This document shows positions 1 through 57,208 of a stretch of 57,208 bases of DNA, piece after piece. Under the pieces are notes generated by a model, which was given only the letters and a program-made list of their open reading frames with translations, did no database searches and was not told the DNA's origin. The number at the start of each line of letters is the position of its first letter. The stretch's first letter is position 1. The position numbers and the translations under genes were made by a program. The stretch comes from Oscillospiraceae bacterium. Its GTDB lineage: Bacteria > Bacillota > Clostridia > Oscillospirales > Oscillospiraceae. Where the stretch lies: positions 1 to 57,208 of the forward strand of contig WQUY01000005.1 of NCBI GenBank assembly GCA_009781855.1, written 5' to 3'.

Positions 1-1
1 G

Positions 2-175
2 CCTCAAATAGCTGCAAATATACGGGCTGCAACCGGAGTTTATACCAGCGCCTTTATCATCACAATTATCATGAGTGCTGTTGCAATTCTCATTACTATT
101 TTTTATTGGATATCAATGAAGAAAAAGAAAAAAATGGATGCCACATCAGGGGTGCAAGCTGCTCAAGCGAAGTAG
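2..175 (+). CDS. MFS-type transporter, C-terminal end (partial)
   Basis: The reading frame is open from base 2 to a TAG at 173-175 and gives 57 residues. A hydrophobic span of about 22 residues (SAFIITIIMSAVAILITIF) is followed by a KKKKK cytoplasmic tail, which is how the last transmembrane helix of a 12-TM major facilitator transporter usually ends. The substrate cannot be told from this fragment. The rest of the gene lies upstream of the window, and a hairpin follows the stop. Another multi-helix transporter family is possible. Confidence 0.6.
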   Translation, partial: PQIAANIRAATGVYTSAFIITIIMSAVAILITIFYWISMKKKKKMDATSGVQAAQAK

Positions 176-208
176 GGTGCAGTAGCGGTCAATGTGGATG
201 TGAAGAAA

Positions 209-239
209 AAAGGCGGTATTGCAGATGCTTACCGCCTTT
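209..239 (+). terminator. Hairpin terminator after the MFS gene
   Basis: A perfect 10-bp inverted repeat (AAAGGCGGTA / TACCGCCTTT) encloses an 11-nt loop, about 35 nt after the MFS stop and just ahead of the glnA promoter. The tail is not a clean T-run (TGAATTGTCT), so it is a hairpin at a terminator position rather than a textbook intrinsic terminator. Confidence 0.6.
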
Positions 240-249
240 GAATTGTCTA

Positions 250-278
250 TTGATAGAACCAACTATTTGAGCTATAAT
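250..278 (+). promoter_or_regulatory. Sigma-A promoter of glnA
   Basis: TTGATA (250-255) and TATAAT (273-278) are separated by exactly 17 bp. The predicted start of transcription near 285 leaves a leader of about 27 nt before the TTG start of glnA. No GlnR-type operator was recognised. Confidence 0.75.
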
Positions 279-311
279 GCTTACATATTTCTATGAAAGC
301 AGGGTGTTAGT

Positions 312-1745
312 TTGTTCAAGAACCTTCAACAGGCGAAAGATTTTTGCCAAGAGCATGGCATAAAAATGATCGATTTCATGATGATCGACCTAAACGGACG
401 CTGGCGACACCTCACAATCCCGGCTGGCAGACTGACAGAACACACTATGGAATACGGGATTGGGTTTGATGCCTCTAATTACGGCTTCGCCCCAGTGGAA
501 AAAAGCGACATGGTATTTATCCCCGACCTGTCCAGTGCCTACATTGATGAGTTTGCCGAGATTCCAACGATTGCCATGATTGGTGACATCTTTTTTATTG
601 AGCTCCCTAAAAATCGTCGATTTGACCAAGATCCGCGCAACGTGGCATATCACGCAGAGCAGTACATGAGAAAGCTCGGCATCGCGGACGAGATGCGGAT
701 CGGCCCCGAGTTTGAGTTCCATGTGTTTGACCATATCTCTTATAATGTGTCACCTCAAAGTTCGAGCTATCATATTGATGCCGACCAGGCTGAGTGGAAC
801 AGCGGCAACGATGAATTCCAGAACCTTGGCTATAAAATGGCCAAAAAAGGTGGTTATCATATGGCACCACCTCTGGATAGGCTTGCCGGATTCCGATCGC
901 GTGTGACTATACTCATGGAGCAACAGGGCATTGCGGTCAAATACCATCATCACGAAGTCGGTGGTCCCGGCCAACTGGAGATCGAAGTGGAGTTCGGCTC
1001 CATGCTAGAGATGGCCGACAAAACCATGATGACCAAATATCTCATCAAAAACGCTGCTGTATCTGAAGGAAAGACTGCAACCTTTATGCCCAAGCCCATC
1101 TATGAAGAGGCGGGCAACGGGATGCATGTGCATATGCATCTCTTCAAAGACGGCAAGCCTCTGTTCTACGACGAAAAGGGATATTCACAACTCAGTGAAA
1201 TCGCACTTCATTTCATGGGTGGGCTCCTCACCCACGCCCCGGCACTCTGTGCTTTTACAAACCCGAGCACCAATTCTTACAAGCGCCTTGTGCCCGGCTA
1301 TGAAGCCCCGGTGACAATCGGCTACGCCACATCAAACCGAAGCAGCATCATCCGCATCCCCGCCTACGCAAAAGCACCGCAAGACAAACGCTTTGAGCTC
1401 CGTTCGCCGGATGGTACCTGCAACCCCTATTATGCTTATTCCGCAATCTTAATGGCGGGGCTGGATGGGGTTTTGAAGAAGATTGACCCTGAAAAAGCCG
1501 GGTTCGGCCCTTATGATTTCAACCTCTATAATCTGTCAGAAGCAGAGCAAAAAAAGATCCAGCAACTTCCCCGCACCCTCGATCAGGCGCTGGACGCACT
1601 TGAGGCAGATCATGAATTTCTCACTGCCGGCGGCGTATTTCCGAAACGGCTGATTGAAATCTGGATCAAAAATAAGCGCGACGATACCGCACGGTATAAC
1701 CAACTCCCTCATCCAGTGGAGTTTGGTCTGTATTATGATTTATAA
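312..1745 (+). CDS. glnA: Type I glutamine synthetase
   Basis: This cytoplasmic enzyme makes glutamine from glutamate, ammonia and ATP. Its 477 residues match the GSI class (about 440-475). Visible family motifs are the beta-grasp start (DFMMIDLNGRWR), the metal-binding glutamates in GPEFEFHVFD and GQLEIEVEFG, the ATP-site segment GNGMHVHMHL, the glutamate-binding NPSTNSYKRLVPGYEAP, the arginine segment NRSSIIRIP, and RFELRSPDGTCNPYYAYSA. A tyrosine in NLYNLSEAE lies where adenylylated GSI enzymes are modified; modification itself is not shown. The start is TTG with AGGG about 7 nt upstream. It has its own promoter and stands alone; its stop codon lies inside a palindromic repeat that may end the transcript. 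Confidence 0.96.
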   Translation: MFKNLQQAKDFCQEHGIKMIDFMMIDLNGRWRHLTIPAGRLTEHTMEYGIGFDASNYGFAPVEKSDMVFIPDLSSAYIDEFAEIPTIAMIGDIFFIELPKNRRFDQDPRNVAYHAEQYMRKLGIADEMRIGPEFEFHVFDHISYNVSPQSSSYHIDADQAEWNSGNDEFQNLGYKMAKKGGYHMAPPLDRLAGFRSRVTILMEQQGIAVKYHHHEVGGPGQLEIEVEFGSMLEMADKTMMTKYLIKNAAVSEGKTATFMPKPIYEEAGNGMHVHMHLFKDGKPLFYDEKGYSQLSEIALHFMGGLLTHAPALCAFTNPSTNSYKRLVPGYEAPVTIGYATSNRSSIIRIPAYAKAPQDKRFELRSPDGTCNPYYAYSAILMAGLDGVLKKIDPEKAGFGPYDFNLYNLSEAEQKKIQQLPRTLDQALDALEADHEFLTAGGVFPKRLIEIWIKNKRDDTARYNQLPHPVEFGLYYDL

Positions 1746-1775
1746 GCTGATGGGAGCTCGACTCCCGCCAGCTTA
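1743..1775. repeat. TGACGGGAGT palindrome, copy A
   Basis: A 33-nt imperfect palindrome whose first three bases are the glnA stop codon. Outer arms TAAGCTG/CAGCTTA pair perfectly, then one A-C mismatch and an inner stem around GGGAG/CTCCC follow. It belongs to the dispersed family also seen at 27017, 38565, 40628, 43491, 48180 and 50476. Its position suggests it may also end the glnA transcript. Confidence 0.7.
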
Positions 1776-1797
1776 AAATAATTGCTGACAATAGTTA

Positions 1798-1826
1798 TTG
1801 ACAAGATAAGTCAGACATTATATACT
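1798..1826 (+). promoter_or_regulatory. Promoter of the 2-oxoacid oxidoreductase / UxaA operon
   Basis: A consensus TTGACA (1798-1803) and TATACT (1821-1826) are spaced 17 bp apart. Transcription would start near 1833, giving a leader of about 190 nt before the first gene at 2022, far longer than ribosome binding needs. That leader contains the structured element annotated next. Confidence 0.85.
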
Positions 1827-1865
1827 GAGCATGTTCAAAGATTGACCACAGAATATTAATATTTT

Positions 1866-1962
1866 CCCAGCATCCACTGTATGCAGCGTGAAGGTTACGG
1901 AAGGTTATAAGCTGACAGTATAGTACACAAATTTGCAAAAATTTGTGATCGAGGATGCTGGG
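1866..1962 (+). ncRNA. Structured 5' leader, candidate riboswitch or attenuator
   Basis: The leader can fold as a compact three-way junction. P1 is a perfect 10-bp helix, CCCAGCATCC (1866-1875) with GGATGCTGGG (1953-1962). P2 pairs ACTGT+CAGC (1876-1880, 1884-1887) with GCTG+ACAGT (1911-1919), with a 3-nt bulge; its 23-nt loop holds AAGGTTA twice (1891-1897, 1901-1907). P3 is a perfect 9-bp hairpin, CACAAATTT/AAATTTGTG, closed by a GCAA (GNRA) tetraloop (1935-1938). P1 is followed directly by TTTTGTT, so its 3' strand could act in termination. It does not match the conserved cores I know for TPP, purine, SAM, glycine, c-di-GMP or glutamine riboswitches. The fold is seen by eye; ligand and function are unknown. 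Confidence 0.6.
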
Positions 1963-2021
1963 TTTTGTTATACAAAAAAATAAACAGAGTCTATTATTTG
2001 CGTATCAAAGGAGTTGAGAAA

Positions 2022-2255
2022 ATGGCGGAAGTTAAGATTCTTTCGCAATACTGCAAAGGGTGTGGTTTTTGTGTAAAAAGTTGTCCGAAAAAGGTGCTGG
2101 AAGTAACACAAGAGGTGAATATGCTGGGATACAAATATGTAAGCCCGATACATGTGCAAGACTGTATCGCTTGCAAAATGTGTGCTGTTATTTGCCCTGA
2201 TGCCGCGGTGGAAATCTATTTGCCTACATTGTCCGAGGAGGAGAAAGTCTCTTGA
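2022..2255 (+). CDS. 2-oxoacid:ferredoxin oxidoreductase, delta (ferredoxin-like) subunit
   Basis: A 77-residue protein with two 4Fe-4S motifs, CKGCGFCVKSCPK near the N-terminus and CIACKMCAVICPD in the second half. It matches the delta or polyferredoxin subunit of VOR/KOR-type enzymes, which passes electrons from the TPP site to ferredoxin. The ATG at 2022 is preferred because AAAGGAG lies 8 nt upstream; an in-frame TTG at 1965 has no ribosome site and would start inside the structured leader. It is the first gene of the operon, and its TGA overlaps the next ATG by one base. Confidence 0.9.
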   Translation: MAEVKILSQYCKGCGFCVKSCPKKVLEVTQEVNMLGYKYVSPIHVQDCIACKMCAVICPDAAVEIYLPTLSEEEKVS

Positions 2256-3304
2256 TGGAAAAACGATTCATGAAAGGAAATGAAGCCATTGCGGAAAGTG
2301 CTATTCGGGCGGGCTGCCGTTTCTTTGCCGGGTATCCGATTACGCCGCAAAATGAAATCCCGGAATATATGTCTCGCAAGATGACTGAAGCCGGAGGTGT
2401 GTTTGTGCAGGGAGAATCAGAAATCGCCTCAGCCTATATGGTTTTTGGAGGAGCTTCAATGGGCACGCGCTGTATGACTTCCTCGTCAGGCCTGGGGATT
2501 TGTTTGAAAACAGAGGCGCTGTCGTATATGGCAGGAGCCAGACTTCCTGCGGTTGTTGTAAATGTTTCCAGAGGTGGCCCCGGATTAGGCACAATACAGC
2601 CATCTCAACAAGATTACAACTTAATTACAAATGGTCCGGGATGCGGAGGGTTTTCATGCATGGTCTATGCTCCATCTACGGTGCAAGAGTCTGTGGACTT
2701 GACCTGCAAAGCATTTGACATGGCAGAGCGCGACCGCAATCCGGTCATTGTGCTGACTGATGGATGTCTCGGTGCAATGATGGAGTCGGTGGAGTTGCCG
2801 ATGCCACAAACACCCGGGGAAAACCTGGAGTGGTCGCTTGCAAAGTCAGACAGACAGGCAAGGATTATAAAATCATTCCATCTTGACCCGATGGATCAAG
2901 AGCAATTCAATGAAAACATGGCAGATTTGTATAAAAGCTGGGATGACAATGATGTCGCAGTTGAACTGTATCAAATGCAAGATGCTGAATATGTCATTAC
3001 GGCCTATGGTATTTGCGGAAGAATAGCCAAAGCGGCTGTAGAGGAATTGCGCTTAGGTGGCGTAAAAGCAGGTCTACTGCGCCCGATTACATTGGTACCA
3101 TTTCCCAGAAAACAGCTGGCAGAGCTCAATCCGCAAAAAGTCAAAAAAGTATTAAGCGTTGAAATGTCGATTCCGGGTCAGATGTTTATAGATGTACGAG
3201 AGGCCTTAAGCGCAGAGATTCCGTTGGAATTTCTGGGTCGATCAGGTGGTGTGGTTGTAGAAGAAGAAGAAATAGTGTCCGCTGTTTACAAAATGAAAGG
3301 ATGA
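2255..3304 (+). CDS. vorB: 2-oxoacid:ferredoxin oxidoreductase, alpha subunit (VorB type)
   Basis: The 349-residue product carries the pyrimidine-binding half of the TPP site of enzymes that turn a 2-oxoacid and CoA into an acyl-CoA, CO2 and reduced ferredoxin. Family signatures are FMKGNEAIAESAIRAGC, GYPITPQNEIPEY, ESEIAS, MTSSSGLGI and RGGPGLGTIQPSQQDY; the length is normal. The layout resembles VorB of branched-chain 2-oxoacid oxidoreductases, but VOR and KOR cannot be separated by eye. The ATG at 2255 follows GAGGAGGAG and overlaps the stop of the delta gene; the adjacent in-frame TTG at 2252 is the alternative. The neighbours point to a 2-oxoacid formed by the UxaA-type dehydratase. Confidence 0.9.
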   Translation: MEKRFMKGNEAIAESAIRAGCRFFAGYPITPQNEIPEYMSRKMTEAGGVFVQGESEIASAYMVFGGASMGTRCMTSSSGLGICLKTEALSYMAGARLPAVVVNVSRGGPGLGTIQPSQQDYNLITNGPGCGGFSCMVYAPSTVQESVDLTCKAFDMAERDRNPVIVLTDGCLGAMMESVELPMPQTPGENLEWSLAKSDRQARIIKSFHLDPMDQEQFNENMADLYKSWDDNDVAVELYQMQDAEYVITAYGICGRIAKAAVEELRLGGVKAGLLRPITLVPFPRKQLAELNPQKVKKVLSVEMSIPGQMFIDVREALSAEIPLEFLGRSGGVVVEEEEIVSAVYKMKG

Positions 3305-3322
3305 TGCAATATCGAAAAAGTA

Positions 3323-4057
3323 GTGTCGCGCCCAACATCTATAAAGGACTGTGCAAGTGGCTATTGCCCGGGTTGTTTGCATGGTGTGGCGCATAGGATA
3401 ATCGCGGAAATAGTTGATGAACTCGGAATCTCTCAGGATATGGTTGGTGTTATGCCGGTCGGCTGCGCTTCATTGTCTTTTTCATACTGGAATTTTGACA
3501 GTATACATGGAGCACATGGACGCGCGCCTGCTGTAGCTACCGGAGTGAAACGCTGCGCACCTGACCGAGTTGTGTTTACGTATCAAGGCGACGGAGACTT
3601 AGCAGCAATAGGACTTGCAGAGATTATGCACGCAGCAAATCGCGGCGAGAACTTTACAGCAGTGTTTATCAATAACAGCATATATGGGATGACCGGCGGG
3701 CAAATGGCTCCGACAACACTGGAGGGTATGAAAACATCTACATCACCCAAAGGAAGAGATGAAACAACAGAGGGTTATCCGATGAATATGTGTGGGATTC
3801 TGGCTCAATTAGATGCTCCGTACTACATCGCTCGCTTTGCGCTTAACTCGCCGCAAAATGTACTTAAAGCTAAAGCAGGTCTCAAAAAGGCATTTATGGC
3901 ACAGCTTGAGGGTAAGGGGTTCTGTTTCATTGAATTGCTGACCAATTGCCCGACAAACTGGGGATTGACATCGCTCAAATCTCTTGAGTGGATGGAACAA
4001 AATACGATGCCCGCTTTTCCGTTGGGTGCATTTAAAGACGGTGGGGTGAGGGTATGA
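3323..4057 (+). CDS. 2-oxoacid:ferredoxin oxidoreductase, beta (TPP-binding) subunit
   Basis: It carries the TPP pyrophosphate site: YCPGCLHG near the start, GDGDLAAIG and NNSIYGMTGGQ in the middle, as in VorA/KorB proteins. GTG at 3323 is the first standard start (244 residues) but has a poor ribosome site. The frame stays open upstream through an ATC at 3311, giving I-E-K-V-V ahead of SRPTSIKD, which resembles the usual M-E-K-V family start and places the AAAGGATG sequence upstream at a usable distance. A non-AUG ATC start is therefore possible. The 3' end overlaps the gamma gene by 4 nt (ATGA), implying coupled translation. Confidence 0.9.
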   Translation: MSRPTSIKDCASGYCPGCLHGVAHRIIAEIVDELGISQDMVGVMPVGCASLSFSYWNFDSIHGAHGRAPAVATGVKRCAPDRVVFTYQGDGDLAAIGLAEIMHAANRGENFTAVFINNSIYGMTGGQMAPTTLEGMKTSTSPKGRDETTEGYPMNMCGILAQLDAPYYIARFALNSPQNVLKAKAGLKKAFMAQLEGKGFCFIELLTNCPTNWGLTSLKSLEWMEQNTMPAFPLGAFKDGGVRV

Positions 4058-4596
4058 GTATGGTTCGAATGCTCATAGGCGGATTTGGCGGACAAGGGGT
4101 AATTATGCTTGGTCAGATGCTTGGTGCTGCAGCCATAAGTTCGGGAAAAAACGCAACGTTTTATCCAACCTATGGCCCGGAGCAGCGCGGTGGTACAGCG
4201 AATTGTGCAGTTGTAATTTCTGATAAAGAAATCGGATCGCCGATTGTAACGCGGCCAGATGTGTTGATTTGCTTTAATCAAACGGCTCTGGAAAAATTTC
4301 TTCCAACCTTAAAACCCGGTGGGATGTTGTTTGTCAACTCATCTCAGTTCAGCAAGGAACACACTTTCAGAGGTGACTTTTATGTTATCCGGGTAGCTGC
4401 GGACACTTTGGCTCAGGAGCTTGGCAACGCCAAAGTGGCAAACGCAATCATGATGGGTGCGGTGATACAAAAAACCGAAATCTGTACCCCTGAACATGCC
4501 GAAGCCGGCATTGTCGAAGAGCTTATGAGCAAGTCACAACTTCACGAGGTCAATATAAAAGCTCTGAAGTGCGGGATGCTTGCAGTTAGGTCTTAA
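4054..4596 (+). CDS. 2-oxoacid:ferredoxin oxidoreductase, gamma subunit
   Basis: A 180-residue protein of the POR/KOR gamma family. It opens with GGFGGQGVIMLGQMLG, has the TYGPEQRGGTANC motif typical of the subunit, and a hydrophobic-core segment SPIVTRPDVLICFNQ. The gamma subunit shapes CoA binding and complex assembly in this family. It overlaps the beta gene (ATGA) and is followed 12 nt later by the CoA-transferase, so all four enzyme subunits lie in one transcription unit in the order delta-alpha-beta-gamma. Confidence 0.92.
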   Translation: MSMVRMLIGGFGGQGVIMLGQMLGAAAISSGKNATFYPTYGPEQRGGTANCAVVISDKEIGSPIVTRPDVLICFNQTALEKFLPTLKPGGMLFVNSSQFSKEHTFRGDFYVIRVAADTLAQELGNAKVANAIMMGAVIQKTEICTPEHAEAGIVEELMSKSQLHEVNIKALKCGMLAVRS

Positions 4597-4608
4597 ATAA
4601 GTGGTGAA

Positions 4609-5907
4609 ATGATGACATTACAGGAAAAATACAGATCAAAGTTGATATGCGTGGAAGAAGCTTTGGATAAAATAAAGTCCGGGGATAAAATTGTAACAAG
4701 CTTTGGGGCGGGGGAGCCGCAAACGATTTTGAGCCGTCTGCACGAGATCAAAGACAGAGTGGAGCATGTGAAAACTTTCATGGCGCTGAGTATTCCGGAA
4801 TATGAGTTTCTTATGAATCCGGATATGGTAGGCCACTTTGAGGCAAATACTTGGTTTCATGGCCCCGGTAGCCGTGCGGCTCTTGGTGCGGGAATTATCA
4901 ATACAATTCCCGGGCACTTGCATAATGGCATCGTGCGAACTGCTGAAGTCGAAAAACCCAATGTGTTTATAGGCACTTGCACTGCAGTGGACAGGCATGG
5001 GTATGCAAAGATGTCTATGAGCGTGATTTATGAAAACAGGATGATTAGAAATTGCGGCTTAGTGATTATGGAAGTAAATCCGAACTTACCGCATGTATGG
5101 GGAGAAACAGAGGTTCACCTAGAGCAAGTAGATTACTTTGTGGAAGTTGACCGCCCTGTACCCACAATACCTCAGGCTCCGATTGGAGCAAAAGATTTGG
5201 CCATTGGTAAGCATGTGGCGAGATTGGTTAATGATGGGGATACAGTTCAGTTTGGCATTGGATCAATACCAAATGCTGTGTCGCGGTCGCTGATGGACAA
5301 AAATGATTTGGGCGTTCACACAGAGATGATTCCGAGCTGTGTGGCAGACTTGGTTGAGTCCGGCGTTGTAAATGGGCGACAAAAGACGCTGCATCCCGGC
5401 AAAGTTGTCGGAACCTTCATATTGGGAGATAAGCGTCTGTATGATTTAGCCCATAATAATCCAAGCTTTTGCTTGCTCAGGGGGGATTATGTAAACAATC
5501 CATTTGTAATTGCTCAAAACGATAATATGGTGTCGATAAACACAGCAATTCAGGTTGATTTGACAGGTCAGGTTTTTTCTGAAAGCATCGGTCATAAAAT
5601 GTACAGTGGGTCAGGTGGGCAAAACGATACCGCCGAAGGTGCCATTCATTCAAAAAATGGACGCTCAATCATCTGCCTGTATTCAACAGCAAGAGATGAA
5701 AGCATTTCCACCATTACGCCCAATGCGTATCCGGGAGCCGCAGTCACGTTGTCGCGCAACAATATAGACTACATTGTCACGGAGTTTGGTGTTGCGTATA
5801 TAAAAGGATTGTCAATCAGACACCGGGCTGAAAAGATGATTGAAATTGCGCACCCTAAATTTCGAGACGAACTCAGACAATCAATAAAAAGTGAAGCAAT
5901 AATCTAA
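4609..5907 (+). CDS. Acetyl-CoA hydrolase/transferase family CoA-transferase
   Basis: The 432 residues match the 4-hydroxybutyrate or butyrate:acetyl-CoA CoA-transferase family. Evidence is the N-terminal DKIVTSFGAGEPQTIL, an oxyanion-type FGIGSIPNAV followed by VHTEMI, whose glutamate aligns with the catalytic Glu that forms the CoA thioester, and the C-terminal TEFGVAYIKGLSIRHRAEKMI. In this operon it probably moves CoA from the acyl-CoA made by the oxidoreductase onto acetate or another acid, or releases the acid product. It starts at tandem ATGs (4609, 4612) after GGTGA. The acyl substrate cannot be read from the sequence. Confidence 0.88.
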   Translation: MMTLQEKYRSKLICVEEALDKIKSGDKIVTSFGAGEPQTILSRLHEIKDRVEHVKTFMALSIPEYEFLMNPDMVGHFEANTWFHGPGSRAALGAGIINTIPGHLHNGIVRTAEVEKPNVFIGTCTAVDRHGYAKMSMSVIYENRMIRNCGLVIMEVNPNLPHVWGETEVHLEQVDYFVEVDRPVPTIPQAPIGAKDLAIGKHVARLVNDGDTVQFGIGSIPNAVSRSLMDKNDLGVHTEMIPSCVADLVESGVVNGRQKTLHPGKVVGTFILGDKRLYDLAHNNPSFCLLRGDYVNNPFVIAQNDNMVSINTAIQVDLTGQVFSESIGHKMYSGSGGQNDTAEGAIHSKNGRSIICLYSTARDESISTITPNAYPGAAVTLSRNNIDYIVTEFGVAYIKGLSIRHRAEKMIEIAHPKFRDELRQSIKSEAII

Positions 5908-5931
5908 AGAGCATTAAGGAGGAGACCTCAG

Positions 5932-6246
5932 TTGGAAAAAATTAAGTTTGTACATATCAACGAGAAAGACAATTCGGTTATTTCTCTGTTTGAACTAAAA
6001 GAGGGGGATTTCATAGTCCTGCCTGATGGAAAAGAAGTAAAGATTTTCGAAAATGTGCCGCCAAGTCATAAAATAGCCACGTATGCGCTGAAGGCAGGTG
6101 ACCCGATTATTAAGTATGGGGAAGAAATAGGCATTGCTGCGTGTGATATTCCTCAAGGTGGATGGATTCATGCGCACAACATTTCAGAATCCCAGGCATT
6201 TGAGCAATCGGTGAGTGAGTCACTAAAAGAAGGGAGCAGCAAATAA
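5932..6246 (+). CDS. UxaA-family dehydratase, small SAF-domain subunit
   Basis: A 104-residue stand-alone SAF domain of the altronate/galactarate dehydratase family, also like the alpha subunit of sulfolactate sulfo-lyase (SuyA). The core KIATYALKAGDPIIKYGEEIGIA...GGWIHAHN is the familiar UxaA N-terminal pattern. The TTG start at 5932 has an excellent AAGGAGGAG 8 nt upstream. It overlaps the large-subunit gene by one base, so the two halves, fused in E. coli UxaA, are separate proteins here. Together they should remove water, or sulfite, from a 2-hydroxy acid to give a 2-oxoacid. Confidence 0.88.
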   Translation: MEKIKFVHINEKDNSVISLFELKEGDFIVLPDGKEVKIFENVPPSHKIATYALKAGDPIIKYGEEIGIAACDIPQGGWIHAHNISESQAFEQSVSESLKEGSSK

Positions 6247-7409
6247 TGTTTAAATTTTTGGGTTATGAAAGACAGGACGGAAGTGTTGGAATACGCAATC
6301 ATGTAGTTGTGATACCGACGGTTGCATGTGTCAATGGTGTGGTACATTCTATAGCAAGCAAGGTGCCGGGTATCATTCCTCTTTACCATAGTCACGGCTG
6401 TGGACGGCTGGGAGAGGATTTGAAAATCCATGCACGCACACTGGTAAATATTTGCAAAAACTCTAATGTCGCGGCTGTTTTAGCGATTGGGTTAGGCTGT
6501 GAGTTTATAAAAATCAAAGAATTCAGTGAGGCCGTGGCCGAAAGCGGGAAGCCAGTAGAATCATTTAATGTTCAGACAGATGGAGGATCTGTCAAGGTGG
6601 TTGAAAAAGGGATTGAAGCGGCGCAAAGATTGCTCGATGCTGCATCAAAGGTTAGACGAGTGGAGGCCGGGCTTGACAAGATAGTGCTTGGACTTGAGTG
6701 CGGAGGTTCCGATGCGCTGTCGGGAGTGACTGCAAACCCTGCCATAGGTAAAGTGACAGATTGGCTTGTACAAAACGGAGGAACGGCAATCCTGACCGAA
6801 GTCACCGAAATGATCGGTACAGCCCATATATTAAAAAAGCGTGCTGCAACCCCAGAGCTTGGAGAAGCAGTAGCTGAGATTGTTAATGCCCAAGAACGGA
6901 AGACTCAGGAGGTGCTTGGAGAGAAACTGGCCGGAGCAATAATTTCCCCGGGGAATATGGATGGCGGTATGAGCACCATCCGTGAGAAGAGTCTTGGCTG
7001 CATATGCAAAGCAGGTACCAGCCCAATCAGTGAGTTGGTTTCATATGGTGCAATTCCAAAGGGCAAAGGACTTATTGTCATGGATGGTCCCGGGTACGAT
7101 GTTGATTCTATAGCAGGCGAAGCGGCCAGCGGTGCAAATTTAATTATTTTCTCCACAGGACGAGGCAACCCTTTAGGCTTCCCGATTGTGCCAATCATTA
7201 AAATAGCAAGTAACACCAAGCTCTATGATGCAATGCCCGATGATATGGATGTAAATGCGGGACGAATGTTAGAAGGGGTTACATTACAGCAGATGGGTGA
7301 TGAGATAATCGAATTGACAAAACAAGTCATACAAGGAAAGCAGAGCAAGGCAGAGATTAATAATCACGATAGTTGTTTGGGGTTATTGTGCACTACAACT
7401 GCATTTTAA
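6246..7409 (+). CDS. UxaA-family dehydratase, large subunit
   Basis: A 387-residue catalytic subunit of the altronate/galactarate dehydratase and sulfolactate sulfo-lyase family. Signatures are GYERQDGSVGIRNHVVVIPTV at the start, HSHGCGRLGED, LGLECGGSDALSGVTANPA and the C-terminal DINAG-like segment DDMDVNAGRM. Conserved cysteines in GCG, ECGG and CGC-like positions fit metal binding in this family. It pairs with the SAF subunit encoded just upstream. The product, a 2-oxoacid, would feed the oxidoreductase of the same operon. Substrate candidates include an aldonate, a tartrate-like acid or sulfolactate, and the sequence alone does not choose. Confidence 0.88.
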   Translation: MFKFLGYERQDGSVGIRNHVVVIPTVACVNGVVHSIASKVPGIIPLYHSHGCGRLGEDLKIHARTLVNICKNSNVAAVLAIGLGCEFIKIKEFSEAVAESGKPVESFNVQTDGGSVKVVEKGIEAAQRLLDAASKVRRVEAGLDKIVLGLECGGSDALSGVTANPAIGKVTDWLVQNGGTAILTEVTEMIGTAHILKKRAATPELGEAVAEIVNAQERKTQEVLGEKLAGAIISPGNMDGGMSTIREKSLGCICKAGTSPISELVSYGAIPKGKGLIVMDGPGYDVDSIAGEAASGANLIIFSTGRGNPLGFPIVPIIKIASNTKLYDAMPDDMDVNAGRMLEGVTLQQMGDEIIELTKQVIQGKQSKAEINNHDSCLGLLCTTTAF

Positions 7410-7536
7410 AAAGACGCTGCCAACTCAGTGGGTGTGCTGGTCTGCAATTGAAATAAAGTGCGGCTTAGATGCCTGCGAAGTAGTAGAAATAAATATTAAT
7501 TTTATGCTTGTGTCATGCGAAAGGTTTGGTCTTATT

Positions 7537-8505
7537 ATGCAATTACCACTATTTAAAGCTATTCAAAAGGTGCCTGGAGGGTTGATGGTTGTTCCGTTTT
7601 TCCTGGGGGTTTTGATAAATTCATTTATACCCGGAGCGCTGAATATTGGAGGGATGACCACGGCGTTGTTCAGACAGGGTGCGCCTGTGCTTATCGCGAT
7701 GTTTATGGTTTGCATGGGCTCGCAAATCAATTTCAGACAGGCCAGTCAGCCGATTATTAGGGGCACGGTTCTTACGCTTTCAAAATTTTTGATTGGTGCG
7801 CTGATTGGGTGGGGTGTTGGAACACTTTGGGGTCCGGTCGGAGTGCTTAGCCTGACTCCGTTGGCAGTGATTTCATCTTTGACAAACAACAATGGTGGAA
7901 TGTACGTGGCATTAGCAGGGCAGTATGGAGATTCTTCAGATGTTGGTGCGGTATCTATACTTGCAGTAACGGATGGACCATTTCTTACCATGTTGGCTTT
8001 TGGGGTCACAGGCATGGCAAATATACCATTTGTTGCGTTGCTGTCGAGTTTGATTCCGTTGCTTGTAGGATTCATTCTAGGCAATTTGGATGAAGATTTT
8101 CGGAAGTTTTTTGCAGGTAGTTTCTTTTTGATTCCGTTTTTTGCATTTCCTCTGGGTGCGGCGCTCGATATCAGGACAGTAATCGGTGCGGGAGGCCCTG
8201 GGGTGCTATTGGGTCTTTTCTGCACTGTTGTAACAGGTCTGGCTTGCTATTTTGCTACTCGCATTTATAGTAAAAAGCTCTCTGTGGTTGGTGCTGCGGT
8301 CGGAACAACGGCAGGCAATGCAGTGGCGACCCCGGCTACTCTTGCGCTTGCTGATCCTTCGCTTGAACCATTGGTTGCTTCAGCAACAGCTCAGGTTGCG
8401 GCTGCGGTTGTTGTTACGGCTATTCTTTGTCCGCTTTTGGTGTCTTTTTTGCATAAGAGGCAGCAGAAGAAGGGAGATGGGGACAGTTCTGCTTCTTCTG
8501 CGTAA
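7537..8505 (+). CDS. KdgT-type 2-keto-3-deoxygluconate permease family transporter
   Basis: About 322 residues with some ten hydrophobic segments. The start MQLPLFKAIQKVPGGLMVVP with FFLGVLINSF is the classic KDGT opening (VPGGMM..PLLLG), followed by a CMGSQINF segment. The ATG at 7537 follows AAAGG and begins at the conserved family start; the frame extends upstream to a GTG at 7432, but that stretch is not hydrophobic and has no ribosome site. It is the last gene of the operon and probably imports the acid that the UxaA pair acts on. A strong terminator follows. Confidence 0.82.
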   Translation: MQLPLFKAIQKVPGGLMVVPFFLGVLINSFIPGALNIGGMTTALFRQGAPVLIAMFMVCMGSQINFRQASQPIIRGTVLTLSKFLIGALIGWGVGTLWGPVGVLSLTPLAVISSLTNNNGGMYVALAGQYGDSSDVGAVSILAVTDGPFLTMLAFGVTGMANIPFVALLSSLIPLLVGFILGNLDEDFRKFFAGSFFLIPFFAFPLGAALDIRTVIGAGGPGVLLGLFCTVVTGLACYFATRIYSKKLSVVGAAVGTTAGNAVATPATLALADPSLEPLVASATAQVAAAVVVTAILCPLLVSFLHKRQQKKGDGDSSASSA

Positions 8506-8523
8506 AGAGACGCAAAGCAGGGG

Positions 8524-8566
8524 GCCGCCGCAAAACGATTTTTAGAAATCGTAAGCGGCGGCTTTC
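8524..8566 (+). terminator. Intrinsic terminator of the oxidoreductase/UxaA operon
   Basis: GCCGCCGC (8524-8531) pairs with GCGGCGGC (8555-8562), and inside it ACGATTT pairs with AAATCGT around a TTAG loop. A short T-run follows. It lies 19 nt after the permease stop and ahead of a convergent gene. Confidence 0.85.
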
Positions 8567-8609
8567 CTATTGGAACACTCGCATTCTGGAGTGCTGGGGT
8601 TAGCGTAAC

Positions 8610-10373
8610 CTATTGAGGAATAAATACCTGTGCCGGAACACCGATGCTCAAATTGTTTGCAGCATCATTGTAAAGAGGCAAACGCACCACACGATAAACA
8701 TGAAATGCCCCATGAGCATTTGAACTTGTGCCGAAAGCCTCCCAGATAATCTGCCCATCTGCATCGACTTCAACGATATTTGCATTGAGATTTCCACCGT
8801 GCTCAGCGATATATCTATCAAAAACTCCAAGCACGTTTCCATTCTCAAGCAACACAGCATTGCTCCAAGCCTCGGAAAAATATGTAAAACCCAGCTCCTT
8901 ACCGAACTGCCATACTTGCTCTATAGTCATCTCCCGCTCGTTGATTCGGTAATGCACCACGCGTGAATAATGCTCTGGTGCGACGATTTCATTATTTGCG
9001 ATTTTTAACTGCAACGCCCTGTCATGGTCAAATCTGCCATTGCCATTGTCAAAAAGCAATATGTCGATTGTGTCGGGATTGTTATCAAAGTTCGGCAAAA
9101 CCTGAGCCGCGTGCTGCCCATAAGACCATTCAAAGTCATCTCCAATAGGTGTAAGGAGATATTGATGGAACATTTGACTCCATCCCACATGATCCGCCAA
9201 TATCCAATGAAGCGCACCCTCTGGCCAGGAAAGCTTAGCGACAGTTGACTGATGTCGTCCCGAAATGATTATGTGACCATCCTCATACACCGTCGAATTA
9301 TGGTGAAACCAATCCACAGGATCAAAACTTGGGAAGCCCTCGAAACGTGTTCGTTGCAACACTTTTTTTAAATCGAGTCGATTGACCACGTAACCGGTTC
9401 GCACATCTAATTCGTATATGAAATCCTCAACTGTTGCGCCGCGGCTGCCGTTTATGATGAGGTTTTCGCCATTTCTGGATGTAATCTCATGGTGAACACC
9501 GTAAGGAGAATGAAAAACGCTGATAATCTTGCCGAGCATGTTCACTTCAATCAGAAGGACATCGCCCTGATGGTAAGCGCCCTTTGCAAAAACCATATGG
9601 CCATTATAGTCATAAAGAGCAAAGCCGCGCAGCCAAAAATCGTTATAAAACCACCTGTAATCGCCGTTGACATCAAATGCAGTCTTGTGTGCATAGGTGA
9701 AATTAACACCAGGTGAGATGCTTTCGGGAAAAACGGAGTTTGTGATAATAATATCGCCGCATAACTCCGGTGGAAGCGAATCTGTCCGCAGTTCAAGAAT
9801 TACGCTTAAAGCCAAGCCGCTCTGTGTTCGCCCAGTCAGCGTAACAAGATTCAACGTGTTGGGAAGCAGACCCAAAATGGGAATCTTATGCACCGTATGA
9901 TATCCCACGAAAGTGAAATCAATATCAGCAGCTGCCGTTGCACCCGGCACATGCACAGACACATTCATGGGTTCATCGCTTGTAAAAAGCGCAAGCGCCG
10001 AAAGCGGCGATTTTCCATAGGGGTCGATTACCACAAAAGGGTCTTCAAGGCTGTAGTATCCGCTATTTAACTCAATCAGTAGCAACTCATCTACACGAGC
10101 CTGATGAGCGACAACAGCAAGCATGTCAGGAATTAGCGTTTCATCAATAGCTGCCCAGCCACTCATGGCGGAGCTGGCCTGACTATCAGCATTTTCTGCA
10201 TAATCTGCCTCATCAGAAACTGTATCAGCAGTACCGCTTTTGCTATCCTCGCTGATATTTGCCGCAGGTGGGGAAGAAGACCCAGAAATCTGTGCAACGG
10301 CAACCGCAACAACTGTGCAAACAATCAAAACAATTAAAGCAATAAAATACTTATCTCGAACTAGTTTTCCCAT
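8610..10373 (-). CDS. Membrane-anchored arylsulfotransferase-family protein (ASST)
   Basis: A 587-residue protein with an N-terminal signal anchor (FIALIVLIVCTVVAVAVA) and a Ser/Ala/Asp-rich linker to about residue 75. The N-terminal ASST domain (LEDPFVVIDPYGKSPLSAL) and a propeller-like catalytic region follow. His in DWFHHNSTV and in YGQHAAQ, and the segment YSRVVHYRINEREMTIEQVW, match conserved places around the active site of bacterial arylsulfotransferases, which move sulfate between phenols by a histidine intermediate. It probably acts outside the membrane. AAGAAGGG lies about 12-15 nt before its ATG. A paralogue lies at 14220-16277. The true acceptor is unknown. Confidence 0.85.
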   Translation of the reverse strand: MGKLVRDKYFIALIVLIVCTVVAVAVAQISGSSSPPAANISEDSKSGTADTVSDEADYAENADSQASSAMSGWAAIDETLIPDMLAVVAHQARVDELLLIELNSGYYSLEDPFVVIDPYGKSPLSALALFTSDEPMNVSVHVPGATAAADIDFTFVGYHTVHKIPILGLLPNTLNLVTLTGRTQSGLALSVILELRTDSLPPELCGDIIITNSVFPESISPGVNFTYAHKTAFDVNGDYRWFYNDFWLRGFALYDYNGHMVFAKGAYHQGDVLLIEVNMLGKIISVFHSPYGVHHEITSRNGENLIINGSRGATVEDFIYELDVRTGYVVNRLDLKKVLQRTRFEGFPSFDPVDWFHHNSTVYEDGHIIISGRHQSTVAKLSWPEGALHWILADHVGWSQMFHQYLLTPIGDDFEWSYGQHAAQVLPNFDNNPDTIDILLFDNGNGRFDHDRALQLKIANNEIVAPEHYSRVVHYRINEREMTIEQVWQFGKELGFTYFSEAWSNAVLLENGNVLGVFDRYIAEHGGNLNANIVEVDADGQIIWEAFGTSSNAHGAFHVYRVVRLPLYNDAANNLSIGVPAQVFIPQ

Positions 10374-10460
10374 GCGCTATTTTTAACCCTTCTTGTATAC
10401 TCTTTTAAAACATGTTAAAATTGCTTTACTCCCGGTAGCCTAAATGTTGGAGCTGTATCA

Positions 10461-11039
10461 ATGTGCAAAAAATCAATGATTGGGGTAATAGCCCTGCTAC
10501 TCATCATATCTACAATCCCCCTTATAGCCTCATGCGCAGCGCATGTTGGAGATGACGGAAACTCAGCTGGGCAGAACACTGATTCAACAACGATGCCAAA
10601 CGAACCCAGCGAAAATCATGTCTCAGTCGGAATGTCAGAAATGTGGAGCGTTGAGGTGTTAAGCGCAGAGCAAACCGAAAGCCTTACCACAACAATGGCA
10701 GCATTGCAATACGGTGGAGGGATACTTGAAACAACAAATGAAGTTTTACCTCAAAGCGGCTATAGATTTTTGCTTATAGGACTGATAGTCGAAAAAACCG
10801 GCACCGGTCGCGCATCATTTTCATGGAATGACGCACACATCATTGACAACAAGGGCAATGTTTTTTTCCGACATCCCAACGACACATTTCTTACACACCT
10901 GAATATACCGCGCTTTCGGGGTGTAGATATGGTATTTGGAAGCGAATACGGCTATGTATGTTTTGAAATACCTATAGACAGTGAAGGATTAAAATTTATA
11001 GCAGACAACGGCAGTATCGTAATAGCGCTTAATGCATAA
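10461..11039 (+). CDS. Putative lipoprotein of unknown function
   Basis: A 192-residue protein with a lipoprotein signal: MCKKSMIGVIALLLIISTI then a lipobox ending at Cys25 (LIASC). A polar Ser/Thr/Asn linker precedes a beta-rich domain (residues about 60-190) with YRFLLIGLIVEKTGTG, which is reminiscent of DUF4352-type immunoglobulin-like domains; that likeness is weak. GGAG sits 9 nt before the ATG. It lies between, and opposite to, the arylsulfotransferase and LTA-synthase-like genes, and its end overlaps the latter by 11 nt. The location suggests a role at the cell surface; the function is not known. Confidence 0.75.
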   Translation: MCKKSMIGVIALLLIISTIPLIASCAAHVGDDGNSAGQNTDSTTMPNEPSENHVSVGMSEMWSVEVLSAEQTESLTTTMAALQYGGGILETTNEVLPQSGYRFLLIGLIVEKTGTGRASFSWNDAHIIDNKGNVFFRHPNDTFLTHLNIPRFRGVDMVFGSEYGYVCFEIPIDSEGLKFIADNGSIVIALNA

Positions 11040-12876
11040 AATGATGCAACCGATAGTGCTCAATATGTCTGAACCTATTATATGCTGCAGCCGCTTCAGG
11101 AGAGAGCACAGGCGTTAGCACGCCATTTTCTCTGAACATGCCGGTGGGCGTGCTGATTACATCAATAATGGCCTGCAACTCCCTGAGTGCCTGCATATAA
11201 CTATCGCCCTCCCACGAAATCAAGTCGAACACTTCCCCCATAAGGAAGCTGGGTGAAAAACTACCGCCATAACCACTGAAATCATTTTCGAGAAGTGCTC
11301 TGGCAGCATAATTTGCCCATATGAAATAAGGCGTTGAGAAGAAATTCAAAAACCCTTCCTCAGTGTTGACATCAACACTGACCCCAAGCTCAGCATAAAC
11401 AAAATCATCATTGCCCATCCAAGGCATGTGATCACCGGCGACAACAACGACGACCGGATAAGGATCATATCTAAGCCAATCTATAAACCCTGCAAGTCTG
11501 TGTGTTGTATCATAAATGCCTTGCAGATAATTATTAAGAATATAAAAAGCGACATCAGAAAGCGCCCCACGCTCAATCATATAAGGCTGCCAAGTTCCGG
11601 TTATATCATATGGCCCGTGATTTTGGGCGGAAAGATTAAAGCTAAAATAAGGAACACTCCGGTCACGCCCCTCATAAAGAGCTTTGACAGTTGCGAAAAA
11701 AAACTCATCCGATTGGTCGCTGCCCTCAAAATGTTCCAGAAAGAAATAGTCAGCGAACCCTAAATTGCGATTGACCGAAGCCCTGTCATAAAACCACCCA
11801 GCAACGGAAGCAAAGCCCTCAGTGTGAAAACCTTGCGAATTCAAGTAATGCACATAGGAATTTACTGACGAACTGAAATGCTCAGAAAAAAGATAACGGA
11901 AATAATTCACAGCAGCGGGGCCGAAGTTAGTTAGCCGTGTATATCCGGTCAGAAAAAGACGCTCGGTGTCTATGGTCTTGCCGATGGAAACATTGTTTAC
12001 AAGCATACCACTGACGGATTCAGCCTGAATCCTATGCAGAGGGCCATAAACATCCACTTTAAACTCAAGCGAACCAAAAGCTGAGAGATCAGTGTAAGAT
12101 TCAAGCATGATAGCAATCACATTAATTTTCATATCATCAGGGATAATGCCACACTCATATTGCTCAAGCAACTTTCTGGCATTTTCCCTGCTGAAACTAT
12201 CGGGAGCAACGGGAAACGCATACTTAATGCTATGTGTGAATGGATAAACAAACCCCCTCGAAATGAACCGTTCCGTAAACGACCACGGATTTGCAGGATG
12301 GCCGCCCTCGACCTTGTCAAAAAGCTCTGAATCACTATAGACAAATATGTATAAAACCGCGATTACAGCCACCAGAATAATACTGCCGCCGACTCGATGT
12401 CGGATTTTTACGATTTTGTATTTCAGAAAGAAAAAACAAATGAGCGCCCCACAGACAAGCGCAAAGGCAGCGAAATATATTTTCCAGTTTATGGTCAAGT
12501 CAAAATAATATGTGACGTTCAAAGTCTCGCGTACAAGAGATAAGTCAGATGCGACAAACGGATCACCTCTTACCTGAACCTTAAAAAACTGTATCGCCGA
12601 CAAGAGCAAAACAAAAGCGGAAGGAAAAGTGAAAGCGATCCATGCTCTGCCACTGATGAAATATAACAAAAATATCAGAACTATTGGCGGTACGAGGTTA
12701 AGGATTAATACCATAGGTGACGCAAAATACGTCCAAAACAAGGGAAGCCCGTGAATAGTAGCTCCCAGCAGCAAGGAGAGCAGCCCTGTTCCAACCCCCA
12801 TGGCAAAAAGCATTATAAAATTAAATAACGGTTTGGTACCGGGCTCACGAATGCTCTTAAACATGGTTTTCAACAA
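11029..12876 (-). CDS. LTA synthase-like membrane sulfatase
   Basis: 615 residues: about five transmembrane helices in the first 180, then an extracellular alkaline-phosphatase/sulfatase-fold domain. Likely metal and catalytic features are IAIMLES (Glu259), SIGKTIDTERLFLTG with Thr301 where LtaS has its nucleophilic Thr, NHGPYD, and AGDHMPW with the Asp-His metal pair. LtaS enzymes polymerise glycerol phosphate from phosphatidylglycerol; relatives add phosphoglycerol or phosphoethanolamine to other polymers. The helices and domain order fit the family, but polymerase and modifying enzyme cannot be told apart. Its neighbours are glycosyltransferases and arylsulfotransferases, which points to surface polymer synthesis. 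Confidence 0.85.
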   Translation of the reverse strand: MLKTMFKSIREPGTKPLFNFIMLFAMGVGTGLLSLLLGATIHGLPLFWTYFASPMVLILNLVPPIVLIFLLYFISGRAWIAFTFPSAFVLLLSAIQFFKVQVRGDPFVASDLSLVRETLNVTYYFDLTINWKIYFAAFALVCGALICFFFLKYKIVKIRHRVGGSIILVAVIAVLYIFVYSDSELFDKVEGGHPANPWSFTERFISRGFVYPFTHSIKYAFPVAPDSFSRENARKLLEQYECGIIPDDMKINVIAIMLESYTDLSAFGSLEFKVDVYGPLHRIQAESVSGMLVNNVSIGKTIDTERLFLTGYTRLTNFGPAAVNYFRYLFSEHFSSSVNSYVHYLNSQGFHTEGFASVAGWFYDRASVNRNLGFADYFFLEHFEGSDQSDEFFFATVKALYEGRDRSVPYFSFNLSAQNHGPYDITGTWQPYMIERGALSDVAFYILNNYLQGIYDTTHRLAGFIDWLRYDPYPVVVVVAGDHMPWMGNDDFVYAELGVSVDVNTEEGFLNFFSTPYFIWANYAARALLENDFSGYGGSFSPSFLMGEVFDLISWEGDSYMQALRELQAIIDVISTPTGMFRENGVLTPVLSPEAAAAYNRFRHIEHYRLHHFMH

Positions 12877-12899
12877 AAATTACACGCTCCGAAATCAAT

Positions 12900-13994
12900 T
12901 TAGTTTGTAATGGACGTACCCTTGTGCAACCCTACACGCAGCAAAAGGATCTTCCAAGCATCAATAAACGCATCGCTGTTATGTCTCAAAGCAAGATCTT
13001 GCACAAGCTCAGACAAACCGTCGTAATTATCCGAAATGTTGCAGACCTTAGCAATAGCTTCGCGGAGATTACCCTGTTTATAAAAAAGCGCCTCATTTGA
13101 TGCAATGAGTGTCTTGTGACAATCCAAATCAGACAGAAGCACCGGAACGCCATTGTACATGGCTTCGAGTGCCGACAGCCCAAAGCTCTCTCCGAGTGAG
13201 GGCGATATAAAGAGGCCTCTATGATCTCGAATTTTACGCAACAAAGCATCCACTTTCTCATAGGGGATCGGACGATAATAAGCGACTCTATCCTCAATGT
13301 TGGCTTTTCTGACCGTTTCTTTCAAATCCATGTAATGAGGTCTGACATCTCCAACAAGCATCAAAAAATACTCATCGTCGGATTTGTTTTTTATTTCTGA
13401 AAAAATTTCCAGAAGCTCCTTGGTGTTTTTCATAGAGTCCATGCGCCCAATATAACAAATGGGCGTCTTGCTCCAAATCGCAGACTGAGAGGACTTGTTA
13501 GACGATATACCGACATCCAAATCGCAATGTCGGGTATCGCAAATATGAAAATTAGGAAGCACAAACAATTTGTCTTTAAACCCAGCGGGCAGGTCCTTTT
13601 CGACAACGGTTCGCAAAAATGTTTCGCCCGGCGAAGCAATACAAGCAATATTCTGCGGCAAGGATTTTAAATATACCCTCGACTCCTTATATGGAGAGTG
13701 ACACTCAACAAGAACTTTGGAATAATCACTGACTAAATCAAATATCTCGGGAGTATCAAAGGTGATAATCAAATCGTATAAAGCTTCGTTTACCTCAGAC
13801 ACAATATGGACAAAGGCCTCTAACTTATTTTTCTCAATAAATTTCTGAAAGTTTAGCAGCCCACCGGAATCGTGAAAGAAAAAAACATCTTGGCTGACTT
13901 GCAACCCATGTTCTTTAAAAGCAGAAGCTCTGTTGAGAATGACTCGCTCAACCCCGCCAACAGTAGCCCATTTATATACATTAAGAACCCTCAA
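12900..13994 (-). CDS. GT4-type glycosyltransferase
   Basis: About 364 residues with GT-B features: N-terminal MRVLNVYKWATVGGVERV, a second-domain start PICYIGRMDSMKNTKELLE, and the donor-binding SLGESFGLSALEAMYNGVPVL with the E-x7-E spacing of GT4 enzymes. I prefer the TTG at 13994, which has GAGG 9 nt upstream; an in-frame TTG at 14009 has no ribosome site. It is closely similar in pattern throughout to residues 532-878 of the fusion protein at 17579-20215, so the two are paralogues. Sugar donor and acceptor are unknown; a surface glycan is likely from context. Confidence 0.87.
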   Translation of the reverse strand: MRVLNVYKWATVGGVERVILNRASAFKEHGLQVSQDVFFFHDSGGLLNFQKFIEKNKLEAFVHIVSEVNEALYDLIITFDTPEIFDLVSDYSKVLVECHSPYKESRVYLKSLPQNIACIASPGETFLRTVVEKDLPAGFKDKLFVLPNFHICDTRHCDLDVGISSNKSSQSAIWSKTPICYIGRMDSMKNTKELLEIFSEIKNKSDDEYFLMLVGDVRPHYMDLKETVRKANIEDRVAYYRPIPYEKVDALLRKIRDHRGLFISPSLGESFGLSALEAMYNGVPVLLSDLDCHKTLIASNEALFYKQGNLREAIAKVCNISDNYDGLSELVQDLALRHNSDAFIDAWKILLLRVGLHKGTSITN

Positions 13995-14135
13995 AATAAC
14001 AAACCTCAATTGTTAGATCAAATTTGACCAGAAGCGTTGACTAAAATTCCTGATAATCTAATGTAACATTTTATATAGCAAACTGCAATAGTGAGACTTG
14101 CGAAATGCAGAGCGACTGCAATATCCAGCTTTATC

Positions 14136-14164
14136 TTGCGCAAACAACCATTCCGTGTTAAAAT
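14136..14164 (+). promoter_or_regulatory. Possible promoter of the second arylsulfotransferase operon
   Basis: TTGCGC (14136-14141) and TAAAAT (14159-14164) are 17 bp apart in the divergent intergenic region, about 55 nt before the proposed start. The -35 box is weak, so this is only a fair candidate. Confidence 0.4.
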
Positions 14165-14219
14165 CGTCGCAAAACACTGACACAATAGGCACTACACATA
14201 AGCGAAAGAGTGGTTAAAG

Positions 14220-16277
14220 CTGAAAAAGAAACTCATTATAGCGATAGCAATAATTTTGACGATCATAATTGCCGCCGGATCGGCGTTCCTGCTGGGCGCT
14301 TTTGTATACCCATTTAACATGGCTGAGCTGACAGAGGTTCCGCATTTTGATATACTTGAATTTCAGTGGAACCGTGAGCAAATGATTCTGCAAGAATTTG
14401 CACAATACGACTACACAATAGACGACCCATTTATCGTACTCGACCCATACGACCTCAACCCGTTGTCGGCGCTTATGTTATTTCAAACCGGACATAAAGG
14501 CTCCGTAGAGATAGAAATACTTGGAGACTGCGCGTTTTCAACATTCAGATATACTCATCAAATAAAACCGCCTCGTGCAGAAATACCAATAATCGGGCTG
14601 TATGCAGGGCGGACGAATACAGTGACCCTAAGCATCGGAGATATGACCTGGGTGTATGAGATTGCCACCGAGCCGCTGCCGGTGGATTTTCCGAACCTTT
14701 GTATCCGCACCTCAAGGCCGGAAAAAATGGCGCCCGGAGTAACCTTGCTGACCTCGATTTTTGAATCATATAGCTCACTGATTGACAGCAACGGACAGGT
14801 ACGGGGATTTCTTTCCAATAAAAGCATGGCGCATGGCACATCCATGATTGTTTTGGAAAATGGGAATATGCTCTCAACAGGCGATGAGTTCATGCTTGTC
14901 CCATACCACAAATCATTTCTGGTTGAATACAACTGGCTCGGAAAAATCTATCGGATATATGATGTGCCAAACGGAATCCACCACAGTATATATGAAATGC
15001 CGAATGGGGACATTTTAGCCGCATCAAACAACGTGGACATGCACAGTACCGGAACCCGAGAGGACGTTGTGATAATAATAGATAGGGTAACGGGTGCAGT
15101 GACAAGAACTTTCGACTATCGCAAGATTGTGGACGAAACCCGTGCGCCGCATCATCATTTTCATACAGGGATTTTAAATGCGCCAATCAGAGACTGGATG
15201 CATGTCAATGCAGCGGTATTCGACCCCATACACAATGCAGTGATTGCATCCTCGCCGACACAGAGCATGGTCATCAGTATAGATGCCGATACATCAGAGA
15301 TAAACTGGATTTTAGGGCCGCACGATCACTATAGATATGACCTGCAAAGATTTTTGCTTCAGCCGATAGGAGAAAATTTTGAATGGAGCTGGGCGCAACA
15401 TGATCCGAGAATACTCGAAAGTGACGATGCAAACATAGTCAATATCCTTTTGTTTGACAATGGCACAAATCGGAGCTTTTATGAAGAGACCGCGATTTTG
15501 GCACATGAAAACTACTCCAGAGCTGTCAAATACCGCATAAATCTTGAAAATATGACCATAGAGCAAATATGGCAGTTTGGCAAAGAACTCGGCTCTGATT
15601 ATTACTCCACATATCTAGGAAATGCAATGCTTCTGGATGACACCGTGCTCATAAACTTCGGTGGGCAACTGCGTCAAAACGGAATTCCAATTGATGACCT
15701 TATGCAAAGTGTTATGGGGAATACCGTAACGAACTCAGTAATTATGGAGGTCACACTCTGCGGCGAAATCGTCTTTGAAGTGGCAGTCAACGCAAACGAC
15801 TTTACCATGGCAGCTGGGACATATATGGCGATAAGAAAATCTTTGTTTTCACCCAATAGTTTTACGACGCTTTTGGGTGAGGTGCGAGGGGAGCGGGTGG
15901 GCTCGCCCTTTCTGTCGCAGCAACCGGATGGGTTCATTGTGCCGCCAATATACATGGGCAGGATGTCGGCAGAATTCACCACACTCCATCGCATCGGAGA
16001 CCGACTTGTAATTGATGGACGGCTATACAATGACGGAGAGACGAGGCTGCTCAGCAAGGTTTACTTAACCCTGCGCAGCAGAAGCTCCGTACATGTTTTT
16101 GAAGCGAACAGTGGGCTTAACGGCAGGTTCTTTTTGAGTGCGGATTTGGCTTCACTTCCACCGGATCAATACCAGTTGGCTTTTGTTGGCGCTACAGTGG
16201 AAGGAAACGATGCCCTCGGCAGCCGCACTATAGGGCATTTCAGAACAGAATACAGAATCACGGTTGGGGATAACTAA
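14220..16277 (+). CDS. Arylsulfotransferase-family protein with extra C-terminal domain
   Basis: A second ASST paralogue: DYTIDDPFIVLDPYDLNPLSAL, the histidine motifs DWMHVNAAV and WSWAQHDPR, and ENYSRAVKYRINLENMTIEQIW repeat the pattern of the protein at 8610. It is longer, with about 110 added C-terminal residues of beta character (from about residue 570). The first standard start is TTG at 14256, but that cuts the signal anchor; the frame runs back to CTG at 14220, giving a proper KKKLIIAIAIILTIIIAAG anchor after an AAAGAGTGG sequence. I therefore propose a CTG start. The next gene starts 1 nt after the stop, suggesting an operon with the two glycosyltransferase genes. Confidence 0.82.
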   Translation: MKKKLIIAIAIILTIIIAAGSAFLLGAFVYPFNMAELTEVPHFDILEFQWNREQMILQEFAQYDYTIDDPFIVLDPYDLNPLSALMLFQTGHKGSVEIEILGDCAFSTFRYTHQIKPPRAEIPIIGLYAGRTNTVTLSIGDMTWVYEIATEPLPVDFPNLCIRTSRPEKMAPGVTLLTSIFESYSSLIDSNGQVRGFLSNKSMAHGTSMIVLENGNMLSTGDEFMLVPYHKSFLVEYNWLGKIYRIYDVPNGIHHSIYEMPNGDILAASNNVDMHSTGTREDVVIIIDRVTGAVTRTFDYRKIVDETRAPHHHFHTGILNAPIRDWMHVNAAVFDPIHNAVIASSPTQSMVISIDADTSEINWILGPHDHYRYDLQRFLLQPIGENFEWSWAQHDPRILESDDANIVNILLFDNGTNRSFYEETAILAHENYSRAVKYRINLENMTIEQIWQFGKELGSDYYSTYLGNAMLLDDTVLINFGGQLRQNGIPIDDLMQSVMGNTVTNSVIMEVTLCGEIVFEVAVNANDFTMAAGTYMAIRKSLFSPNSFTTLLGEVRGERVGSPFLSQQPDGFIVPPIYMGRMSAEFTTLHRIGDRLVIDGRLYNDGETRLLSKVYLTLRSRSSVHVFEANSGLNGRFFLSADLASLPPDQYQLAFVGATVEGNDALGSRTIGHFRTEYRITVGDN

Positions 16278-16278
16278 A

Positions 16279-17550
16279 ATGGGGATTTCATATCATACCA
16301 ATAGGTTGCTAAGAGCTTGGAAGCAGTATGGGCTTATTGCCATGCTGAGGATGGTTAGGCATAGGATGAAGACGCGCATGGTGGGGCATAGCAAATCGGG
16401 AGATTGTCCAATAGCGGAGTTATACGATGATTTGTTGAGAAAATACAATTCCGCAGAAATCAAAGGCATAGCAATTATACCGTCTGCATTTGAATTTGAT
16501 GACCTGTATAATCAAAGAACAATCAATCTTGCAAAGCATCTTTCGGATGATGGGTATGGTGTTATTTATGTGGCGTGGCAATGGCATAAAGGCGAAATCC
16601 TGGAAAGAAACTACCAATATGTGTTCAAAAATGTCATACAGGTGCCTTTGTATGAATTTATAGAAACCCACCATAAGCTAAAAATCTTTTTGCCGCTGCC
16701 TGATAAAAAATATATCATCATGCTTCCGGCAAAAATCTTTTGCGACTTGGTATTTTTTATGAAAGAAAACTTCTTTCATATCTATTATGACATTATGGAT
16801 GATTGGGAGCAGTTTCATGCTGAGGGGCAGGCGCCATGGTATATAAGAAGCGTTGAGGAAGCGGCGTTACTCAATGCAGACAGGATTACAGCTGTATCCA
16901 TGCCGCTGGTGCAAAAATTTGCATTTCTGAGAGCGGATATAACACTTGTTGGCAATGGTCTGTATCCCAAGCTGCTTGGGGAACCGATTGCGCATAAAAA
17001 AGCGGAAAACAAAAAACCGAACAACAAAATAACCATAGGTTACTTCGGACATCTAACCGACTCGTGGTTTGATTGGGATATGCTGTTTCAAATGCTCAAA
17101 AAACATGAGGAAATACACCTTGAAGTGATAGGATATGGGGCATCTGAGGCAACAAGAAGCACTGCGCAGAAGTACGCTAACATAGAACTGCTTGGAAAGA
17201 TAAACCCACGCGACTTGCACAAATATGCAGCCGGATGGGATGTTGCGATAATACCATTCAAAAAATCAACGCTTTCTGAAGCTGTCGATCCCATAAAAAT
17301 ATATGAGTATTTATACTTGGGGTTACCGACGGTTGTCACAGGCATACCGCATTTGAAAGACTATCCGTATGTTGAAGTAACAGAAAATGACCCTGAATCA
17401 TTTTATCAGGCCACTATGAAACTCTATGAAAAGAGACTTTGCGGTGCGGTGGATTATTCAGTAATCAGTGACTTTCTTTCTGATAAAACCTGGAACAAGC
17501 GGTTTGAGCAGATGTTTGAAAAAAACTTTTTGACGAAGCTGTATTGGTAA
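16279..17550 (+). CDS. Glycosyltransferase (GT-B, GT4-like)
   Basis: 423 residues. The first half has an unusual N-terminal domain with FHIYYDIMDDWEQFH and ITAVSMPLVQKF, as in WsaF/TagF-like or family 1 transferases that share the D-x-x-D-D pattern. The second half has KITIGYFGHLTDSWFDWDML and the donor-site DPIKIYEYLYLGLPTVVTGIP with conserved K-x-Y-E-Y, typical of exopolysaccharide GT4-like enzymes. The ATG at 16279 follows GGGGA by 9 nt; a TTG at 16264 is less likely. It probably builds a surface glycan with the neighbouring enzymes; its specificity is unknown. Confidence 0.83.
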   Translation: MGISYHTNRLLRAWKQYGLIAMLRMVRHRMKTRMVGHSKSGDCPIAELYDDLLRKYNSAEIKGIAIIPSAFEFDDLYNQRTINLAKHLSDDGYGVIYVAWQWHKGEILERNYQYVFKNVIQVPLYEFIETHHKLKIFLPLPDKKYIIMLPAKIFCDLVFFMKENFFHIYYDIMDDWEQFHAEGQAPWYIRSVEEAALLNADRITAVSMPLVQKFAFLRADITLVGNGLYPKLLGEPIAHKKAENKKPNNKITIGYFGHLTDSWFDWDMLFQMLKKHEEIHLEVIGYGASEATRSTAQKYANIELLGKINPRDLHKYAAGWDVAIIPFKKSTLSEAVDPIKIYEYLYLGLPTVVTGIPHLKDYPYVEVTENDPESFYQATMKLYEKRLCGAVDYSVISDFLSDKTWNKRFEQMFEKNFLTKLYW

Positions 17551-17578
17551 ACCTTGTAGGGCGATAAGGATTATTGAT

Positions 17579-20215
17579 TTGGAAAATATGAACGTATCAA
17601 CAAGCACATGGGATGAAGTTGCAAAAGGATATACAACGACTATTGATGGCAGCGAGCGTGAGCTTGCGGATTCCATCTTAGCTGTTTTGAAGAAAAACGG
17701 CATCCGGCCAAATAGCAAATTGCTGGAGCTGGGGTGCGGCAGTGGCCATCTTTCAGCATGTCTTAATATGGCGGGCTACAGTACCCATATGCTTGATTTC
17801 AGTCATGAAGCGCTGAGTAAAGCGCGTCAGACCTTTGAGACGCTGGGGCTTTGTGGCGAATTCATTCATGGTGATATTTTAAACATGGAAGCGTTGCAGG
17901 ATAATGACTACGACTTGGTATGGAATAGTGGGGTGATGGAGCACTTTGCCGATGATACGATACTTGAGGCTTTTGACAATTTAAAAAAAGTTTCAAAGCG
18001 TATGTTTGTGCTTGTTCCCAACCCTGATTCGGTTTCATATTTACTGATGAGATATGTAAGGCAAGCACAAAAAAACTGGCCATATGGGAAAGAGTATCTG
18101 CGCTCCGATTATGTTGAAGTGATAAATGCAGCAGGGTTTGACAAAGTGTCCTCATATTATATGGGCAAGTCATGGACAAGCCACAACTTCAAAATGGCTA
18201 TGGGAGATGCAAAATATGTAGATGCGTATACGGATATGGTTGCAAAAGGACTTATGCCGGAGCGTGAGCAATATCTGATTGGATATTTTGCGTCTACGGA
18301 AGAAGATATACCAGTTTCGGTTGAATCGGAATCAGATTCTATACACTCAAAGAGCATTCTAGAAGACATCGAGGCACAAGGCCGCGATTTGCTGAGGAGT
18401 AATTTTTTGCGCTCAGCGGCCACACGAAATGCAGAAGTGTTAACAGAGATTAGTGACTTAAACGCTGAGCGTTTTGGATTAGAACTGAGCCTGCATGAAC
18501 TGAGTCAAGAATTTGAGAAAGAAGCCGGGCGCGTCGCGTGGTATGCAGCGGAGCTTGCTTTGAAAGAAAAAATACTTATTGAGACACAGGAAGCACATGA
18601 GCAAGAGCTGAGACATCTGGAAGATGAGCATGCTTCAATAGAGCTAAGACACCAACAAGAAAAAAGTATTATAGAATATGAAATGGCAAGCATGTCTGCA
18701 TTCATGCATCAGGAGATAAGTAGTCTTGAGGAAAAATATGAAAATCTAATACGGCAACAGGAAAAGGAAGCGGGGCAGGCGTTAGCGGCTGCCAAAAGGT
18801 CGGAAGAACGCTTGAGCGAGTCGTTAGAAAAATCCAACCAAATAATCGCAGAGGCTCTGGCAAAAGCCAATGACCTATTTGAAACACGATTGTTTAAGGT
18901 TTTGCATTTTCTCAAAAGAACAGGCAATCAATTCATTAAAGGAAAGTGGGCAGAAAAGAAAAATTACCTTAAGTGGCTGAGTTCGCATATAAGGCGCAAG
19001 CATTACATTGACAGAGGATATAACCCGATTCATGCGATTACCGATGTGCTCGACGCGGCAGCTCGGGAAAGTGTACATGGCGAACATATAAGCGGAGAGG
19101 ATGTAAGAAAAGACGCTACAGAAAGTGGACATTCAGGTCTGATGCGCCCAGCGGTGGGTGACGCTTCGGGTTATGAGAGAATACTCTATGTGTATCAATG
19201 GGCGACTATGGGCGGGGTTGAGCGAGTTTTTCTCAATCGCGCAAGAGCCTTTAAGCAGCACGGGCTAAAAATCAGAGTCGATATCTACTTTTTTCACGAC
19301 TCAGGGGGGTTGGATAATTTCAAGCAATACATAAAGTATTTTGGACTTGAAGATTATCTTAGCGTTGTCAGAAATATAGATGAGCGAGTGTACAGCAGAA
19401 TCTTTACATTCGATACACCAGAGGTTTTCGCTATTGTCAAAGACACTTCAAAAGTGATTGTTGAATGCCACACGCCATACAAGAAAATGCGTGAATACCT
19501 CAAATCGATGCCCGTAGATATAGCGGGTCTGGTTGCGCCTGGAGAAGCATTTTTGAATTTAATCATAAAAGAAGTGCCCAAAAGTCTGCACAATAAGCTC
19601 TTTATATTACCTAATTTTTACTTCGAAAATGTGGCCTGCGTTACCCCGTCTAAAATATGGGATAAAACTCCCATTTTCTATTTTGGCAGAATGGATTCCC
19701 TAAAAAATACTAAAGAAATTTTGGAAATGTTTCGTAGCCTGAAACGTGAAAGAGGCGATGACTATATCTTAGTTCTTGCAGGAACTGTAATAAAAGATGA
19801 CCTTGACTTGGCTAAAGTGGCCAAAGCCTTAGCAATTGAAGATAGGCTGACATATTTACCGCCTGTCCCATTTGAGAAAGTGGACGAATTACTATATACC
19901 ATCAAGGCTCACAGAGGGATTTTTATATCCTCATCAACAGGTGAGAGTTTTGGTTTATCAGCGCTTGAAGCGATGGGAAGCGGTGTGCCGGTGATGCTTT
20001 CCGACATAAAGTGCCATGAAGCATTGGTTGACAACGATCCCGACTTTCTGTATGAATCAGGGGCTTTGGATGCGGCAGTTTCGAAAATAGGGATGATTGA
20101 GCAAAATTATGATGAATTTTCGGGCAAAGTAAAGCTGTATTCACAAAAATTCAACAGCGCAAATTTTATCACCAGTTGGAAGGCTTTGATGAAGCAGCAA
20201 TTCAAAGAAGTTTAA
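17579..20215 (+). CDS. Methyltransferase / coiled-coil / glycosyltransferase fusion
   Basis: 878 residues in three parts. Residues about 1-235 are a class I SAM methyltransferase (motif I LLELGCGSGHLSACL at 48-62; DLVWNSGVMEHF). About 275-430 is a long, highly charged coiled coil rich in Glu and Lys. From 532 to the end is a GT4 domain: YVYQWATMGGVERV, FYFGRMDSLKNTKE, STGESFGLSALEAMGSGVPVM. The last part is a paralogue of the stand-alone enzyme at 12900. The TTG start has AAGGA 8-9 nt upstream; ATG 17588 is possible. The layout resembles O-antigen chain-terminating proteins that join a methyltransferase to a coiled-coil molecular ruler. That comparison is inference. Confidence 0.85.
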   Translation: MENMNVSTSTWDEVAKGYTTTIDGSERELADSILAVLKKNGIRPNSKLLELGCGSGHLSACLNMAGYSTHMLDFSHEALSKARQTFETLGLCGEFIHGDILNMEALQDNDYDLVWNSGVMEHFADDTILEAFDNLKKVSKRMFVLVPNPDSVSYLLMRYVRQAQKNWPYGKEYLRSDYVEVINAAGFDKVSSYYMGKSWTSHNFKMAMGDAKYVDAYTDMVAKGLMPEREQYLIGYFASTEEDIPVSVESESDSIHSKSILEDIEAQGRDLLRSNFLRSAATRNAEVLTEISDLNAERFGLELSLHELSQEFEKEAGRVAWYAAELALKEKILIETQEAHEQELRHLEDEHASIELRHQQEKSIIEYEMASMSAFMHQEISSLEEKYENLIRQQEKEAGQALAAAKRSEERLSESLEKSNQIIAEALAKANDLFETRLFKVLHFLKRTGNQFIKGKWAEKKNYLKWLSSHIRRKHYIDRGYNPIHAITDVLDAAARESVHGEHISGEDVRKDATESGHSGLMRPAVGDASGYERILYVYQWATMGGVERVFLNRARAFKQHGLKIRVDIYFFHDSGGLDNFKQYIKYFGLEDYLSVVRNIDERVYSRIFTFDTPEVFAIVKDTSKVIVECHTPYKKMREYLKSMPVDIAGLVAPGEAFLNLIIKEVPKSLHNKLFILPNFYFENVACVTPSKIWDKTPIFYFGRMDSLKNTKEILEMFRSLKRERGDDYILVLAGTVIKDDLDLAKVAKALAIEDRLTYLPPVPFEKVDELLYTIKAHRGIFISSSTGESFGLSALEAMGSGVPVMLSDIKCHEALVDNDPDFLYESGALDAAVSKIGMIEQNYDEFSGKVKLYSQKFNSANFITSWKALMKQQFKEV

Positions 20216-20229
20216 GGACTTCTTTTGTA

Positions 20230-20258
20230 TTGATTGTCTATATACTTTATGGTAGAAT
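20230..20258 (+). promoter_or_regulatory. Promoter of the rhodanese gene
   Basis: TTGATT (20230-20235) and TAGAAT (20253-20258) lie 17 bp apart, about 33 nt before the ATG at 20291. It is the likely first promoter for the downstream redox and transport genes, if they are co-transcribed through the hairpin at 21367. Confidence 0.6.
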
Positions 20259-20290
20259 CACTTGCAATGTTTACTTCAAAGGAGACAGAC

Positions 20291-21361
20291 ATGATGAAAA
20301 AAATACTCTCGTTGTTTTTAGTTTTGATTATGGTTATTGCCTTTGTGGCAGGGTGTGCAAATGACACTGCACCACCCACGGTTACACCCGAACCCTCAAC
20401 ACCGCCTGCATCCGGTACTCCGGCAGAGCCGACGGTACAAGAACGGCCGACCGGGCCGGTGATGATCAGCGTTTCGGAGCTTCAGGGCATGATGGGCGAT
20501 GACAACCTGATACTCATCGGCGCGATCAACCCAACTGCGGCTTTAGTACCGTTTTCAAATGCGGCAAATCCAATCAGAGGCTCACTTCTGGTCTGGACAG
20601 ACGACATTTACGGCCCCGATCCTGATGCATTATCTCCCGAATTACAATTTGGCAGAATGCCGCTTGCACAAATGGAAAATCTGCTCTCAAGAGCGGGCAT
20701 AACAGGAGACTCTATAATAGTGGCTTACCATTCAGATGCTGCGGCAGTCGGCGCAAGGCTTGCCTGGCATCTATATATGTTGGGACTCAATGTCAGATTT
20801 TTAGATGGCGGTGTACCTGCATGGCGTGCGGCTAACGGAGCAACAGGCTCCAGCAATAGACTGAGTAGCCAAGCCGTACAAAATGATTTCAGAGCGCCGG
20901 ATTTCGACCCCTCAGTGAATAATGTGACAATCTATCAGGTCATCGAAGCAGCGCAAAATCCTGATGAGTGGGTAATCATCGACACACGTTCAGATGGCGA
21001 ATACAATGGCGAACGTGTCGGAGCATCATCGGGTGGATTTGGCACAGGCAGGATAAAAGGCGCTGTTCATGTTGAGTGGGCCAGAGCATACGATAATGAC
21101 GGTTTGCGCCTTCCGGAAGCACAACTCAGAGAACTCTATGGCTTTATAGGCGACAGAAATGCTATTGTCTTTTGTCAGGGTGGGATTAGATCGTCATATA
21201 CATGGATATTGTTAAGAGACCTTGGATTTAACGTATGGAATTATGATGGGTCGTGGATTGAGTGGTCATATGCAGCGTCTACGGCCGGCAATTTTGCAGA
21301 CAGAGCACTCGTTTTGGAGCTGACAGAGCTGTGGTCTGATAACGGCGGAGTAATATCGTAA
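20291..21361 (+). CDS. Rhodanese-like sulfurtransferase lipoprotein
   Basis: 356 residues: a lipoprotein signal (MMKKILSLFLVLIMVIAFVAGC, lipid-bearing Cys), a Pro/Thr-rich linker, then two rhodanese domains. The first (about 55-195) has YHSDAA where the active Cys should be and is probably structural. The second (about 210-345) has WVIIDTRSDGEY and the active loop FCQGGIRSSY with its catalytic Cys. Rhodaneses carry sulfur, and some can carry selenium, as a persulfide or perselenide. It is anchored outside the cell. The ATG at 20291 follows AAAGGAG. The order rhodanese, redox proteins, TVP38 and YnjBCD-like transporter recalls E. coli ydjXYZ-ynjABCDE, where ynjE is a rhodanese. Confidence 0.88.
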   Translation: MMKKILSLFLVLIMVIAFVAGCANDTAPPTVTPEPSTPPASGTPAEPTVQERPTGPVMISVSELQGMMGDDNLILIGAINPTAALVPFSNAANPIRGSLLVWTDDIYGPDPDALSPELQFGRMPLAQMENLLSRAGITGDSIIVAYHSDAAAVGARLAWHLYMLGLNVRFLDGGVPAWRAANGATGSSNRLSSQAVQNDFRAPDFDPSVNNVTIYQVIEAAQNPDEWVIIDTRSDGEYNGERVGASSGGFGTGRIKGAVHVEWARAYDNDGLRLPEAQLRELYGFIGDRNAIVFCQGGIRSSYTWILLRDLGFNVWNYDGSWIEWSYAASTAGNFADRALVLELTELWSDNGGVIS

Positions 21362-21366
21362 CAAGA

Positions 21367-21385
21367 GGGCGGCATATTGCCGCCC
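21367..21385. repeat. GC-rich palindrome after the rhodanese gene
   Basis: GGGCGGCA and TGCCGCCC form a perfect 8-bp hairpin around a TAT loop, 6 nt after the stop. It shares its core with the hairpin at 28942-28964. It lacks a T-run, so it may be a repeat element, a weak terminator, or both. Confidence 0.65.
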
Positions 21386-21430
21386 CTACGTTCTTTACAC
21401 GCTACACTAACATATAGGGAGGCATTCTTC

Positions 21431-23215
21431 ATGGCTTATGAAAAAAGCATAATGGACAAGGTGCGCGAAATCGCACAAGATTGCCAGGGCGGACACATGT
21501 CTTTCTGCAATGCGCGTTGCCCGATGCATACCGATGCAACAAGGTATATTGAGCAAATCAGAGAGAACAAACTGACTGATGCGGTCAAAACAATCCGGGA
21601 AAAGTTGTTTCTGCCGGGTACTCTGGGGAGGGTATGCGCCCACCCTTGTGAACTCGAATGTAGAAGAAACACAGAATACGGGCAGCCCATTTCTATCGCG
21701 GCGCTTAAACGGTATGCAGCAGACAAGGCCGACAGCGAGGAGCTTTGGGATATTACAAAGAAATCATCCACCGGGAAAAAAGTCGCAGTAATCGGAGCAG
21801 GCCCTGCTGGGGCACAAGCTGCAATCGACATTTCGCGAGAAGGACATGCAGTAACAATATACGAAAAGCTGACTGTGGTTGGCGGAATGATGCGTGTGGG
21901 CATACCTGAATACCGCTTGCCACGCAACCTTATTGACTTTGAATACAGCTACCTGACCAAACTTGGCATTGAGTTTAAACTCGGAGTAGAGGTTGGTAAA
22001 GACATCAGTTTTGATGAGCTGAGCAACAACTACGATGCAGTGGTGCTTGCAAACGGGGCGCACAAGAGCTTTGTGCCTCCGGTCAAAGGAATAGAAGCGG
22101 ATGGAATCACAAATGCAGTTGATTTCTTAAGAGGTGTTTCACTGGGTGAAAACGCTTTTGAAGTCAAAGGCAAAGTGCTTGTAATAGGCGGCGGAGATGT
22201 CACAATGGATTGTGCACGCACCTCTGTTCGTCTTGGGGCGCAGAGTGTTACGGTGGCTTCACTTGAATGTGAGGTAGAGCTACCTGCTTCGGGACATGAG
22301 CAGCACGAGGCCAGGCAAGAAGGCGTTTTTATAAACTGCGGCTGGGGAGCGGAAGAAATTCTGAGTGAAGGCGGCAGCGTAAAGGCAGTTGTGTTCAAAC
22401 AATGCCTCTCAGTTTTTGATGCCGAAGGCAGATTTGCTCCGACATATGGAGAAGAAAAGCTAACTATTCAGTGCGATACATTGATTTTTGCCACAGGCCA
22501 AATGGTTGTTGATGCGGCAAATGGAGCTTTAGATCAAGGTGCCGGAGGCAGATACATTGTAGATAGAAACACCCTATCCACAAAGATAGATAATGTGTTT
22601 GTAGCAGGGGATAGCGCCGGAGGAACAATCGTGGTCGAAGCTATGGCGCTTGGACGTAAGGCTGCGATTTCAGTAAACAGATTACTCTCTGGTGTGGATT
22701 TGACAAAGGATAGAGATTTTAAAAGCGAATATGATTTCAAATCAGAGCTTGACATTCCCTTGCCAAAAGATGTAAAAGATACGCCGAGAAATTACACAAA
22801 AATGCTTGACCCGATAGAGCGCACAAAGAGTTTCGTCGAATGTGATTTGGGCTTTGATGAAAGCATTGCACGAGCTGAAAGCGAACGTTGCTTAAAGTGC
22901 GAATGTAAGGAATGTATGAAAGAGTGCATCATGTTCAATGATTTTACACTCTATCCCGGAGCGTTGTTTAAAAAATTCCTAGAAGATGGAGATATGGAGC
23001 CAATCATTGCATATTCATGTAACATGTGTGATCAATGTACGCTCGTCTGTCCCAAGGAGTTTAAGTTTGCCGAACTATTTGGCGCTATGCGCAAGGATAT
23101 GGTCAAAGCAAATCACGGTCAGTCGCCGATGCCAGGGCATAAGGCAATCAACATGCATCAGAAATTGGGCTTCTCAAAGCTCTTTACTGTAAGAATCAGA
23201 GGGGGTAGCAAATAA
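21431..23215 (+). CDS. FAD-dependent Fe-S oxidoreductase, GltD-like
   Basis: 594 residues. The N-terminal part has Cys-rich Fe-S motifs (CNARCPMH; GRVCAHPCELECRR) as in GltD, DPD and NfnB-type proteins. An FAD Rossmann motif VIGAGPAGAQAA near residue 120 and an NAD(P) motif VIGGGDVTMDCAR near 250 follow, then the second FAD motif NVFVAGDSAGG. The C-terminal 110 residues add cysteines in CLKCECKECMKEC and CNMCDQCTLVCPKEF. This tail probably couples it to the CCG-domain protein encoded next, with 1-nt overlap. It should carry electrons between NAD(P)H and Fe-S partners. The ATG follows GGGAGG. Its electron partner and substrate are unknown. Confidence 0.87.
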   Translation: MAYEKSIMDKVREIAQDCQGGHMSFCNARCPMHTDATRYIEQIRENKLTDAVKTIREKLFLPGTLGRVCAHPCELECRRNTEYGQPISIAALKRYAADKADSEELWDITKKSSTGKKVAVIGAGPAGAQAAIDISREGHAVTIYEKLTVVGGMMRVGIPEYRLPRNLIDFEYSYLTKLGIEFKLGVEVGKDISFDELSNNYDAVVLANGAHKSFVPPVKGIEADGITNAVDFLRGVSLGENAFEVKGKVLVIGGGDVTMDCARTSVRLGAQSVTVASLECEVELPASGHEQHEARQEGVFINCGWGAEEILSEGGSVKAVVFKQCLSVFDAEGRFAPTYGEEKLTIQCDTLIFATGQMVVDAANGALDQGAGGRYIVDRNTLSTKIDNVFVAGDSAGGTIVVEAMALGRKAAISVNRLLSGVDLTKDRDFKSEYDFKSELDIPLPKDVKDTPRNYTKMLDPIERTKSFVECDLGFDESIARAESERCLKCECKECMKECIMFNDFTLYPGALFKKFLEDGDMEPIIAYSCNMCDQCTLVCPKEFKFAELFGAMRKDMVKANHGQSPMPGHKAINMHQKLGFSKLFTVRIRGGSK

Positions 23216-23979
23216 TGTCCAGAAAAGCGTTTTTACCCGGATGTGCGCTGCCGTCGTACAGCCCGGAGAATGTTTCACAATGTTTAAAATATCTCAAAAC
23301 GAAATTTCCGGATCTTTCAGTTGTCCAAAAGTGCTGTGGGAAACCCACTTCGGCAGTTGGCCAGGCAGCGCTCTTTAGTAAGCGCTTCGCCGGTCTTGTT
23401 GAAGATATAAAGTTTTGCGGAGCCGACGAGGTGATTGTCGCTTGCCAGAGCTGTATGAAAGTACTCAAAGGCTGTAATGATTACAAGACGACTTCGCTTT
23501 GGGAGCTTTTTCCTCAAATCGGTCTGCCACCGGAAATGGTCGGAAAGGCAAAAGACAGCGATGCGGTATTTTCGGTACAAGATTCCTGCTCAGTGCGTGA
23601 CTATACCGGAATTCACGATGGCATCCGTTGGATACTTACAGAGCTTGGATACAAATATGAGGAGCCGGAAAGAACACGTGCCACAACACGTTGCTGTGGG
23701 TTTGGCGGCATGGTTGGTCCTGCCAATCCGGATGTGGCATTTAGGGTCATGAAGCGTAGAGTAGATGATTTTAAAACGCCTTACATTGTCACATATTGCG
23801 CGGCTTGTCGCCAGTCCATGCTCAAAGCAGGCGGCAAGGCATGGCATATTCTTGATTTGGTTTTTGGTGATGTGGTTTATGCAAATACAGCGCCGCCGGA
23901 GGACGTCCTGGCAAGCCCGGTCAAAGCGTGGAAAAATAGGTATAGAAGCAAGAGTCTTATTAAGAAAGCGTATAAATAG
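23215..23979 (+). CDS. HdrB-like CCG-domain protein
   Basis: 254 residues with two cysteine-rich (CCG) domains: LPGCALPSYSPEN, KCCGKPTSAVG and CQSCMK in the first half; VQDSCSVRD, RCCGFGGMVG and CAACRQSM in the second. In heterodisulfide reductase subunit B, GlpC and LutA such domains hold unusual 4Fe-4S clusters at disulfide or quinone-linked sites. It overlaps the upstream FAD/Fe-S gene by one base, so the pair is likely one enzyme. A disulfide, polysulfide or similar thiol substrate is possible given the rhodanese nearby, but that is inference. Confidence 0.85.
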   Translation: MSRKAFLPGCALPSYSPENVSQCLKYLKTKFPDLSVVQKCCGKPTSAVGQAALFSKRFAGLVEDIKFCGADEVIVACQSCMKVLKGCNDYKTTSLWELFPQIGLPPEMVGKAKDSDAVFSVQDSCSVRDYTGIHDGIRWILTELGYKYEEPERTRATTRCCGFGGMVGPANPDVAFRVMKRRVDDFKTPYIVTYCAACRQSMLKAGGKAWHILDLVFGDVVYANTAPPEDVLASPVKAWKNRYRSKSLIKKAYK

Positions 23980-23992
23980 AGCAGTCTTTGTA

Positions 23993-24014
23993 GGGAGACC
24001 GCCCCCGGTCTCCC
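23993..24014. repeat. GC-rich palindrome (GGGAGACCG hairpin)
   Basis: GGGAGACCG (23993-24001) and CGGTCTCCC (24006-24014) make a perfect 9-bp stem with a CCCC loop, just after the HdrB-like gene. It begins with TAGGG and ends with CCCACTA, like other GTAGGG-type intergenic hairpins. No T-run follows, so full termination is uncertain. Confidence 0.6.
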
Positions 24015-24044
24015 ACTATAGAATTGAGAGTTGGAGGGATAAAA

Positions 24045-24866
24045 ATGCTTGATCATGATGAAAAAAAAGTAGAAGCTGAGATTCAGGATGATATAGAAAC
24101 GGTTGTAGAGAGCAGCACAGAAGATATTTCCGAGGGTGCCGAAGCTGCGCTGGAGGAAGAAACAGCAAAAGCCGCACCGGAAAAGAAAAAGGGTGGACTG
24201 CTGAAAATAATCATATTCGTTGTAATCATCGCAGCCGTGGTCATTGCTGCATATGCGACAGGTCTTGTTGATAGAATACAGGACATCAGAGCGATGCAGG
24301 AATGGTTCAGTGGATTCGGATTCTGGGGATATCTCATCTTTGTGGTGGTATATGTATTGGCTGCCTCGTTTATGCTGCCTGCATTTCCGTTTACACTCGT
24401 AGCCGGTATTGTGTTTGGCCCAATTTTAGGTGGTATACTTTCATTGGTCGCTGCGACAATAGGCGCTGCCGTAGCCTTTATCGTTGCGCGTTATGTTGCA
24501 CGTGATACAATCGTAAGCAAGTTTGGAAGCAGTCCGCTATTTAAGAAAATAGACGACGGGCTCAGACAAAATGGGGTAAGCTTTCTTATACTCACGCGTC
24601 TCGTGCCGATATTCCCATACAATGTGCAAAACTATATATATGGCCTAACACCGATTAAATTAGCCACGTTTGCACTGGTTTCGTTTATTTGCATGGCACC
24701 GGGAGGATTTATATATGCATTTATGGCTGGAATAATAGTTGAGGAAGGCATTACTCCAATGTTGGCAGTCTACTTTGCAGGTGCTGGTGTAGCATTGTTC
24801 CTCGTGTCGCTGATACCGAAATACATTGCCAAGAAAAAAGGCATTAAACTCAAAGACGACGAATAA
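24045..24866 (+). CDS. TVP38/TMEM64-family membrane protein
   Basis: 273 residues. An acidic N-terminal tail (about 1-55) precedes a first helix (IIIFVVIIAAVVIAAYATG) and a DedA-like SNARE-associated domain of about five helices, with FPFTLVAGIVFGPILGG and the re-entrant segment LTRLVPIFPYNVQNYIYGLT. This matches TVP38/YdjX/YdjZ proteins. Their function is poorly known, with roles suggested in lipid scrambling or in selenite and metal handling. ATG 24045 has TTGGAGGGA upstream. In E. coli, YdjX and YdjZ are encoded next to ynjABCDE, as here. Confidence 0.88.
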   Translation: MLDHDEKKVEAEIQDDIETVVESSTEDISEGAEAALEEETAKAAPEKKKGGLLKIIIFVVIIAAVVIAAYATGLVDRIQDIRAMQEWFSGFGFWGYLIFVVVYVLAASFMLPAFPFTLVAGIVFGPILGGILSLVAATIGAAVAFIVARYVARDTIVSKFGSSPLFKKIDDGLRQNGVSFLILTRLVPIFPYNVQNYIYGLTPIKLATFALVSFICMAPGGFIYAFMAGIIVEEGITPMLAVYFAGAGVALFLVSLIPKYIAKKKGIKLKDDE

Positions 24867-24879
24867 GGAGCTGCATAAC

Positions 24880-26118
24880 GTGAAGAAAACTATAGTAATA
24901 ATACTTACGATACTTATGACATTGACGTTATTAGCTGGTTGCGCACGCAATCAGTCGGGTGCAGCAGACGAGATAGATTTCAGCGACTTTGATGCTGTTT
25001 TAGAAGCGGCGAGGGGCACAACCGTGAATTTCTATGGTTGGGGAGGAAGTGCCGCAACGAATGCTTGGCTTGACAATGTAGTGGGATCCACGCTATATGA
25101 GCAATACGGCATCAGATTAAATAGAGTGCCGATGGACATTGATGCCATACTCAATAAACTCATGGGCGAGATGCACGCAGGGGTGGATAGCGGAGATATA
25201 GACGTCGTATGGATTAACGGAGAGAATTTTTACACAGCAAAGAATGCCGGACTGCTATTTGGCCCTATAACACACTATGTGCCGAATTTTGCGGTGTATC
25301 TCAACCCGGATGACGCAGATCTACATTATGATTTCGGCACGCCGATTGAAGGGATGCAAGTTCCTTACGGCAGAGCTCAACTTGTATTCATGGGTGATAC
25401 AGCTGTTTTAGACAGCTTCCCAACATCAGCTCAGGAATTGCTTGAACTTGCAAGAAGATATCCCGGCAGGATAACTTACTCAGCGCCTCCTGATTTTACC
25501 GGCAGTGCATTTGTTCGGAATATGCTTTATGAAATTGTTGGGTTTGAGGCGATTTTCAACGCCCCACGTGATGAAGAGGCAATATATGAAATTATCAGAC
25601 CAGGTCTGGACTTTCTGGTTGAGCTCAAACCATATTTATGGCAGGAAGGCCGAACCTATCCCGTTGATGCACCTGCACTTCAGCAGATGTTCATTGATGG
25701 ATTGGTGCTCATGAATGTCAGCTATTCACCGCTCCACGTTGCACAGATGATATTCTCAGGAGAATATCCTGAAACAGTACAGACTTTTGTGTTTGAGAAT
25801 GGAAACATTGGCAACACGCATTATATGGCGATACCATATAATGCGCCCAATAGAGCCGGTGCGATAGCGCTTATCAATCACATCATCAGTGCTGAGATGC
25901 AGATAACAAAGTATGACGCGAGAAACTGGGGAGATTTGCCGGTGTTCGATGTTCAGCGACTCACACCGCAGCAGCGGGAATTGTTGGACGCAATTGACAA
26001 CGGTATCGGCATCCTTTCTCCTGAAGTTTTGTTTGAGCATCGGCTACCTGAAGTTCAGGCATACAAAATCCCGATAATCGAGAGACTTTGGGTTCAGCAC
26101 GTACTGCACGCAGGATGA
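24880..26118 (+). CDS. ABC transporter substrate-binding lipoprotein, YnjB-like
   Basis: 412 residues: a lipoprotein signal (VKKTIVIILTILMTLTLLAGC), then an extracellular binding protein with TTVNFYGWGGSAATNAWLD, NKLMGEMHAG, DVVWINGENFY and a mid-domain PTSAQELLELARRYPGRITYSAPPDFTGSAFVR, the pattern of the YnjB/thiamine-binding-like family. The ligand is unknown. GTG 24880 has AAGGAG 8 nt upstream and begins the signal peptide; upstream in-frame starts fall inside the TVP38 gene. It overlaps the first permease by 4 nt (ATGA). Confidence 0.88.
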   Translation: MKKTIVIILTILMTLTLLAGCARNQSGAADEIDFSDFDAVLEAARGTTVNFYGWGGSAATNAWLDNVVGSTLYEQYGIRLNRVPMDIDAILNKLMGEMHAGVDSGDIDVVWINGENFYTAKNAGLLFGPITHYVPNFAVYLNPDDADLHYDFGTPIEGMQVPYGRAQLVFMGDTAVLDSFPTSAQELLELARRYPGRITYSAPPDFTGSAFVRNMLYEIVGFEAIFNAPRDEEAIYEIIRPGLDFLVELKPYLWQEGRTYPVDAPALQQMFIDGLVLMNVSYSPLHVAQMIFSGEYPETVQTFVFENGNIGNTHYMAIPYNAPNRAGAIALINHIISAEMQITKYDARNWGDLPVFDVQRLTPQQRELLDAIDNGIGILSPEVLFEHRLPEVQAYKIPIIERLWVQHVLHAG

Positions 26119-27002
26119 ATCGGTTAAGAACAAGAGCAGTCCCGTATATGCTCCTTGGGCCATTTTTTCTGATTATGGGAATCATATTTGTCGGTGGTTT
26201 GATCCAGGCTCTGGTACAGAGCCTGGGTTACCTCCCGGCGTTTGGAATGGATAGCGTTTCTCTGGAGTATTACAGACGAGTGCTTACAGATTTTCGGTTT
26301 ATTTCATCGCTAAGACACACGTTTTATATTGCGCTAACGTCCTCGGCACTCTCTGTGGCCTTGGGCGTATTTGTTGCGTTTTTAGTACATAAGACAAAGC
26401 GTAGCAACAAATTTTCATTTACATTACTGAGAGTACCCATCGTCATTCCGCATATCGTGGTTATTATCATGATATTCCATATTTTCTTTCAGACAGGGAT
26501 ATTATCACGATTTGCATTTGCCATTGGTTTGATTGAAAGCGCGCATGACTTCCCACTTCTGATTTTTGATCGAGGCGGTGTGGGCGTTATCATTGTCTAT
26601 TTATACAAGCAAATACCCTTTGTAATGCTGATGGTCATTTCGATATCGAGAAATATAGACAGCAAATACTTTCAGGTAGCTGAAAATCTTGGGGCAAGCC
26701 CGTTTCAAATCATGACGAGGATTACTTTGCCGCTACTTGCACCTACGATTCTTTCGGCATTCCTGTTTTGTTTTGCTTTTGGATTTGGGGCATTTGAGGT
26801 GCCATTTTTATTGGGAAGCCCTGCAAGACAAACGCTGCCGATTCTTGCATTCATTGAATATACAAGTCCGGTACTTGATGACCGTCCAGCGGCAATGGCG
26901 ATAAATGTAATTATATCCGTGATTTCCTTGATTATGATTTGGGTTTATGCAAAAGTGCTGAGCATTTTAACAAAACGAGGGATGGAAGGTGCGATTGTCT
27001 GA
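26115..27002 (+). CDS. ABC transporter permease, YnjC-like (first)
   Basis: 295 residues with about six transmembrane helices. The EAA-type loop near 195-215 (AENLGASPFQIMTRITLPLLAP) binds the ATPase. The ATG at 26115 overlaps the stop of the binding-protein gene. YnjC of E. coli is one long protein with two permease halves; here the two halves are separate genes (26115 and 27043), as in most PotB/PotC-type importers. The imported substrate is unknown. Confidence 0.88.
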   Translation: MNRLRTRAVPYMLLGPFFLIMGIIFVGGLIQALVQSLGYLPAFGMDSVSLEYYRRVLTDFRFISSLRHTFYIALTSSALSVALGVFVAFLVHKTKRSNKFSFTLLRVPIVIPHIVVIIMIFHIFFQTGILSRFAFAIGLIESAHDFPLLIFDRGGVGVIIVYLYKQIPFVMLMVISISRNIDSKYFQVAENLGASPFQIMTRITLPLLAPTILSAFLFCFAFGFGAFEVPFLLGSPARQTLPILAFIEYTSPVLDDRPAAMAINVIISVISLIMIWVYAKVLSILTKRGMEGAIV

Positions 27003-27016
27003 TGCGCAGCTTATAT

Positions 27017-27030
27017 TCCCGTCAGCTTAA
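27017..27030. repeat. Half copy of the TGACGGGAGT palindrome
   Basis: TCCCGTCAGCTTAA, the right half of the dispersed repeat, lies in the 40-nt gap between the two permease genes. The left arm is degraded (CAGCTTATAT). It is too short and imperfect for a stable hairpin, so transcription should pass through. Confidence 0.5.
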
Positions 27031-27042
27031 CCGGAGGTTCAG

Positions 27043-27849
27043 ATGAGAAAAAAACAGCCCATATATAATGCTCTGTTTTATGTTTTTGTTGCTATCAGTT
27101 GTGCTCCGCTGATTATGCTGGTAGTGCTTACATTCAGCACATTCTGGCCGTATCCCTCGCTACTGCCGGAAGTAGTGTCGCTGGATTACTACGCACATGT
27201 GTTTATAGAAAACAGGCAAACTTTGATGGCTGTAGTAACCAGTATATTGCTAGCATTTTTTGTAGCATTTGTTACACTGATAATCGCTATTCCCGCCGGA
27301 AAAGCAATTGCATGCTATAGTTTCAAGGGAAAAGGGTTTGTTAAAATGCTCGTGCTGGTACCCCTCATAGTGCCCTCAGTGGCGGTAATCATGGGCATCC
27401 ACGTGACAATGATAAGGATTGGGCTAACGGGCACATTTTTTGGGGTCGCTCTGATACAAACGCTTTTTGCAATGCCATATGCTATACGGATTATGACGAA
27501 TGTTTTTGAGATAGTCGGCAAAGGGCTGGAACAACAAGCGTCAGTACTCGGTGCGGGAACTGCGACGATTTTTATTAAAGTGACCTTACCCAGAATCATG
27601 CCGGGTATCCTCTCCGCCGGAGTCCTGAGCTTTACAGTATCAATCGCCCAATACATCACGACCTTTATCATTGGGGGAGGGCGGATTATTACAGTGACGA
27701 TGCTGATTATTCCGCATATTCAGAGCAGAGAACATCACATAGCGGCGGTTTACAGCATTCTGCTTATCGTATCAGCTATGATTTCATTGTATTTAACAGA
27801 AAAAATCGTGAGACGGTATTATGATATGGATAATGTAGTATATGTATAG
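27043..27849 (+). CDS. ABC transporter permease (second)
   Basis: 268 residues, six predicted helices, and an EAA loop QASVLGAGTATIFIKVTLPRIMPG near residues 165-190. It resembles PotC/ThiP-type permeases and partners the permease at 26115. GGAGG is 6 nt before the ATG. Together with the binding protein and the ATPase it makes a complete importer. Confidence 0.87.
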   Translation: MRKKQPIYNALFYVFVAISCAPLIMLVVLTFSTFWPYPSLLPEVVSLDYYAHVFIENRQTLMAVVTSILLAFFVAFVTLIIAIPAGKAIACYSFKGKGFVKMLVLVPLIVPSVAVIMGIHVTMIRIGLTGTFFGVALIQTLFAMPYAIRIMTNVFEIVGKGLEQQASVLGAGTATIFIKVTLPRIMPGILSAGVLSFTVSIAQYITTFIIGGGRIITVTMLIIPHIQSREHHIAAVYSILLIVSAMISLYLTEKIVRRYYDMDNVVYV

Positions 27850-27860
27850 GGGTTGAAATA

Positions 27861-28898
27861 TTGACAAGTATGCATGTTGAAAATGTAAATAAATCTTTTG
27901 GAAACAACCACGTGCTTAAAAATATCTCATTGAGTGTACAAAGCGGTGAATTTGTTTCTGTGTTGGGCCCATCGGGTTGCGGCAAAACTACATTGCTGAA
28001 ATTGATTGCAGGGCTGGAGATGCAGGATAGCGGCCATGTCTATATTGGCGGAGCTTGCTGCGATAATGTACCGGCAAGAAAAAGAGGTGCTGTTATTGTA
28101 TTTCAGGATTTTGCACTTTTTCCCCATATGACAGTTAAGCAGAATATTGATTTTGGGCTTGCGGTAAAAAAAATCAGTCGCTCGGAGCGAGAGAGAAAAA
28201 TCATGGCGATGCTCGATGTAATGCAAATTAGCGATAAAGCCGAATTCTACCCCAGAGCGCTTTCCGGTGGACAGAAACAGCGTGTGGCGCTTGCCAGAGC
28301 CTGCGTTTTGGAACCCAGAGTATTGCTGCTTGACGAGCCGTTTTCGAACCTTGATCCGGGTTTAAGGGACGACATGAGAGAGTTTGTGTCAAAACTTCAG
28401 CGTGAACTGGGTATTACTACGATATTGGTCACTCATGACAAAGAAGAGGCATTCATGCTTTCCGGGCGTGTAGCAGTAATCATTGATGGCTGTTTACAGC
28501 AATATGACACACCAGAAAATATATATAAAAAGCCACACACTGTATTGGTATCTGACTTCATCGGAGAGGCAAATTATATTAGCGGTATGATAAGCAATTA
28601 TCATTTTTCTTGTGCGCTTGGAGATTTTGATGCTGCCGAGTTAGTCGATGGTGAGGCCAAGTTAATGCTCAGATATGACCAACTCATTATAAGCAATAGT
28701 AAGGGTATGCCTTGTCGGATTATTTCAAAGGTGTATAAAGGGAATGTAACAACCTATCGAGTAGAGATTGAAAAATCAGAAACATTGGGTTTGCCAGAGG
28801 CTCTGACACTTAAGATAAATTCATCAGACAGTAGTTTTGAACCCGGTCACAAAGCTTTTATAAGAGTAGCGGACAGGGCCGGTCATGTGTTGAGATAG
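27861..28898 (+). CDS. ABC transporter ATP-binding protein, YnjD/PotA-like
   Basis: 345 residues. Walker A GPSGCGKTTLLKLIAG, Q-loop VFQDFALFPHM, signature ALSGGQKQRVALARA, Walker B LLLDEPFSNLD and the H-loop VTHDKEEAF are all present, followed by a C-terminal regulatory part (from about 240), as in PotA, FbpC and CysA. It drives the importer encoded upstream. The TTG at 27861 has AGGGG 8 nt upstream and is preferred over ATG 27870, which is 17 nt away. Confidence 0.9.
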   Translation: MTSMHVENVNKSFGNNHVLKNISLSVQSGEFVSVLGPSGCGKTTLLKLIAGLEMQDSGHVYIGGACCDNVPARKRGAVIVFQDFALFPHMTVKQNIDFGLAVKKISRSERERKIMAMLDVMQISDKAEFYPRALSGGQKQRVALARACVLEPRVLLLDEPFSNLDPGLRDDMREFVSKLQRELGITTILVTHDKEEAFMLSGRVAVIIDGCLQQYDTPENIYKKPHTVLVSDFIGEANYISGMISNYHFSCALGDFDAAELVDGEAKLMLRYDQLIISNSKGMPCRIISKVYKGNVTTYRVEIEKSETLGLPEALTLKINSSDSSFEPGHKAFIRVADRAGHVLR

Positions 28899-28941
28899 CC
28901 AGTAAGTAAAAATGAGATATTGCAAAATGCAAAAACCTATA

Positions 28942-28964
28942 AGGGGCGGCATCCTGCCGCCCCT
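28942..28964. terminator. GC-rich hairpin between converging operons
   Basis: AGGGGCGGCA (28942-28951) and TGCCGCCCCT (28955-28964) form a perfect 10-bp stem with a TCC loop. It lies between the end of the ABC operon and the end of the minus-strand operon that finishes at 29017, so it may serve both. The core matches the repeat at 21367-21385. Confidence 0.6.
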
Positions 28965-29016
28965 GTGAATTGTGCTGAAATTGCAACAGTTGGCGCGAGA
29001 CTCTACTGAGGGGTCG

Positions 29017-29889
29017 CTAGACGATATTACGCAGTCCGGAGAACGCGTCGTAGCATTTGTATACATGCTCGATATAACCAGCGCTATCTTTTAGTGTCGG
29101 AATGTCAACCAGAATGCGCTGACCTTGCCCAATAAGATGACCTGTTTTCATAGACTCGGGATCAGGAGAGATTTCGACTTCATTTTGATTAAATAACTCC
29201 AGGTGCAAGATAGCTGCCGCCGCATATATATCCCACTTATAGATTCCGTCATGGCCAAAATATTCTTTTTCTCTTGCAAACCAATATTGTCCTTGATTGC
29301 AGAGCCATTGCAAGAAAGATGCGTCGTTTTGTTTGAGTTTGTCAAACCGTTCTTTGGTGAATAATGCATCAAGACAAACGTTTCCCGTGGCAATCTTGAT
29401 GGACTTTGCCTTTGTCAGCACAGTATATGCCGCAATGCTGTTGCAAGAGAAATTCAATTCATTAAGCTGTTTGCCCATAATAATAAGAGATTCCGTAACT
29501 CCCCCCATCATACTGAGCGCGTTGACTCTATCAAAGAACTCAGCATCGAGCAACCAGGCATGGTAGAGATTGGTTAGCGATCCCATAGCGACAATCGAAA
29601 CCTCACCGGGGTGCTTTTTTGTGGCTTCAATCAAAAATGCAGCAGCCTCGTTTTTGGCTGCGTCTTCAGCGTGTCCAGGGTATACCGGAATCTGATTCAT
29701 TCCTATTTGTTTCATGAATGATATGGTGTTGGGGGTGACAACTTCAAGCGTATTGTTTCCAAATGTCGTAGTCACGCCAAGCAAATCGCATTTTCCGGTT
29801 CCTAACGCATAAATTATTGCAAGGCCGTCATCTAAGTCACATCCCTCAACTCCAAAAGTATTATCGCAGTCAATAATTATCTTTTTCAT
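29017..29889 (-). CDS. Nucleoside hydrolase-family protein
   Basis: 290 residues of the inosine-uridine nucleoside N-ribohydrolase fold. The calcium-binding aspartate cluster appears as DCDNTFGVEGCDLDDGLAI, a longer spacing than the usual DTDPGIDD, followed by TTTFGNNTLEVVTPNT, VAMGSLTNLYHAW, MMGGVTES and a late KWDIYAAAAI with the last conserved Asp. It would cleave a base from a ribonucleoside or act on a related glycoside. It is the last gene of the selA operon and overlaps the GT2 gene by 4 nt (ATGA). Its true substrate in this setting is unknown. Confidence 0.85.
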   Translation of the reverse strand: MKKIIIDCDNTFGVEGCDLDDGLAIIYALGTGKCDLLGVTTTFGNNTLEVVTPNTISFMKQIGMNQIPVYPGHAEDAAKNEAAAFLIEATKKHPGEVSIVAMGSLTNLYHAWLLDAEFFDRVNALSMMGGVTESLIIMGKQLNELNFSCNSIAAYTVLTKAKSIKIATGNVCLDALFTKERFDKLKQNDASFLQWLCNQGQYWFAREKEYFGHDGIYKWDIYAAAAILHLELFNQNEVEISPDPESMKTGHLIGQGQRILVDIPTLKDSAGYIEHVYKCYDAFSGLRNIV

Positions 29890-30617
29890 ATTTTACCATC
29901 CTTCTCTTTGTGGTTACTATAACATCTTGCTATTTCCTCTATGTTGTCACCTTTGCGAAATTTACGCTGTAGGGATTGCATCATCATCATGGTCCTAAAA
30001 TGCCCTCCGGAAGAGAAGCGTCGTTCGGAAGTGGTGATTGTGCCATCCGCAATGCGCAGTGCATAACCGGCACGCTTGACATCCATAGACAATTTATAAT
30101 CTTCCATCAGAGGTATGGGTGCATACCCGCCGAGCTGGTCAAAGAGCATTCTTTTTATAAAAATTCCCTGATCTCCAAATGCGATTTTCCGGGTTTTGAC
30201 GCGGATATTCGACATAAATGCCATATAAAACATCAGTGGATGCATACTATCAAACTTTAAGCGGAAGCACCCGTAGCTATAGCCTTTTGAAATCACCTCC
30301 TGAATCTTAGACAGAGCGTCTGGAGGAGGTATGGAATCAGCGTGGAGAAACCAGAGTATGCTTCCATGTGAAACAGAAGCGCCATAATTCATTTGGTTTG
30401 CGCGACCTTTATCCGGTGAATGGAAGTAACACCGGGAGGACCATTCTGAGATTTGGTCAGCTGTATTGTCAGTACTTCCTGAATCAACAAACACAATTTC
30501 GCACTGATTCTTTAAGGGATTTAGATTGTGAAGCAGCTGGTCAATGCAACATGCCTCATTGTAGACCGGAACTATAACAGAAATACTGTGAGCGCAATCG
30601 CTGCCGGCATCATTCAC
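29886..30617 (-). CDS. GT2 glycosyltransferase, TIGR04283-type
   Basis: 243 residues of a GT-A, family 2 transferase: ISVIVPVYNEA, EIVFVDSGSTDNT, SPDKGRANQMNYGA, LWFLHADSIPP (the metal-binding D-x-D-like site) and LMEDYKLSMDVKRAG. The KGRANQMN segment and short length are typical of the group named TIGR04283, called arsenosugar-biosynthesis-type glycosyltransferases. GTG 30617 has GGAG 7 nt upstream and overlaps the kinase-like gene. Partnership with the DUF2064 protein (TIGR04282-type) encoded nearby is known for this pair. The product is not known. Confidence 0.85.
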   Translation of the reverse strand: MNDAGSDCAHSISVIVPVYNEACCIDQLLHNLNPLKNQCEIVFVDSGSTDNTADQISEWSSRCYFHSPDKGRANQMNYGASVSHGSILWFLHADSIPPPDALSKIQEVISKGYSYGCFRLKFDSMHPLMFYMAFMSNIRVKTRKIAFGDQGIFIKRMLFDQLGGYAPIPLMEDYKLSMDVKRAGYALRIADGTITTSERRFSSGGHFRTMMMMQSLQRKFRKGDNIEEIARCYSNHKEKDGKI

Positions 30618-31614
30618 TAAAATACTCCATTCTAATCTTTTCCAGAAATTCCGAAGTTATGTATTGTTTAATTTTCTCAAAGGTGTAGTCATCCTTTAGA
30701 ATACGCTCTGGGCTTTGGTATTCGACCCATGCCATAGCGCACCATGTAATACCTCTCAGGCAGTTCATTTTCAAATAAGGAGATGTTGTTTCCCATAACA
30801 ATGAAGGGTCGTTATACCGTACCGAAGTTTTACAATAGAGCTCTATGAAGTGCATTATTTCAGCCATTGACAGAACAGTTTCTGTTTTCCAAAGTGTAGT
30901 CGTGGGTGCAAGGAAGTGGCCAAGATCCTGACCGGGCGATGCAAAGAGCGGTTTCTCCCAATCCACCAAATAAGTTATATGGCTTTCATTAACAAGAAAA
31001 TTGCCCGAGTTTAATTCAGTATTCACAAGACAACGCCCGTTGCAGGAGCGGTCGCATTGAAGGATTTCGTTGCCGTATTCAAGCAAAGACGAAATCATTT
31101 TCTTTATTTCAGGTGCTGCGCGTTCGCTGTCAAAAAAATGCGTGACCATAGCGTGGCACTCATCCAATATAGCGCCTAGTGGATTTGCAGGGGAAATCAG
31201 AGCATGTCCGTCCGGGACATCAAGATTGTGGATGTCGGCCAGACAAGCTGCTGCTGCGGGCAAATCAGATTCATATCTGAGCGGTCGCCCGGGAAGAAAA
31301 TTCATAACAAGGAATCCATAAGGCATGGCAGTCTTTGTATCATCGATAAAAAGTGGCGTCGGAGTTCTTCCGGATGGCTTAAGAAGCTCAAGTGCTTCGT
31401 ACTCATAGCGCACTTGATTCGCCAGATGCATCTGGCTACCCATCGGAACTCTCAAAACCAGCAATGCTCCTGTTTTTGGGCAGGGAAAAGTATAATTGAC
31501 GTTATATTCACCATGTCCCAGCAGCTTGAAATCAACCCAATCTCCCAAGCCGATATTCAGCCAATTGCAAAATGATTCCGATTGGGTAATAGAAGATACA
31601 TCGATTATTTCCAT
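30610..31614 (-). CDS. APH-fold kinase-like protein with altered catalytic loop
   Basis: 334 residues of the aminoglycoside phosphotransferase/choline kinase superfamily. The N-lobe shows LLGHGEYNVNYTF and VLRVPMGSQ; the C-lobe has the loop CLVNTELNSGNFLV followed by YLVDWEKPLF. The family loop is normally H-G-D-x-x-x-x-N with a catalytic Asp; here it reads N-T-E, while the metal-binding Asn and the D-W-E are kept. It may be a weak or altered kinase, or an acceptor-specific enzyme. ATG 31614 follows GAGGAA and starts 1 nt after the DUF2064 stop. The phosphate acceptor, perhaps a sugar, is unknown. Confidence 0.78.
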   Translation of the reverse strand: MEIIDVSSITQSESFCNWLNIGLGDWVDFKLLGHGEYNVNYTFPCPKTGALLVLRVPMGSQMHLANQVRYEYEALELLKPSGRTPTPLFIDDTKTAMPYGFLVMNFLPGRPLRYESDLPAAAACLADIHNLDVPDGHALISPANPLGAILDECHAMVTHFFDSERAAPEIKKMISSLLEYGNEILQCDRSCNGRCLVNTELNSGNFLVNESHITYLVDWEKPLFASPGQDLGHFLAPTTTLWKTETVLSMAEIMHFIELYCKTSVRYNDPSLLWETTSPYLKMNCLRGITWCAMAWVEYQSPERILKDDYTFEKIKQYITSEFLEKIRMEYFSE

Positions 31615-31615
31615 T

Positions 31616-32296
31616 TTATATTCGTTCCTCATTTTCTAAGATTGTAAGCAGCTTTTTTGTTTCCGGTGCGATATCAGGATGCTCATGCTTCAGTGTCCTA
31701 TTGAGCCTTTCAAGATCACAAGGTTCATCAATGTCAAACATGGTATAACCCATTCCGATTTTTCTGCCTGCGCATTTTGCTGCCGATATAGTCTCTTCAA
31801 GCACAGAGGACACGCCATATTGCTTAAGATGAAAAAGTGCAGCGCACGGCTCTTTGAGTCCGATGAGATAATATCCCCCATCCTCAGTTGGGTTTATAAC
31901 GACATCATGAGAATCAAGTATTTTTAAAGCATCCTTTATGGCGCTTGTTTTGAGGTGGGGAATGTCGCTGCCGATAAGCAAGCATTTTTCATACCCCATG
32001 TCAAAAATATCACAGAAAGCGCTATGCATTTTGTCTCCGAGGCTTTCACCACGTTGTGGGATAAACCTGTGAGCCAACGGCAAAAGCAGTTTAAGCGTTT
32101 CGAGATCACCATCTGGTAAATAACAAACGGTAACATCATAATCAAAATCTGAACATTGCAAAGCAAGAAAAACATCAAGCAGAAAAGCCTCATGCAGACA
32201 TTTGCACTCCTCTCCGGTCAGTAGAGGCATCAATCTTGTTTTAGTCTTTCCAGCAACCGGAATCCTGGTAAAAAGAATAATCGCGTTATTGCTCAA
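31616..32296 (-). CDS. DUF2064 nucleotidyl/glycosyltransferase-like protein (TIGR04282-type)
   Basis: 226 residues of the DUF2064 group, a GT-A fold related to MobA/CofC nucleotidyltransferases. It opens with AIILFTRIPVAGKTKTRLMPLLTGEE, the G-K-T-K-T-R-L motif of the family, then LIGSDIPHLKTSAIKDAL and NPTEDGGYYLIGL. It commonly accompanies a TIGR04283-type GT2, as here. It may activate a sugar or related acid. TTG 32296 has GAGGTG 9 nt upstream. The gene lies 44 nt after serS. Confidence 0.85.
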   Translation of the reverse strand: MSNNAIILFTRIPVAGKTKTRLMPLLTGEECKCLHEAFLLDVFLALQCSDFDYDVTVCYLPDGDLETLKLLLPLAHRFIPQRGESLGDKMHSAFCDIFDMGYEKCLLIGSDIPHLKTSAIKDALKILDSHDVVINPTEDGGYYLIGLKEPCAALFHLKQYGVSSVLEETISAAKCAGRKIGMGYTMFDIDEPCDLERLNRTLKHEHPDIAPETKKLLTILENEERI

Positions 32297-32340
32297 ATAA
32301 CAACACCTCTGTATGCTTGTCGGGCAAACATTATCCGTCG

Positions 32341-33585
32341 CTACAATTCACTGCTGATAACATCACAGCCCATAAAAGGAATAAGCACATCCGGAATCCT
32401 CACGGAGCCATCGGGTTGCTGATATGTTTCAATGATACTCAGCCACACTCTGGGTGTCGCAATCCCGGAGCCGTTCATTGTGTAAGCGAATTTTTTCTTG
32501 CCATGTACATCGACATATTTAATTTGTGCTCTGCGTGCCTGATAATCAGAAAAATGACCTACAGAAGAGACTTCGAGCCATTTTTTTACACCGGGTGAAT
32601 AAACCTCAATATCGTAGCATCGTGCATATTTGTCTCCCATTTCACCGGTGCAAAGGTCAACGAGCCTATATTTGAGCCCAAGGTTTTTGATAACGCTTTC
32701 ACAATCTTTGAGCAGGCTGGATAATTCAGACTGCACATCTTTGGGTTCCACGATTTTCAATAGCTCGACTTTATGAAACTCATGGATCCGCTGTAATCCT
32801 CTCGTATCACGTCCTGAAGCGCCAGACTCACGGCGAAACGCCAAAGTGTAACCCATGTAACGTTTAGGAAGAGTTCCTGGAGAAAATGTTTCTCCGGCAA
32901 ATGCCGCAGTCATAGGCACCTCTGCTGTAGGGATTAGCCAAAGGTCGTCCTTTTCGCATTTATATTGTTCACCTGCAAATTTCGGTAAATGCCCGGTGAA
33001 AGTCAGTGCTTCGGTTGATACTAAATGAGGCGGCAGTATCTCGGTATACTTAGGCTCATTTAGAGAAAGTCCATAATTAACGAGGGCGCGCAGCAACTTT
33101 GCCCCCATGCCCCTGAGCAAACTAAACCCTGAACCGGATATCTTGCTTGCAGCTTGTGTGTCCATAATACCCAGGCTTTCAGCAATATCCCAATGCGGCA
33201 AAGGATTTGCAGTTTGACAAATATAATGATTGTCAGATTCGTATAAAATGACATTGCAGTGCGCATTAAGACCAATCGGGGCTTGGGGATCAGGAAAGTT
33301 AGGAACGTCAAGCAGATGTCGGTTCGTGTGATTTTCCAGTGCTTTTAGGTCTTTTTGAGTATTTATAATAAATTTACGCAGTCTGCGCTTTTCATCTGCA
33401 GTAAAAGAATCATCGGTGCTTGAGCAATTGCGCTGATGGTTTAGCTCATTAAGACGAGTTTTCTGCCTACGGATTTCTGTCAGCAGTGTATAAAGAGCAT
33501 CTATGTATTCGATATCATAACCCTTTTTTTCAAGTTCACGCTTAACATATTGTTTGTCTGAGAGGATTAATTTATAGTCAATCAT
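32341..33585 (-). CDS. serS: Seryl-tRNA synthetase
   Basis: 414 residues, normal for bacterial SerRS (about 425). The N-terminal coiled-coil arm runs from about 25 to 100. The class II core has motif 2 FRRESGASGRDTRGLQRIHEF and motif 3 NGSGIATPRVW, with the serine-site TAEVPM. ATG 33585 has GGTGGAG 9 nt upstream and begins MIDYKLI, like other SerRS proteins; ATG 33603 would give a longer start. It overlaps selA by 8 nt, so it is translated with it. SerRS charges tRNA-Sec with serine, the first step before SelA. Whether this is the only SerRS of the cell cannot be told from this window. Confidence 0.93.
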   Translation of the reverse strand: MIDYKLILSDKQYVKRELEKKGYDIEYIDALYTLLTEIRRQKTRLNELNHQRNCSSTDDSFTADEKRRLRKFIINTQKDLKALENHTNRHLLDVPNFPDPQAPIGLNAHCNVILYESDNHYICQTANPLPHWDIAESLGIMDTQAASKISGSGFSLLRGMGAKLLRALVNYGLSLNEPKYTEILPPHLVSTEALTFTGHLPKFAGEQYKCEKDDLWLIPTAEVPMTAAFAGETFSPGTLPKRYMGYTLAFRRESGASGRDTRGLQRIHEFHKVELLKIVEPKDVQSELSSLLKDCESVIKNLGLKYRLVDLCTGEMGDKYARCYDIEVYSPGVKKWLEVSSVGHFSDYQARRAQIKYVDVHGKKKFAYTMNGSGIATPRVWLSIIETYQQPDGSVRIPDVLIPFMGCDVISSEL

Positions 33586-34981
33586 GGGAGATATCTCCAC
33601 CATCGGCCTTGCCCTCTAACTCAATTAAAGCTTCGCTTATGACATCCTCATCGCCTGGGAGAAGGGTTCTCACTGATACTAATATAGCCTCATCTTGAAT
33701 CCTGATAATTATGGGAGTTTTGTACGCCCTGAGACCTTGCTCTAGTGCGTTGACACTTAAAGTCGAGGGTTTAATAGATACAGCCCAGCCGGGAAGCGGA
33801 ACATTCGGCAAAGAGCCACCTCCGGTTTCGTCCATTACCTCAACAGCATCGACGCGACAATTGGTCAAAGAAGCCTTTAACCGTGTTGTAAATGACTCAG
33901 CACGTAGTTTGAGATTATCGGATTTTGAGAAAAGCATTGCAAGTACAGGGATGCGTGTCGCTGCTTCATCTGGATATCTATATTGTCTCAAAGCGGACTC
34001 CAAAACAGATAATGTCAGCTTGTCGGGACGTAAAGCGCGGGTTAGCGGATGTTTTTTCATAGCGCTTATTAAATCGGAGCGACCGGCGATTATACCGGCC
34101 TGTGCGCAGCCCATGAGTTTGTCGCCAGAAAAACATATGATATCTGCCCCGGCTTTAAGCCCACTCATCGCGGTTTCGCCTGCATCAAATCCATATGGTT
34201 GCGTGTCAATAAGAAAACTTGAACCTGCATCATATACTACAGGCCGTCCGACAGATGCGCCATACTCGCTGAGTTCTGAAATGCTAACGGACTGGGTAAA
34301 TCCAACTATTTCATAATTGCTTGTGTGGACTTTCAAAAGAAGTTCTGCATTTTTATGCTCCACAGCATCCGCATAGTCGGAGAGCTTTGTTTTGTTTGTT
34401 GAGCCGATTTCTATAAGCTCCGCTCCGCTTTGCATTATAATTTCAGGGACCCTGAAAGAACCGCCGATTTCAACGAGTTCTCCGCGAGAAATTGCAACGT
34501 TCTTACCCGCTGCGAGCGTGGCCAAAATTAAAACCATAGCCGCAGCATTGTTGTTGACAACAAGTGCAGCTTCGGTTTCGATGATTTCACATATCAAATT
34601 TTCCACATGAGTGTAGCGGCTGCCACGCTTGCCGGTTTTTAAATCATATTCAAGGTTGTTATACCCCTCACAAGCAATCAGAGCCTCTGCCAGCATTTCT
34701 TTTCCTAGAGGGGCACGGCCGAGATTTGTGTGCAATACAACACCTGTGGCGTTTATAACTCTACGCAAGTTGCTTGACTCAGTTGATAATCTTTCGAATA
34801 TAAGTCCGGCACATTCGTCAAGACTGGGCGCATTTGAAATTGCTCCGGACAGTATCTGATGGCGAAGATCATCCAAAATCGCGCGAGCAACGGACTTTAC
34901 GCGCTCGTTTCCCATATTGACGAATATGGGGTGTTCCGTCAGACTATTCATGTTTGGCAAGCTGCTCAGAAGATCATTCAT
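33578..34981 (-). CDS. selA: L-seryl-tRNA(Sec) selenium transferase
   Basis: 467 residues, as usual for bacterial SelA. It is a PLP enzyme that changes Ser-tRNA(Sec) to Sec-tRNA(Sec) with selenophosphate. Key parts are NATGVVLHTNLGRAPLG, YDLKTGKRGSRYTHVE, NNNAAAMVL and the PLP lysine in CFSGDKLMGCAQAGII; the usual G-G-P-Q after the lysine is G-C-A-Q here. GGAG lies about 8 nt before the ATG. It heads the six-gene minus-strand operon. selB, selD and the tRNA(Sec) gene are not in the window, so the machinery must be completed elsewhere. Confidence 0.94.
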   Translation of the reverse strand: MNDLLSSLPNMNSLTEHPIFVNMGNERVKSVARAILDDLRHQILSGAISNAPSLDECAGLIFERLSTESSNLRRVINATGVVLHTNLGRAPLGKEMLAEALIACEGYNNLEYDLKTGKRGSRYTHVENLICEIIETEAALVVNNNAAAMVLILATLAAGKNVAISRGELVEIGGSFRVPEIIMQSGAELIEIGSTNKTKLSDYADAVEHKNAELLLKVHTSNYEIVGFTQSVSISELSEYGASVGRPVVYDAGSSFLIDTQPYGFDAGETAMSGLKAGADIICFSGDKLMGCAQAGIIAGRSDLISAMKKHPLTRALRPDKLTLSVLESALRQYRYPDEAATRIPVLAMLFSKSDNLKLRAESFTTRLKASLTNCRVDAVEVMDETGGGSLPNVPLPGWAVSIKPSTLSVNALEQGLRAYKTPIIIRIQDEAILVSVRTLLPGDEDVISEALIELEGKADGGDISHD

Positions 34982-35124
34982 ATCAGTACTCCATTTGCGG
35001 ATTTAATTAGTGTTTGTGAGTCAATCGCACGCTCGCGATATGATTTGTTCCTCATCTTAGCACGAAAAGCTAATAAACTCAATATAGATGTCTTTTTTTG
35101 GGAAACTCAAAACTGTAATTAAGA

Positions 35125-35153
35125 TTGAATTCTCAACCCCTGCATGATAAAAT
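35125..35153 (+). promoter_or_regulatory. Promoter of the RHH-like/clpB operon
   Basis: TTGAAT (35125-35130) and TAAAAT (35148-35153) are spaced 17 bp apart, about 80 nt before the first gene. I saw no CtsR heptad repeat or CIRCE element, so heat control, if present, is not explained by the sequence here. Confidence 0.6.
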
Positions 35154-35234
35154 ATTTAATGTTAAGAGAGGGTGTAAATGCCAGGAAGCTGTTGCACATC
35201 AGTGGCTGATTGGTGAGTATGAAAGGAGTGTCCA

Positions 35235-35882
35235 ATGAAAGATGATTTAGACAGTATTCGGATTGTTGAAGAAATAATGTTTGAACTTCGCGGACTTGCG
35301 CGCACCAGGGCTGTGTCCGTTTCTGACATTGTGCATGAGGCTTTGGGTGAATACCTTATCACCCACACAAACGCCGTCAATCTTTTTGATGTCATCCATA
35401 GCATTGAGCATACGATGAATAGGGCAGAACGTTTTGTAACAATCACCGATCCATCCGGGCTTGTCATTTTTATAAAAAGCCCCATAAGGTATCTATATCG
35501 CCCGGAGCTCAAATATGAAGTCAAAATTGTGCGCAACAACGAGGTTTCTGTAGGGAAGCTGAATATAATTATCAGGTCGCATGATATTGAAACAATAATA
35601 GGGTTCTCCGATTTTGTTAACCTGTGGATCGACTTGGAGTGCAAGTATTTGCAAAGCCGGGCTGAGCAAATAACCTATGAGACAGAATCAGGGTATTTTG
35701 GCAGACAAATCTTCTATCCTGAGGGAGGCGGGCAGCGGAATGGGCAGGCCGTAGGCGATGCCATCAGCGATTATATTTGTGTGTTTGATGAGCTGCTTAA
35801 ATATTATTTTACCCATCGTAATGGACGCGACATAGAAAAGCTCTTTTTTGATCGTCTAAGAGACGGAAAACTAACTATTTAA
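35235..35882 (+). CDS. Hypothetical protein, RHH-like N-terminus, upstream of clpB
   Basis: 215 residues, not recognised as a named family. Residues about 8-45 ([32 protein letters not shown]) look like a ribbon-helix-helix DNA-binding unit, which would fit a small regulator. The rest is mixed alpha/beta, soluble, with a Gly-rich [12 protein letters not shown] near residue 163. GGAG lies 8 nt before the ATG, and clpB follows 17 nt after its stop, so the two are co-transcribed. It may control or assist ClpB; that is inference from position only. Confidence 0.7.
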
Positions 35883-35899
35883 AAAGGAGGATTACCCAT

Positions 35900-38494
35900 A
35901 TGGATGCCCAAAAATTTACAAAAAAATCTCTGGAAGCCATATCGACAGCGCAAAATATTGCAATTGAGAACAGCAACATGCAAATCGAACCTGAACATAT
36001 CCTCTATGCATTGCTTGATCAGGATAATGGACTGATTCCGCGTCTGTTTGAAAAGATGGATATAGGTGCGGATAGGGCGCTTTCCGTTGTTGACCGCATG
36101 ATTGAAAAGCTACCGAAAGTCACCGGGTCGGGACGCGAACCCGATAAAATATATGTATCACAGGCGACGGATAAGATATTGACGGAGTCGGAGCGTCAAG
36201 CCAAGCACTATAAAGATGCATATGTATCGACCGAGCATATCATCCTTGCGATGTTTGAAAAAAGCACTCCGGTCATCAAAGAGATATTCAGTGATATTCA
36301 TTTAGAAAAGAGCAAATTTGTAAATGCGATTCATGAAGTAAGGAGCAACCGAAAGGTTGAGTCAGACAATCCGGAGGATTCTTATGAGGCATTGAGCAAA
36401 TACGGCTATGATCTTGTGGAGAAGGTCAAGCAGCAAAAGCAAGACCCAGTCATCGGGCGTGATGATGAAATCCGCAATGTTATCCGCATTTTGTCGAGAA
36501 AAACAAAGAATAACCCCGTGCTTATAGGAGAGCCAGGCGTTGGTAAGACAGCCGTTGTTGAGGGGCTGGCGATACGCATTGTGCGTGGAGATGTGCCGGA
36601 CGGACTGAAAGATAAAACTATTTTCGCCCTGGATATGGGTGCGCTTATTGCCGGAGCAAAATACAGAGGGGAGTTTGAAGAGCGCCTAAAGGCTGTTTTG
36701 CATGAAGTCAAGGAATCTGACGGTAGGATTATACTGTTTATTGATGAGATACATACCATTGTTGGTGCTGGGAAAACAGAAGGTGCAATGGATGCGGGTA
36801 ATCTGCTCAAACCACTACTGGCCAGAGGTGAGCTTCACTGCATAGGCGCAACGACTCTGGATGAATATAGGCAATATGTAGAAAAAGATGCCGCGCTTGA
36901 AAGGCGTTTTCAGCCGGTGTATGTGGGTGAGCCCAATTTGGAGGACACGATAACCATCCTTAGAGGGCTTAAAGAGCGATATGAGGTATATCATGGTGTA
37001 AAGATAACCGATGCTGCACTGATTAGTGCGGCAACGCTGTCTCATAGATATATTTCCGACCGCTTCTTGCCAGATAAAGCGATTGACTTAGTTGATGAAG
37101 CTTGTGCGATGATCCGTACAGAGATAGATTCCATGCCCACAGAGCTGGATGTTGTTGCACGTAAAATCATGCAATTAGAAATACAGGAAACAGCGCTAAA
37201 AAGAGAGAAAGATAATCTTTCTAAAGAAAATCTCGAGAGGATTCAACGAGAACTTGCGGAGCTGCGTGAGGACTTTAATGCAAAAAAAGCGTTGTGGGAA
37301 AATGAAAAGGCAAGCATACAGTCTGTACAAAAAATCAGAGAACAAATCGAGGAAGTGAATGCCCAAATCGAGGCGGCAGAACTGGCCTATGATTTGAATA
37401 AATTGGCTGAATTGAGATATGGACAGCTAGACCCATTACAAAGACAGTTGGAGGAAGCAGAGAAGCACGAGGGCAATGAGCAAAGATTTACATTGCTTCG
37501 TGACAGAGTAACTGATGAAGAGGTTGCAAAGATAGTTGCGCGGTGGACAGGAATCCCTGTGGCAAAACTTCTGGAGGGTGAGCGGGAGAAAATCCTGCAT
37601 TTGGATAAAGAAATCCACAAACGGGTCATAGGACAAGATGACGCAGTCGGCAAGGTGTGTGAAGCGATTATACGGTCGAGGTCTGGAATTGCCGACCCAA
37701 ACCGCCCGATAGGTTCGTTTATGTTCCTGGGGCCAACCGGGGTTGGAAAAACTGAACTGGCCAAAGCGCTTGCAGAGAGTCTTTTTGATGATGAACATAA
37801 TATGGTTCGTATCGATATGTCAGAATATATGGAAAAATATTCTGTATCACGGCTTGTTGGAGCACCTCCGGGTTATGTCGGTTATGAAGAGGGCGGTCAG
37901 CTTACTGAAGCAATAAGGAGAAGGCCTTATAGTGTGGTTTTATTTGATGAGGTTGAAAAAGCGCACAGCGACGTATTTAACATTATGCTTCAGGTGTTGG
38001 ATGATGGACGCATTACAGATTCGCATGGCAAAACCGTGGACTTTAAAAACACAATCATCATTCTGACCTCAAATATCGGTTCAGAGTATCTGCTTGAGGG
38101 CATTGATGAAAAAGGAAATATTAAGGAAGAAATAAAACAAGCGATAGAAAGTCTGCTGAAATCGCATTTTCGTCCTGAGTTTCTCAATCGCTTGGATGAA
38201 ATTATTTTCTACAAGCCGCTGAGCAAGGATGAGGTCAAGAGCATTATTGATATTTTGTTGGTGCGTCTAAACAGCCGCCTGAAAGAACAGCAGCTTTCAA
38301 TTGTGTTGACGGGTGCGGCAATGGAATTAATTGCTGACGAAGCGTATGACCCTGCCTATGGGGCAAGGCCTATCAAACGTTATATGCAGCGTGAAATTGA
38401 AACCATGATTGGGCGGCTGATATTGCAGGGGAATATTGAACCCGGTCATGAGTTTGTGGTTGATGCCATTGATGGCAGTCTGTCGGTAGTTTAA
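35900..38494 (+). CDS. clpB: ATP-dependent disaggregase ClpB
   Basis: 864 residues, the normal ClpB length. The Clp_N repeat domain (about 1-150) is followed by AAA module 1 (Walker A GEPGVGKT, Walker B LFIDEIH), a coiled-coil middle domain (about 400-530, absent from ClpA and ClpX), AAA module 2 ([23 protein letters not shown]) and the C-terminal D2 small domain. It works with DnaK to free aggregated proteins and lacks an evident ClpP-binding loop. AAAAAGGAGG is a strong ribosome site. The gene follows a hypothetical RHH-like protein in the same operon. Confidence 0.96.
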
Positions 38495-38564
38495 ATTAGG
38501 ACGATAACAAAAATAAGTGCCGAAAGGCAGGGGCAAAGGCGTGTTTAAGATTACGTCACCACCC

Positions 38565-38597
38565 TAAGCTGACGGGAGTCGAACTCCCGTCAGCTTA
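38565..38597. repeat. TGACGGGAGT palindrome, copy B (perfect)
   Basis: The best copy of the family: TAAGCTGACGGGAGT (38565-38579) and ACTCCCGTCAGCTTA (38583-38597) form a 15-bp perfect stem with a CGA loop. It lies between clpB and the TauE/SafE gene. No T-run follows the hairpin. Confidence 0.85.
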
Positions 38598-38611
38598 CGC
38601 TAGGAGTTAAA

Positions 38612-39382
38612 GTGGAATATTTACATACCCTTATATATCTTGCGCCGCTAGTCTTTCTTGCGGGATTTATTGATTCTGCAGTCGGGGGCGGTGGAACCAT
38701 TTCTATACCTGCTTATTTGCTGACAGGTATGCCGGCGCATTTGGCGTTTGGAACCAATAAGCTTAGCGCAAGTCTAGGCACAGCAATTGCAGCTGGGCGG
38801 TTCATAAAAAATAAAGCAATAGATCTTCGCACGGCAATGATATCTGCGTTTGGCGCTTTGATTGGCGCGGCGCTGGGGTCGCAGTTTGTACTGATGCTCG
38901 ATGACCGGACGTTGCGGCTTATGCTGATTATAGCACTGCCCTGTGTTGCGGTATTTCTTGTGTTTCGTAGAGACAAGGTTCATGAGGTCGGACATGAAAG
39001 CTTTTCGCCTAGAAAAATAGTTATTCTTGCCCTGGTTATTGGGCTGGGAATTGGGCTTTACGATGGAATAATCGGCCCGGGAACAGGAACTTTTGCAATA
39101 ATAGCCTACAATGCGATAATGCGGTACGACCTGAAAACAGCGTCTGGAAATGCCAAAGTGCTTAATCTTGCATCGAATATAGCCTCACTGGTTACTTTTG
39201 CAATCGCCGGGCATGTGCTTTTTGTAATCGGTTTGCCTGCTGCGGTGTTTGGGATTGCCGGAAACTATCTCGGTGCGGGTTTTGCTATCAAAAAAGGTGC
39301 CAAATTCTTGCGTCCTATGCTTTTTGTGGTATTGGGGCTTTTGCTTGTAAGGGTTGTATTTGATTTTGTGGTTTCATCATAA
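38612..39382 (+). CDS. TauE/SafE-family (TSUP) permease
   Basis: 256 residues with about eight transmembrane helices and the duplicated TSUP motifs FLAGFIDSAVGGGGTISIPAYL and GLYDGIIGPGTGTF. Family members export sulfite, sulfoacetate or other organic sulfur or carboxylate anions. GTG 38612 has TAGGAG about 8 nt upstream. The substrate cannot be assigned; its location near a palindrome and clpB gives no clear hint. Confidence 0.87.
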   Translation: MEYLHTLIYLAPLVFLAGFIDSAVGGGGTISIPAYLLTGMPAHLAFGTNKLSASLGTAIAAGRFIKNKAIDLRTAMISAFGALIGAALGSQFVLMLDDRTLRLMLIIALPCVAVFLVFRRDKVHEVGHESFSPRKIVILALVIGLGIGLYDGIIGPGTGTFAIIAYNAIMRYDLKTASGNAKVLNLASNIASLVTFAIAGHVLFVIGLPAAVFGIAGNYLGAGFAIKKGAKFLRPMLFVVLGLLLVRVVFDFVVSS

Positions 39383-39406
39383 ATATACCCTAACTCGTCT
39401 AAAACA

Positions 39407-40513
39407 CTATACGCGTTCCTGTTGTTTTTGAAGTAAAAACTCTTGCATGTACGGATAGTTAAAGCGTAGCAGTCCGTGTCCGGCAGGCTTGACAATTCCT
39501 GCTGATATAAGTCGCTCGCGGTAGAGTGAAATATAATTTTTCTGTTTGCCAAGTCTTTTGCCAATGTCTGATACAGATGAGCATTTCTCATCCTCAGACA
39601 TAGCAAATACAAATTCTCTATCCATATTTGACAGGTCAGTAAAAATGAGCCTGTGAACATTTCTAAAGAGCTCTGCTTTTGAGTTGTACATTACATCGTC
39701 AAATAAATCAGTGATCCTGTTATGTTGCATTTCTTTCCATAGATAGTACCCCATTAACTGTATTAAATATGGATATCCATGTGTTGCAATTGCGATTTTA
39801 GAGATTAGTTCTTCAGGTAGCTCAGCGTCAGTTTGCAAAAAGACTTTCTTGAATTCATGCTCAACGATTATTAATTCAACATTTTCTAACTCGATTTGCT
39901 TTGCTCTTCGTAAAAATGTAAGGATATCATCATTTAACACATCCGAAATGACTGATTGAAGGCCTGCCATGACCATGCTTACTGAGTATTCCCTCATTAC
40001 TAAATCTTGGTATGTGCTTATAAAAATCCGCATATCTTCCGTGTGCTTTTGAGCCTCATCAATTAAAAAGACAACATGCATTTCATGCTTCATATATGCA
40101 TCCATCAACTCTAAAAACTGATATGAAAATGTTTCTGTAAAATATGGAGTCTTTGTATTTTTTTCAAAACCTACTTTAACGCCCAAGTTGATTGAGATAT
40201 CATTGAATTTTGGAAATATTTCAGCTGCGGTCTTAGGAAGTTGTCTATATAGTTGGACAAGGATGTTGTCAAGCATTGCTTCGTTTGGTACAACATAAAG
40301 CGCGATTACATTTTGTTCATCAAAGCTTATTCTGATATCCGATAACAAGGCAGTCTTTCCGCTCCCTCTAATACCTGTAATCAGGGTTGTCCGCCAAGGA
40401 CTATATTTATCATATACGGCAGAGACAATTGATCGCGTTATTTCTTGCCTACCAAAAAAATAAGTTGGTCGATTGCCGAACGAGGGCGAAAAAGGGTTTA
40501 GCATTTCCTCCAA
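39407..40513 (-). CDS. AAA ATPase (ORC1/Cdc6-like, AAA_16 type)
   Basis: 368 residues. The N-terminal P-loop ATPase has GIRGSGKTALLSDI and a Walker B HVVFLIDEAQ; FFGRQEITRSIV at the start is typical of stand-alone AAA_16 proteins. The C-terminal part (about 290-368), with SVSDIGKRLGKQKNYISLYRERLISAG, looks like a winged helix. The pattern resembles Cdc6-like ATPases in bacteria of unknown role, including some phage-defence or mobile-element associated ones, but nothing mobile was found nearby. Its upstream region carries a repeat array (40543-40612), which may be its own operator. Confidence 0.8.
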   Translation of the reverse strand: MEEMLNPFSPSFGNRPTYFFGRQEITRSIVSAVYDKYSPWRTTLITGIRGSGKTALLSDIRISFDEQNVIALYVVPNEAMLDNILVQLYRQLPKTAAEIFPKFNDISINLGVKVGFEKNTKTPYFTETFSYQFLELMDAYMKHEMHVVFLIDEAQKHTEDMRIFISTYQDLVMREYSVSMVMAGLQSVISDVLNDDILTFLRRAKQIELENVELIIVEHEFKKVFLQTDAELPEELISKIAIATHGYPYLIQLMGYYLWKEMQHNRITDLFDDVMYNSKAELFRNVHRLIFTDLSNMDREFVFAMSEDEKCSSVSDIGKRLGKQKNYISLYRERLISAGIVKPAGHGLLRFNYPYMQEFLLQKQQERV

Positions 40514-40542
40514 CTCCTTTCACGAATGTGGTGTCAGCAGGT

Positions 40543-40612
40543 TTATATACTTCAAGTTTTGTTATATACTTCTATATACTTTGGAATGCATTATATACTT
40601 CTATATACTTTG
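40543..40612. repeat. TATATACTT repeat array upstream of the AAA ATPase gene
   Basis: The core TATATACTT occurs five times. Two identical 22-bp units (40562-40583 and 40591-40612), each with two cores 11 bp apart, start 29 bp apart; a single 11-bp half unit stands at 40543-40553. The array begins 30 bp before the ATG of the minus-strand ATPase gene. One-helical-turn spacing is typical of an operator or iteron bound by a protein; the AT-rich cores could also act as -10 boxes. Confidence 0.75.
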
Positions 40613-40627
40613 TGTCAATTTAAATTC

Positions 40628-40680
40628 ATCCCCTAAGCTGACGAGAGGCGAATCCCATCGACTCCGTCAGCTTAGGGGAT
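40628..40680. repeat. TGACGGGAGT palindrome, copy C
   Basis: Outer arms ATCCCCTAAGCTGACG (40628-40643) and CGTCAGCTTAGGGGAT (40665-40680) pair perfectly over 16 bp around a 21-nt core with the related GAGGCGAATCCC sequence. It is a variant of the dispersed family, with longer outer arms and a degraded centre. Confidence 0.75.
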
Positions 40681-40899
40681 GGTTCGATTTGCGAGGGTGG
40701 CTGTTATGAATTGATATCAGGCCAGCATACGGTCGTTGACTGCTTTCCAATATAAATAAATTATAAATTTGGTTCAAACAAAACATAGGGTTATGGTATG
40801 TTCCATAGAGCCTATGTTGCAAAAAATATTATTGAGTTATTGACTCGATAGCTGCGTCCTATTATCAACACCTTCTTAGAGAACACAGCTATTTCATAA

Positions 40900-41127
40900 C
40901 TACTCCTCAGTATCCCATCCAACTGGTCTGCTCATGCCATCTGCAAGGGCTTCATCCATAAGCCTAAGCATTTCAAGCACACTTCTGAAACTCTGTTTCA
41001 TATTTTTTTCAGCCCAAAGAATCTGACCCTGCCAAGTTGAATTCTGTTGAAATTTGACAGAAACCTCAAATGTGCATTTATGGGTGCCGGATTCATCTCT
41101 TTTTTCAAGTTCTATTTTATCTCTCAT
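40900..41127 (-). CDS. Small hypothetical protein
   Basis: 75 residues, soluble, with VKFQQNSTWQGQILWAEKNMKQSF in the centre and an acidic C-terminus (WDTEE). GGAGG lies about 9 nt before the ATG. It was not assigned to a named family; the W-x-G-x-I-x-W pattern suggests a beta-sheet-containing domain. It follows the BTAD regulator on the same strand (gap about 127 nt), and similar small proteins next to such regulators would support a functional link. The 219 bp on its other side (40681-40899) hold nothing I recognise. Confidence 0.65.
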   Translation of the reverse strand: MRDKIELEKRDESGTHKCTFEVSVKFQQNSTWQGQILWAEKNMKQSFRSVLEMLRLMDEALADGMSRPVGWDTEE

Positions 41128-41254
41128 TGTAACGCTTCCTCCTGTTACCTGATAACCATCACGCCTGCTCAGTTAAGCGAAACATACTTAAAGATTACAG
41201 ACTGACTGTCACATCAAAGTCACATATTTGGAATTATTTTCCACTGATTAGACC

Positions 41255-42430
41255 TTATGCATGAGGCATCAAAGGCTTAATCGTCGTGCCTGCTATTTTG
41301 GGTAAATATTTTGAATCTAAATCATGCAAAATCCTATTCACAAGCATCTTACAATCCTCATAAGTCAAACTGTGTAGCAAAACAATATACTGGCTTGGGC
41401 TGGGTCTTGTGAACAAATCGCCCATCCTCAGGTTGCTTGGAATTATTTCACCCAGTTGCTTCATCGCCTGCACACTCTTTGCATCAGCATCATGCTTTGT
41501 TTCAAACATAACGACATATGCTGTTCTTCCGGAACGAGGCACCGATCGCGACTCTATTTGAACGATTGTCTTAAACTCACTAAGATCACAATAATATGCA
41601 CCCGGAAAGTTAGAACCTTTAAGCCAACCATCAATAAGCGTCTCAAGCGAAGTTCCTATGGTCGAGTCAGGACGCTGTATTTGTGCATAAAGTGCGCGAA
41701 GATTATCGGAAAAATTCACACCGAGCACATCAAAAAACATGGCCTCTACACGCTTATATTCTCTAAATGCATCGGCATTTCTCCCCTGTGCCATCATCGC
41801 TTGAAGATTATGCTCTATAAGCTTCTCGTCAAACGGATCGACACTCAGAGCCCTGCCGCAAAGTTTCTCGGCCTCTACATTCCGACCGAACTTAGAAAGC
41901 AGCGTGAGCGCCTCACTGCAGCAACTAATATACATCGAGCGATACCACCGCGCAAGCGGCATGACCCATAATTCACCGACAGAATTGGGTAGAAAGTCAC
42001 CCTTGTACAACTCCCCTGCACGCAAAAGAATCTCCAAACGCGCCTCTTCGCTTATGCTCGGATTTGCACTCTTTTGGAGGGTCTCAAATTCTTCTATATC
42101 CACATCGCATCGAATATCGTTGTTCCAGGAATACCCGCCACCCTTGGTTATAATCAATGAGTCTGCGCATGACAAGCCTGCCTTAGAAAGAGCCGTTCTT
42201 GCACGGTAAACAATCGTCCGCAACGCACTTCCAGCACTGTCCATGTTTTCATCATCGCAAAAAACGTCTGCCAGCTCATCCTGAGGAACAATCTTATGCC
42301 TGTGCGTAACTAGATATTGCAGCATCTTCCAGGTTTTTGAGGATCTCTTTTCCTGTTCGATGATACGCTTAGTGCCATCTATTATGGCAAAGCCGCCAAG
42401 CATTTCAACTCTGATATGCACACCATCCAA
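41255..42430 (-). CDS. BTAD-domain (SARP-like) transcriptional regulator
   Basis: About 391 residues. The N-terminus (IRVEMLGGFAII.. to about 100) is an OmpR-type winged helix with SSKTWKMLQYLVTHR. The bacterial transcriptional activation domain (about 110-260) follows, with tetratricopeptide-like helices (EARLEILLRAGELYKGDF; WYRSMYISCCSEALTLL). The C-terminal 130 residues form an unknown region. The frame opens at 42535, but I prefer the TTG at 42430, near GAGAGGGGG and at the start of the conserved fold. The target is unknown; the downstream small protein may be one. Confidence 0.78.
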   Translation of the reverse strand: MDGVHIRVEMLGGFAIIDGTKRIIEQEKRSSKTWKMLQYLVTHRHKIVPQDELADVFCDDENMDSAGSALRTIVYRARTALSKAGLSCADSLIITKGGGYSWNNDIRCDVDIEEFETLQKSANPSISEEARLEILLRAGELYKGDFLPNSVGELWVMPLARWYRSMYISCCSEALTLLSKFGRNVEAEKLCGRALSVDPFDEKLIEHNLQAMMAQGRNADAFREYKRVEAMFFDVLGVNFSDNLRALYAQIQRPDSTIGTSLETLIDGWLKGSNFPGAYYCDLSEFKTIVQIESRSVPRSGRTAYVVMFETKHDADAKSVQAMKQLGEIIPSNLRMGDLFTRPSPSQYIVLLHSLTYEDCKMLVNRILHDLDSKYLPKIAGTTIKPLMPHA

Positions 42431-42565
42431 GACTACCGAATACCCCCTCTCGATGATTGCGATAATCAAAATATACAACTCTGGTTTAATATATAACTCC
42501 ACTCGCATTCTAACAGAAACACCACAGTATAGCAAGATATACGAATAAATTTGTGTGATAATTGC

Positions 42566-42594
42566 TTGCCATTTGTCGATATATTAGATAAAAT
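42566..42594 (+). promoter_or_regulatory. Promoter of the EamA permease gene
   Basis: TTGCCA (42566-42571) and TAAAAT (42589-42594), 17 bp apart, about 54 nt before the ATG, with AAAGGA as the ribosome site. Confidence 0.6.
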
Positions 42595-42647
42595 GAACAG
42601 AATCAAAATTTAAATAGGCTGGCTGTCAAGCGCCTAAAAGGACAACT

Positions 42648-43496
42648 ATGATTACGCAAAACAACAAAGGCCCCCTATGTATGGTCGCTGCTGCGATATG
42701 CTGGAGCTTGGGAGGGCTGCTCTTCCAATTCATACCTTGGAACGCCACAAGTATAATCGGCTTGCGGGCGCTTTTTGCGGCAATCGTTTTCGCCATATTC
42801 CGCAAAAGCATAAAAGTCAAACTCACACCAGGGAACATTATGGCGGCACTATTTCTTTCCGCCACAACAATGCTGTTTGTCTTTTCAAACCAACTGACAA
42901 CCGCAGCAGCCGCAGTAATGCTGCAATTCACTGCACCAGTCTTTATCCTGCTCATACAATTTCTGTTCTACAAAAAAAAGCCTAAGCCCAGTGAGCTTGT
43001 AGCTGTTGTCATAACTATTTTGGGAATGCTTTTGTTTTTTGCCGATGATATTGATGCAGGCCATATGCTCGGCAACATTCTGGCAATAATCTCTGGGCTG
43101 ACTTTCGCATGTGTGTTTGTTTGTAACCAACGTCCAGATACAGAGCCCGAGCAGTCTGTTATGCTGGGGTTCCTTATCAACGCGATACTGTGGACACCCT
43201 TTGCATTTTTTGATTCAAACATAACCGCCGAATTTGTACCTTGGATATTTATAATCGTAATGGGCGTTGTACAGGTAGGTTTTGCATATGTGTTTTTTAC
43301 AATAGGCATAAAACACACACCTGCATTGCTCGCATCTCTGATTGTGGCGCTTGAGCCGGTGCTCAACCCCATATGGGTGGCGCTCTTTACACCCGAACGC
43401 CCAGGGCGCTACGCAATTTTCGGCGGTGCTGTAATTGTTATTACAATTGTTACCTATAATGTTTGGGTGGCAAAACGTGAGCGTATTAAAAGCTAA
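42648..43496 (+). CDS. EamA-family (DMT) transporter
   Basis: 282 residues, ten predicted helices in two EamA repeats; WSLGGLLFQFIPWNATSIIGLRAL near the start and PALLASLIVALEPVLNPIWVALF near the end are typical of this drug/metabolite transporter group. The substrate is unknown; it may be an exporter of amino acids or metabolites. It has its own promoter and lies convergent to an AraC-type regulator, with a shared terminator between them. Confidence 0.88.
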   Translation: MITQNNKGPLCMVAAAICWSLGGLLFQFIPWNATSIIGLRALFAAIVFAIFRKSIKVKLTPGNIMAALFLSATTMLFVFSNQLTTAAAAVMLQFTAPVFILLIQFLFYKKKPKPSELVAVVITILGMLLFFADDIDAGHMLGNILAIISGLTFACVFVCNQRPDTEPEQSVMLGFLINAILWTPFAFFDSNITAEFVPWIFIIVMGVVQVGFAYVFFTIGIKHTPALLASLIVALEPVLNPIWVALFTPERPGRYAIFGGAVIVITIVTYNVWVAKRERIKS

Positions 43497-43519
43497 CGCG
43501 CGTTCGACTTCCGTTAGCT
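43491..43519. repeat. TGACGGGAGT palindrome, degenerate copy
   Basis: AGCTAACG (43491-43498) and CGTTAGCT (43512-43519) pair over 8 bp around CGCGTTCGACTTC, a diverged form of the CGACTCCCGT core. It overlaps the end of the EamA gene, including its TAA stop. Confidence 0.5.
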
Positions 43520-43549
43520 GAAGAATGCCTATTCATGTTGAGAGCATTT

Positions 43550-43589
43550 AAACAGAAACATCCGATGCGTTCATCGAATGTTTCTGTTT
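43550..43589. terminator. Bidirectional terminator between converging genes
   Basis: AAACAGAAACAT (43550-43561) and ATGTTTCTGTTT (43578-43589) form a perfect 12-bp stem; inside it CGATG pairs with CATCG. A-rich on one side and T-rich on the other, it can end transcription of the EamA gene and of the convergent AraC-type gene. Confidence 0.8.
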
Positions 43590-43610
43590 AATGGAAGAAT
43601 TTTGCAAAAA

Positions 43611-44456
43611 TCACTTGTTGATAACAGGCATCCAAATCTCCCAAAAAGAAATCTCACTACCGACAGGAAGCACTTCAAGATGAGGCGTAGCTTCATCACG
43701 CTTGTAGCTGCTTGTAGGAAACCATTCTGTTAAAATTCGTGCATATGCAGCATCATACGTATCACCAATACAGCCCTCGATAGAAAATACCGCCCACGTT
43801 GCAGCAGGAACATCCTTTATATCCAAGACAAGATTATTGGGCTTTTCACCCTTATACTGCGCACCGATAATCACCTTGCACTGATCGTCCACCGCCTGAA
43901 AATCATACACACTTATTTGCTGAAATGGCATCGTATAATACGGACTGAGTGCAGGGTAGTAGTTTTCGAAAAACTCTTTTACAACAGAAGGCATCCCGTC
44001 CACAAGCTCACCTGCGATATAGCCCGACAACCCCATTACTTGAAACCCTTCTTTTTTCTCGATTCTGAAATTCATTTCATTCACTCCTTTTATTGTGAGT
44101 ACGAAGTTGATAGCAGGGTAAGTTTTCAATGGCACACTCGACTTACGTGCGGATAAAGGCGTAGTTCCATGTAAATCCTTAAACACTCGTGTGAATGCCG
44201 CCGGTGATTCATAGCAGTATTTCAAAGCAATGTCGATTATTTTTTCCTCGCCGTTTTGAATGTCGAATACGGCTTGCGATAATCTTCTGCGACGAATGTA
44301 CTCTGAAACAGACATTCCCGCCATGAACGAGAAAATGCGCGAAAATTCATAAACAGAGCAACCTACGATACGTGCAAGCGAATCATACTGTATAGGCTGT
44401 GTTAGATTTTCTTCGATATATTCGACTACGCTGTTCATGCCTTTTAACCAATCCAT
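43611..44456 (-). CDS. AraC-family regulator with GyrI-like effector domain
   Basis: 281 residues. The N-terminal pair of helix-turn-helix units (about 1-105) has PIQYDSLARIVGCSVYEFSRIF and YCYESPAAFTRVFKDLHGTTP, typical of the AraC/SoxS/Rob fold. The C-terminal domain (about 125-281), with FRIEKKEGFQVMGLSGYI, matches GyrI-like small-molecule binding domains as in Rob or BmrR relatives. The frame opens at 44588, but ATG 44456 has GAAGGAG 7 nt upstream and begins at the normal family start. It probably responds to a drug or metabolite; its target may be the adjacent convergent permease. Confidence 0.87.
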   Translation of the reverse strand: MDWLKGMNSVVEYIEENLTQPIQYDSLARIVGCSVYEFSRIFSFMAGMSVSEYIRRRRLSQAVFDIQNGEEKIIDIALKYCYESPAAFTRVFKDLHGTTPLSARKSSVPLKTYPAINFVLTIKGVNEMNFRIEKKEGFQVMGLSGYIAGELVDGMPSVVKEFFENYYPALSPYYTMPFQQISVYDFQAVDDQCKVIIGAQYKGEKPNNLVLDIKDVPAATWAVFSIEGCIGDTYDAAYARILTEWFPTSSYKRDEATPHLEVLPVGSEISFWEIWMPVINK

Positions 44457-44606
44457 GCAATCGCTCCTTCTCTGTACATCATTATAGAGTGATGAAAACA
44501 ATGTTTCTTTGCAATTGTTGCTAGAAATGAGCAAGTTTTTCTTGCGTAATGCCCTGTGAACTGTAAGTAAATAAACGCCAATCCGCAACGTTTATCATTT
44601 ATATTC

Positions 44607-44641
44607 TTGACAGAATATAAAAATATTATTATAATAATATT
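44607..44641 (+). promoter_or_regulatory. VapBC promoter with palindromic operator
   Basis: A consensus promoter, TTGACA (44607-44612) and TATAAT (44630-44635), spacing 17 bp. A perfect 20-bp palindrome, AATATTATTA/TAATAATATT (44622-44641), covers the -10 box. VapB antitoxins bind such palindromes in their own promoters, often with VapC, so this is the probable autoregulatory operator. Confidence 0.75.
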
Positions 44642-44673
44642 GCAGAAATACGATGATGGAAGGAGGGAGACAA

Positions 44674-44898
44674 ATGATAAAAACAACAGTAGATTTAGAT
44701 GAAACTTTATTGGAAAGAGCTGTTAATATTTTTAAAGGAAAAACAAAAAAAGAAATCATTTCAATAGCTTTATCAGAACTTGTTGAACGACATGAACAAA
44801 AGGATTTGTACGATCTCTTTGATGGCAACGAAAGTCTTATTGCTGAGGATTACAACTATAAAGCAATGCGCGGAGGTGGTATAAGTGATATTAGTTGA
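44674..44898 (+). CDS. VapB-type antitoxin
   Basis: 74 residues. The N-terminus, MIKTTVDLDETLLERAVNIFKGKTKKEIISIAL, is a ribbon-helix-helix-like antitoxin fold of the VapB/DUF2191 type; the Asp/Glu-rich C-terminus (residues about 45-74) would be the part that binds and blocks the toxin. GGAGGGA lies 7 nt before the ATG at 44674; the frame extends 21 nt upstream to another ATG that is less well placed. It overlaps vapC by 14 nt. Confidence 0.85.
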   Translation: MIKTTVDLDETLLERAVNIFKGKTKKEIISIALSELVERHEQKDLYDLFDGNESLIAEDYNYKAMRGGGISDIS

Positions 44899-45286
44899 CA
44901 CATCAGTGTTCATCGATAAGTTAAGAAAAGTTGAAAACAACAAAACAATATTACTAGATCGCTTTCACAAGGCAAAAGCACCTTTTGGAATGTCGTTATT
45001 TACGTTTCATGAGATTCTGCAAGGGGCAAAATCTGAAGCGGAGTTCAAAAAACTCTATAACTATTTTTCAACTCAAAAAATATTCTCATTGCCAAATACA
45101 AAAACGATATATGCTGAGTCATCAAAGCTATGCTTTGATTTGCGGCGCCAAGGCATAACAGTCCGTAACACGATTGATATACTCATTGCATACACTGCCG
45201 TACATTACAACTTGCCGCTTTTGCATAATGACAGAGATTTTGACTTCATTGCAGAAAAAGTTCCCGAGTTAAAAATCGTTGATTGA
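44885..45286 (+). CDS. VapC-type PIN-domain toxin
   Basis: 133 residues of a PIN-domain RNase. The acidic residues are at the usual places: Asp5 (ILVDTSVFID), Glu in FHEILQG, Asp in NTIDILIA and Asp in NDRDFDFI. VapC toxins cut tRNA or rRNA. GTG 44885 has GGAGGTGG just upstream and overlaps the antitoxin gene, as is common in vapBC. The target RNA is unknown. Confidence 0.88.
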   Translation: MILVDTSVFIDKLRKVENNKTILLDRFHKAKAPFGMSLFTFHEILQGAKSEAEFKKLYNYFSTQKIFSLPNTKTIYAESSKLCFDLRRQGITVRNTIDILIAYTAVHYNLPLLHNDRDFDFIAEKVPELKIVD

Positions 45287-45359
45287 ATCATTGCAATTTC
45301 AAATGCTCACCAATCTTAAACACCTACCAAGCACTCTATTTTACCGGATAATATATAAA

Positions 45360-45445
45360 GAAACTGGAACGAAGCTGTAATGCGGACATACTGCAAACAG
45401 CTTTGTTTTTAATTTTATCATAACTTGCCATTTCGTTCCAGTTTC
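45360..45445. repeat. Inverted repeat after vapBC
   Basis: GAAACTGGAACGAA (45360-45373) and TTCGTTCCAGTTTC (45432-45445) form a perfect 14-bp inverted repeat 58 nt apart; a second pair, TTGCCAT (45425) and ATGGCAA (45459), lies partly within it. No coding ORF was seen here. It may be a terminator, a MITE-like remnant or a structured RNA. Confidence 0.55.
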
Positions 45446-45544
45446 ATTTCAGCAAGTAATGGCAAATGTCACTACCCAAAATGAGCAAGTGTTGTTATAA
45501 TCAAGAAAACAAATATATTTTTTGAAAATTAATGACGAGAGACG

Positions 45545-46387
45545 ATGTGGGGGTTCATATATTTGGACAATAAGAACACAAACAAAAGTGATAAATGGGA
45601 TTTTGACGATTACGCTTTCACAATAACAGGCATACTTGTGGGCGTGCTTCTGGTTGTTCCGGAGATACTATATACTTCTTTTGGTATCAGTATACTGGGT
45701 GGAGGCTTTAGCAATGCGGCATCGGAAATTTTTGAAGGATTAGACGATGGTTTTGGAGTTAATTTTCGGAACATATATGAGCTACGCTCTTTATCACCTC
45801 TGCTATTTCTTTTGACCACAACCATCTGCTTCTTCAAAGATGCGATTGATGCAAGAAAAAGCGGCGGATACAAAGGCTCCGTGTTTACACACACCTTTGA
45901 ATCTCTATTCGAAGATGCAATATACATGGCAATTACCACGATAATGGTATATGGTGCAGTTCTCTTTGGCGCAATGTATGCCTCTTGGCTGGCAGGGCCT
46001 ATTGCATGGATTTTGTTTGTATTCATTTTCCCACTTGTAAGGAAAGACAATAACAGCGCAGAGGCAGTGAAGATGCCGTGGCTGTTATTGCTTATATTTT
46101 TGAGCGGAATTATCGTCGAAGCCATAACAAGGGAATGGATAGCATTCCCTCTATCATGGCTTATTATCTGCGTATTTAAACTGGTTGGCATTTTTCGTGC
46201 AAAAATCTTTTCAACCGATGCAGTTTTCGATATTTTATACTACACATTCTCAATAGCGCTTTTAGCAGTGGGCATGATTCTGAACTCCTGGCTGGTGTCA
46301 TGGGTCGCATTTCCGGTTGCACTGTTCATTTGCTGGATCATGAGCAAGTTCAAAAGGGTTAAAAACACTGAAACAACGAGGCAATGA
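45545..46387 (+). CDS. Multipass membrane protein, unknown
   Basis: 280 residues with about seven hydrophobic segments and no recognised family. A short N-terminal polar part (DNKNTNKSDKWDFDDY) precedes the first helix (AFTITGILVGVLLVVPEILY). The ATG at 45545 begins the frame but lacks a good ribosome site; a TTG at 45563, with TGGGGG upstream, is equally plausible. Upstream is the inverted repeat at 45360-45445. It has no partner on its strand, and its function is unknown. Confidence 0.6.
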   Translation: MWGFIYLDNKNTNKSDKWDFDDYAFTITGILVGVLLVVPEILYTSFGISILGGGFSNAASEIFEGLDDGFGVNFRNIYELRSLSPLLFLLTTTICFFKDAIDARKSGGYKGSVFTHTFESLFEDAIYMAITTIMVYGAVLFGAMYASWLAGPIAWILFVFIFPLVRKDNNSAEAVKMPWLLLLIFLSGIIVEAITREWIAFPLSWLIICVFKLVGIFRAKIFSTDAVFDILYYTFSIALLAVGMILNSWLVSWVAFPVALFICWIMSKFKRVKNTETTRQ

Positions 46388-46485
46388 AAGCAAGGAAAAC
46401 GCAGAATAAAATGAAACAGGATTTGTAATGGCCTGTGAACAATAACAGTTATTTTAATTTCATGTCAAAACTCAAAACACAAGTC

Positions 46486-46514
46486 TTGACAAACGCACTA
46501 ATATGCATTAAAAT
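46486..46514 (+). promoter_or_regulatory. Promoter of the TAXI-TRAP operon
   Basis: A consensus TTGACA (46486-46491) and TAAAAT (46509-46514) are spaced 17 bp apart. Transcription would begin near 46521, giving a leader of about 140 nt before the GTG at 46663. The leader has a short TATGC/GCATA hairpin but no fold I recognise. Confidence 0.75.
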
Positions 46515-46662
46515 GTCCGGAATTAGGTAGCCGTAATGCTGAGGATTTTGTCCACAGTAGTTTATGCTAAAGCGGTTGGCATATCAGACCTTGCAAATCT
46601 TGATTGACGAACCTATTTTGCCTGATACAATTAAAATAAAGAATGGATATGGAGAGATTAAC

Positions 46663-47643
46663 GTGAAAAAGAAAATTGGAATGATACTCGCATTGGTACT
46701 CTGCGCACTGCTGGTTCTTGCTGCTTGCGACAACGACACGCCACAAGAACAACAATCACTAAACCTCATCATGGCGACCGGAGGCGTCGCAGGCACTTAC
46801 TACCCACTGGGTGGCGCAATGGCAGCAGTCATCACTGACCGGACAAACCTCAATGTCACCATAACCTCCACCGGCGCTTCAGCTGCAAACATCGTGCAGA
46901 TCGCACAGAACGAAGCGCAAATAGCCATCGCACAAAATGATGTCATGCACTATGCCTTTACTGCTACCGAAATATGGTCAGACCACGCCCTTGGCGCAGT
47001 GACCAACCTGGCGACACTGATGACGCTTTACCCTGAGACACTACAAATCGTCGTCGAGCAAGGCTCCGGAATCTACAGTGTTGAAGACCTTCGCGGCAGA
47101 CGCGTCTCAATCGGAGCCCCCGGTTCCGGTGTCGAAGCGAATGCACTTCAAGTTCTTGCTGCGCACGGCCTTTACAGAGACGATATCTCTGTGCTACAGT
47201 TGGGATTTGCTGATTCTGCAGACGCTATGCGCGACGGCATGGCAGACGCATTCTTTGTTACAGCAGCCACACCAAATACCGCAATTATGGAACTTTCGAC
47301 CGCAAGAGACCTGCGTATACTCCCAATCTCTGGTGCGGCGGCTCAGTCATTGATGAACGACTATCAGTTCTATGCTCCGATTACTGTTACAGCAGAAAAC
47401 AGCGGATATACTTGGCTACCAGAGTCTGTCGAGACGCTAGCGGTTCAAGCAACGCTGGTTGTGTCTACAGAAATGGATGAGCAAGTAGCTTACGATATAG
47501 TAAAAGCGCTTATCGAAGGACGCGATGACATCGGACACGATCGCGGTCGCGACATCAGTGCTGCAAACGCTGTCCAAGCCATCAGTGTACCGCTTCATCC
47601 CGGTGCGCTACGCTTCTTCCAAGAAATCGGCTATATGCCATAA
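46663..47643 (+). CDS. TAXI-family TRAP transporter substrate-binding lipoprotein
   Basis: 326 residues. The lipoprotein signal ends at Cys in LLVLAAC. LIMATGGVAGTYYPLGGAMAAVITD is the hallmark of TAXI binding proteins, followed by ISTGASAANIVQIAQNEAQIAIAQND-like and RRVSIGAPGSGVEANALQVL segments. TAXI proteins bind small organic acids such as glutamate. The GTG at 46663 follows GGAGAG; an ORF start at 46564 is inside the leader. It is the first of three genes of a TRAP system. Confidence 0.92.
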   Translation: MKKKIGMILALVLCALLVLAACDNDTPQEQQSLNLIMATGGVAGTYYPLGGAMAAVITDRTNLNVTITSTGASAANIVQIAQNEAQIAIAQNDVMHYAFTATEIWSDHALGAVTNLATLMTLYPETLQIVVEQGSGIYSVEDLRGRRVSIGAPGSGVEANALQVLAAHGLYRDDISVLQLGFADSADAMRDGMADAFFVTAATPNTAIMELSTARDLRILPISGAAAQSLMNDYQFYAPITVTAENSGYTWLPESVETLAVQATLVVSTEMDEQVAYDIVKALIEGRDDIGHDRGRDISAANAVQAISVPLHPGALRFFQEIGYMP

Positions 47644-47656
47644 GGAGTAGTATTGC

Positions 47657-48175
47657 GTGATCAAACGAAAGCGCATGGTTACTATTATCGCAGCGAGCGT
47701 CGCAATTGCTACGCTCGTCGCAATAAGTTTGTTTTTTCCACGGACTACATATTTGGTGCTGATTGACGACTTGAGTGGTGAATATCTGCACCATGTGCGC
47801 CTAAATGAATCGGAGGAGTTTTCTGTAAGCTTCATCCATTCGGTCAATATAAGCCCTGTAACGGAGATTTTCCAAATCTACGAAGGCAGGATTGTCTTGA
47901 CTGCGCTGGAATTTTATACCTTTGGTGCGGGAATGCCGACAGAACTTGAATCAGGGCAGACCCTGATTCACCTGCTCGAAGGTGGGATGCGCATCGAAGG
48001 TTTTGACCGTGTAATAGACGGCCTGCGCTATATGCCCGGACTGGACACAGAACATACACTTTATGTTGGGACGCAAAGGGTTTCACTAAATACCTTGGGT
48101 CATGCGGGACATCCGATGCGTTTTGAGTTTATATCACTAAACATATGGCAAAAGTTGGTTTGTTTACAAACCTAA
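47657..48175 (+). CDS. DUF1850-domain protein
   Basis: 172 residues, with an N-terminal signal or anchor helix (TIIAASVAIATLVAISLFF) and a DUF1850 domain (about 30-150), including FSVSFIHSVNISPVTEIFQI and a beta-rich tail. DUF1850 proteins are usually encoded between TAXI binding proteins and TRAP fused permeases, as here, and are probably an accessory part of the transporter. GTG 47657 has AAGGAG 9 nt upstream. Confidence 0.88.
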   Translation: MIKRKRMVTIIAASVAIATLVAISLFFPRTTYLVLIDDLSGEYLHHVRLNESEEFSVSFIHSVNISPVTEIFQIYEGRIVLTALEFYTFGAGMPTELESGQTLIHLLEGGMRIEGFDRVIDGLRYMPGLDTEHTLYVGTQRVSLNTLGHAGHPMRFEFISLNIWQKLVCLQT

Positions 48176-48179
48176 AACC

Positions 48180-48206
48180 GATGGGGGTGCGACTCCCGTC
48201 AGCTAA
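48180..48206. repeat. TGACGGGAGT palindrome, copy E
   Basis: GATGGGGGT (48180-48188) and ACTCCCGTC (48192-48200) pair over 9 bp with a G-T wobble and a GCG loop, followed by AGCTAA. It lies in the gap between the DUF1850 gene and the TRAP permease gene, inside the operon. Confidence 0.6.
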
Positions 48207-48218
48207 AGGAGGTTCTCC

Positions 48219-50333
48219 ATGGAGGATCAATCGGAAAAAGACTTAAAGCAAGAGCCGCAGTGCCCGGCAGAAGATTCTGCTAAGGTTCTTGTGGATTCCC
48301 AAAATGAAGACCCAGAGAAAAGCACCGCACCAAATACTCATGAAGTAAGCATAAACGAAGAGATTAGTGAAGAAGAACGCAATCGTATCATGGCGCAGTA
48401 TGACAAAGATTCAGGTACGCGTAATTTTACTGGCGTACCGGAGCAAATCATGCGTTGGCTCTGTGTGGCATTTGCGGTTTTTATGATTGGCATCACTATT
48501 TTTTGGAGGCAGCCGCCGCAAATACACCGCGCTGCATTTGTAGGATTTGTTACGCTGCTTACCTTTTTGCTTTTCCCTGCAAATAAAAAGAACAACATAA
48601 AAGTCAACTATATCCCTTGGTACGATTTAACACTTGCCGCTATTGCGGTCATATGTTTCTTATACTATGTAATCAATTTTGACACCATTGCTCGGCAGAT
48701 GGCTTTCTTCACGTTTGAGAATCGTATCTTTGCGATTGTAGGCATCTGTGTACTCTTCATCGCCTCAAAAAGGGTGGTGGGGTTGCCTTTGATGATAGTC
48801 GTTGCAGCGTTTGTGGCTTACGCATATTTTGGCGTACACATCCCCGGACGGTTCGGGCACGCTGGTTTTAGCGTACACCGCATCTCCACATTCCTTTTCT
48901 ACGACCTGGAAGGTATTCTAGGCACCCCCATTGGCGCAGCCTCAACGTTTATCTTCATGTTCCTATTATTCGGGGCGTTCATGAGACTAACCGGAATAGG
49001 GGCATTCTTTATTGAGCTTGCCAACGCCATAGCAGGAAAAGCCACGGGTGGGCCAGCCAAAGTCGCAGTTATAGCCTCTTCGCTACAGGCGACCATTTGC
49101 GGTAGTTCTGTTGCAAACACTGTTGCTTCAGGTACATTTACCATACCCATGATGAAACGCATGGGATACAACAAGAACTTTGCAGGGGCAGTCGAAGCCT
49201 CGTCATCTACCGGTGGGCAGCTCCTGCCGCCGATTATGGGTGCAGCTGCGTTTTTAATGGCAGAAATTACAGGAATTCCTTACGCGCAGATAGCCCTGGC
49301 CGCACTGATTCCGGCGCTGCTTTACTTTGCATGTATATTTGCCACAGTGCATTTTGAGTCCAAAAAGAACAACCTCAAAGGCTTACCACCGGAAATGGTC
49401 CCGAAAGCTTTGCCGCTGTTTCTGAAAAAAGGGCATCTGCTATTGGGTATCGCGTCTATCGTATTCTTCCTTTCTCAAGGTTTTACTCCGACGATGTCAG
49501 CCTCACTGGGTATTGTGGTCTCAATTGTGGTGAGCATGATACGCAAAGATACGCGGCTTACGCCCAAAAAGTTTTTTGAAGCGCTGGAGCTTGGTGCCAG
49601 AAACACTGTTGGTGTAGGCGTGGCTTGTGCCATGGCTGGCATCGTGGTTGGTGTCGTGACGATGACCGGATTGGGAATGACATTCGCAAACTCGATGCTT
49701 TCTCTGGCAGCAGGTATCCAGCATGAGACGTTTCGTTTGCTGGCGGTACTCTTCTTCACCATGATTGCTTCGCTCATATTGGGCATGGGTGTACCGACAA
49801 CGGCAAAATACGTAATCATGGCGACAGTAACCGCACCTGTAGTAGTAAGGTTACTCATGGATACAGGCAGTCTTGAGCAAATGCATGCAATACTGATTGC
49901 GCATATGTTCGTATTCTACTTTGGAACAGATGCAGATATCACGCCACCTGTTGGTTTGGCATCTTACGCTGCGGCAGCTATATCAAAAGGCTCGCCAATA
50001 AGGACGAGCGCTCAGGCCATGCGGCTTGCGGCTGCGGCATACTTCATACCATTCATCTTTGTTTTTAGCCCACAGATGCTGTTTATCAATCCAAATTTCT
50101 TTGAAATACTTTACATCTCGATTTCCGGCATAATCGGCATAATAGGGGTGTCAGCGGGACTCATCGGATTCCTTGTGAGCCGAATGAGTTGGTGGGAACG
50201 TATACTCTCCATCGGCGCAGGGCTCATGATGGTTGACCCCGGTTGGCAGACCACACTTATCGGTATCGCAATACTCGTTGGGTTGTTCTTGCTTCAGAAG
50301 CAAAGAACCCAGCGTCCCAAAGCCCTCGCTTAG
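48219..50333 (+). CDS. TRAP transporter fused permease (TAXI type)
   Basis: 704 residues, with the small and large TRAP permease subunits fused. An acidic N-terminal tail (1-70) precedes four small-subunit helices, then the DctM-like large part with GAASTFIFMFLLFGAFMRLTG, CGSSVANTVASGTFTIPMMKRMGY, GGQLLPPIMGAAAFLMAEITG and LGMGVPTTAKYVIMATVTAP. The C-terminus (from about 650) has two further helices. AAAGGAGG is 8-9 nt before the ATG. It works with the TAXI binding protein at 46663 and uses an ion gradient. The substrate is probably a dicarboxylate or amino acid. Confidence 0.92.
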   Translation: MEDQSEKDLKQEPQCPAEDSAKVLVDSQNEDPEKSTAPNTHEVSINEEISEEERNRIMAQYDKDSGTRNFTGVPEQIMRWLCVAFAVFMIGITIFWRQPPQIHRAAFVGFVTLLTFLLFPANKKNNIKVNYIPWYDLTLAAIAVICFLYYVINFDTIARQMAFFTFENRIFAIVGICVLFIASKRVVGLPLMIVVAAFVAYAYFGVHIPGRFGHAGFSVHRISTFLFYDLEGILGTPIGAASTFIFMFLLFGAFMRLTGIGAFFIELANAIAGKATGGPAKVAVIASSLQATICGSSVANTVASGTFTIPMMKRMGYNKNFAGAVEASSSTGGQLLPPIMGAAAFLMAEITGIPYAQIALAALIPALLYFACIFATVHFESKKNNLKGLPPEMVPKALPLFLKKGHLLLGIASIVFFLSQGFTPTMSASLGIVVSIVVSMIRKDTRLTPKKFFEALELGARNTVGVGVACAMAGIVVGVVTMTGLGMTFANSMLSLAAGIQHETFRLLAVLFFTMIASLILGMGVPTTAKYVIMATVTAPVVVRLLMDTGSLEQMHAILIAHMFVFYFGTDADITPPVGLASYAAAAISKGSPIRTSAQAMRLAAAAYFIPFIFVFSPQMLFINPNFFEILYISISGIIGIIGVSAGLIGFLVSRMSWWERILSIGAGLMMVDPGWQTTLIGIAILVGLFLLQKQRTQRPKALA

Positions 50334-50386
50334 AAATATTTGATTTGCTGGTGACGAGAAAGTCTCGCACTCAAAACCTCTAATAA

Positions 50387-50437
50387 TAGCGTCTCATAAA
50401 TAACTGTGCAACTTGCACGTTATTTATTGAGACGCTA
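50387..50437 (+). terminator. Long hairpin after the TRAP operon
   Basis: TAGCGTCTCATAAATAAC (50387-50404) pairs with GTTATTTATTGAGACGCTA (50419-50437) except for a single bulged T. No clear T-run follows, so it may be a terminator aided by the stem alone or a repeat element. Confidence 0.65.
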
Positions 50438-50725
50438 ACTCGTACGTCGCAGGAAATGCAATGCGGCAACTTAAGGTCCCGTCAGCTTAAGCGTTATATT
50501 TCACCTTATCTTTCGTTCTTGGGCGACCGTTTCGGTCGCCCGAATTTAAGACGGGTTGAATTGACCTTTCATCTCAAGACGTACTAAAAGGTTCTATCAG
50601 CCACACAATTAGCATAGGGTGATGAACCCCTCATCCTATGCTAAAGAGAGCCGAACCCCTGACAACTGATACCATCGGATCAACGTATAAAAAGGACACC
50701 CAGCAAGACTGCTGAAAATTAAGAG

Positions 50726-50767
50726 CAAAGAAAAAGCCTTGAAATCAGGGCTTTTTCTTTGTTATTT
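50726..50767 (+). terminator. Strong intrinsic terminator of an unassigned transcript
   Basis: CAAAGAAAAAGCC (50726-50738) and GGCTTTTTCTTTG (50749-50761) form a perfect 13-bp stem with a 10-nt loop, followed by TTATTTT. It is the most typical terminator in the region, yet the nearest upstream gene ended 390 nt earlier, so it probably belongs to a non-coding transcript or is a second stop for TRAP read-through. Confidence 0.8.
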
Positions 50768-50950
50768 TGCGGGAGCGACTAGTCGGCTCGGACGAACACT
50801 TTAGCTATCAGGAGACAAATGCACGCCATCTAAATCACAAGTTGGACGCATTGCTGAATGGATAGGCAACGCGCAGCATCACGTTTGTTTTCTGAAGTTA
50901 GGATTAAGAGCTCATATAAAAAAAGCGTTGCAATTTAAGGATTCATTTAG

Positions 50951-50982
50951 AAAAACCGCAGAACGCATGATGCGCTCTGCGG
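50951..50982 (-). terminator. Terminator of the AgrCA-like operon
   Basis: On the minus strand CCGCAGA and TCTGCGG-type arms (50956-50982) pair, with CGC/GCG inside, and a TTTTT run follows (AAAAA at 50951-50955 on the plus strand). It lies about 70 nt after the stop of the LytTR regulator gene. Confidence 0.75.
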
Positions 50983-51051
50983 AACTTATTACGAGATCGC
51001 GCAACCAAATAAAGTTTACGAATCGACTTTTTGGAGATCGGAAGCCCGGGG

Positions 51052-51804
51052 TTATGACATCACGAGCTTCCTGAGTGGTGCTATGTTGGCCTTATTTACA
51101 GGAACGAGTGCGCCATTTATCATTTCTGCCTCGCCTGTAGCGGCACTCAAACGCGTAATTCCTTTGATATTTTTTGTATTTATGACATATGCTTTGTGGC
51201 AATGGCAGAAAGCCGAGCTTTTATTTGCGACATCTTTGAGTGTACCACGGAACTCAAATCGGTCGTGAATTGTGTACAAAATCAGCTTTTTGTTACTTGA
51301 AATGCAACTCTCAAAGGAGATAATATCATCAATAGGGATTTTAAACGTAGTACCACTGGTTTTTACTTGAAAATACTCTTGCTCTTCTGAGGTGCTGAGA
51401 TAACGTTTGTATGTGGTTTCTAAGCAATCCTGTATCTGCTGTGTCACGCTATTGAGATCGTCTTTGATGATATAATCCAGCGCTTCAATATGGGACTTGA
51501 AAACCAAATGAGACAACTCTGTATGTGTAGTTATAAACACAAACGTTCCTAACGCATCGCAAGCCCTGAGCTGTTGCGCTAAAGAGATACCATCAATCTC
51601 GTGCTGACCCAAGTGCACATCCAAAAAGTAGAGCTTATTCTGCCTTGGATGTGCTTTAGCGTATTCCAGTAAATCCTTTGGACTATCTGTGGCCAGTACG
51701 ATTTTGATATCGTAATCGTTTAACGCAATATAGTCGTTGATAACACCCTCTATAATTTCGCGTTGTTTGCGGTCATCCTCGACAATGAGAACTGATAAGA
51801 TCAT
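51052..51804 (-). CDS. LytTR response regulator, AgrA/ComE-like
   Basis: 250 residues. The receiver domain (1-125) starts SVLIVEDDRKQREIIEG, has the phosphorylation Asp62 in YFLDVHLG, and the late Lys in YIIKDD. A LytTR DNA-binding domain follows (about 148-250), with VKTSGTTFKIPIDDIISFE and CHCHKAYVINTKNIKGI. Such regulators control quorum-sensing or surface genes. The histidine kinase gene lies 50 nt upstream on the same strand. The target may be the large surface protein at 53578, which is inference. Confidence 0.88.
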   Translation of the reverse strand: MILSVLIVEDDRKQREIIEGVINDYIALNDYDIKIVLATDSPKDLLEYAKAHPRQNKLYFLDVHLGQHEIDGISLAQQLRACDALGTFVFITTHTELSHLVFKSHIEALDYIIKDDLNSVTQQIQDCLETTYKRYLSTSEEQEYFQVKTSGTTFKIPIDDIISFESCISSNKKLILYTIHDRFEFRGTLKDVANKSSAFCHCHKAYVINTKNIKGITRLSAATGEAEMINGALVPVNKANIAPLRKLVMS

Positions 51805-51854
51805 ATGAACCTCCGCAGCACACCTTACTTTCCTTACCCTATGTGCCTGTGTTT

Positions 51855-52928
51855 CTAATCATAACTTTCTATCCATATTTCTTGCACGAACTTGCTTTCG
51901 CTGATTTTTGTTGATAGTGTAACGTTTGGATAAGCGTCTGCAAGTTTAGATAAATTAAACAGTCCAAGTCCGCGATTTTCACCCTTTGTAGAAACACCCA
52001 TTTCCCAAAGCTGTTGAGCCGGAAGCATGTCCGACCGACAAGTGTTTTGAACAACAAAGGCAATACCGTTGTAAACCTTGAGGCAACTGACAAATAGCTC
52101 TCCATAACCGAGCTCAATCAGTTCCTCAACGGCGTTGTCCAAGATGATGCCCAACATGCGCACAAGTGCAACGGTATCAAGGGGAATATGGTCAATATCT
52201 TCACTGGCCTCAAATTTGATAAAGAGGTCTGAATTTGCATTTTGCGCCATAGTGAGTTTGGCGGTAAGCACGCTCTTAATTGCGCCTATTTTTATTTTTT
52301 CTAAACCGTCCAGTGCAAAGTTATCTTTCAAGATGATATCCGATGCAGGCTTGAGCGATGAGTAATAGTACTGTTGCAAACCTGCCAAATCGCCCTCGTT
52401 GATATATGATTCTAAAGAAAAAATGATGTTTTGATAATCATGTTTGAACTTCTTCATATCGAGCTTATATTGCTCTAATTCTTCTGTATAGTACTGCAAA
52501 TACTCCTGTTCTTCGATGCTTTGTTGTACGCGCCTCTTGGCAAGAATATGTCTTTCGTAAAAAATGATTGATGGAACATAAATTATGGAAACACATACAA
52601 ATGGCACCAGAAGCCACAGGGATATATCATACCAACCAAAGTAAACCAAAAATCCGCAAACTATTCCAAAGGTAAGCACAAAGTGTACAACCCGACGGAC
52701 AATCATAGGCATCCACGCCAGAGCTTTGCATTGCGTCAGGATTAGTGTAGGTAAAGCGCTTGCCAGAGCTATGAGTGCGAGCTCCGATAGATACGAGCTG
52801 GAAAACACTCTGGGGACTGGGAAGTTGTGAATTAATGTGTCAATAACTAAGATGATCGAGAGTACCTGAAATGTGAATATGATGCAAAAAAGCAAAAAGA
52901 CCCATTTCAACACATTTTTAAAGCTCAT
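51855..52928 (-). CDS. Sensor histidine kinase, AgrC-like (GHKL)
   Basis: 357 residues. The N-terminal membrane part has about four helices (1-125), then a coiled-coil linker with the phosphate-accepting His in FKHDYQNI (about residue 163). The ATPase domain follows, with the N box ILDNAVEE and the G box GENRGLGLFNLS. The H-D-Y-Q-N and overall plan match the AgrC/HPK10 group, which senses peptides. GGAG is 12 nt before the ATG. No AgrB or AgrD gene is adjacent, so the signal is unknown. Confidence 0.87.
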   Translation of the reverse strand: MSFKNVLKWVFLLFCIIFTFQVLSIILVIDTLIHNFPVPRVFSSSYLSELALIALASALPTLILTQCKALAWMPMIVRRVVHFVLTFGIVCGFLVYFGWYDISLWLLVPFVCVSIIYVPSIIFYERHILAKRRVQQSIEEQEYLQYYTEELEQYKLDMKKFKHDYQNIIFSLESYINEGDLAGLQQYYYSSLKPASDIILKDNFALDGLEKIKIGAIKSVLTAKLTMAQNANSDLFIKFEASEDIDHIPLDTVALVRMLGIILDNAVEELIELGYGELFVSCLKVYNGIAFVVQNTCRSDMLPAQQLWEMGVSTKGENRGLGLFNLSKLADAYPNVTLSTKISESKFVQEIWIESYD

Positions 52929-53049
52929 GATTTAATAATTCTCCATTGGTTTTTTTGAAATCAAGAGTGGATATGTCCGAATTTAGCCCTGTTGGGTCGG
53001 ATTGTTGTCCTTTCGGGGCTGTTTGTGTTTAAAAGTGAAATACTCTGAT

Positions 53050-53078
53050 AGTATAACGTAGTTTGAACACTGGGTGAA
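53050..53078 (-). promoter_or_regulatory. Possible promoter of the AgrCA-like operon
   Basis: Reading on the minus strand, TTCACC (53073-53078) and TATACT (53050-53055) are 17 bp apart, about 122 nt before the kinase ATG. The -10 box is good and the -35 box weak. The remaining gene-free sequence 52929-53255 holds only short hairpins (for example AACCG/CGGTT near 53092); no riboswitch core was recognised. Confidence 0.4.
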
Positions 53079-53255
53079 TTGTATGCAAAACCGAAAAAGA
53101 CGGTTGAGAAACGATGATTATAACACTTTTTAGCAGGGTAGTCAACTCATTACGTTGTGAAAGCTCAGAAGAAGCCCTGATTAAAGGTTCGTGTACAATA
53201 ACGACTAAGCATTAAGTGCGAGAAAAAGAGATGAGAGGCAGGGAGAGACAGCGTT

Positions 53256-53489
53256 ATGAATGTAGTCAACAATACACTGTCAGTTCCTATACACACGTTG
53301 CAGCTTCTAAGTGTTGATGATATGCAAACTGTGTGCGTCTCAGCAAAACGAATGAAGAGCATGAAGAAAGTAAGGAAAGAAGAAAGAGGTGAGAACGTGT
53401 CCCCAAAAGCTGTACTATCTTCTACAGTGGCTCAACAACAGCACGAGATTTTGCAAAAGTTAGTGCTTGTGAAATGCAGACCTACTTAG
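53256..53489 (+). CDS. Doubtful small protein or peptide upstream of the surface protein
   Basis: A 77-codon ORF with GGGAGAG about 10 nt before its ATG; the middle is rich in Lys, Arg and Glu (KRMKSMKKVRKEERGE). An in-frame GTG at 53397 with AGAGGTGAG just upstream would make a 31-residue peptide (SPKAVLSSTVAQQQHEILQK...). Neither form looks like AgrD or a known family. It stands between the AgrCA-like pair and the surface protein, so a signalling or regulatory role is imaginable but not supported by motif. It may be non-coding. Confidence 0.3.
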   Translation: MNVVNNTLSVPIHTLQLLSVDDMQTVCVSAKRMKSMKKVRKEERGENVSPKAVLSSTVAQQQHEILQKLVLVKCRPT

Positions 53490-53577
53490 CAATTAAGCAG
53501 TCTGCTTTTACAGGTTTTTAATATATATCCACATGTATCAAATTATTCTGAGTTTAAATTATAAGGGGAAAACAAAC

Positions 53578-56500
53578 ATGCAAAAACAAATAGGAAAGCA
53601 ATTAAAGAGGACAATTTGCTTATTATTGGTATTTTCTATGTTTCTCACGGTGTTGCCATTTTCTGCACTTGGGGTAACATGGGAAGATGCCGTTGCAGCG
53701 AGGATGCCTGCTGAAGTGGCAGAAAGCATTGCTTCACTTGATGCTCCGATTGCTGCGAGTAGTGAAGAAGGTATAGTCGGTATCATGCCGCTATCGGATC
53801 ATCGACCCGCAGGGATTCCGGTGACAGTAACAGCCAACACCGATGTCACGACTGAAGCGCAATTAAGAGATGCACTAAACACGACAGATACGCGGACTAT
53901 TCGTATCATGAACGATATCAACATCACCGGTGGAGTGATGCCAGTTCGTGGTACAAAGTACGTCTACAGTAACCGCGAAACGCCTTTCGCGGTCACGAGA
54001 ACCTCTGGTACTGCCAGGCATATGGAAATAACAGGAAGCCATATACTACATTTATATAATGTTGCATTTACAAGGCCGCAGGGTGATCCTAGACCGGGCG
54101 GAAGTATTACATCTGATAACAGACCTCAATCTCTCGGACTTATTACTCCGGGTGGCCCGGCTACTAATGGTGGGGGCATCCGCTTGAATTCTGCGGGGGC
54201 TCGTTTGCATTTGCATGCAGGCGCAGAAATCAGCCACAACAGAACCAGCGGCCGCGGTGGTGGGATTGAGATATCCAACGGTTACGTTTTTGTGAATGAG
54301 GGTGCGGTAGTATCACACAACCATTCTGGAAATACGGCCGCTGGTGGCGGTGGCGGTATCTTTGCTATGCAAGCGGGCGGGCGTCTTAATGTTAATGGTG
54401 GAGTTATTGCCTACAACCATGCAGCAGCTGCTGGTGGCGGTATATCGCTTACGTACAACCAAACTGGTACAGCAGCAACGTTGACCGCACACAATATGAC
54501 GCTTCGTGGAAACACCGCAGGAACCCTGGGTGGTGGGCTACATGCGAATACTAACTCAACGGTGACGATGACAGGTGTTAATATCATCGAGTATAATACT
54601 GCCACGTATGGTGGTGGTATGCGCTTCTTCTCAGGGAGTGCCACAACCATCACTCTGGCAGCGGGTTCGATTGTTCGGAATAATGCGGCCAGAAATCATG
54701 GCGGCGGGATTAGTATTAGAGACCAAAACAATGTCCAGCTGCACGCGACCGGTACGCTTTTTGAAGGCAATGTGGCAATTGGTCAGGGTGGTGCATTCCG
54801 CCACGAGGGACCTGCGTTGGTCGATGGTGCTGTTCGATTCACAGACTCTACATTTAGAAATAACCGTGCGTCAGATGGTGGTGCGATTTCCTTGGTGACA
54901 ACTGGAACCACCAACTTGCCTGTAACTAGTATAGTTAATAGACTTCGCGTTATAAACACAACATTTGAAGGTAACACGGCCACAAATGGTCTGTTGGTAG
55001 ACGAAAATCTAGCTGTAAGAAATGCTGATAATGCGTTTTTCGCAGGTGGGCAAGTGGGTAGTGCGACATGGATTGGCCCACGTATAAATGCAGCCGGAGT
55101 TGTGCAGGCAATAGAGCCGCGCAACCATATTTGGAACAACTACGATGTGGTTACCCGCAACAGAATGGCGGCGAGAGAGGTAACTTTCGATGTCATTGGC
55201 ACAGCTTCAGTAAGCAGCCTGATGGAGGCGGAGTTAACCCAAACACGCCGGTCAACCAACCATACAACAACAACTGTGGGCATGGCAACTACCGAAGCAG
55301 TTGCAGTAAGTCCGGTCCGTCCGCTTGAAGACGGTGAGACTGTAATAAGAGAATCCCTAACAAACTTTAGGGTAACTTATCTCCCGTGGAATGCAGATGT
55401 CATTTATTGGCTAAACAACCAAATTACCAGAGATTGGGTCGGCGACCCGGTAACTGGTTCTCTTGTTGAAACCATTCAAACGACAACCATTCCTGGTTCA
55501 GCAGGCACATTAGAACAAACAGGCGTGATGGTAAATCAGCACACATGGATACAACCACGCATAGACTACAGAACTCATGACATCATATTCACAGCCGATC
55601 CGAGCACCCCAACAACAGGCGGCACAGTGGATGGTGTAGCATCTGTTACAAGAAACTTGCGTGAAAGCAGAAGCGCAGCAGCTCATACAGGTGAGTCACC
55701 CCGCGGAGAACCAATAGGTGCGCCTCCGGATACAGAAGCAAGAGCAAATTGGGTCTTTGTCGGTTGGAGCGGACCAATAGTAGACAGCAACGGCGACGCA
55801 CTGGATACTACCGGAATGACAATACCGGAGCGTATTGCTGCTCAAGAAGCTGCAATCGCAGCTATGTATGTAACCGGAGCCATGACTTTTGTTGCAAACT
55901 TTGAACTACGCACGGCACACTCTATTACCCTAAGTCCCGGAAACGAAACAAGAGGCAACTCAGGATATGTTGTATATACAGCTACAGTAGTAGACCAATT
56001 TGGCGATCCAATGGCAAACCAAAACGGTTTTGTTATCAACTGGACAACCAGTGCGTCTCAATATGTAACAATAAACAATACAACCAACCCAGTCGGTCAA
56101 CCCAATACAACCACCGCAACAGTGACCGTAGCAGCACCGGCAGGCAGCAGTAGCACAATTACTGCAACCCTTGGTTCCGATACGAGTATCTCTGCAAGTG
56201 CGGTAGTTACCGTTTCCCTTGCACAAATTGCAACCTCTATAAGTGTAACCCCGGCGGACAATTATGTATTTAGAAACAGAAGCGTAGGGCTCACTGCTGT
56301 GGTTCTGGATCAATTCGGCAACCCAATGGCAGACCAAAATAGCTTTGTAATAAACTGGGCATCCGCAACCCCTGCTAACGTAACAATCAATCCTACAAGC
56401 AACGCAGCAGGACAAGCGAATACGACAACAGCAACGGCAACAGCAACAGCGGTCATGGCCTCAAACAACAATGTAACCGCAACACTGGATGGCACATCAA

Positions 56501-57208
56501 TATCCGGCACAGCAGTGGTGACAATAGGCACAACCTATGGGTTGCAAGTATCCTATCGCGCACGCAATACTCCTGTCGGCATGACAGTGACCGTAGAGGG
56601 AGATGTAATTGCTGCCAATACAGGTGCATCTGTCGCTACTCATCAAGTAATACCGAGTGATGCAGTGGAGCTCTTCTCAGGCTCTACACCAAATCAAACA
56701 TTCCTGGGTTGGAGAACACATGCGGAATATCAAGCATTGCCAACCAATTCAGATGGCAACAGGTTTATCCCGGGCTTTACACCACCTGCAGCAACCATCA
56801 GTAGCTTTACTATGCCAGCTGAAAACAGGCATATGGTCGCCTTGTGGGGCAACCAAGATGGTGAGGTCAGCCTACCCAATCATGTTGACGTCACATTCAA
56901 CGCCAACCACGGTGCAACCCCGGCGACCGCAACACGGAGAATAACCTTATACGAGACCTACGCAGCGGCGATGGCTCATGCAGATGTAGTAGCCTTAGAG
57001 AGCCGTACAGGCTTCGTCTTTGGCGGCTGGTTCACATCAGCAGCGCTCGCTAATGGCACAACCCAAGACGGTCGTGTGCTTCCGGCTACAATAGTAACGA
57101 ATGCAAACAACCACACACTATTCGCCCGCTGGGTAGCGCGTACAGATATTCAGGTTACATTTAATGCAAACCATGGTGCAACCCCGGCGACCGCAACGCA
57201 CAATGTAA
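53578..57208 (+). CDS. Large mosaic surface protein (5' part, truncated by window)
   Basis: Open for 1,210 codons and running off the window. A signal peptide (TICLLLVFSMFLTVLPFSALG) is followed by a right-handed beta-helix region (about 180-490) made of N-N-x-A-x-x-x-G-G-G-I repeats like those of polymorphic membrane proteins. Two Ig-like domains at about 778-880 and 885-980 share VDQFGDPMANQNGFVINW and LDQFGNPMADQNSFVINW. From about 1101, Flg_new/InlB-B-type repeats occur (VTFNANHGATPATAT .. FGGWF .. ARW), the second cut by the window end. AAGGGG lies about 10 nt before the ATG. It is probably an adhesin; a cell-wall or S-layer anchor may lie beyond the window. Confidence 0.85.
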   Translation, partial: MQKQIGKQLKRTICLLLVFSMFLTVLPFSALGVTWEDAVAARMPAEVAESIASLDAPIAASSEEGIVGIMPLSDHRPAGIPVTVTANTDVTTEAQLRDALNTTDTRTIRIMNDINITGGVMPVRGTKYVYSNRETPFAVTRTSGTARHMEITGSHILHLYNVAFTRPQGDPRPGGSITSDNRPQSLGLITPGGPATNGGGIRLNSAGARLHLHAGAEISHNRTSGRGGGIEISNGYVFVNEGAVVSHNHSGNTAAGGGGGIFAMQAGGRLNVNGGVIAYNHAAAAGGGISLTYNQTGTAATLTAHNMTLRGNTAGTLGGGLHANTNSTVTMTGVNIIEYNTATYGGGMRFFSGSATTITLAAGSIVRNNAARNHGGGISIRDQNNVQLHATGTLFEGNVAIGQGGAFRHEGPALVDGAVRFTDSTFRNNRASDGGAISLVTTGTTNLPVTSIVNRLRVINTTFEGNTATNGLLVDENLAVRNADNAFFAGGQVGSATWIGPRINAAGVVQAIEPRNHIWNNYDVVTRNRMAAREVTFDVIGTASVSSLMEAELTQTRRSTNHTTTTVGMATTEAVAVSPVRPLEDGETVIRESLTNFRVTYLPWNADVIYWLNNQITRDWVGDPVTGSLVETIQTTTIPGSAGTLEQTGVMVNQHTWIQPRIDYRTHDIIFTADPSTPTTGGTVDGVASVTRNLRESRSAAAHTGESPRGEPIGAPPDTEARANWVFVGWSGPIVDSNGDALDTTGMTIPERIAAQEAAIAAMYVTGAMTFVANFELRTAHSITLSPGNETRGNSGYVVYTATVVDQFGDPMANQNGFVINWTTSASQYVTINNTTNPVGQPNTTTATVTVAAPAGSSSTITATLGSDTSISASAVVTVSLAQIATSISVTPADNYVFRNRSVGLTAVVLDQFGNPMADQNSFVINWASATPANVTINPTSNAAGQANTTTATATATAVMASNNNVTATLDGTSISGTAVVTIGTTYGLQVSYRARNTPVGMTVTVEGDVIAANTGASVATHQVIPSDAVELFSGSTPNQTFLGWRTHAEYQALPTNSDGNRFIPGFTPPAATISSFTMPAENRHMVALWGNQDGEVSLPNHVDVTFNANHGATPATATRRITLYETYAAAMAHADVVALESRTGFVFGGWFTSAALANGTTQDGRVLPATIVTNANNHTLFARWVARTDIQVTFNANHGATPATATHNV

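Follow-up and report, generated by a model that had tools for sequence, protein, structure and literature searches.

A selA gene followed by a second, divergent seryl-tRNA synthetase gene (serS2) was found in the window, the whole stretch of 57,208 nucleotides that was analysed, at the head of a run of six minus-strand genes. The run was best read as two units lying side by side, unit A (selA and serS2) and unit B. From the comparison of sequences and gene neighbourhoods it is probable, at about 0.6, that selA-serS2 is an operon for selenocysteine synthesis which has a seryl-tRNA synthetase of its own, and that unit B is a separate module which meets it here. The division into two units is supported by the loci L198, L201 and L202, where the core of unit B occurs without sel genes, and by the genome G018, where unit A occurs without unit B.

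Gene organisation of the locus

The six-gene run at 29017-34981 was confirmed by the open reading frame list and by family profile searches, and was found to contain the following genes.

33578..34981, minus strand: selA, L-seryl-tRNA(Sec) selenium transferase, 467 aa (TIGR00474, 524.9 bits, cut-off 267.9)
32341..33585, minus strand: serS2, second seryl-tRNA synthetase (TIGR00414, 366.7 bits, cut-off 301.65)
31616..32296, minus strand: TIGR04282 CofC-like / DUF2064 transferase (TIGR04282, 170.9 bits, cut-off 134)
30610..31632, minus strand: APH-fold kinase-like protein (PF01636 APH, 47.6 bits, cut-off 23.2)
29886..30617, minus strand: TIGR04283 family 2 glycosyltransferase (TIGR04283, 239.6 bits, cut-off 182)
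29017..29889, minus strand: nucleoside-hydrolase-like protein (PF01156 IU_nuc_hydro, 133.4 bits, cut-off 34.2)

The tight packing of the six genes, described in an earlier note on this DNA, was borne out by the coordinates and overlaps, and the gene families named there agreed with the profile scores; no NCBIfam cut-off was reached by the APH or the hydrolase protein. The overlaps were found to be 17 nt between the TIGR04282 and APH genes, 8 nt between APH and TIGR04283 and 4 nt between TIGR04283 and the hydrolase gene, and a gap of 44 nt was present between serS2 and the TIGR04282 gene. The reading frame of serS2 opens at 33603. Its start is likely the ATG at 33585, which follows a GGTGGAG stretch and at which the proteins of relatives open with MID, so that selA and serS2 would overlap by 8 nt and not by 26. 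No Rfam match was found in the window at gathering scores. The host is related to termite-gut species.

SelA

The SelA profile match (TIGR00474, over the curated cut-off) was found to span residues 6-452, and residues 3-455 align to the SelA structure 3w1h. The lysine in the SGDKL context, which we take to be the PLP-binding residue of SelA, was found to be conserved. The window's SelA was the only one found in its assembly. In the SelA tree (31 rows, several of them partial) its clade falls within the SelAs of the family, including that of G020, which adjoins tRNASec and selB.

The second seryl-tRNA synthetase

SerS2 was found in three of the 400 family genomes, namely G000 (the window's genome), G004 and G018. 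All three loci belong to one genus and to draft assemblies. In each of them serS2 lies directly downstream of selA: the two genes overlap by 8 nt in the window and by 11 nt in G004, and are 8 nt apart in G018. Each genome also contains a canonical serS, which in the window's genome lies on contig C65 (TIGR00414, 399.8 bits). A contig scan recovered the two known relatives and three distant matches at 30-37%; it used two peptide patterns only, so divergent members may be missed.

The SerS2 proteins were found to be 64-69% identical within their own clade and 34-36% identical to the SerS of their hosts. In the SerRS tree (36 rows, carrying a long-branch warning) SerS2 was monophyletic with support of 100/100, long-branched and apart from host SerS, and a recent duplication of the host serS was rejected on this tree. 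A plasmid-borne origin was also rejected: the best 10 of 97 plasmid-collection records were 39.1% identical and came from one species, and in the one record that was inspected serS is flanked by dnaX and recR, which suggests a chromosomal sequence.

The residues at the positions that we take to be motif 2, motif 3 and the serine pocket were found to be conserved in all three proteins (TAE, FRRE, F.KVE, and NGS with the following R). The N-terminal tRNA-binding arm is present (PF02403, 36.1 bits, cut-off 28.2), with helices at residues 26-57 and 63-91 in the predicted structure, and its tip was about 11-12 residues shorter than in 10 distinct canonical SerS compared. The structure predicted from six sequences (pLDDT 71) matches SerRS structures, the best solved one with a TM of 0.73 and an rmsd of 6.6; an earlier model from three sequences was poor (pLDDT 40). 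The gene is under purifying selection, with dN of 0.22-0.27 and dS saturated or 2.9, and resembles selA in this respect (dN 0.26-0.27 between the selA-serS2 loci).

SerS2 might also be a spare or inhibitor-resistant SerRS for ordinary tRNASer that lies beside selA by chance or by co-regulation. A passage of PMC9437257 describes albomycin producers as protected by a second bacterial SerRS of low identity, and PMC4787780 describes duplicated synthetases as common. However, the gene adjoins selA in every one of the three loci, the arm tip is shortened, and a scan of 25 window proteins (for 10 of these at E <= 1e-10 only) brought out no antibiotic-cluster family. Such a role was considered unlikely.

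Selenocysteine machinery in the host genomes

The tRNASec gene was found in two of the three SerS2 hosts, G018 and G004, where selB and tRNASec lie on another contig than selA-serS2. SelB was present in G004 and as an N-terminal piece in G018, at a contig edge just behind tRNASec. The window's genome (92% complete) contained no SelB and no tRNASec over cut-off, which was read as an assembly gap. These searches and that for SelA covered genomes other than G153, G318, G427 and G444. The selD of the window's genome was found to contain an in-frame TGA at the GGU site; the selD of G018 contained none, and no selenoprotein was identified in G018. The SelA beside SerS2 was the only SelA found in G018, and G004 was found to contain a second Sec set without SerS2 on contig C4, made up of SelA, SelB, SelD and tRNASec. 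No tRNA gene was found by ARAGORN near selA-serS2 in the window, L063 or L064, the last being limited by the contig end.

The tRNASec of G018 and of contig C78 of G004 were nearly identical to those of G020, G028 and G074, in which no SerS2 was found (completeness 96, 90 and 76, respectively). A canonical SerRS is therefore evidently able to serve that tRNA, and an altered tRNASec that forced a new SerRS was rejected on the same likeness.

In the proposed operon, SerS2 would load serine, presumably mainly onto tRNASec, SelA would exchange the hydroxyl group of Ser-tRNASec for selenium from the selenophosphate of SelD, and SelB would bring Sec-tRNASec to UGA. A supply of selenocysteine synthesis by SerS2 is suggested by the linkage to selA in all three loci, the separate housekeeping SerS, the intact motifs, the purifying selection, the tRNASec and SelB of the sister genomes and the UGA-containing selD. 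The points against it are that the tRNASec is shared with SerS2-free genomes, that the window's genome is without SelB and tRNASec over cut-off, that the selD of G018 is without TGA, that the second Sec set of G004 is without SerS2, and that the loci are three, in drafts of one genus. That SerS2 is reserved for tRNASec is a tentative reading, judged a little less likely than not. Among the papers listed in the literature searches, none described a seryl-tRNA synthetase supplying tRNASec to SelA.

Another possibility is that SelA and SerS2 act on a different tRNA and make from it a modified aminoacyl-tRNA, for alternative decoding or for a natural product. The second Sec set of G004 could leave its SelA2-SerS2 free for another role, and CysRS*-SelC* and the use of seryl-tRNA in valanimycin synthesis are precedents, given in PMC9437257 and, for valanimycin, in a paper that it cites. 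This seems very improbable, as no tRNA gene was found in the window, in L063 or in L064 up to its contig end, the only SelA found in G018 occurs together with tRNASec and a SelB N-terminus, and the SelA clade is nested among family SelAs such as that of G020 beside tRNASec and selB.

A probable import and sugar-activation module

Elsewhere the last four genes of the run were found to be accompanied by counterparts of the window's plus-strand genes between 23215 and 28898. This association had been missed in the earlier note, as had the nature of the serS as a second, divergent copy. In the best reading, unit B consists of the hydrolase-like, TIGR04283, APH and TIGR04282 genes and of the genes at 23215-28898 that encode the ABC importer, the VTT protein and the CCG protein. 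The latter set is listed here with two neighbours.

27861..28898, plus strand: ABC importer ATPase (PF00005; 42.5-43% identical homologues in L198, L201, L202)
27043..27849, plus strand: ABC importer permease 2 (PF00528; homologues in L198, L201, L202)
26088..27002, plus strand: ABC importer permease 1 (PF00528; homologues in L198, L201, L202)
24826..26118, plus strand: solute-binding protein, PRK11622 subfamily, presumably the family of E. coli YnjB (NF008633/PRK11622, 444.1 bits, cut-off 203; 43-46% homologues in L198, L201, L202)
24024..24866, plus strand: VTT-domain membrane protein (PF09335, 89.1 bits; homologues in L198, L199, L201, L202)
23215..23979, plus strand: CCG-domain Fe-S protein (PF02754; 21-25% homologues in L198-L202)
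21377..23215, plus strand: neighbour, pyridine-nucleotide-disulphide oxidoreductase with Fe-S domains (PF14691, PF07992; no homologue in L198-L202 at E <= 1e-6)
20297..21361, plus strand: neighbour, rhodanese-like protein (PF00581, 74.4 bits; no tblastn homologue in L198-L202 at E <= 1e-6)

The core of unit B was found to recur in three other genera (L198, L201 and L202), with homologues of the hydrolase-like protein and with 46-50% identical homologues of the APH protein near TIGR04283. L199 contains a rhodanese-type gene beside the TIGR04282/TIGR04283 pair. The only solved match of the TIGR04282 protein was 3cgx, a putative nucleotide-diphospho-sugar transferase. Judged by these families, the unit B proteins would probably release, phosphorylate, activate and transfer a sugar-like group. 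No hidden unit B selenoprotein stood out among the matches listed in a TGA read-through comparison, which was noisy and mostly of antisense frames. The position of unit B behind selA was taken to be a local arrangement.

Possible association of the module with selenium

In the earlier note the six genes had been proposed to form one selenium-linked pathway, in which an intermediate of SelA and SerS would be converted to a selenium-containing sugar or nucleoside by the transferases, the kinase and the hydrolase. The operon on which the proposal was built is real and recurs in G004 in the order selA-serS2-TIGR04282-TIGR04283, where the contig ends 250 nt past TIGR04283. The CCG protein and the oxidoreductase resemble NF045663 diclust_near_Sec (202.1 and 243.8 bits, respectively, below the cut-off of 530). 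TIGR04283 was found in seven of the 400 family genomes, and a selD with in-frame TGA was present in all seven, against one of 29 sampled genomes that count as TIGR04283-free provided that the SerS2 and TIGR04283 searches drew the same 400. The co-occurrence of transferase genes and selenium genes was better than chance at the genome level; it rests on five genera, and a shared anaerobic ecology may lie behind it.

The selD survey covered 76 genomes. The comparison set of 29 (every tenth handle from G150 to G430) contained selD in seven, the TGA-containing one included. Among the other 47, selD was found in the TIGR04283 genomes (7/7), in G016, G018 and G020 (3/3), in SelA-positive picks (4/5) and in relatives without an over-cut-off SelA (5/32); of these, the three groups after the TIGR04283 genomes did not enter the comparison because they had been picked by SelA status.

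The single pathway is weakened by loci that contain just one of the two units. The five other TIGR04283 genomes were found to contain no selA, serS, selB or selD within 6-9 kb of the TIGR04283 locus, and the selA-serS2 locus of G018 contained none of the TIGR04282, APH, TIGR04283 and hydrolase genes, its genome giving no TIGR04283 match at E <= 1e-30. The neighbourhood of selA and the transferases was not conserved beyond close relatives. In one control genome, Synechococcus elongatus, TIGR04283 was present and selD gave no match at E <= 1e-40; the reverse was true of the other, E. coli, where selD was present and TIGR04283 gave no match at E <= 1e-30. No SenB or selenosugar-synthase family was matched by the six operon proteins in NCBIfam at E <= 0.001, a library that presumably includes a SenB model. 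The single pathway is accordingly judged quite improbable. A looser association of unit B with selenium may still exist, given the TGA-containing selD of all seven TIGR04283 genomes.

Significance

According to a passage of PMC9437257, selenocysteine stands alone among the proteinogenic amino acids in having no dedicated synthetase family. If SerS2 is reserved for tRNASec, no bacterial synthetase would have been assigned to the pathway of the 21st amino acid before it, and it would channel Ser-tRNASec to SelA, freeing Sec synthesis from competition by tRNASer. A SerRS specialised for tRNASec would show the origin of a dedicated synthetase branch, would test the discrimination of tRNASec from tRNASer by SerRS, and could be an orthogonal part for selenoprotein production. 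Unit B, with its seven host genomes containing a TGA-containing selD, provides a lead for the function of TIGR04282/TIGR04283 outside arsenosugars.

Comparison with known systems

As in the TIGR04282/TIGR04283 'arsenosugar' pair, both genes were over the curated cut-offs. The partners in the arsenosugar pathway are ArsM/ArsS, and none of that type was found among the matches listed for the 25 window proteins scanned, the best 25 where the lists were longest. The E. coli ydjXYZ-ynjABCD and ynjE genes presumably include an ABC importer whose binding protein is of the PRK11622 type, a VTT protein and a rhodanese, all of which the window set shares, whereas TIGR04282/04283, APH and nucleoside-hydrolase-like genes are added in the window. 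The E. coli genes appear in the FNR regulon list of PMC3688515.

Bacterial selA-selB-selC operons are known (PMC5330540, in part). Unit A resembles them, for example that of G020, in the SelA family and in the tRNASec type which the sister genomes share with G020, G028 and G074, and differs in the coupling of a seryl-tRNA synthetase to selA and in the location of the sisters' selB/tRNASec on another contig. Passages of PMC9437257 and PMC7609411 describe the CysRS*-SelC*-SelB* systems of Mukai et al. 2017, in which a SelC-like tRNA receives Cys from CysRS. A non-standard synthetase is likewise genetically coupled to Sec genes in unit A, but it is a SerRS with selA instead of a CysRS, and the unusual tRNA gene beside the synthetase that marks allo-tRNA/SelC* was found in none of the window, L063 and L064 (the last up to its contig end). 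The second SerRS of albomycin producers, as given in part of PMC9437257, has a similarly low identity to the housekeeping SerRS. The partner gene here is selA instead, and the scan of 25 window proteins gave no sign of an antibiotic cluster. For valanimycin, Garg et al. in 2008 reportedly described a SerRS, VlmL, whose Ser-tRNA is used by a downstream enzyme; in contrast to that natural-product pathway, SerS2 was found to be placed with the Sec gene selA.

Gene run and neighbouring features

The six-gene minus-strand run was confirmed by ORF calls from 34981 to 29017 in the source assembly (2.4 Mb, 134 contigs, 92% complete; the window is its contig C5). The family names given to all six genes in an earlier note were upheld by NCBIfam and Pfam profile searches, with the APH and nucleoside-hydrolase-like genes above Pfam thresholds and below every NCBIfam cut-off. 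The start of serS, here called serS2, was better placed at 33585, which gave an overlap of 8 nt with selA.

34981 to 29017, minus strand: selA, serS2, TIGR04282, APH, TIGR04283 and nucleoside-hydrolase-like genes
23215-28898, plus strand: seven partner genes (two permeases counted), facing the last four genes of the run
35235-35882, divergent from selA: ORF of 215 aa, for which Pfam and NCBIfam gave no match at E <= 0.001
53580-57208: long coding-looking stretch that apparently continues to the end of the window and may encode a large secreted protein, as judged from sequence only

A second, divergent seryl-tRNA synthetase behind selA

In the window's genome (G000), the TIGR00414 search found a canonical serS on contig C65 (399.8 bits), the window serS2 (366.3 bits) and one further match far below the cut-off. 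When the SerS2 protein was searched in 36 genomes, relatives of 64-69% identity were found only in the sister genomes G004 and G018, each of which also contained a canonical serS 34-36% identical to SerS2. A three-sequence SerS2 profile recovered three members (854-869 bits) among 400 family genomes, a draw from a larger group, and the best of six further matches there reached 316 bits. A genome_contigs scan with two SerS2 peptide patterns returned the same two relatives plus three distant matches. The two relatives are the Oscillospiraceae MAGs Co191P1bin82 and Emb289P1bin128, where Co191 denotes Cornitermes sp. and Emb289 Embiratermes neotenicus, both termites (PMC7024585). In a SerRS tree of 36 rows, the SerS2 sequences grouped in a separate, long-branched clade (100/100), with a program warning of other long branches, and the canonical SerS of the hosts was placed with their genus.

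SerS2 was found to keep the class II motifs, the serine-pocket residues and the N-terminal arm, with the motifs and pocket residues placed as in SerRS structures. The arm tip was about 11-12 residues shorter than in 10 distinct canonical SerS. The AlphaFold2 model (pLDDT 71, from six sequences) contained long predicted helices at 26-57 and 63-91, and was aligned with solved SerRSs over nearly the whole length (best TM 0.73, rmsd 6.6).

The serS2 gene was located directly behind selA in 3/3 loci, where the two genes overlap by 8 nt in the window and by 11 nt in G004 and are separated by 8 nt in G018. A fourth member of the same SelA clade, in G016, ended at a contig edge, at the expected place of serS2, and no SerS2 was found in that genome with the SerS2 protein. 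The SelA clade (99/99) was nested inside the family SelAs, among them that of G020, whose selA adjoins tRNASec and selB. For serS2, pairwise dN ranged from 0.22 to 0.27 and dS was saturated except in one pair (2.9), a pattern much like that of selA, which indicates that the gene was kept working.

A recurring, probably separate module

The TIGR04283 gene was found at E <= 1e-30 in 7/400 family genomes. In three genera (G427, G023 and G444), it was located near homologues of the window APH, TIGR04282 and hydrolase-like genes, together with homologues of the solute-binding, two permease, ATPase, VTT and CCG genes. The TIGR04282/04283 pair was accompanied by CCG, VTT and rhodanese-type genes in G153 and by a CCG gene in G318. 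At E <= 1e-6, none of the five loci yielded a homologue of the window oxidoreductase (21377-23215) or rhodanese (20297-21361), and both were therefore left out of the module. The last four genes of the run are thus part of a larger module, roughly ten to eleven genes in size. No selA, serS, selB or selD was found within 6-9 kb of TIGR04283 in the five loci. The selA-serS2 pair stands at the edge of this module in two genomes of one genus.

An association of TIGR04283 with selenium is possible at the genome level, and the selenium-linked pathway proposed for the run is hypothetical. The seven TIGR04283 genomes contained selD in 7/7 and an in-frame TGA in selD in 7/7 (TGA position checked in G000 only), against 7/29 and 1/29 in comparison genomes taken from the handles in steps of ten (Fisher tests, p = 4e-4 and 1e-6; p = 0.003 and 2e-5 with the seven counted as five genera). 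The controls were discordant, as Synechococcus elongatus contained TIGR04283 without a selD match and E. coli contained selD without a TIGR04283 match. The window Fe-S genes matched 'diclust_near_Sec' in two pieces, below the cut-off, with weaker matches in loci L198 and L199. Two adjacent genes at 21377-23979 corresponded to one early and one later stretch of NF045663 ('diclust_near_Sec', 759 positions), as if this protein were divided in two here.

Selenocysteine machinery of the hosts

The selD of G000 has TGA in frame at its GGU site. No SelB and no tRNASec over the cut-off were found in this genome, where the top tRNASec-model matches were ordinary tRNAs; this probably reflects an assembly gap. 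G018 contained tRNASec followed, about 25 nt behind, by the start of a SelB-like frame at the contig edge (recognised by eye), with no SelB match at E <= 1e-60 and no in-frame TGA in selD. G004 contained two each of tRNASec, SelB, SelA and SelD. One set lay on C4 (L068: tRNASec, SelB, SelD and a divergent SelA), the other on C78 (tRNASec-SelB), C76 (SelA2-SerS2) and C37 (SelD). The two sets could be real or could be contamination; one Photobacterium genome contains two complete Sec operons (PMC5330540).

Two tRNASec types, of 95-96 nt and 97-99 nt, were found in the genus. Because the two types (loci L050, L056 and L062 against L172, L173 and L078) pair with different SelA clades, part of the genus may have had its Sec system replaced. 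A tRNASec nearly identical to that of G018 and of G004 C78 (99 nt, G73) is present in G020, G028 and G074, three genomes in which the search with the SerS2 protein detected no SerS2. The tRNA by itself thus does not require SerS2, and the comparison counts against a strict need for it.

In two genomes, a candidate selenoprotein with the context GVGDUNCCSWWSS was observed on the plus strand (L060 ~15100, L067 ~4850) at a distance of 3-6 kb from selA, and related sequences have Cys at the aligned position. In G004, the gene immediately upstream of selA2-serS2 (L064 4425-6260, C76, minus strand) encodes a rhodanese-like protein with SLH domains and contained TGA exactly where the G018 homologue (L063 2874-4760) has Cys, which makes this S-layer rhodanese a candidate selenoprotein. 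No unusually stable fold was found in the 48 nt starting at the TGA (z -0.5).

Proposed working and known systems

In the two-gene unit, SerS2 would load serine on tRNASec, SelA would make Sec-tRNASec and SelB would deliver it, while coupled translation of selA and serS2 may balance both enzymes. In the larger module, a substrate would be imported via the ABC transporter, and a glycoside-like bond cleaved by the hydrolase-like enzyme. The APH-type kinase would then phosphorylate the released group, the CofC-like enzyme would activate it and the GT2 enzyme would transfer it, all catalytic steps of this module being predicted from family membership.

No description of a Sec-linked second SerRS was found in the literature covered, drawn largely from outside subscription journals. 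Ser-tRNASec is known as a product of SerRS (PMC7609411, PMC5330540, PMC1273633). Selenocysteine alone among the proteinogenic amino acids lacks a synthetase family of its own, and the SerRS variants described include a second copy resistant to albomycin, SLIMP of insects and ligases acting on carrier proteins (PMC9437257).
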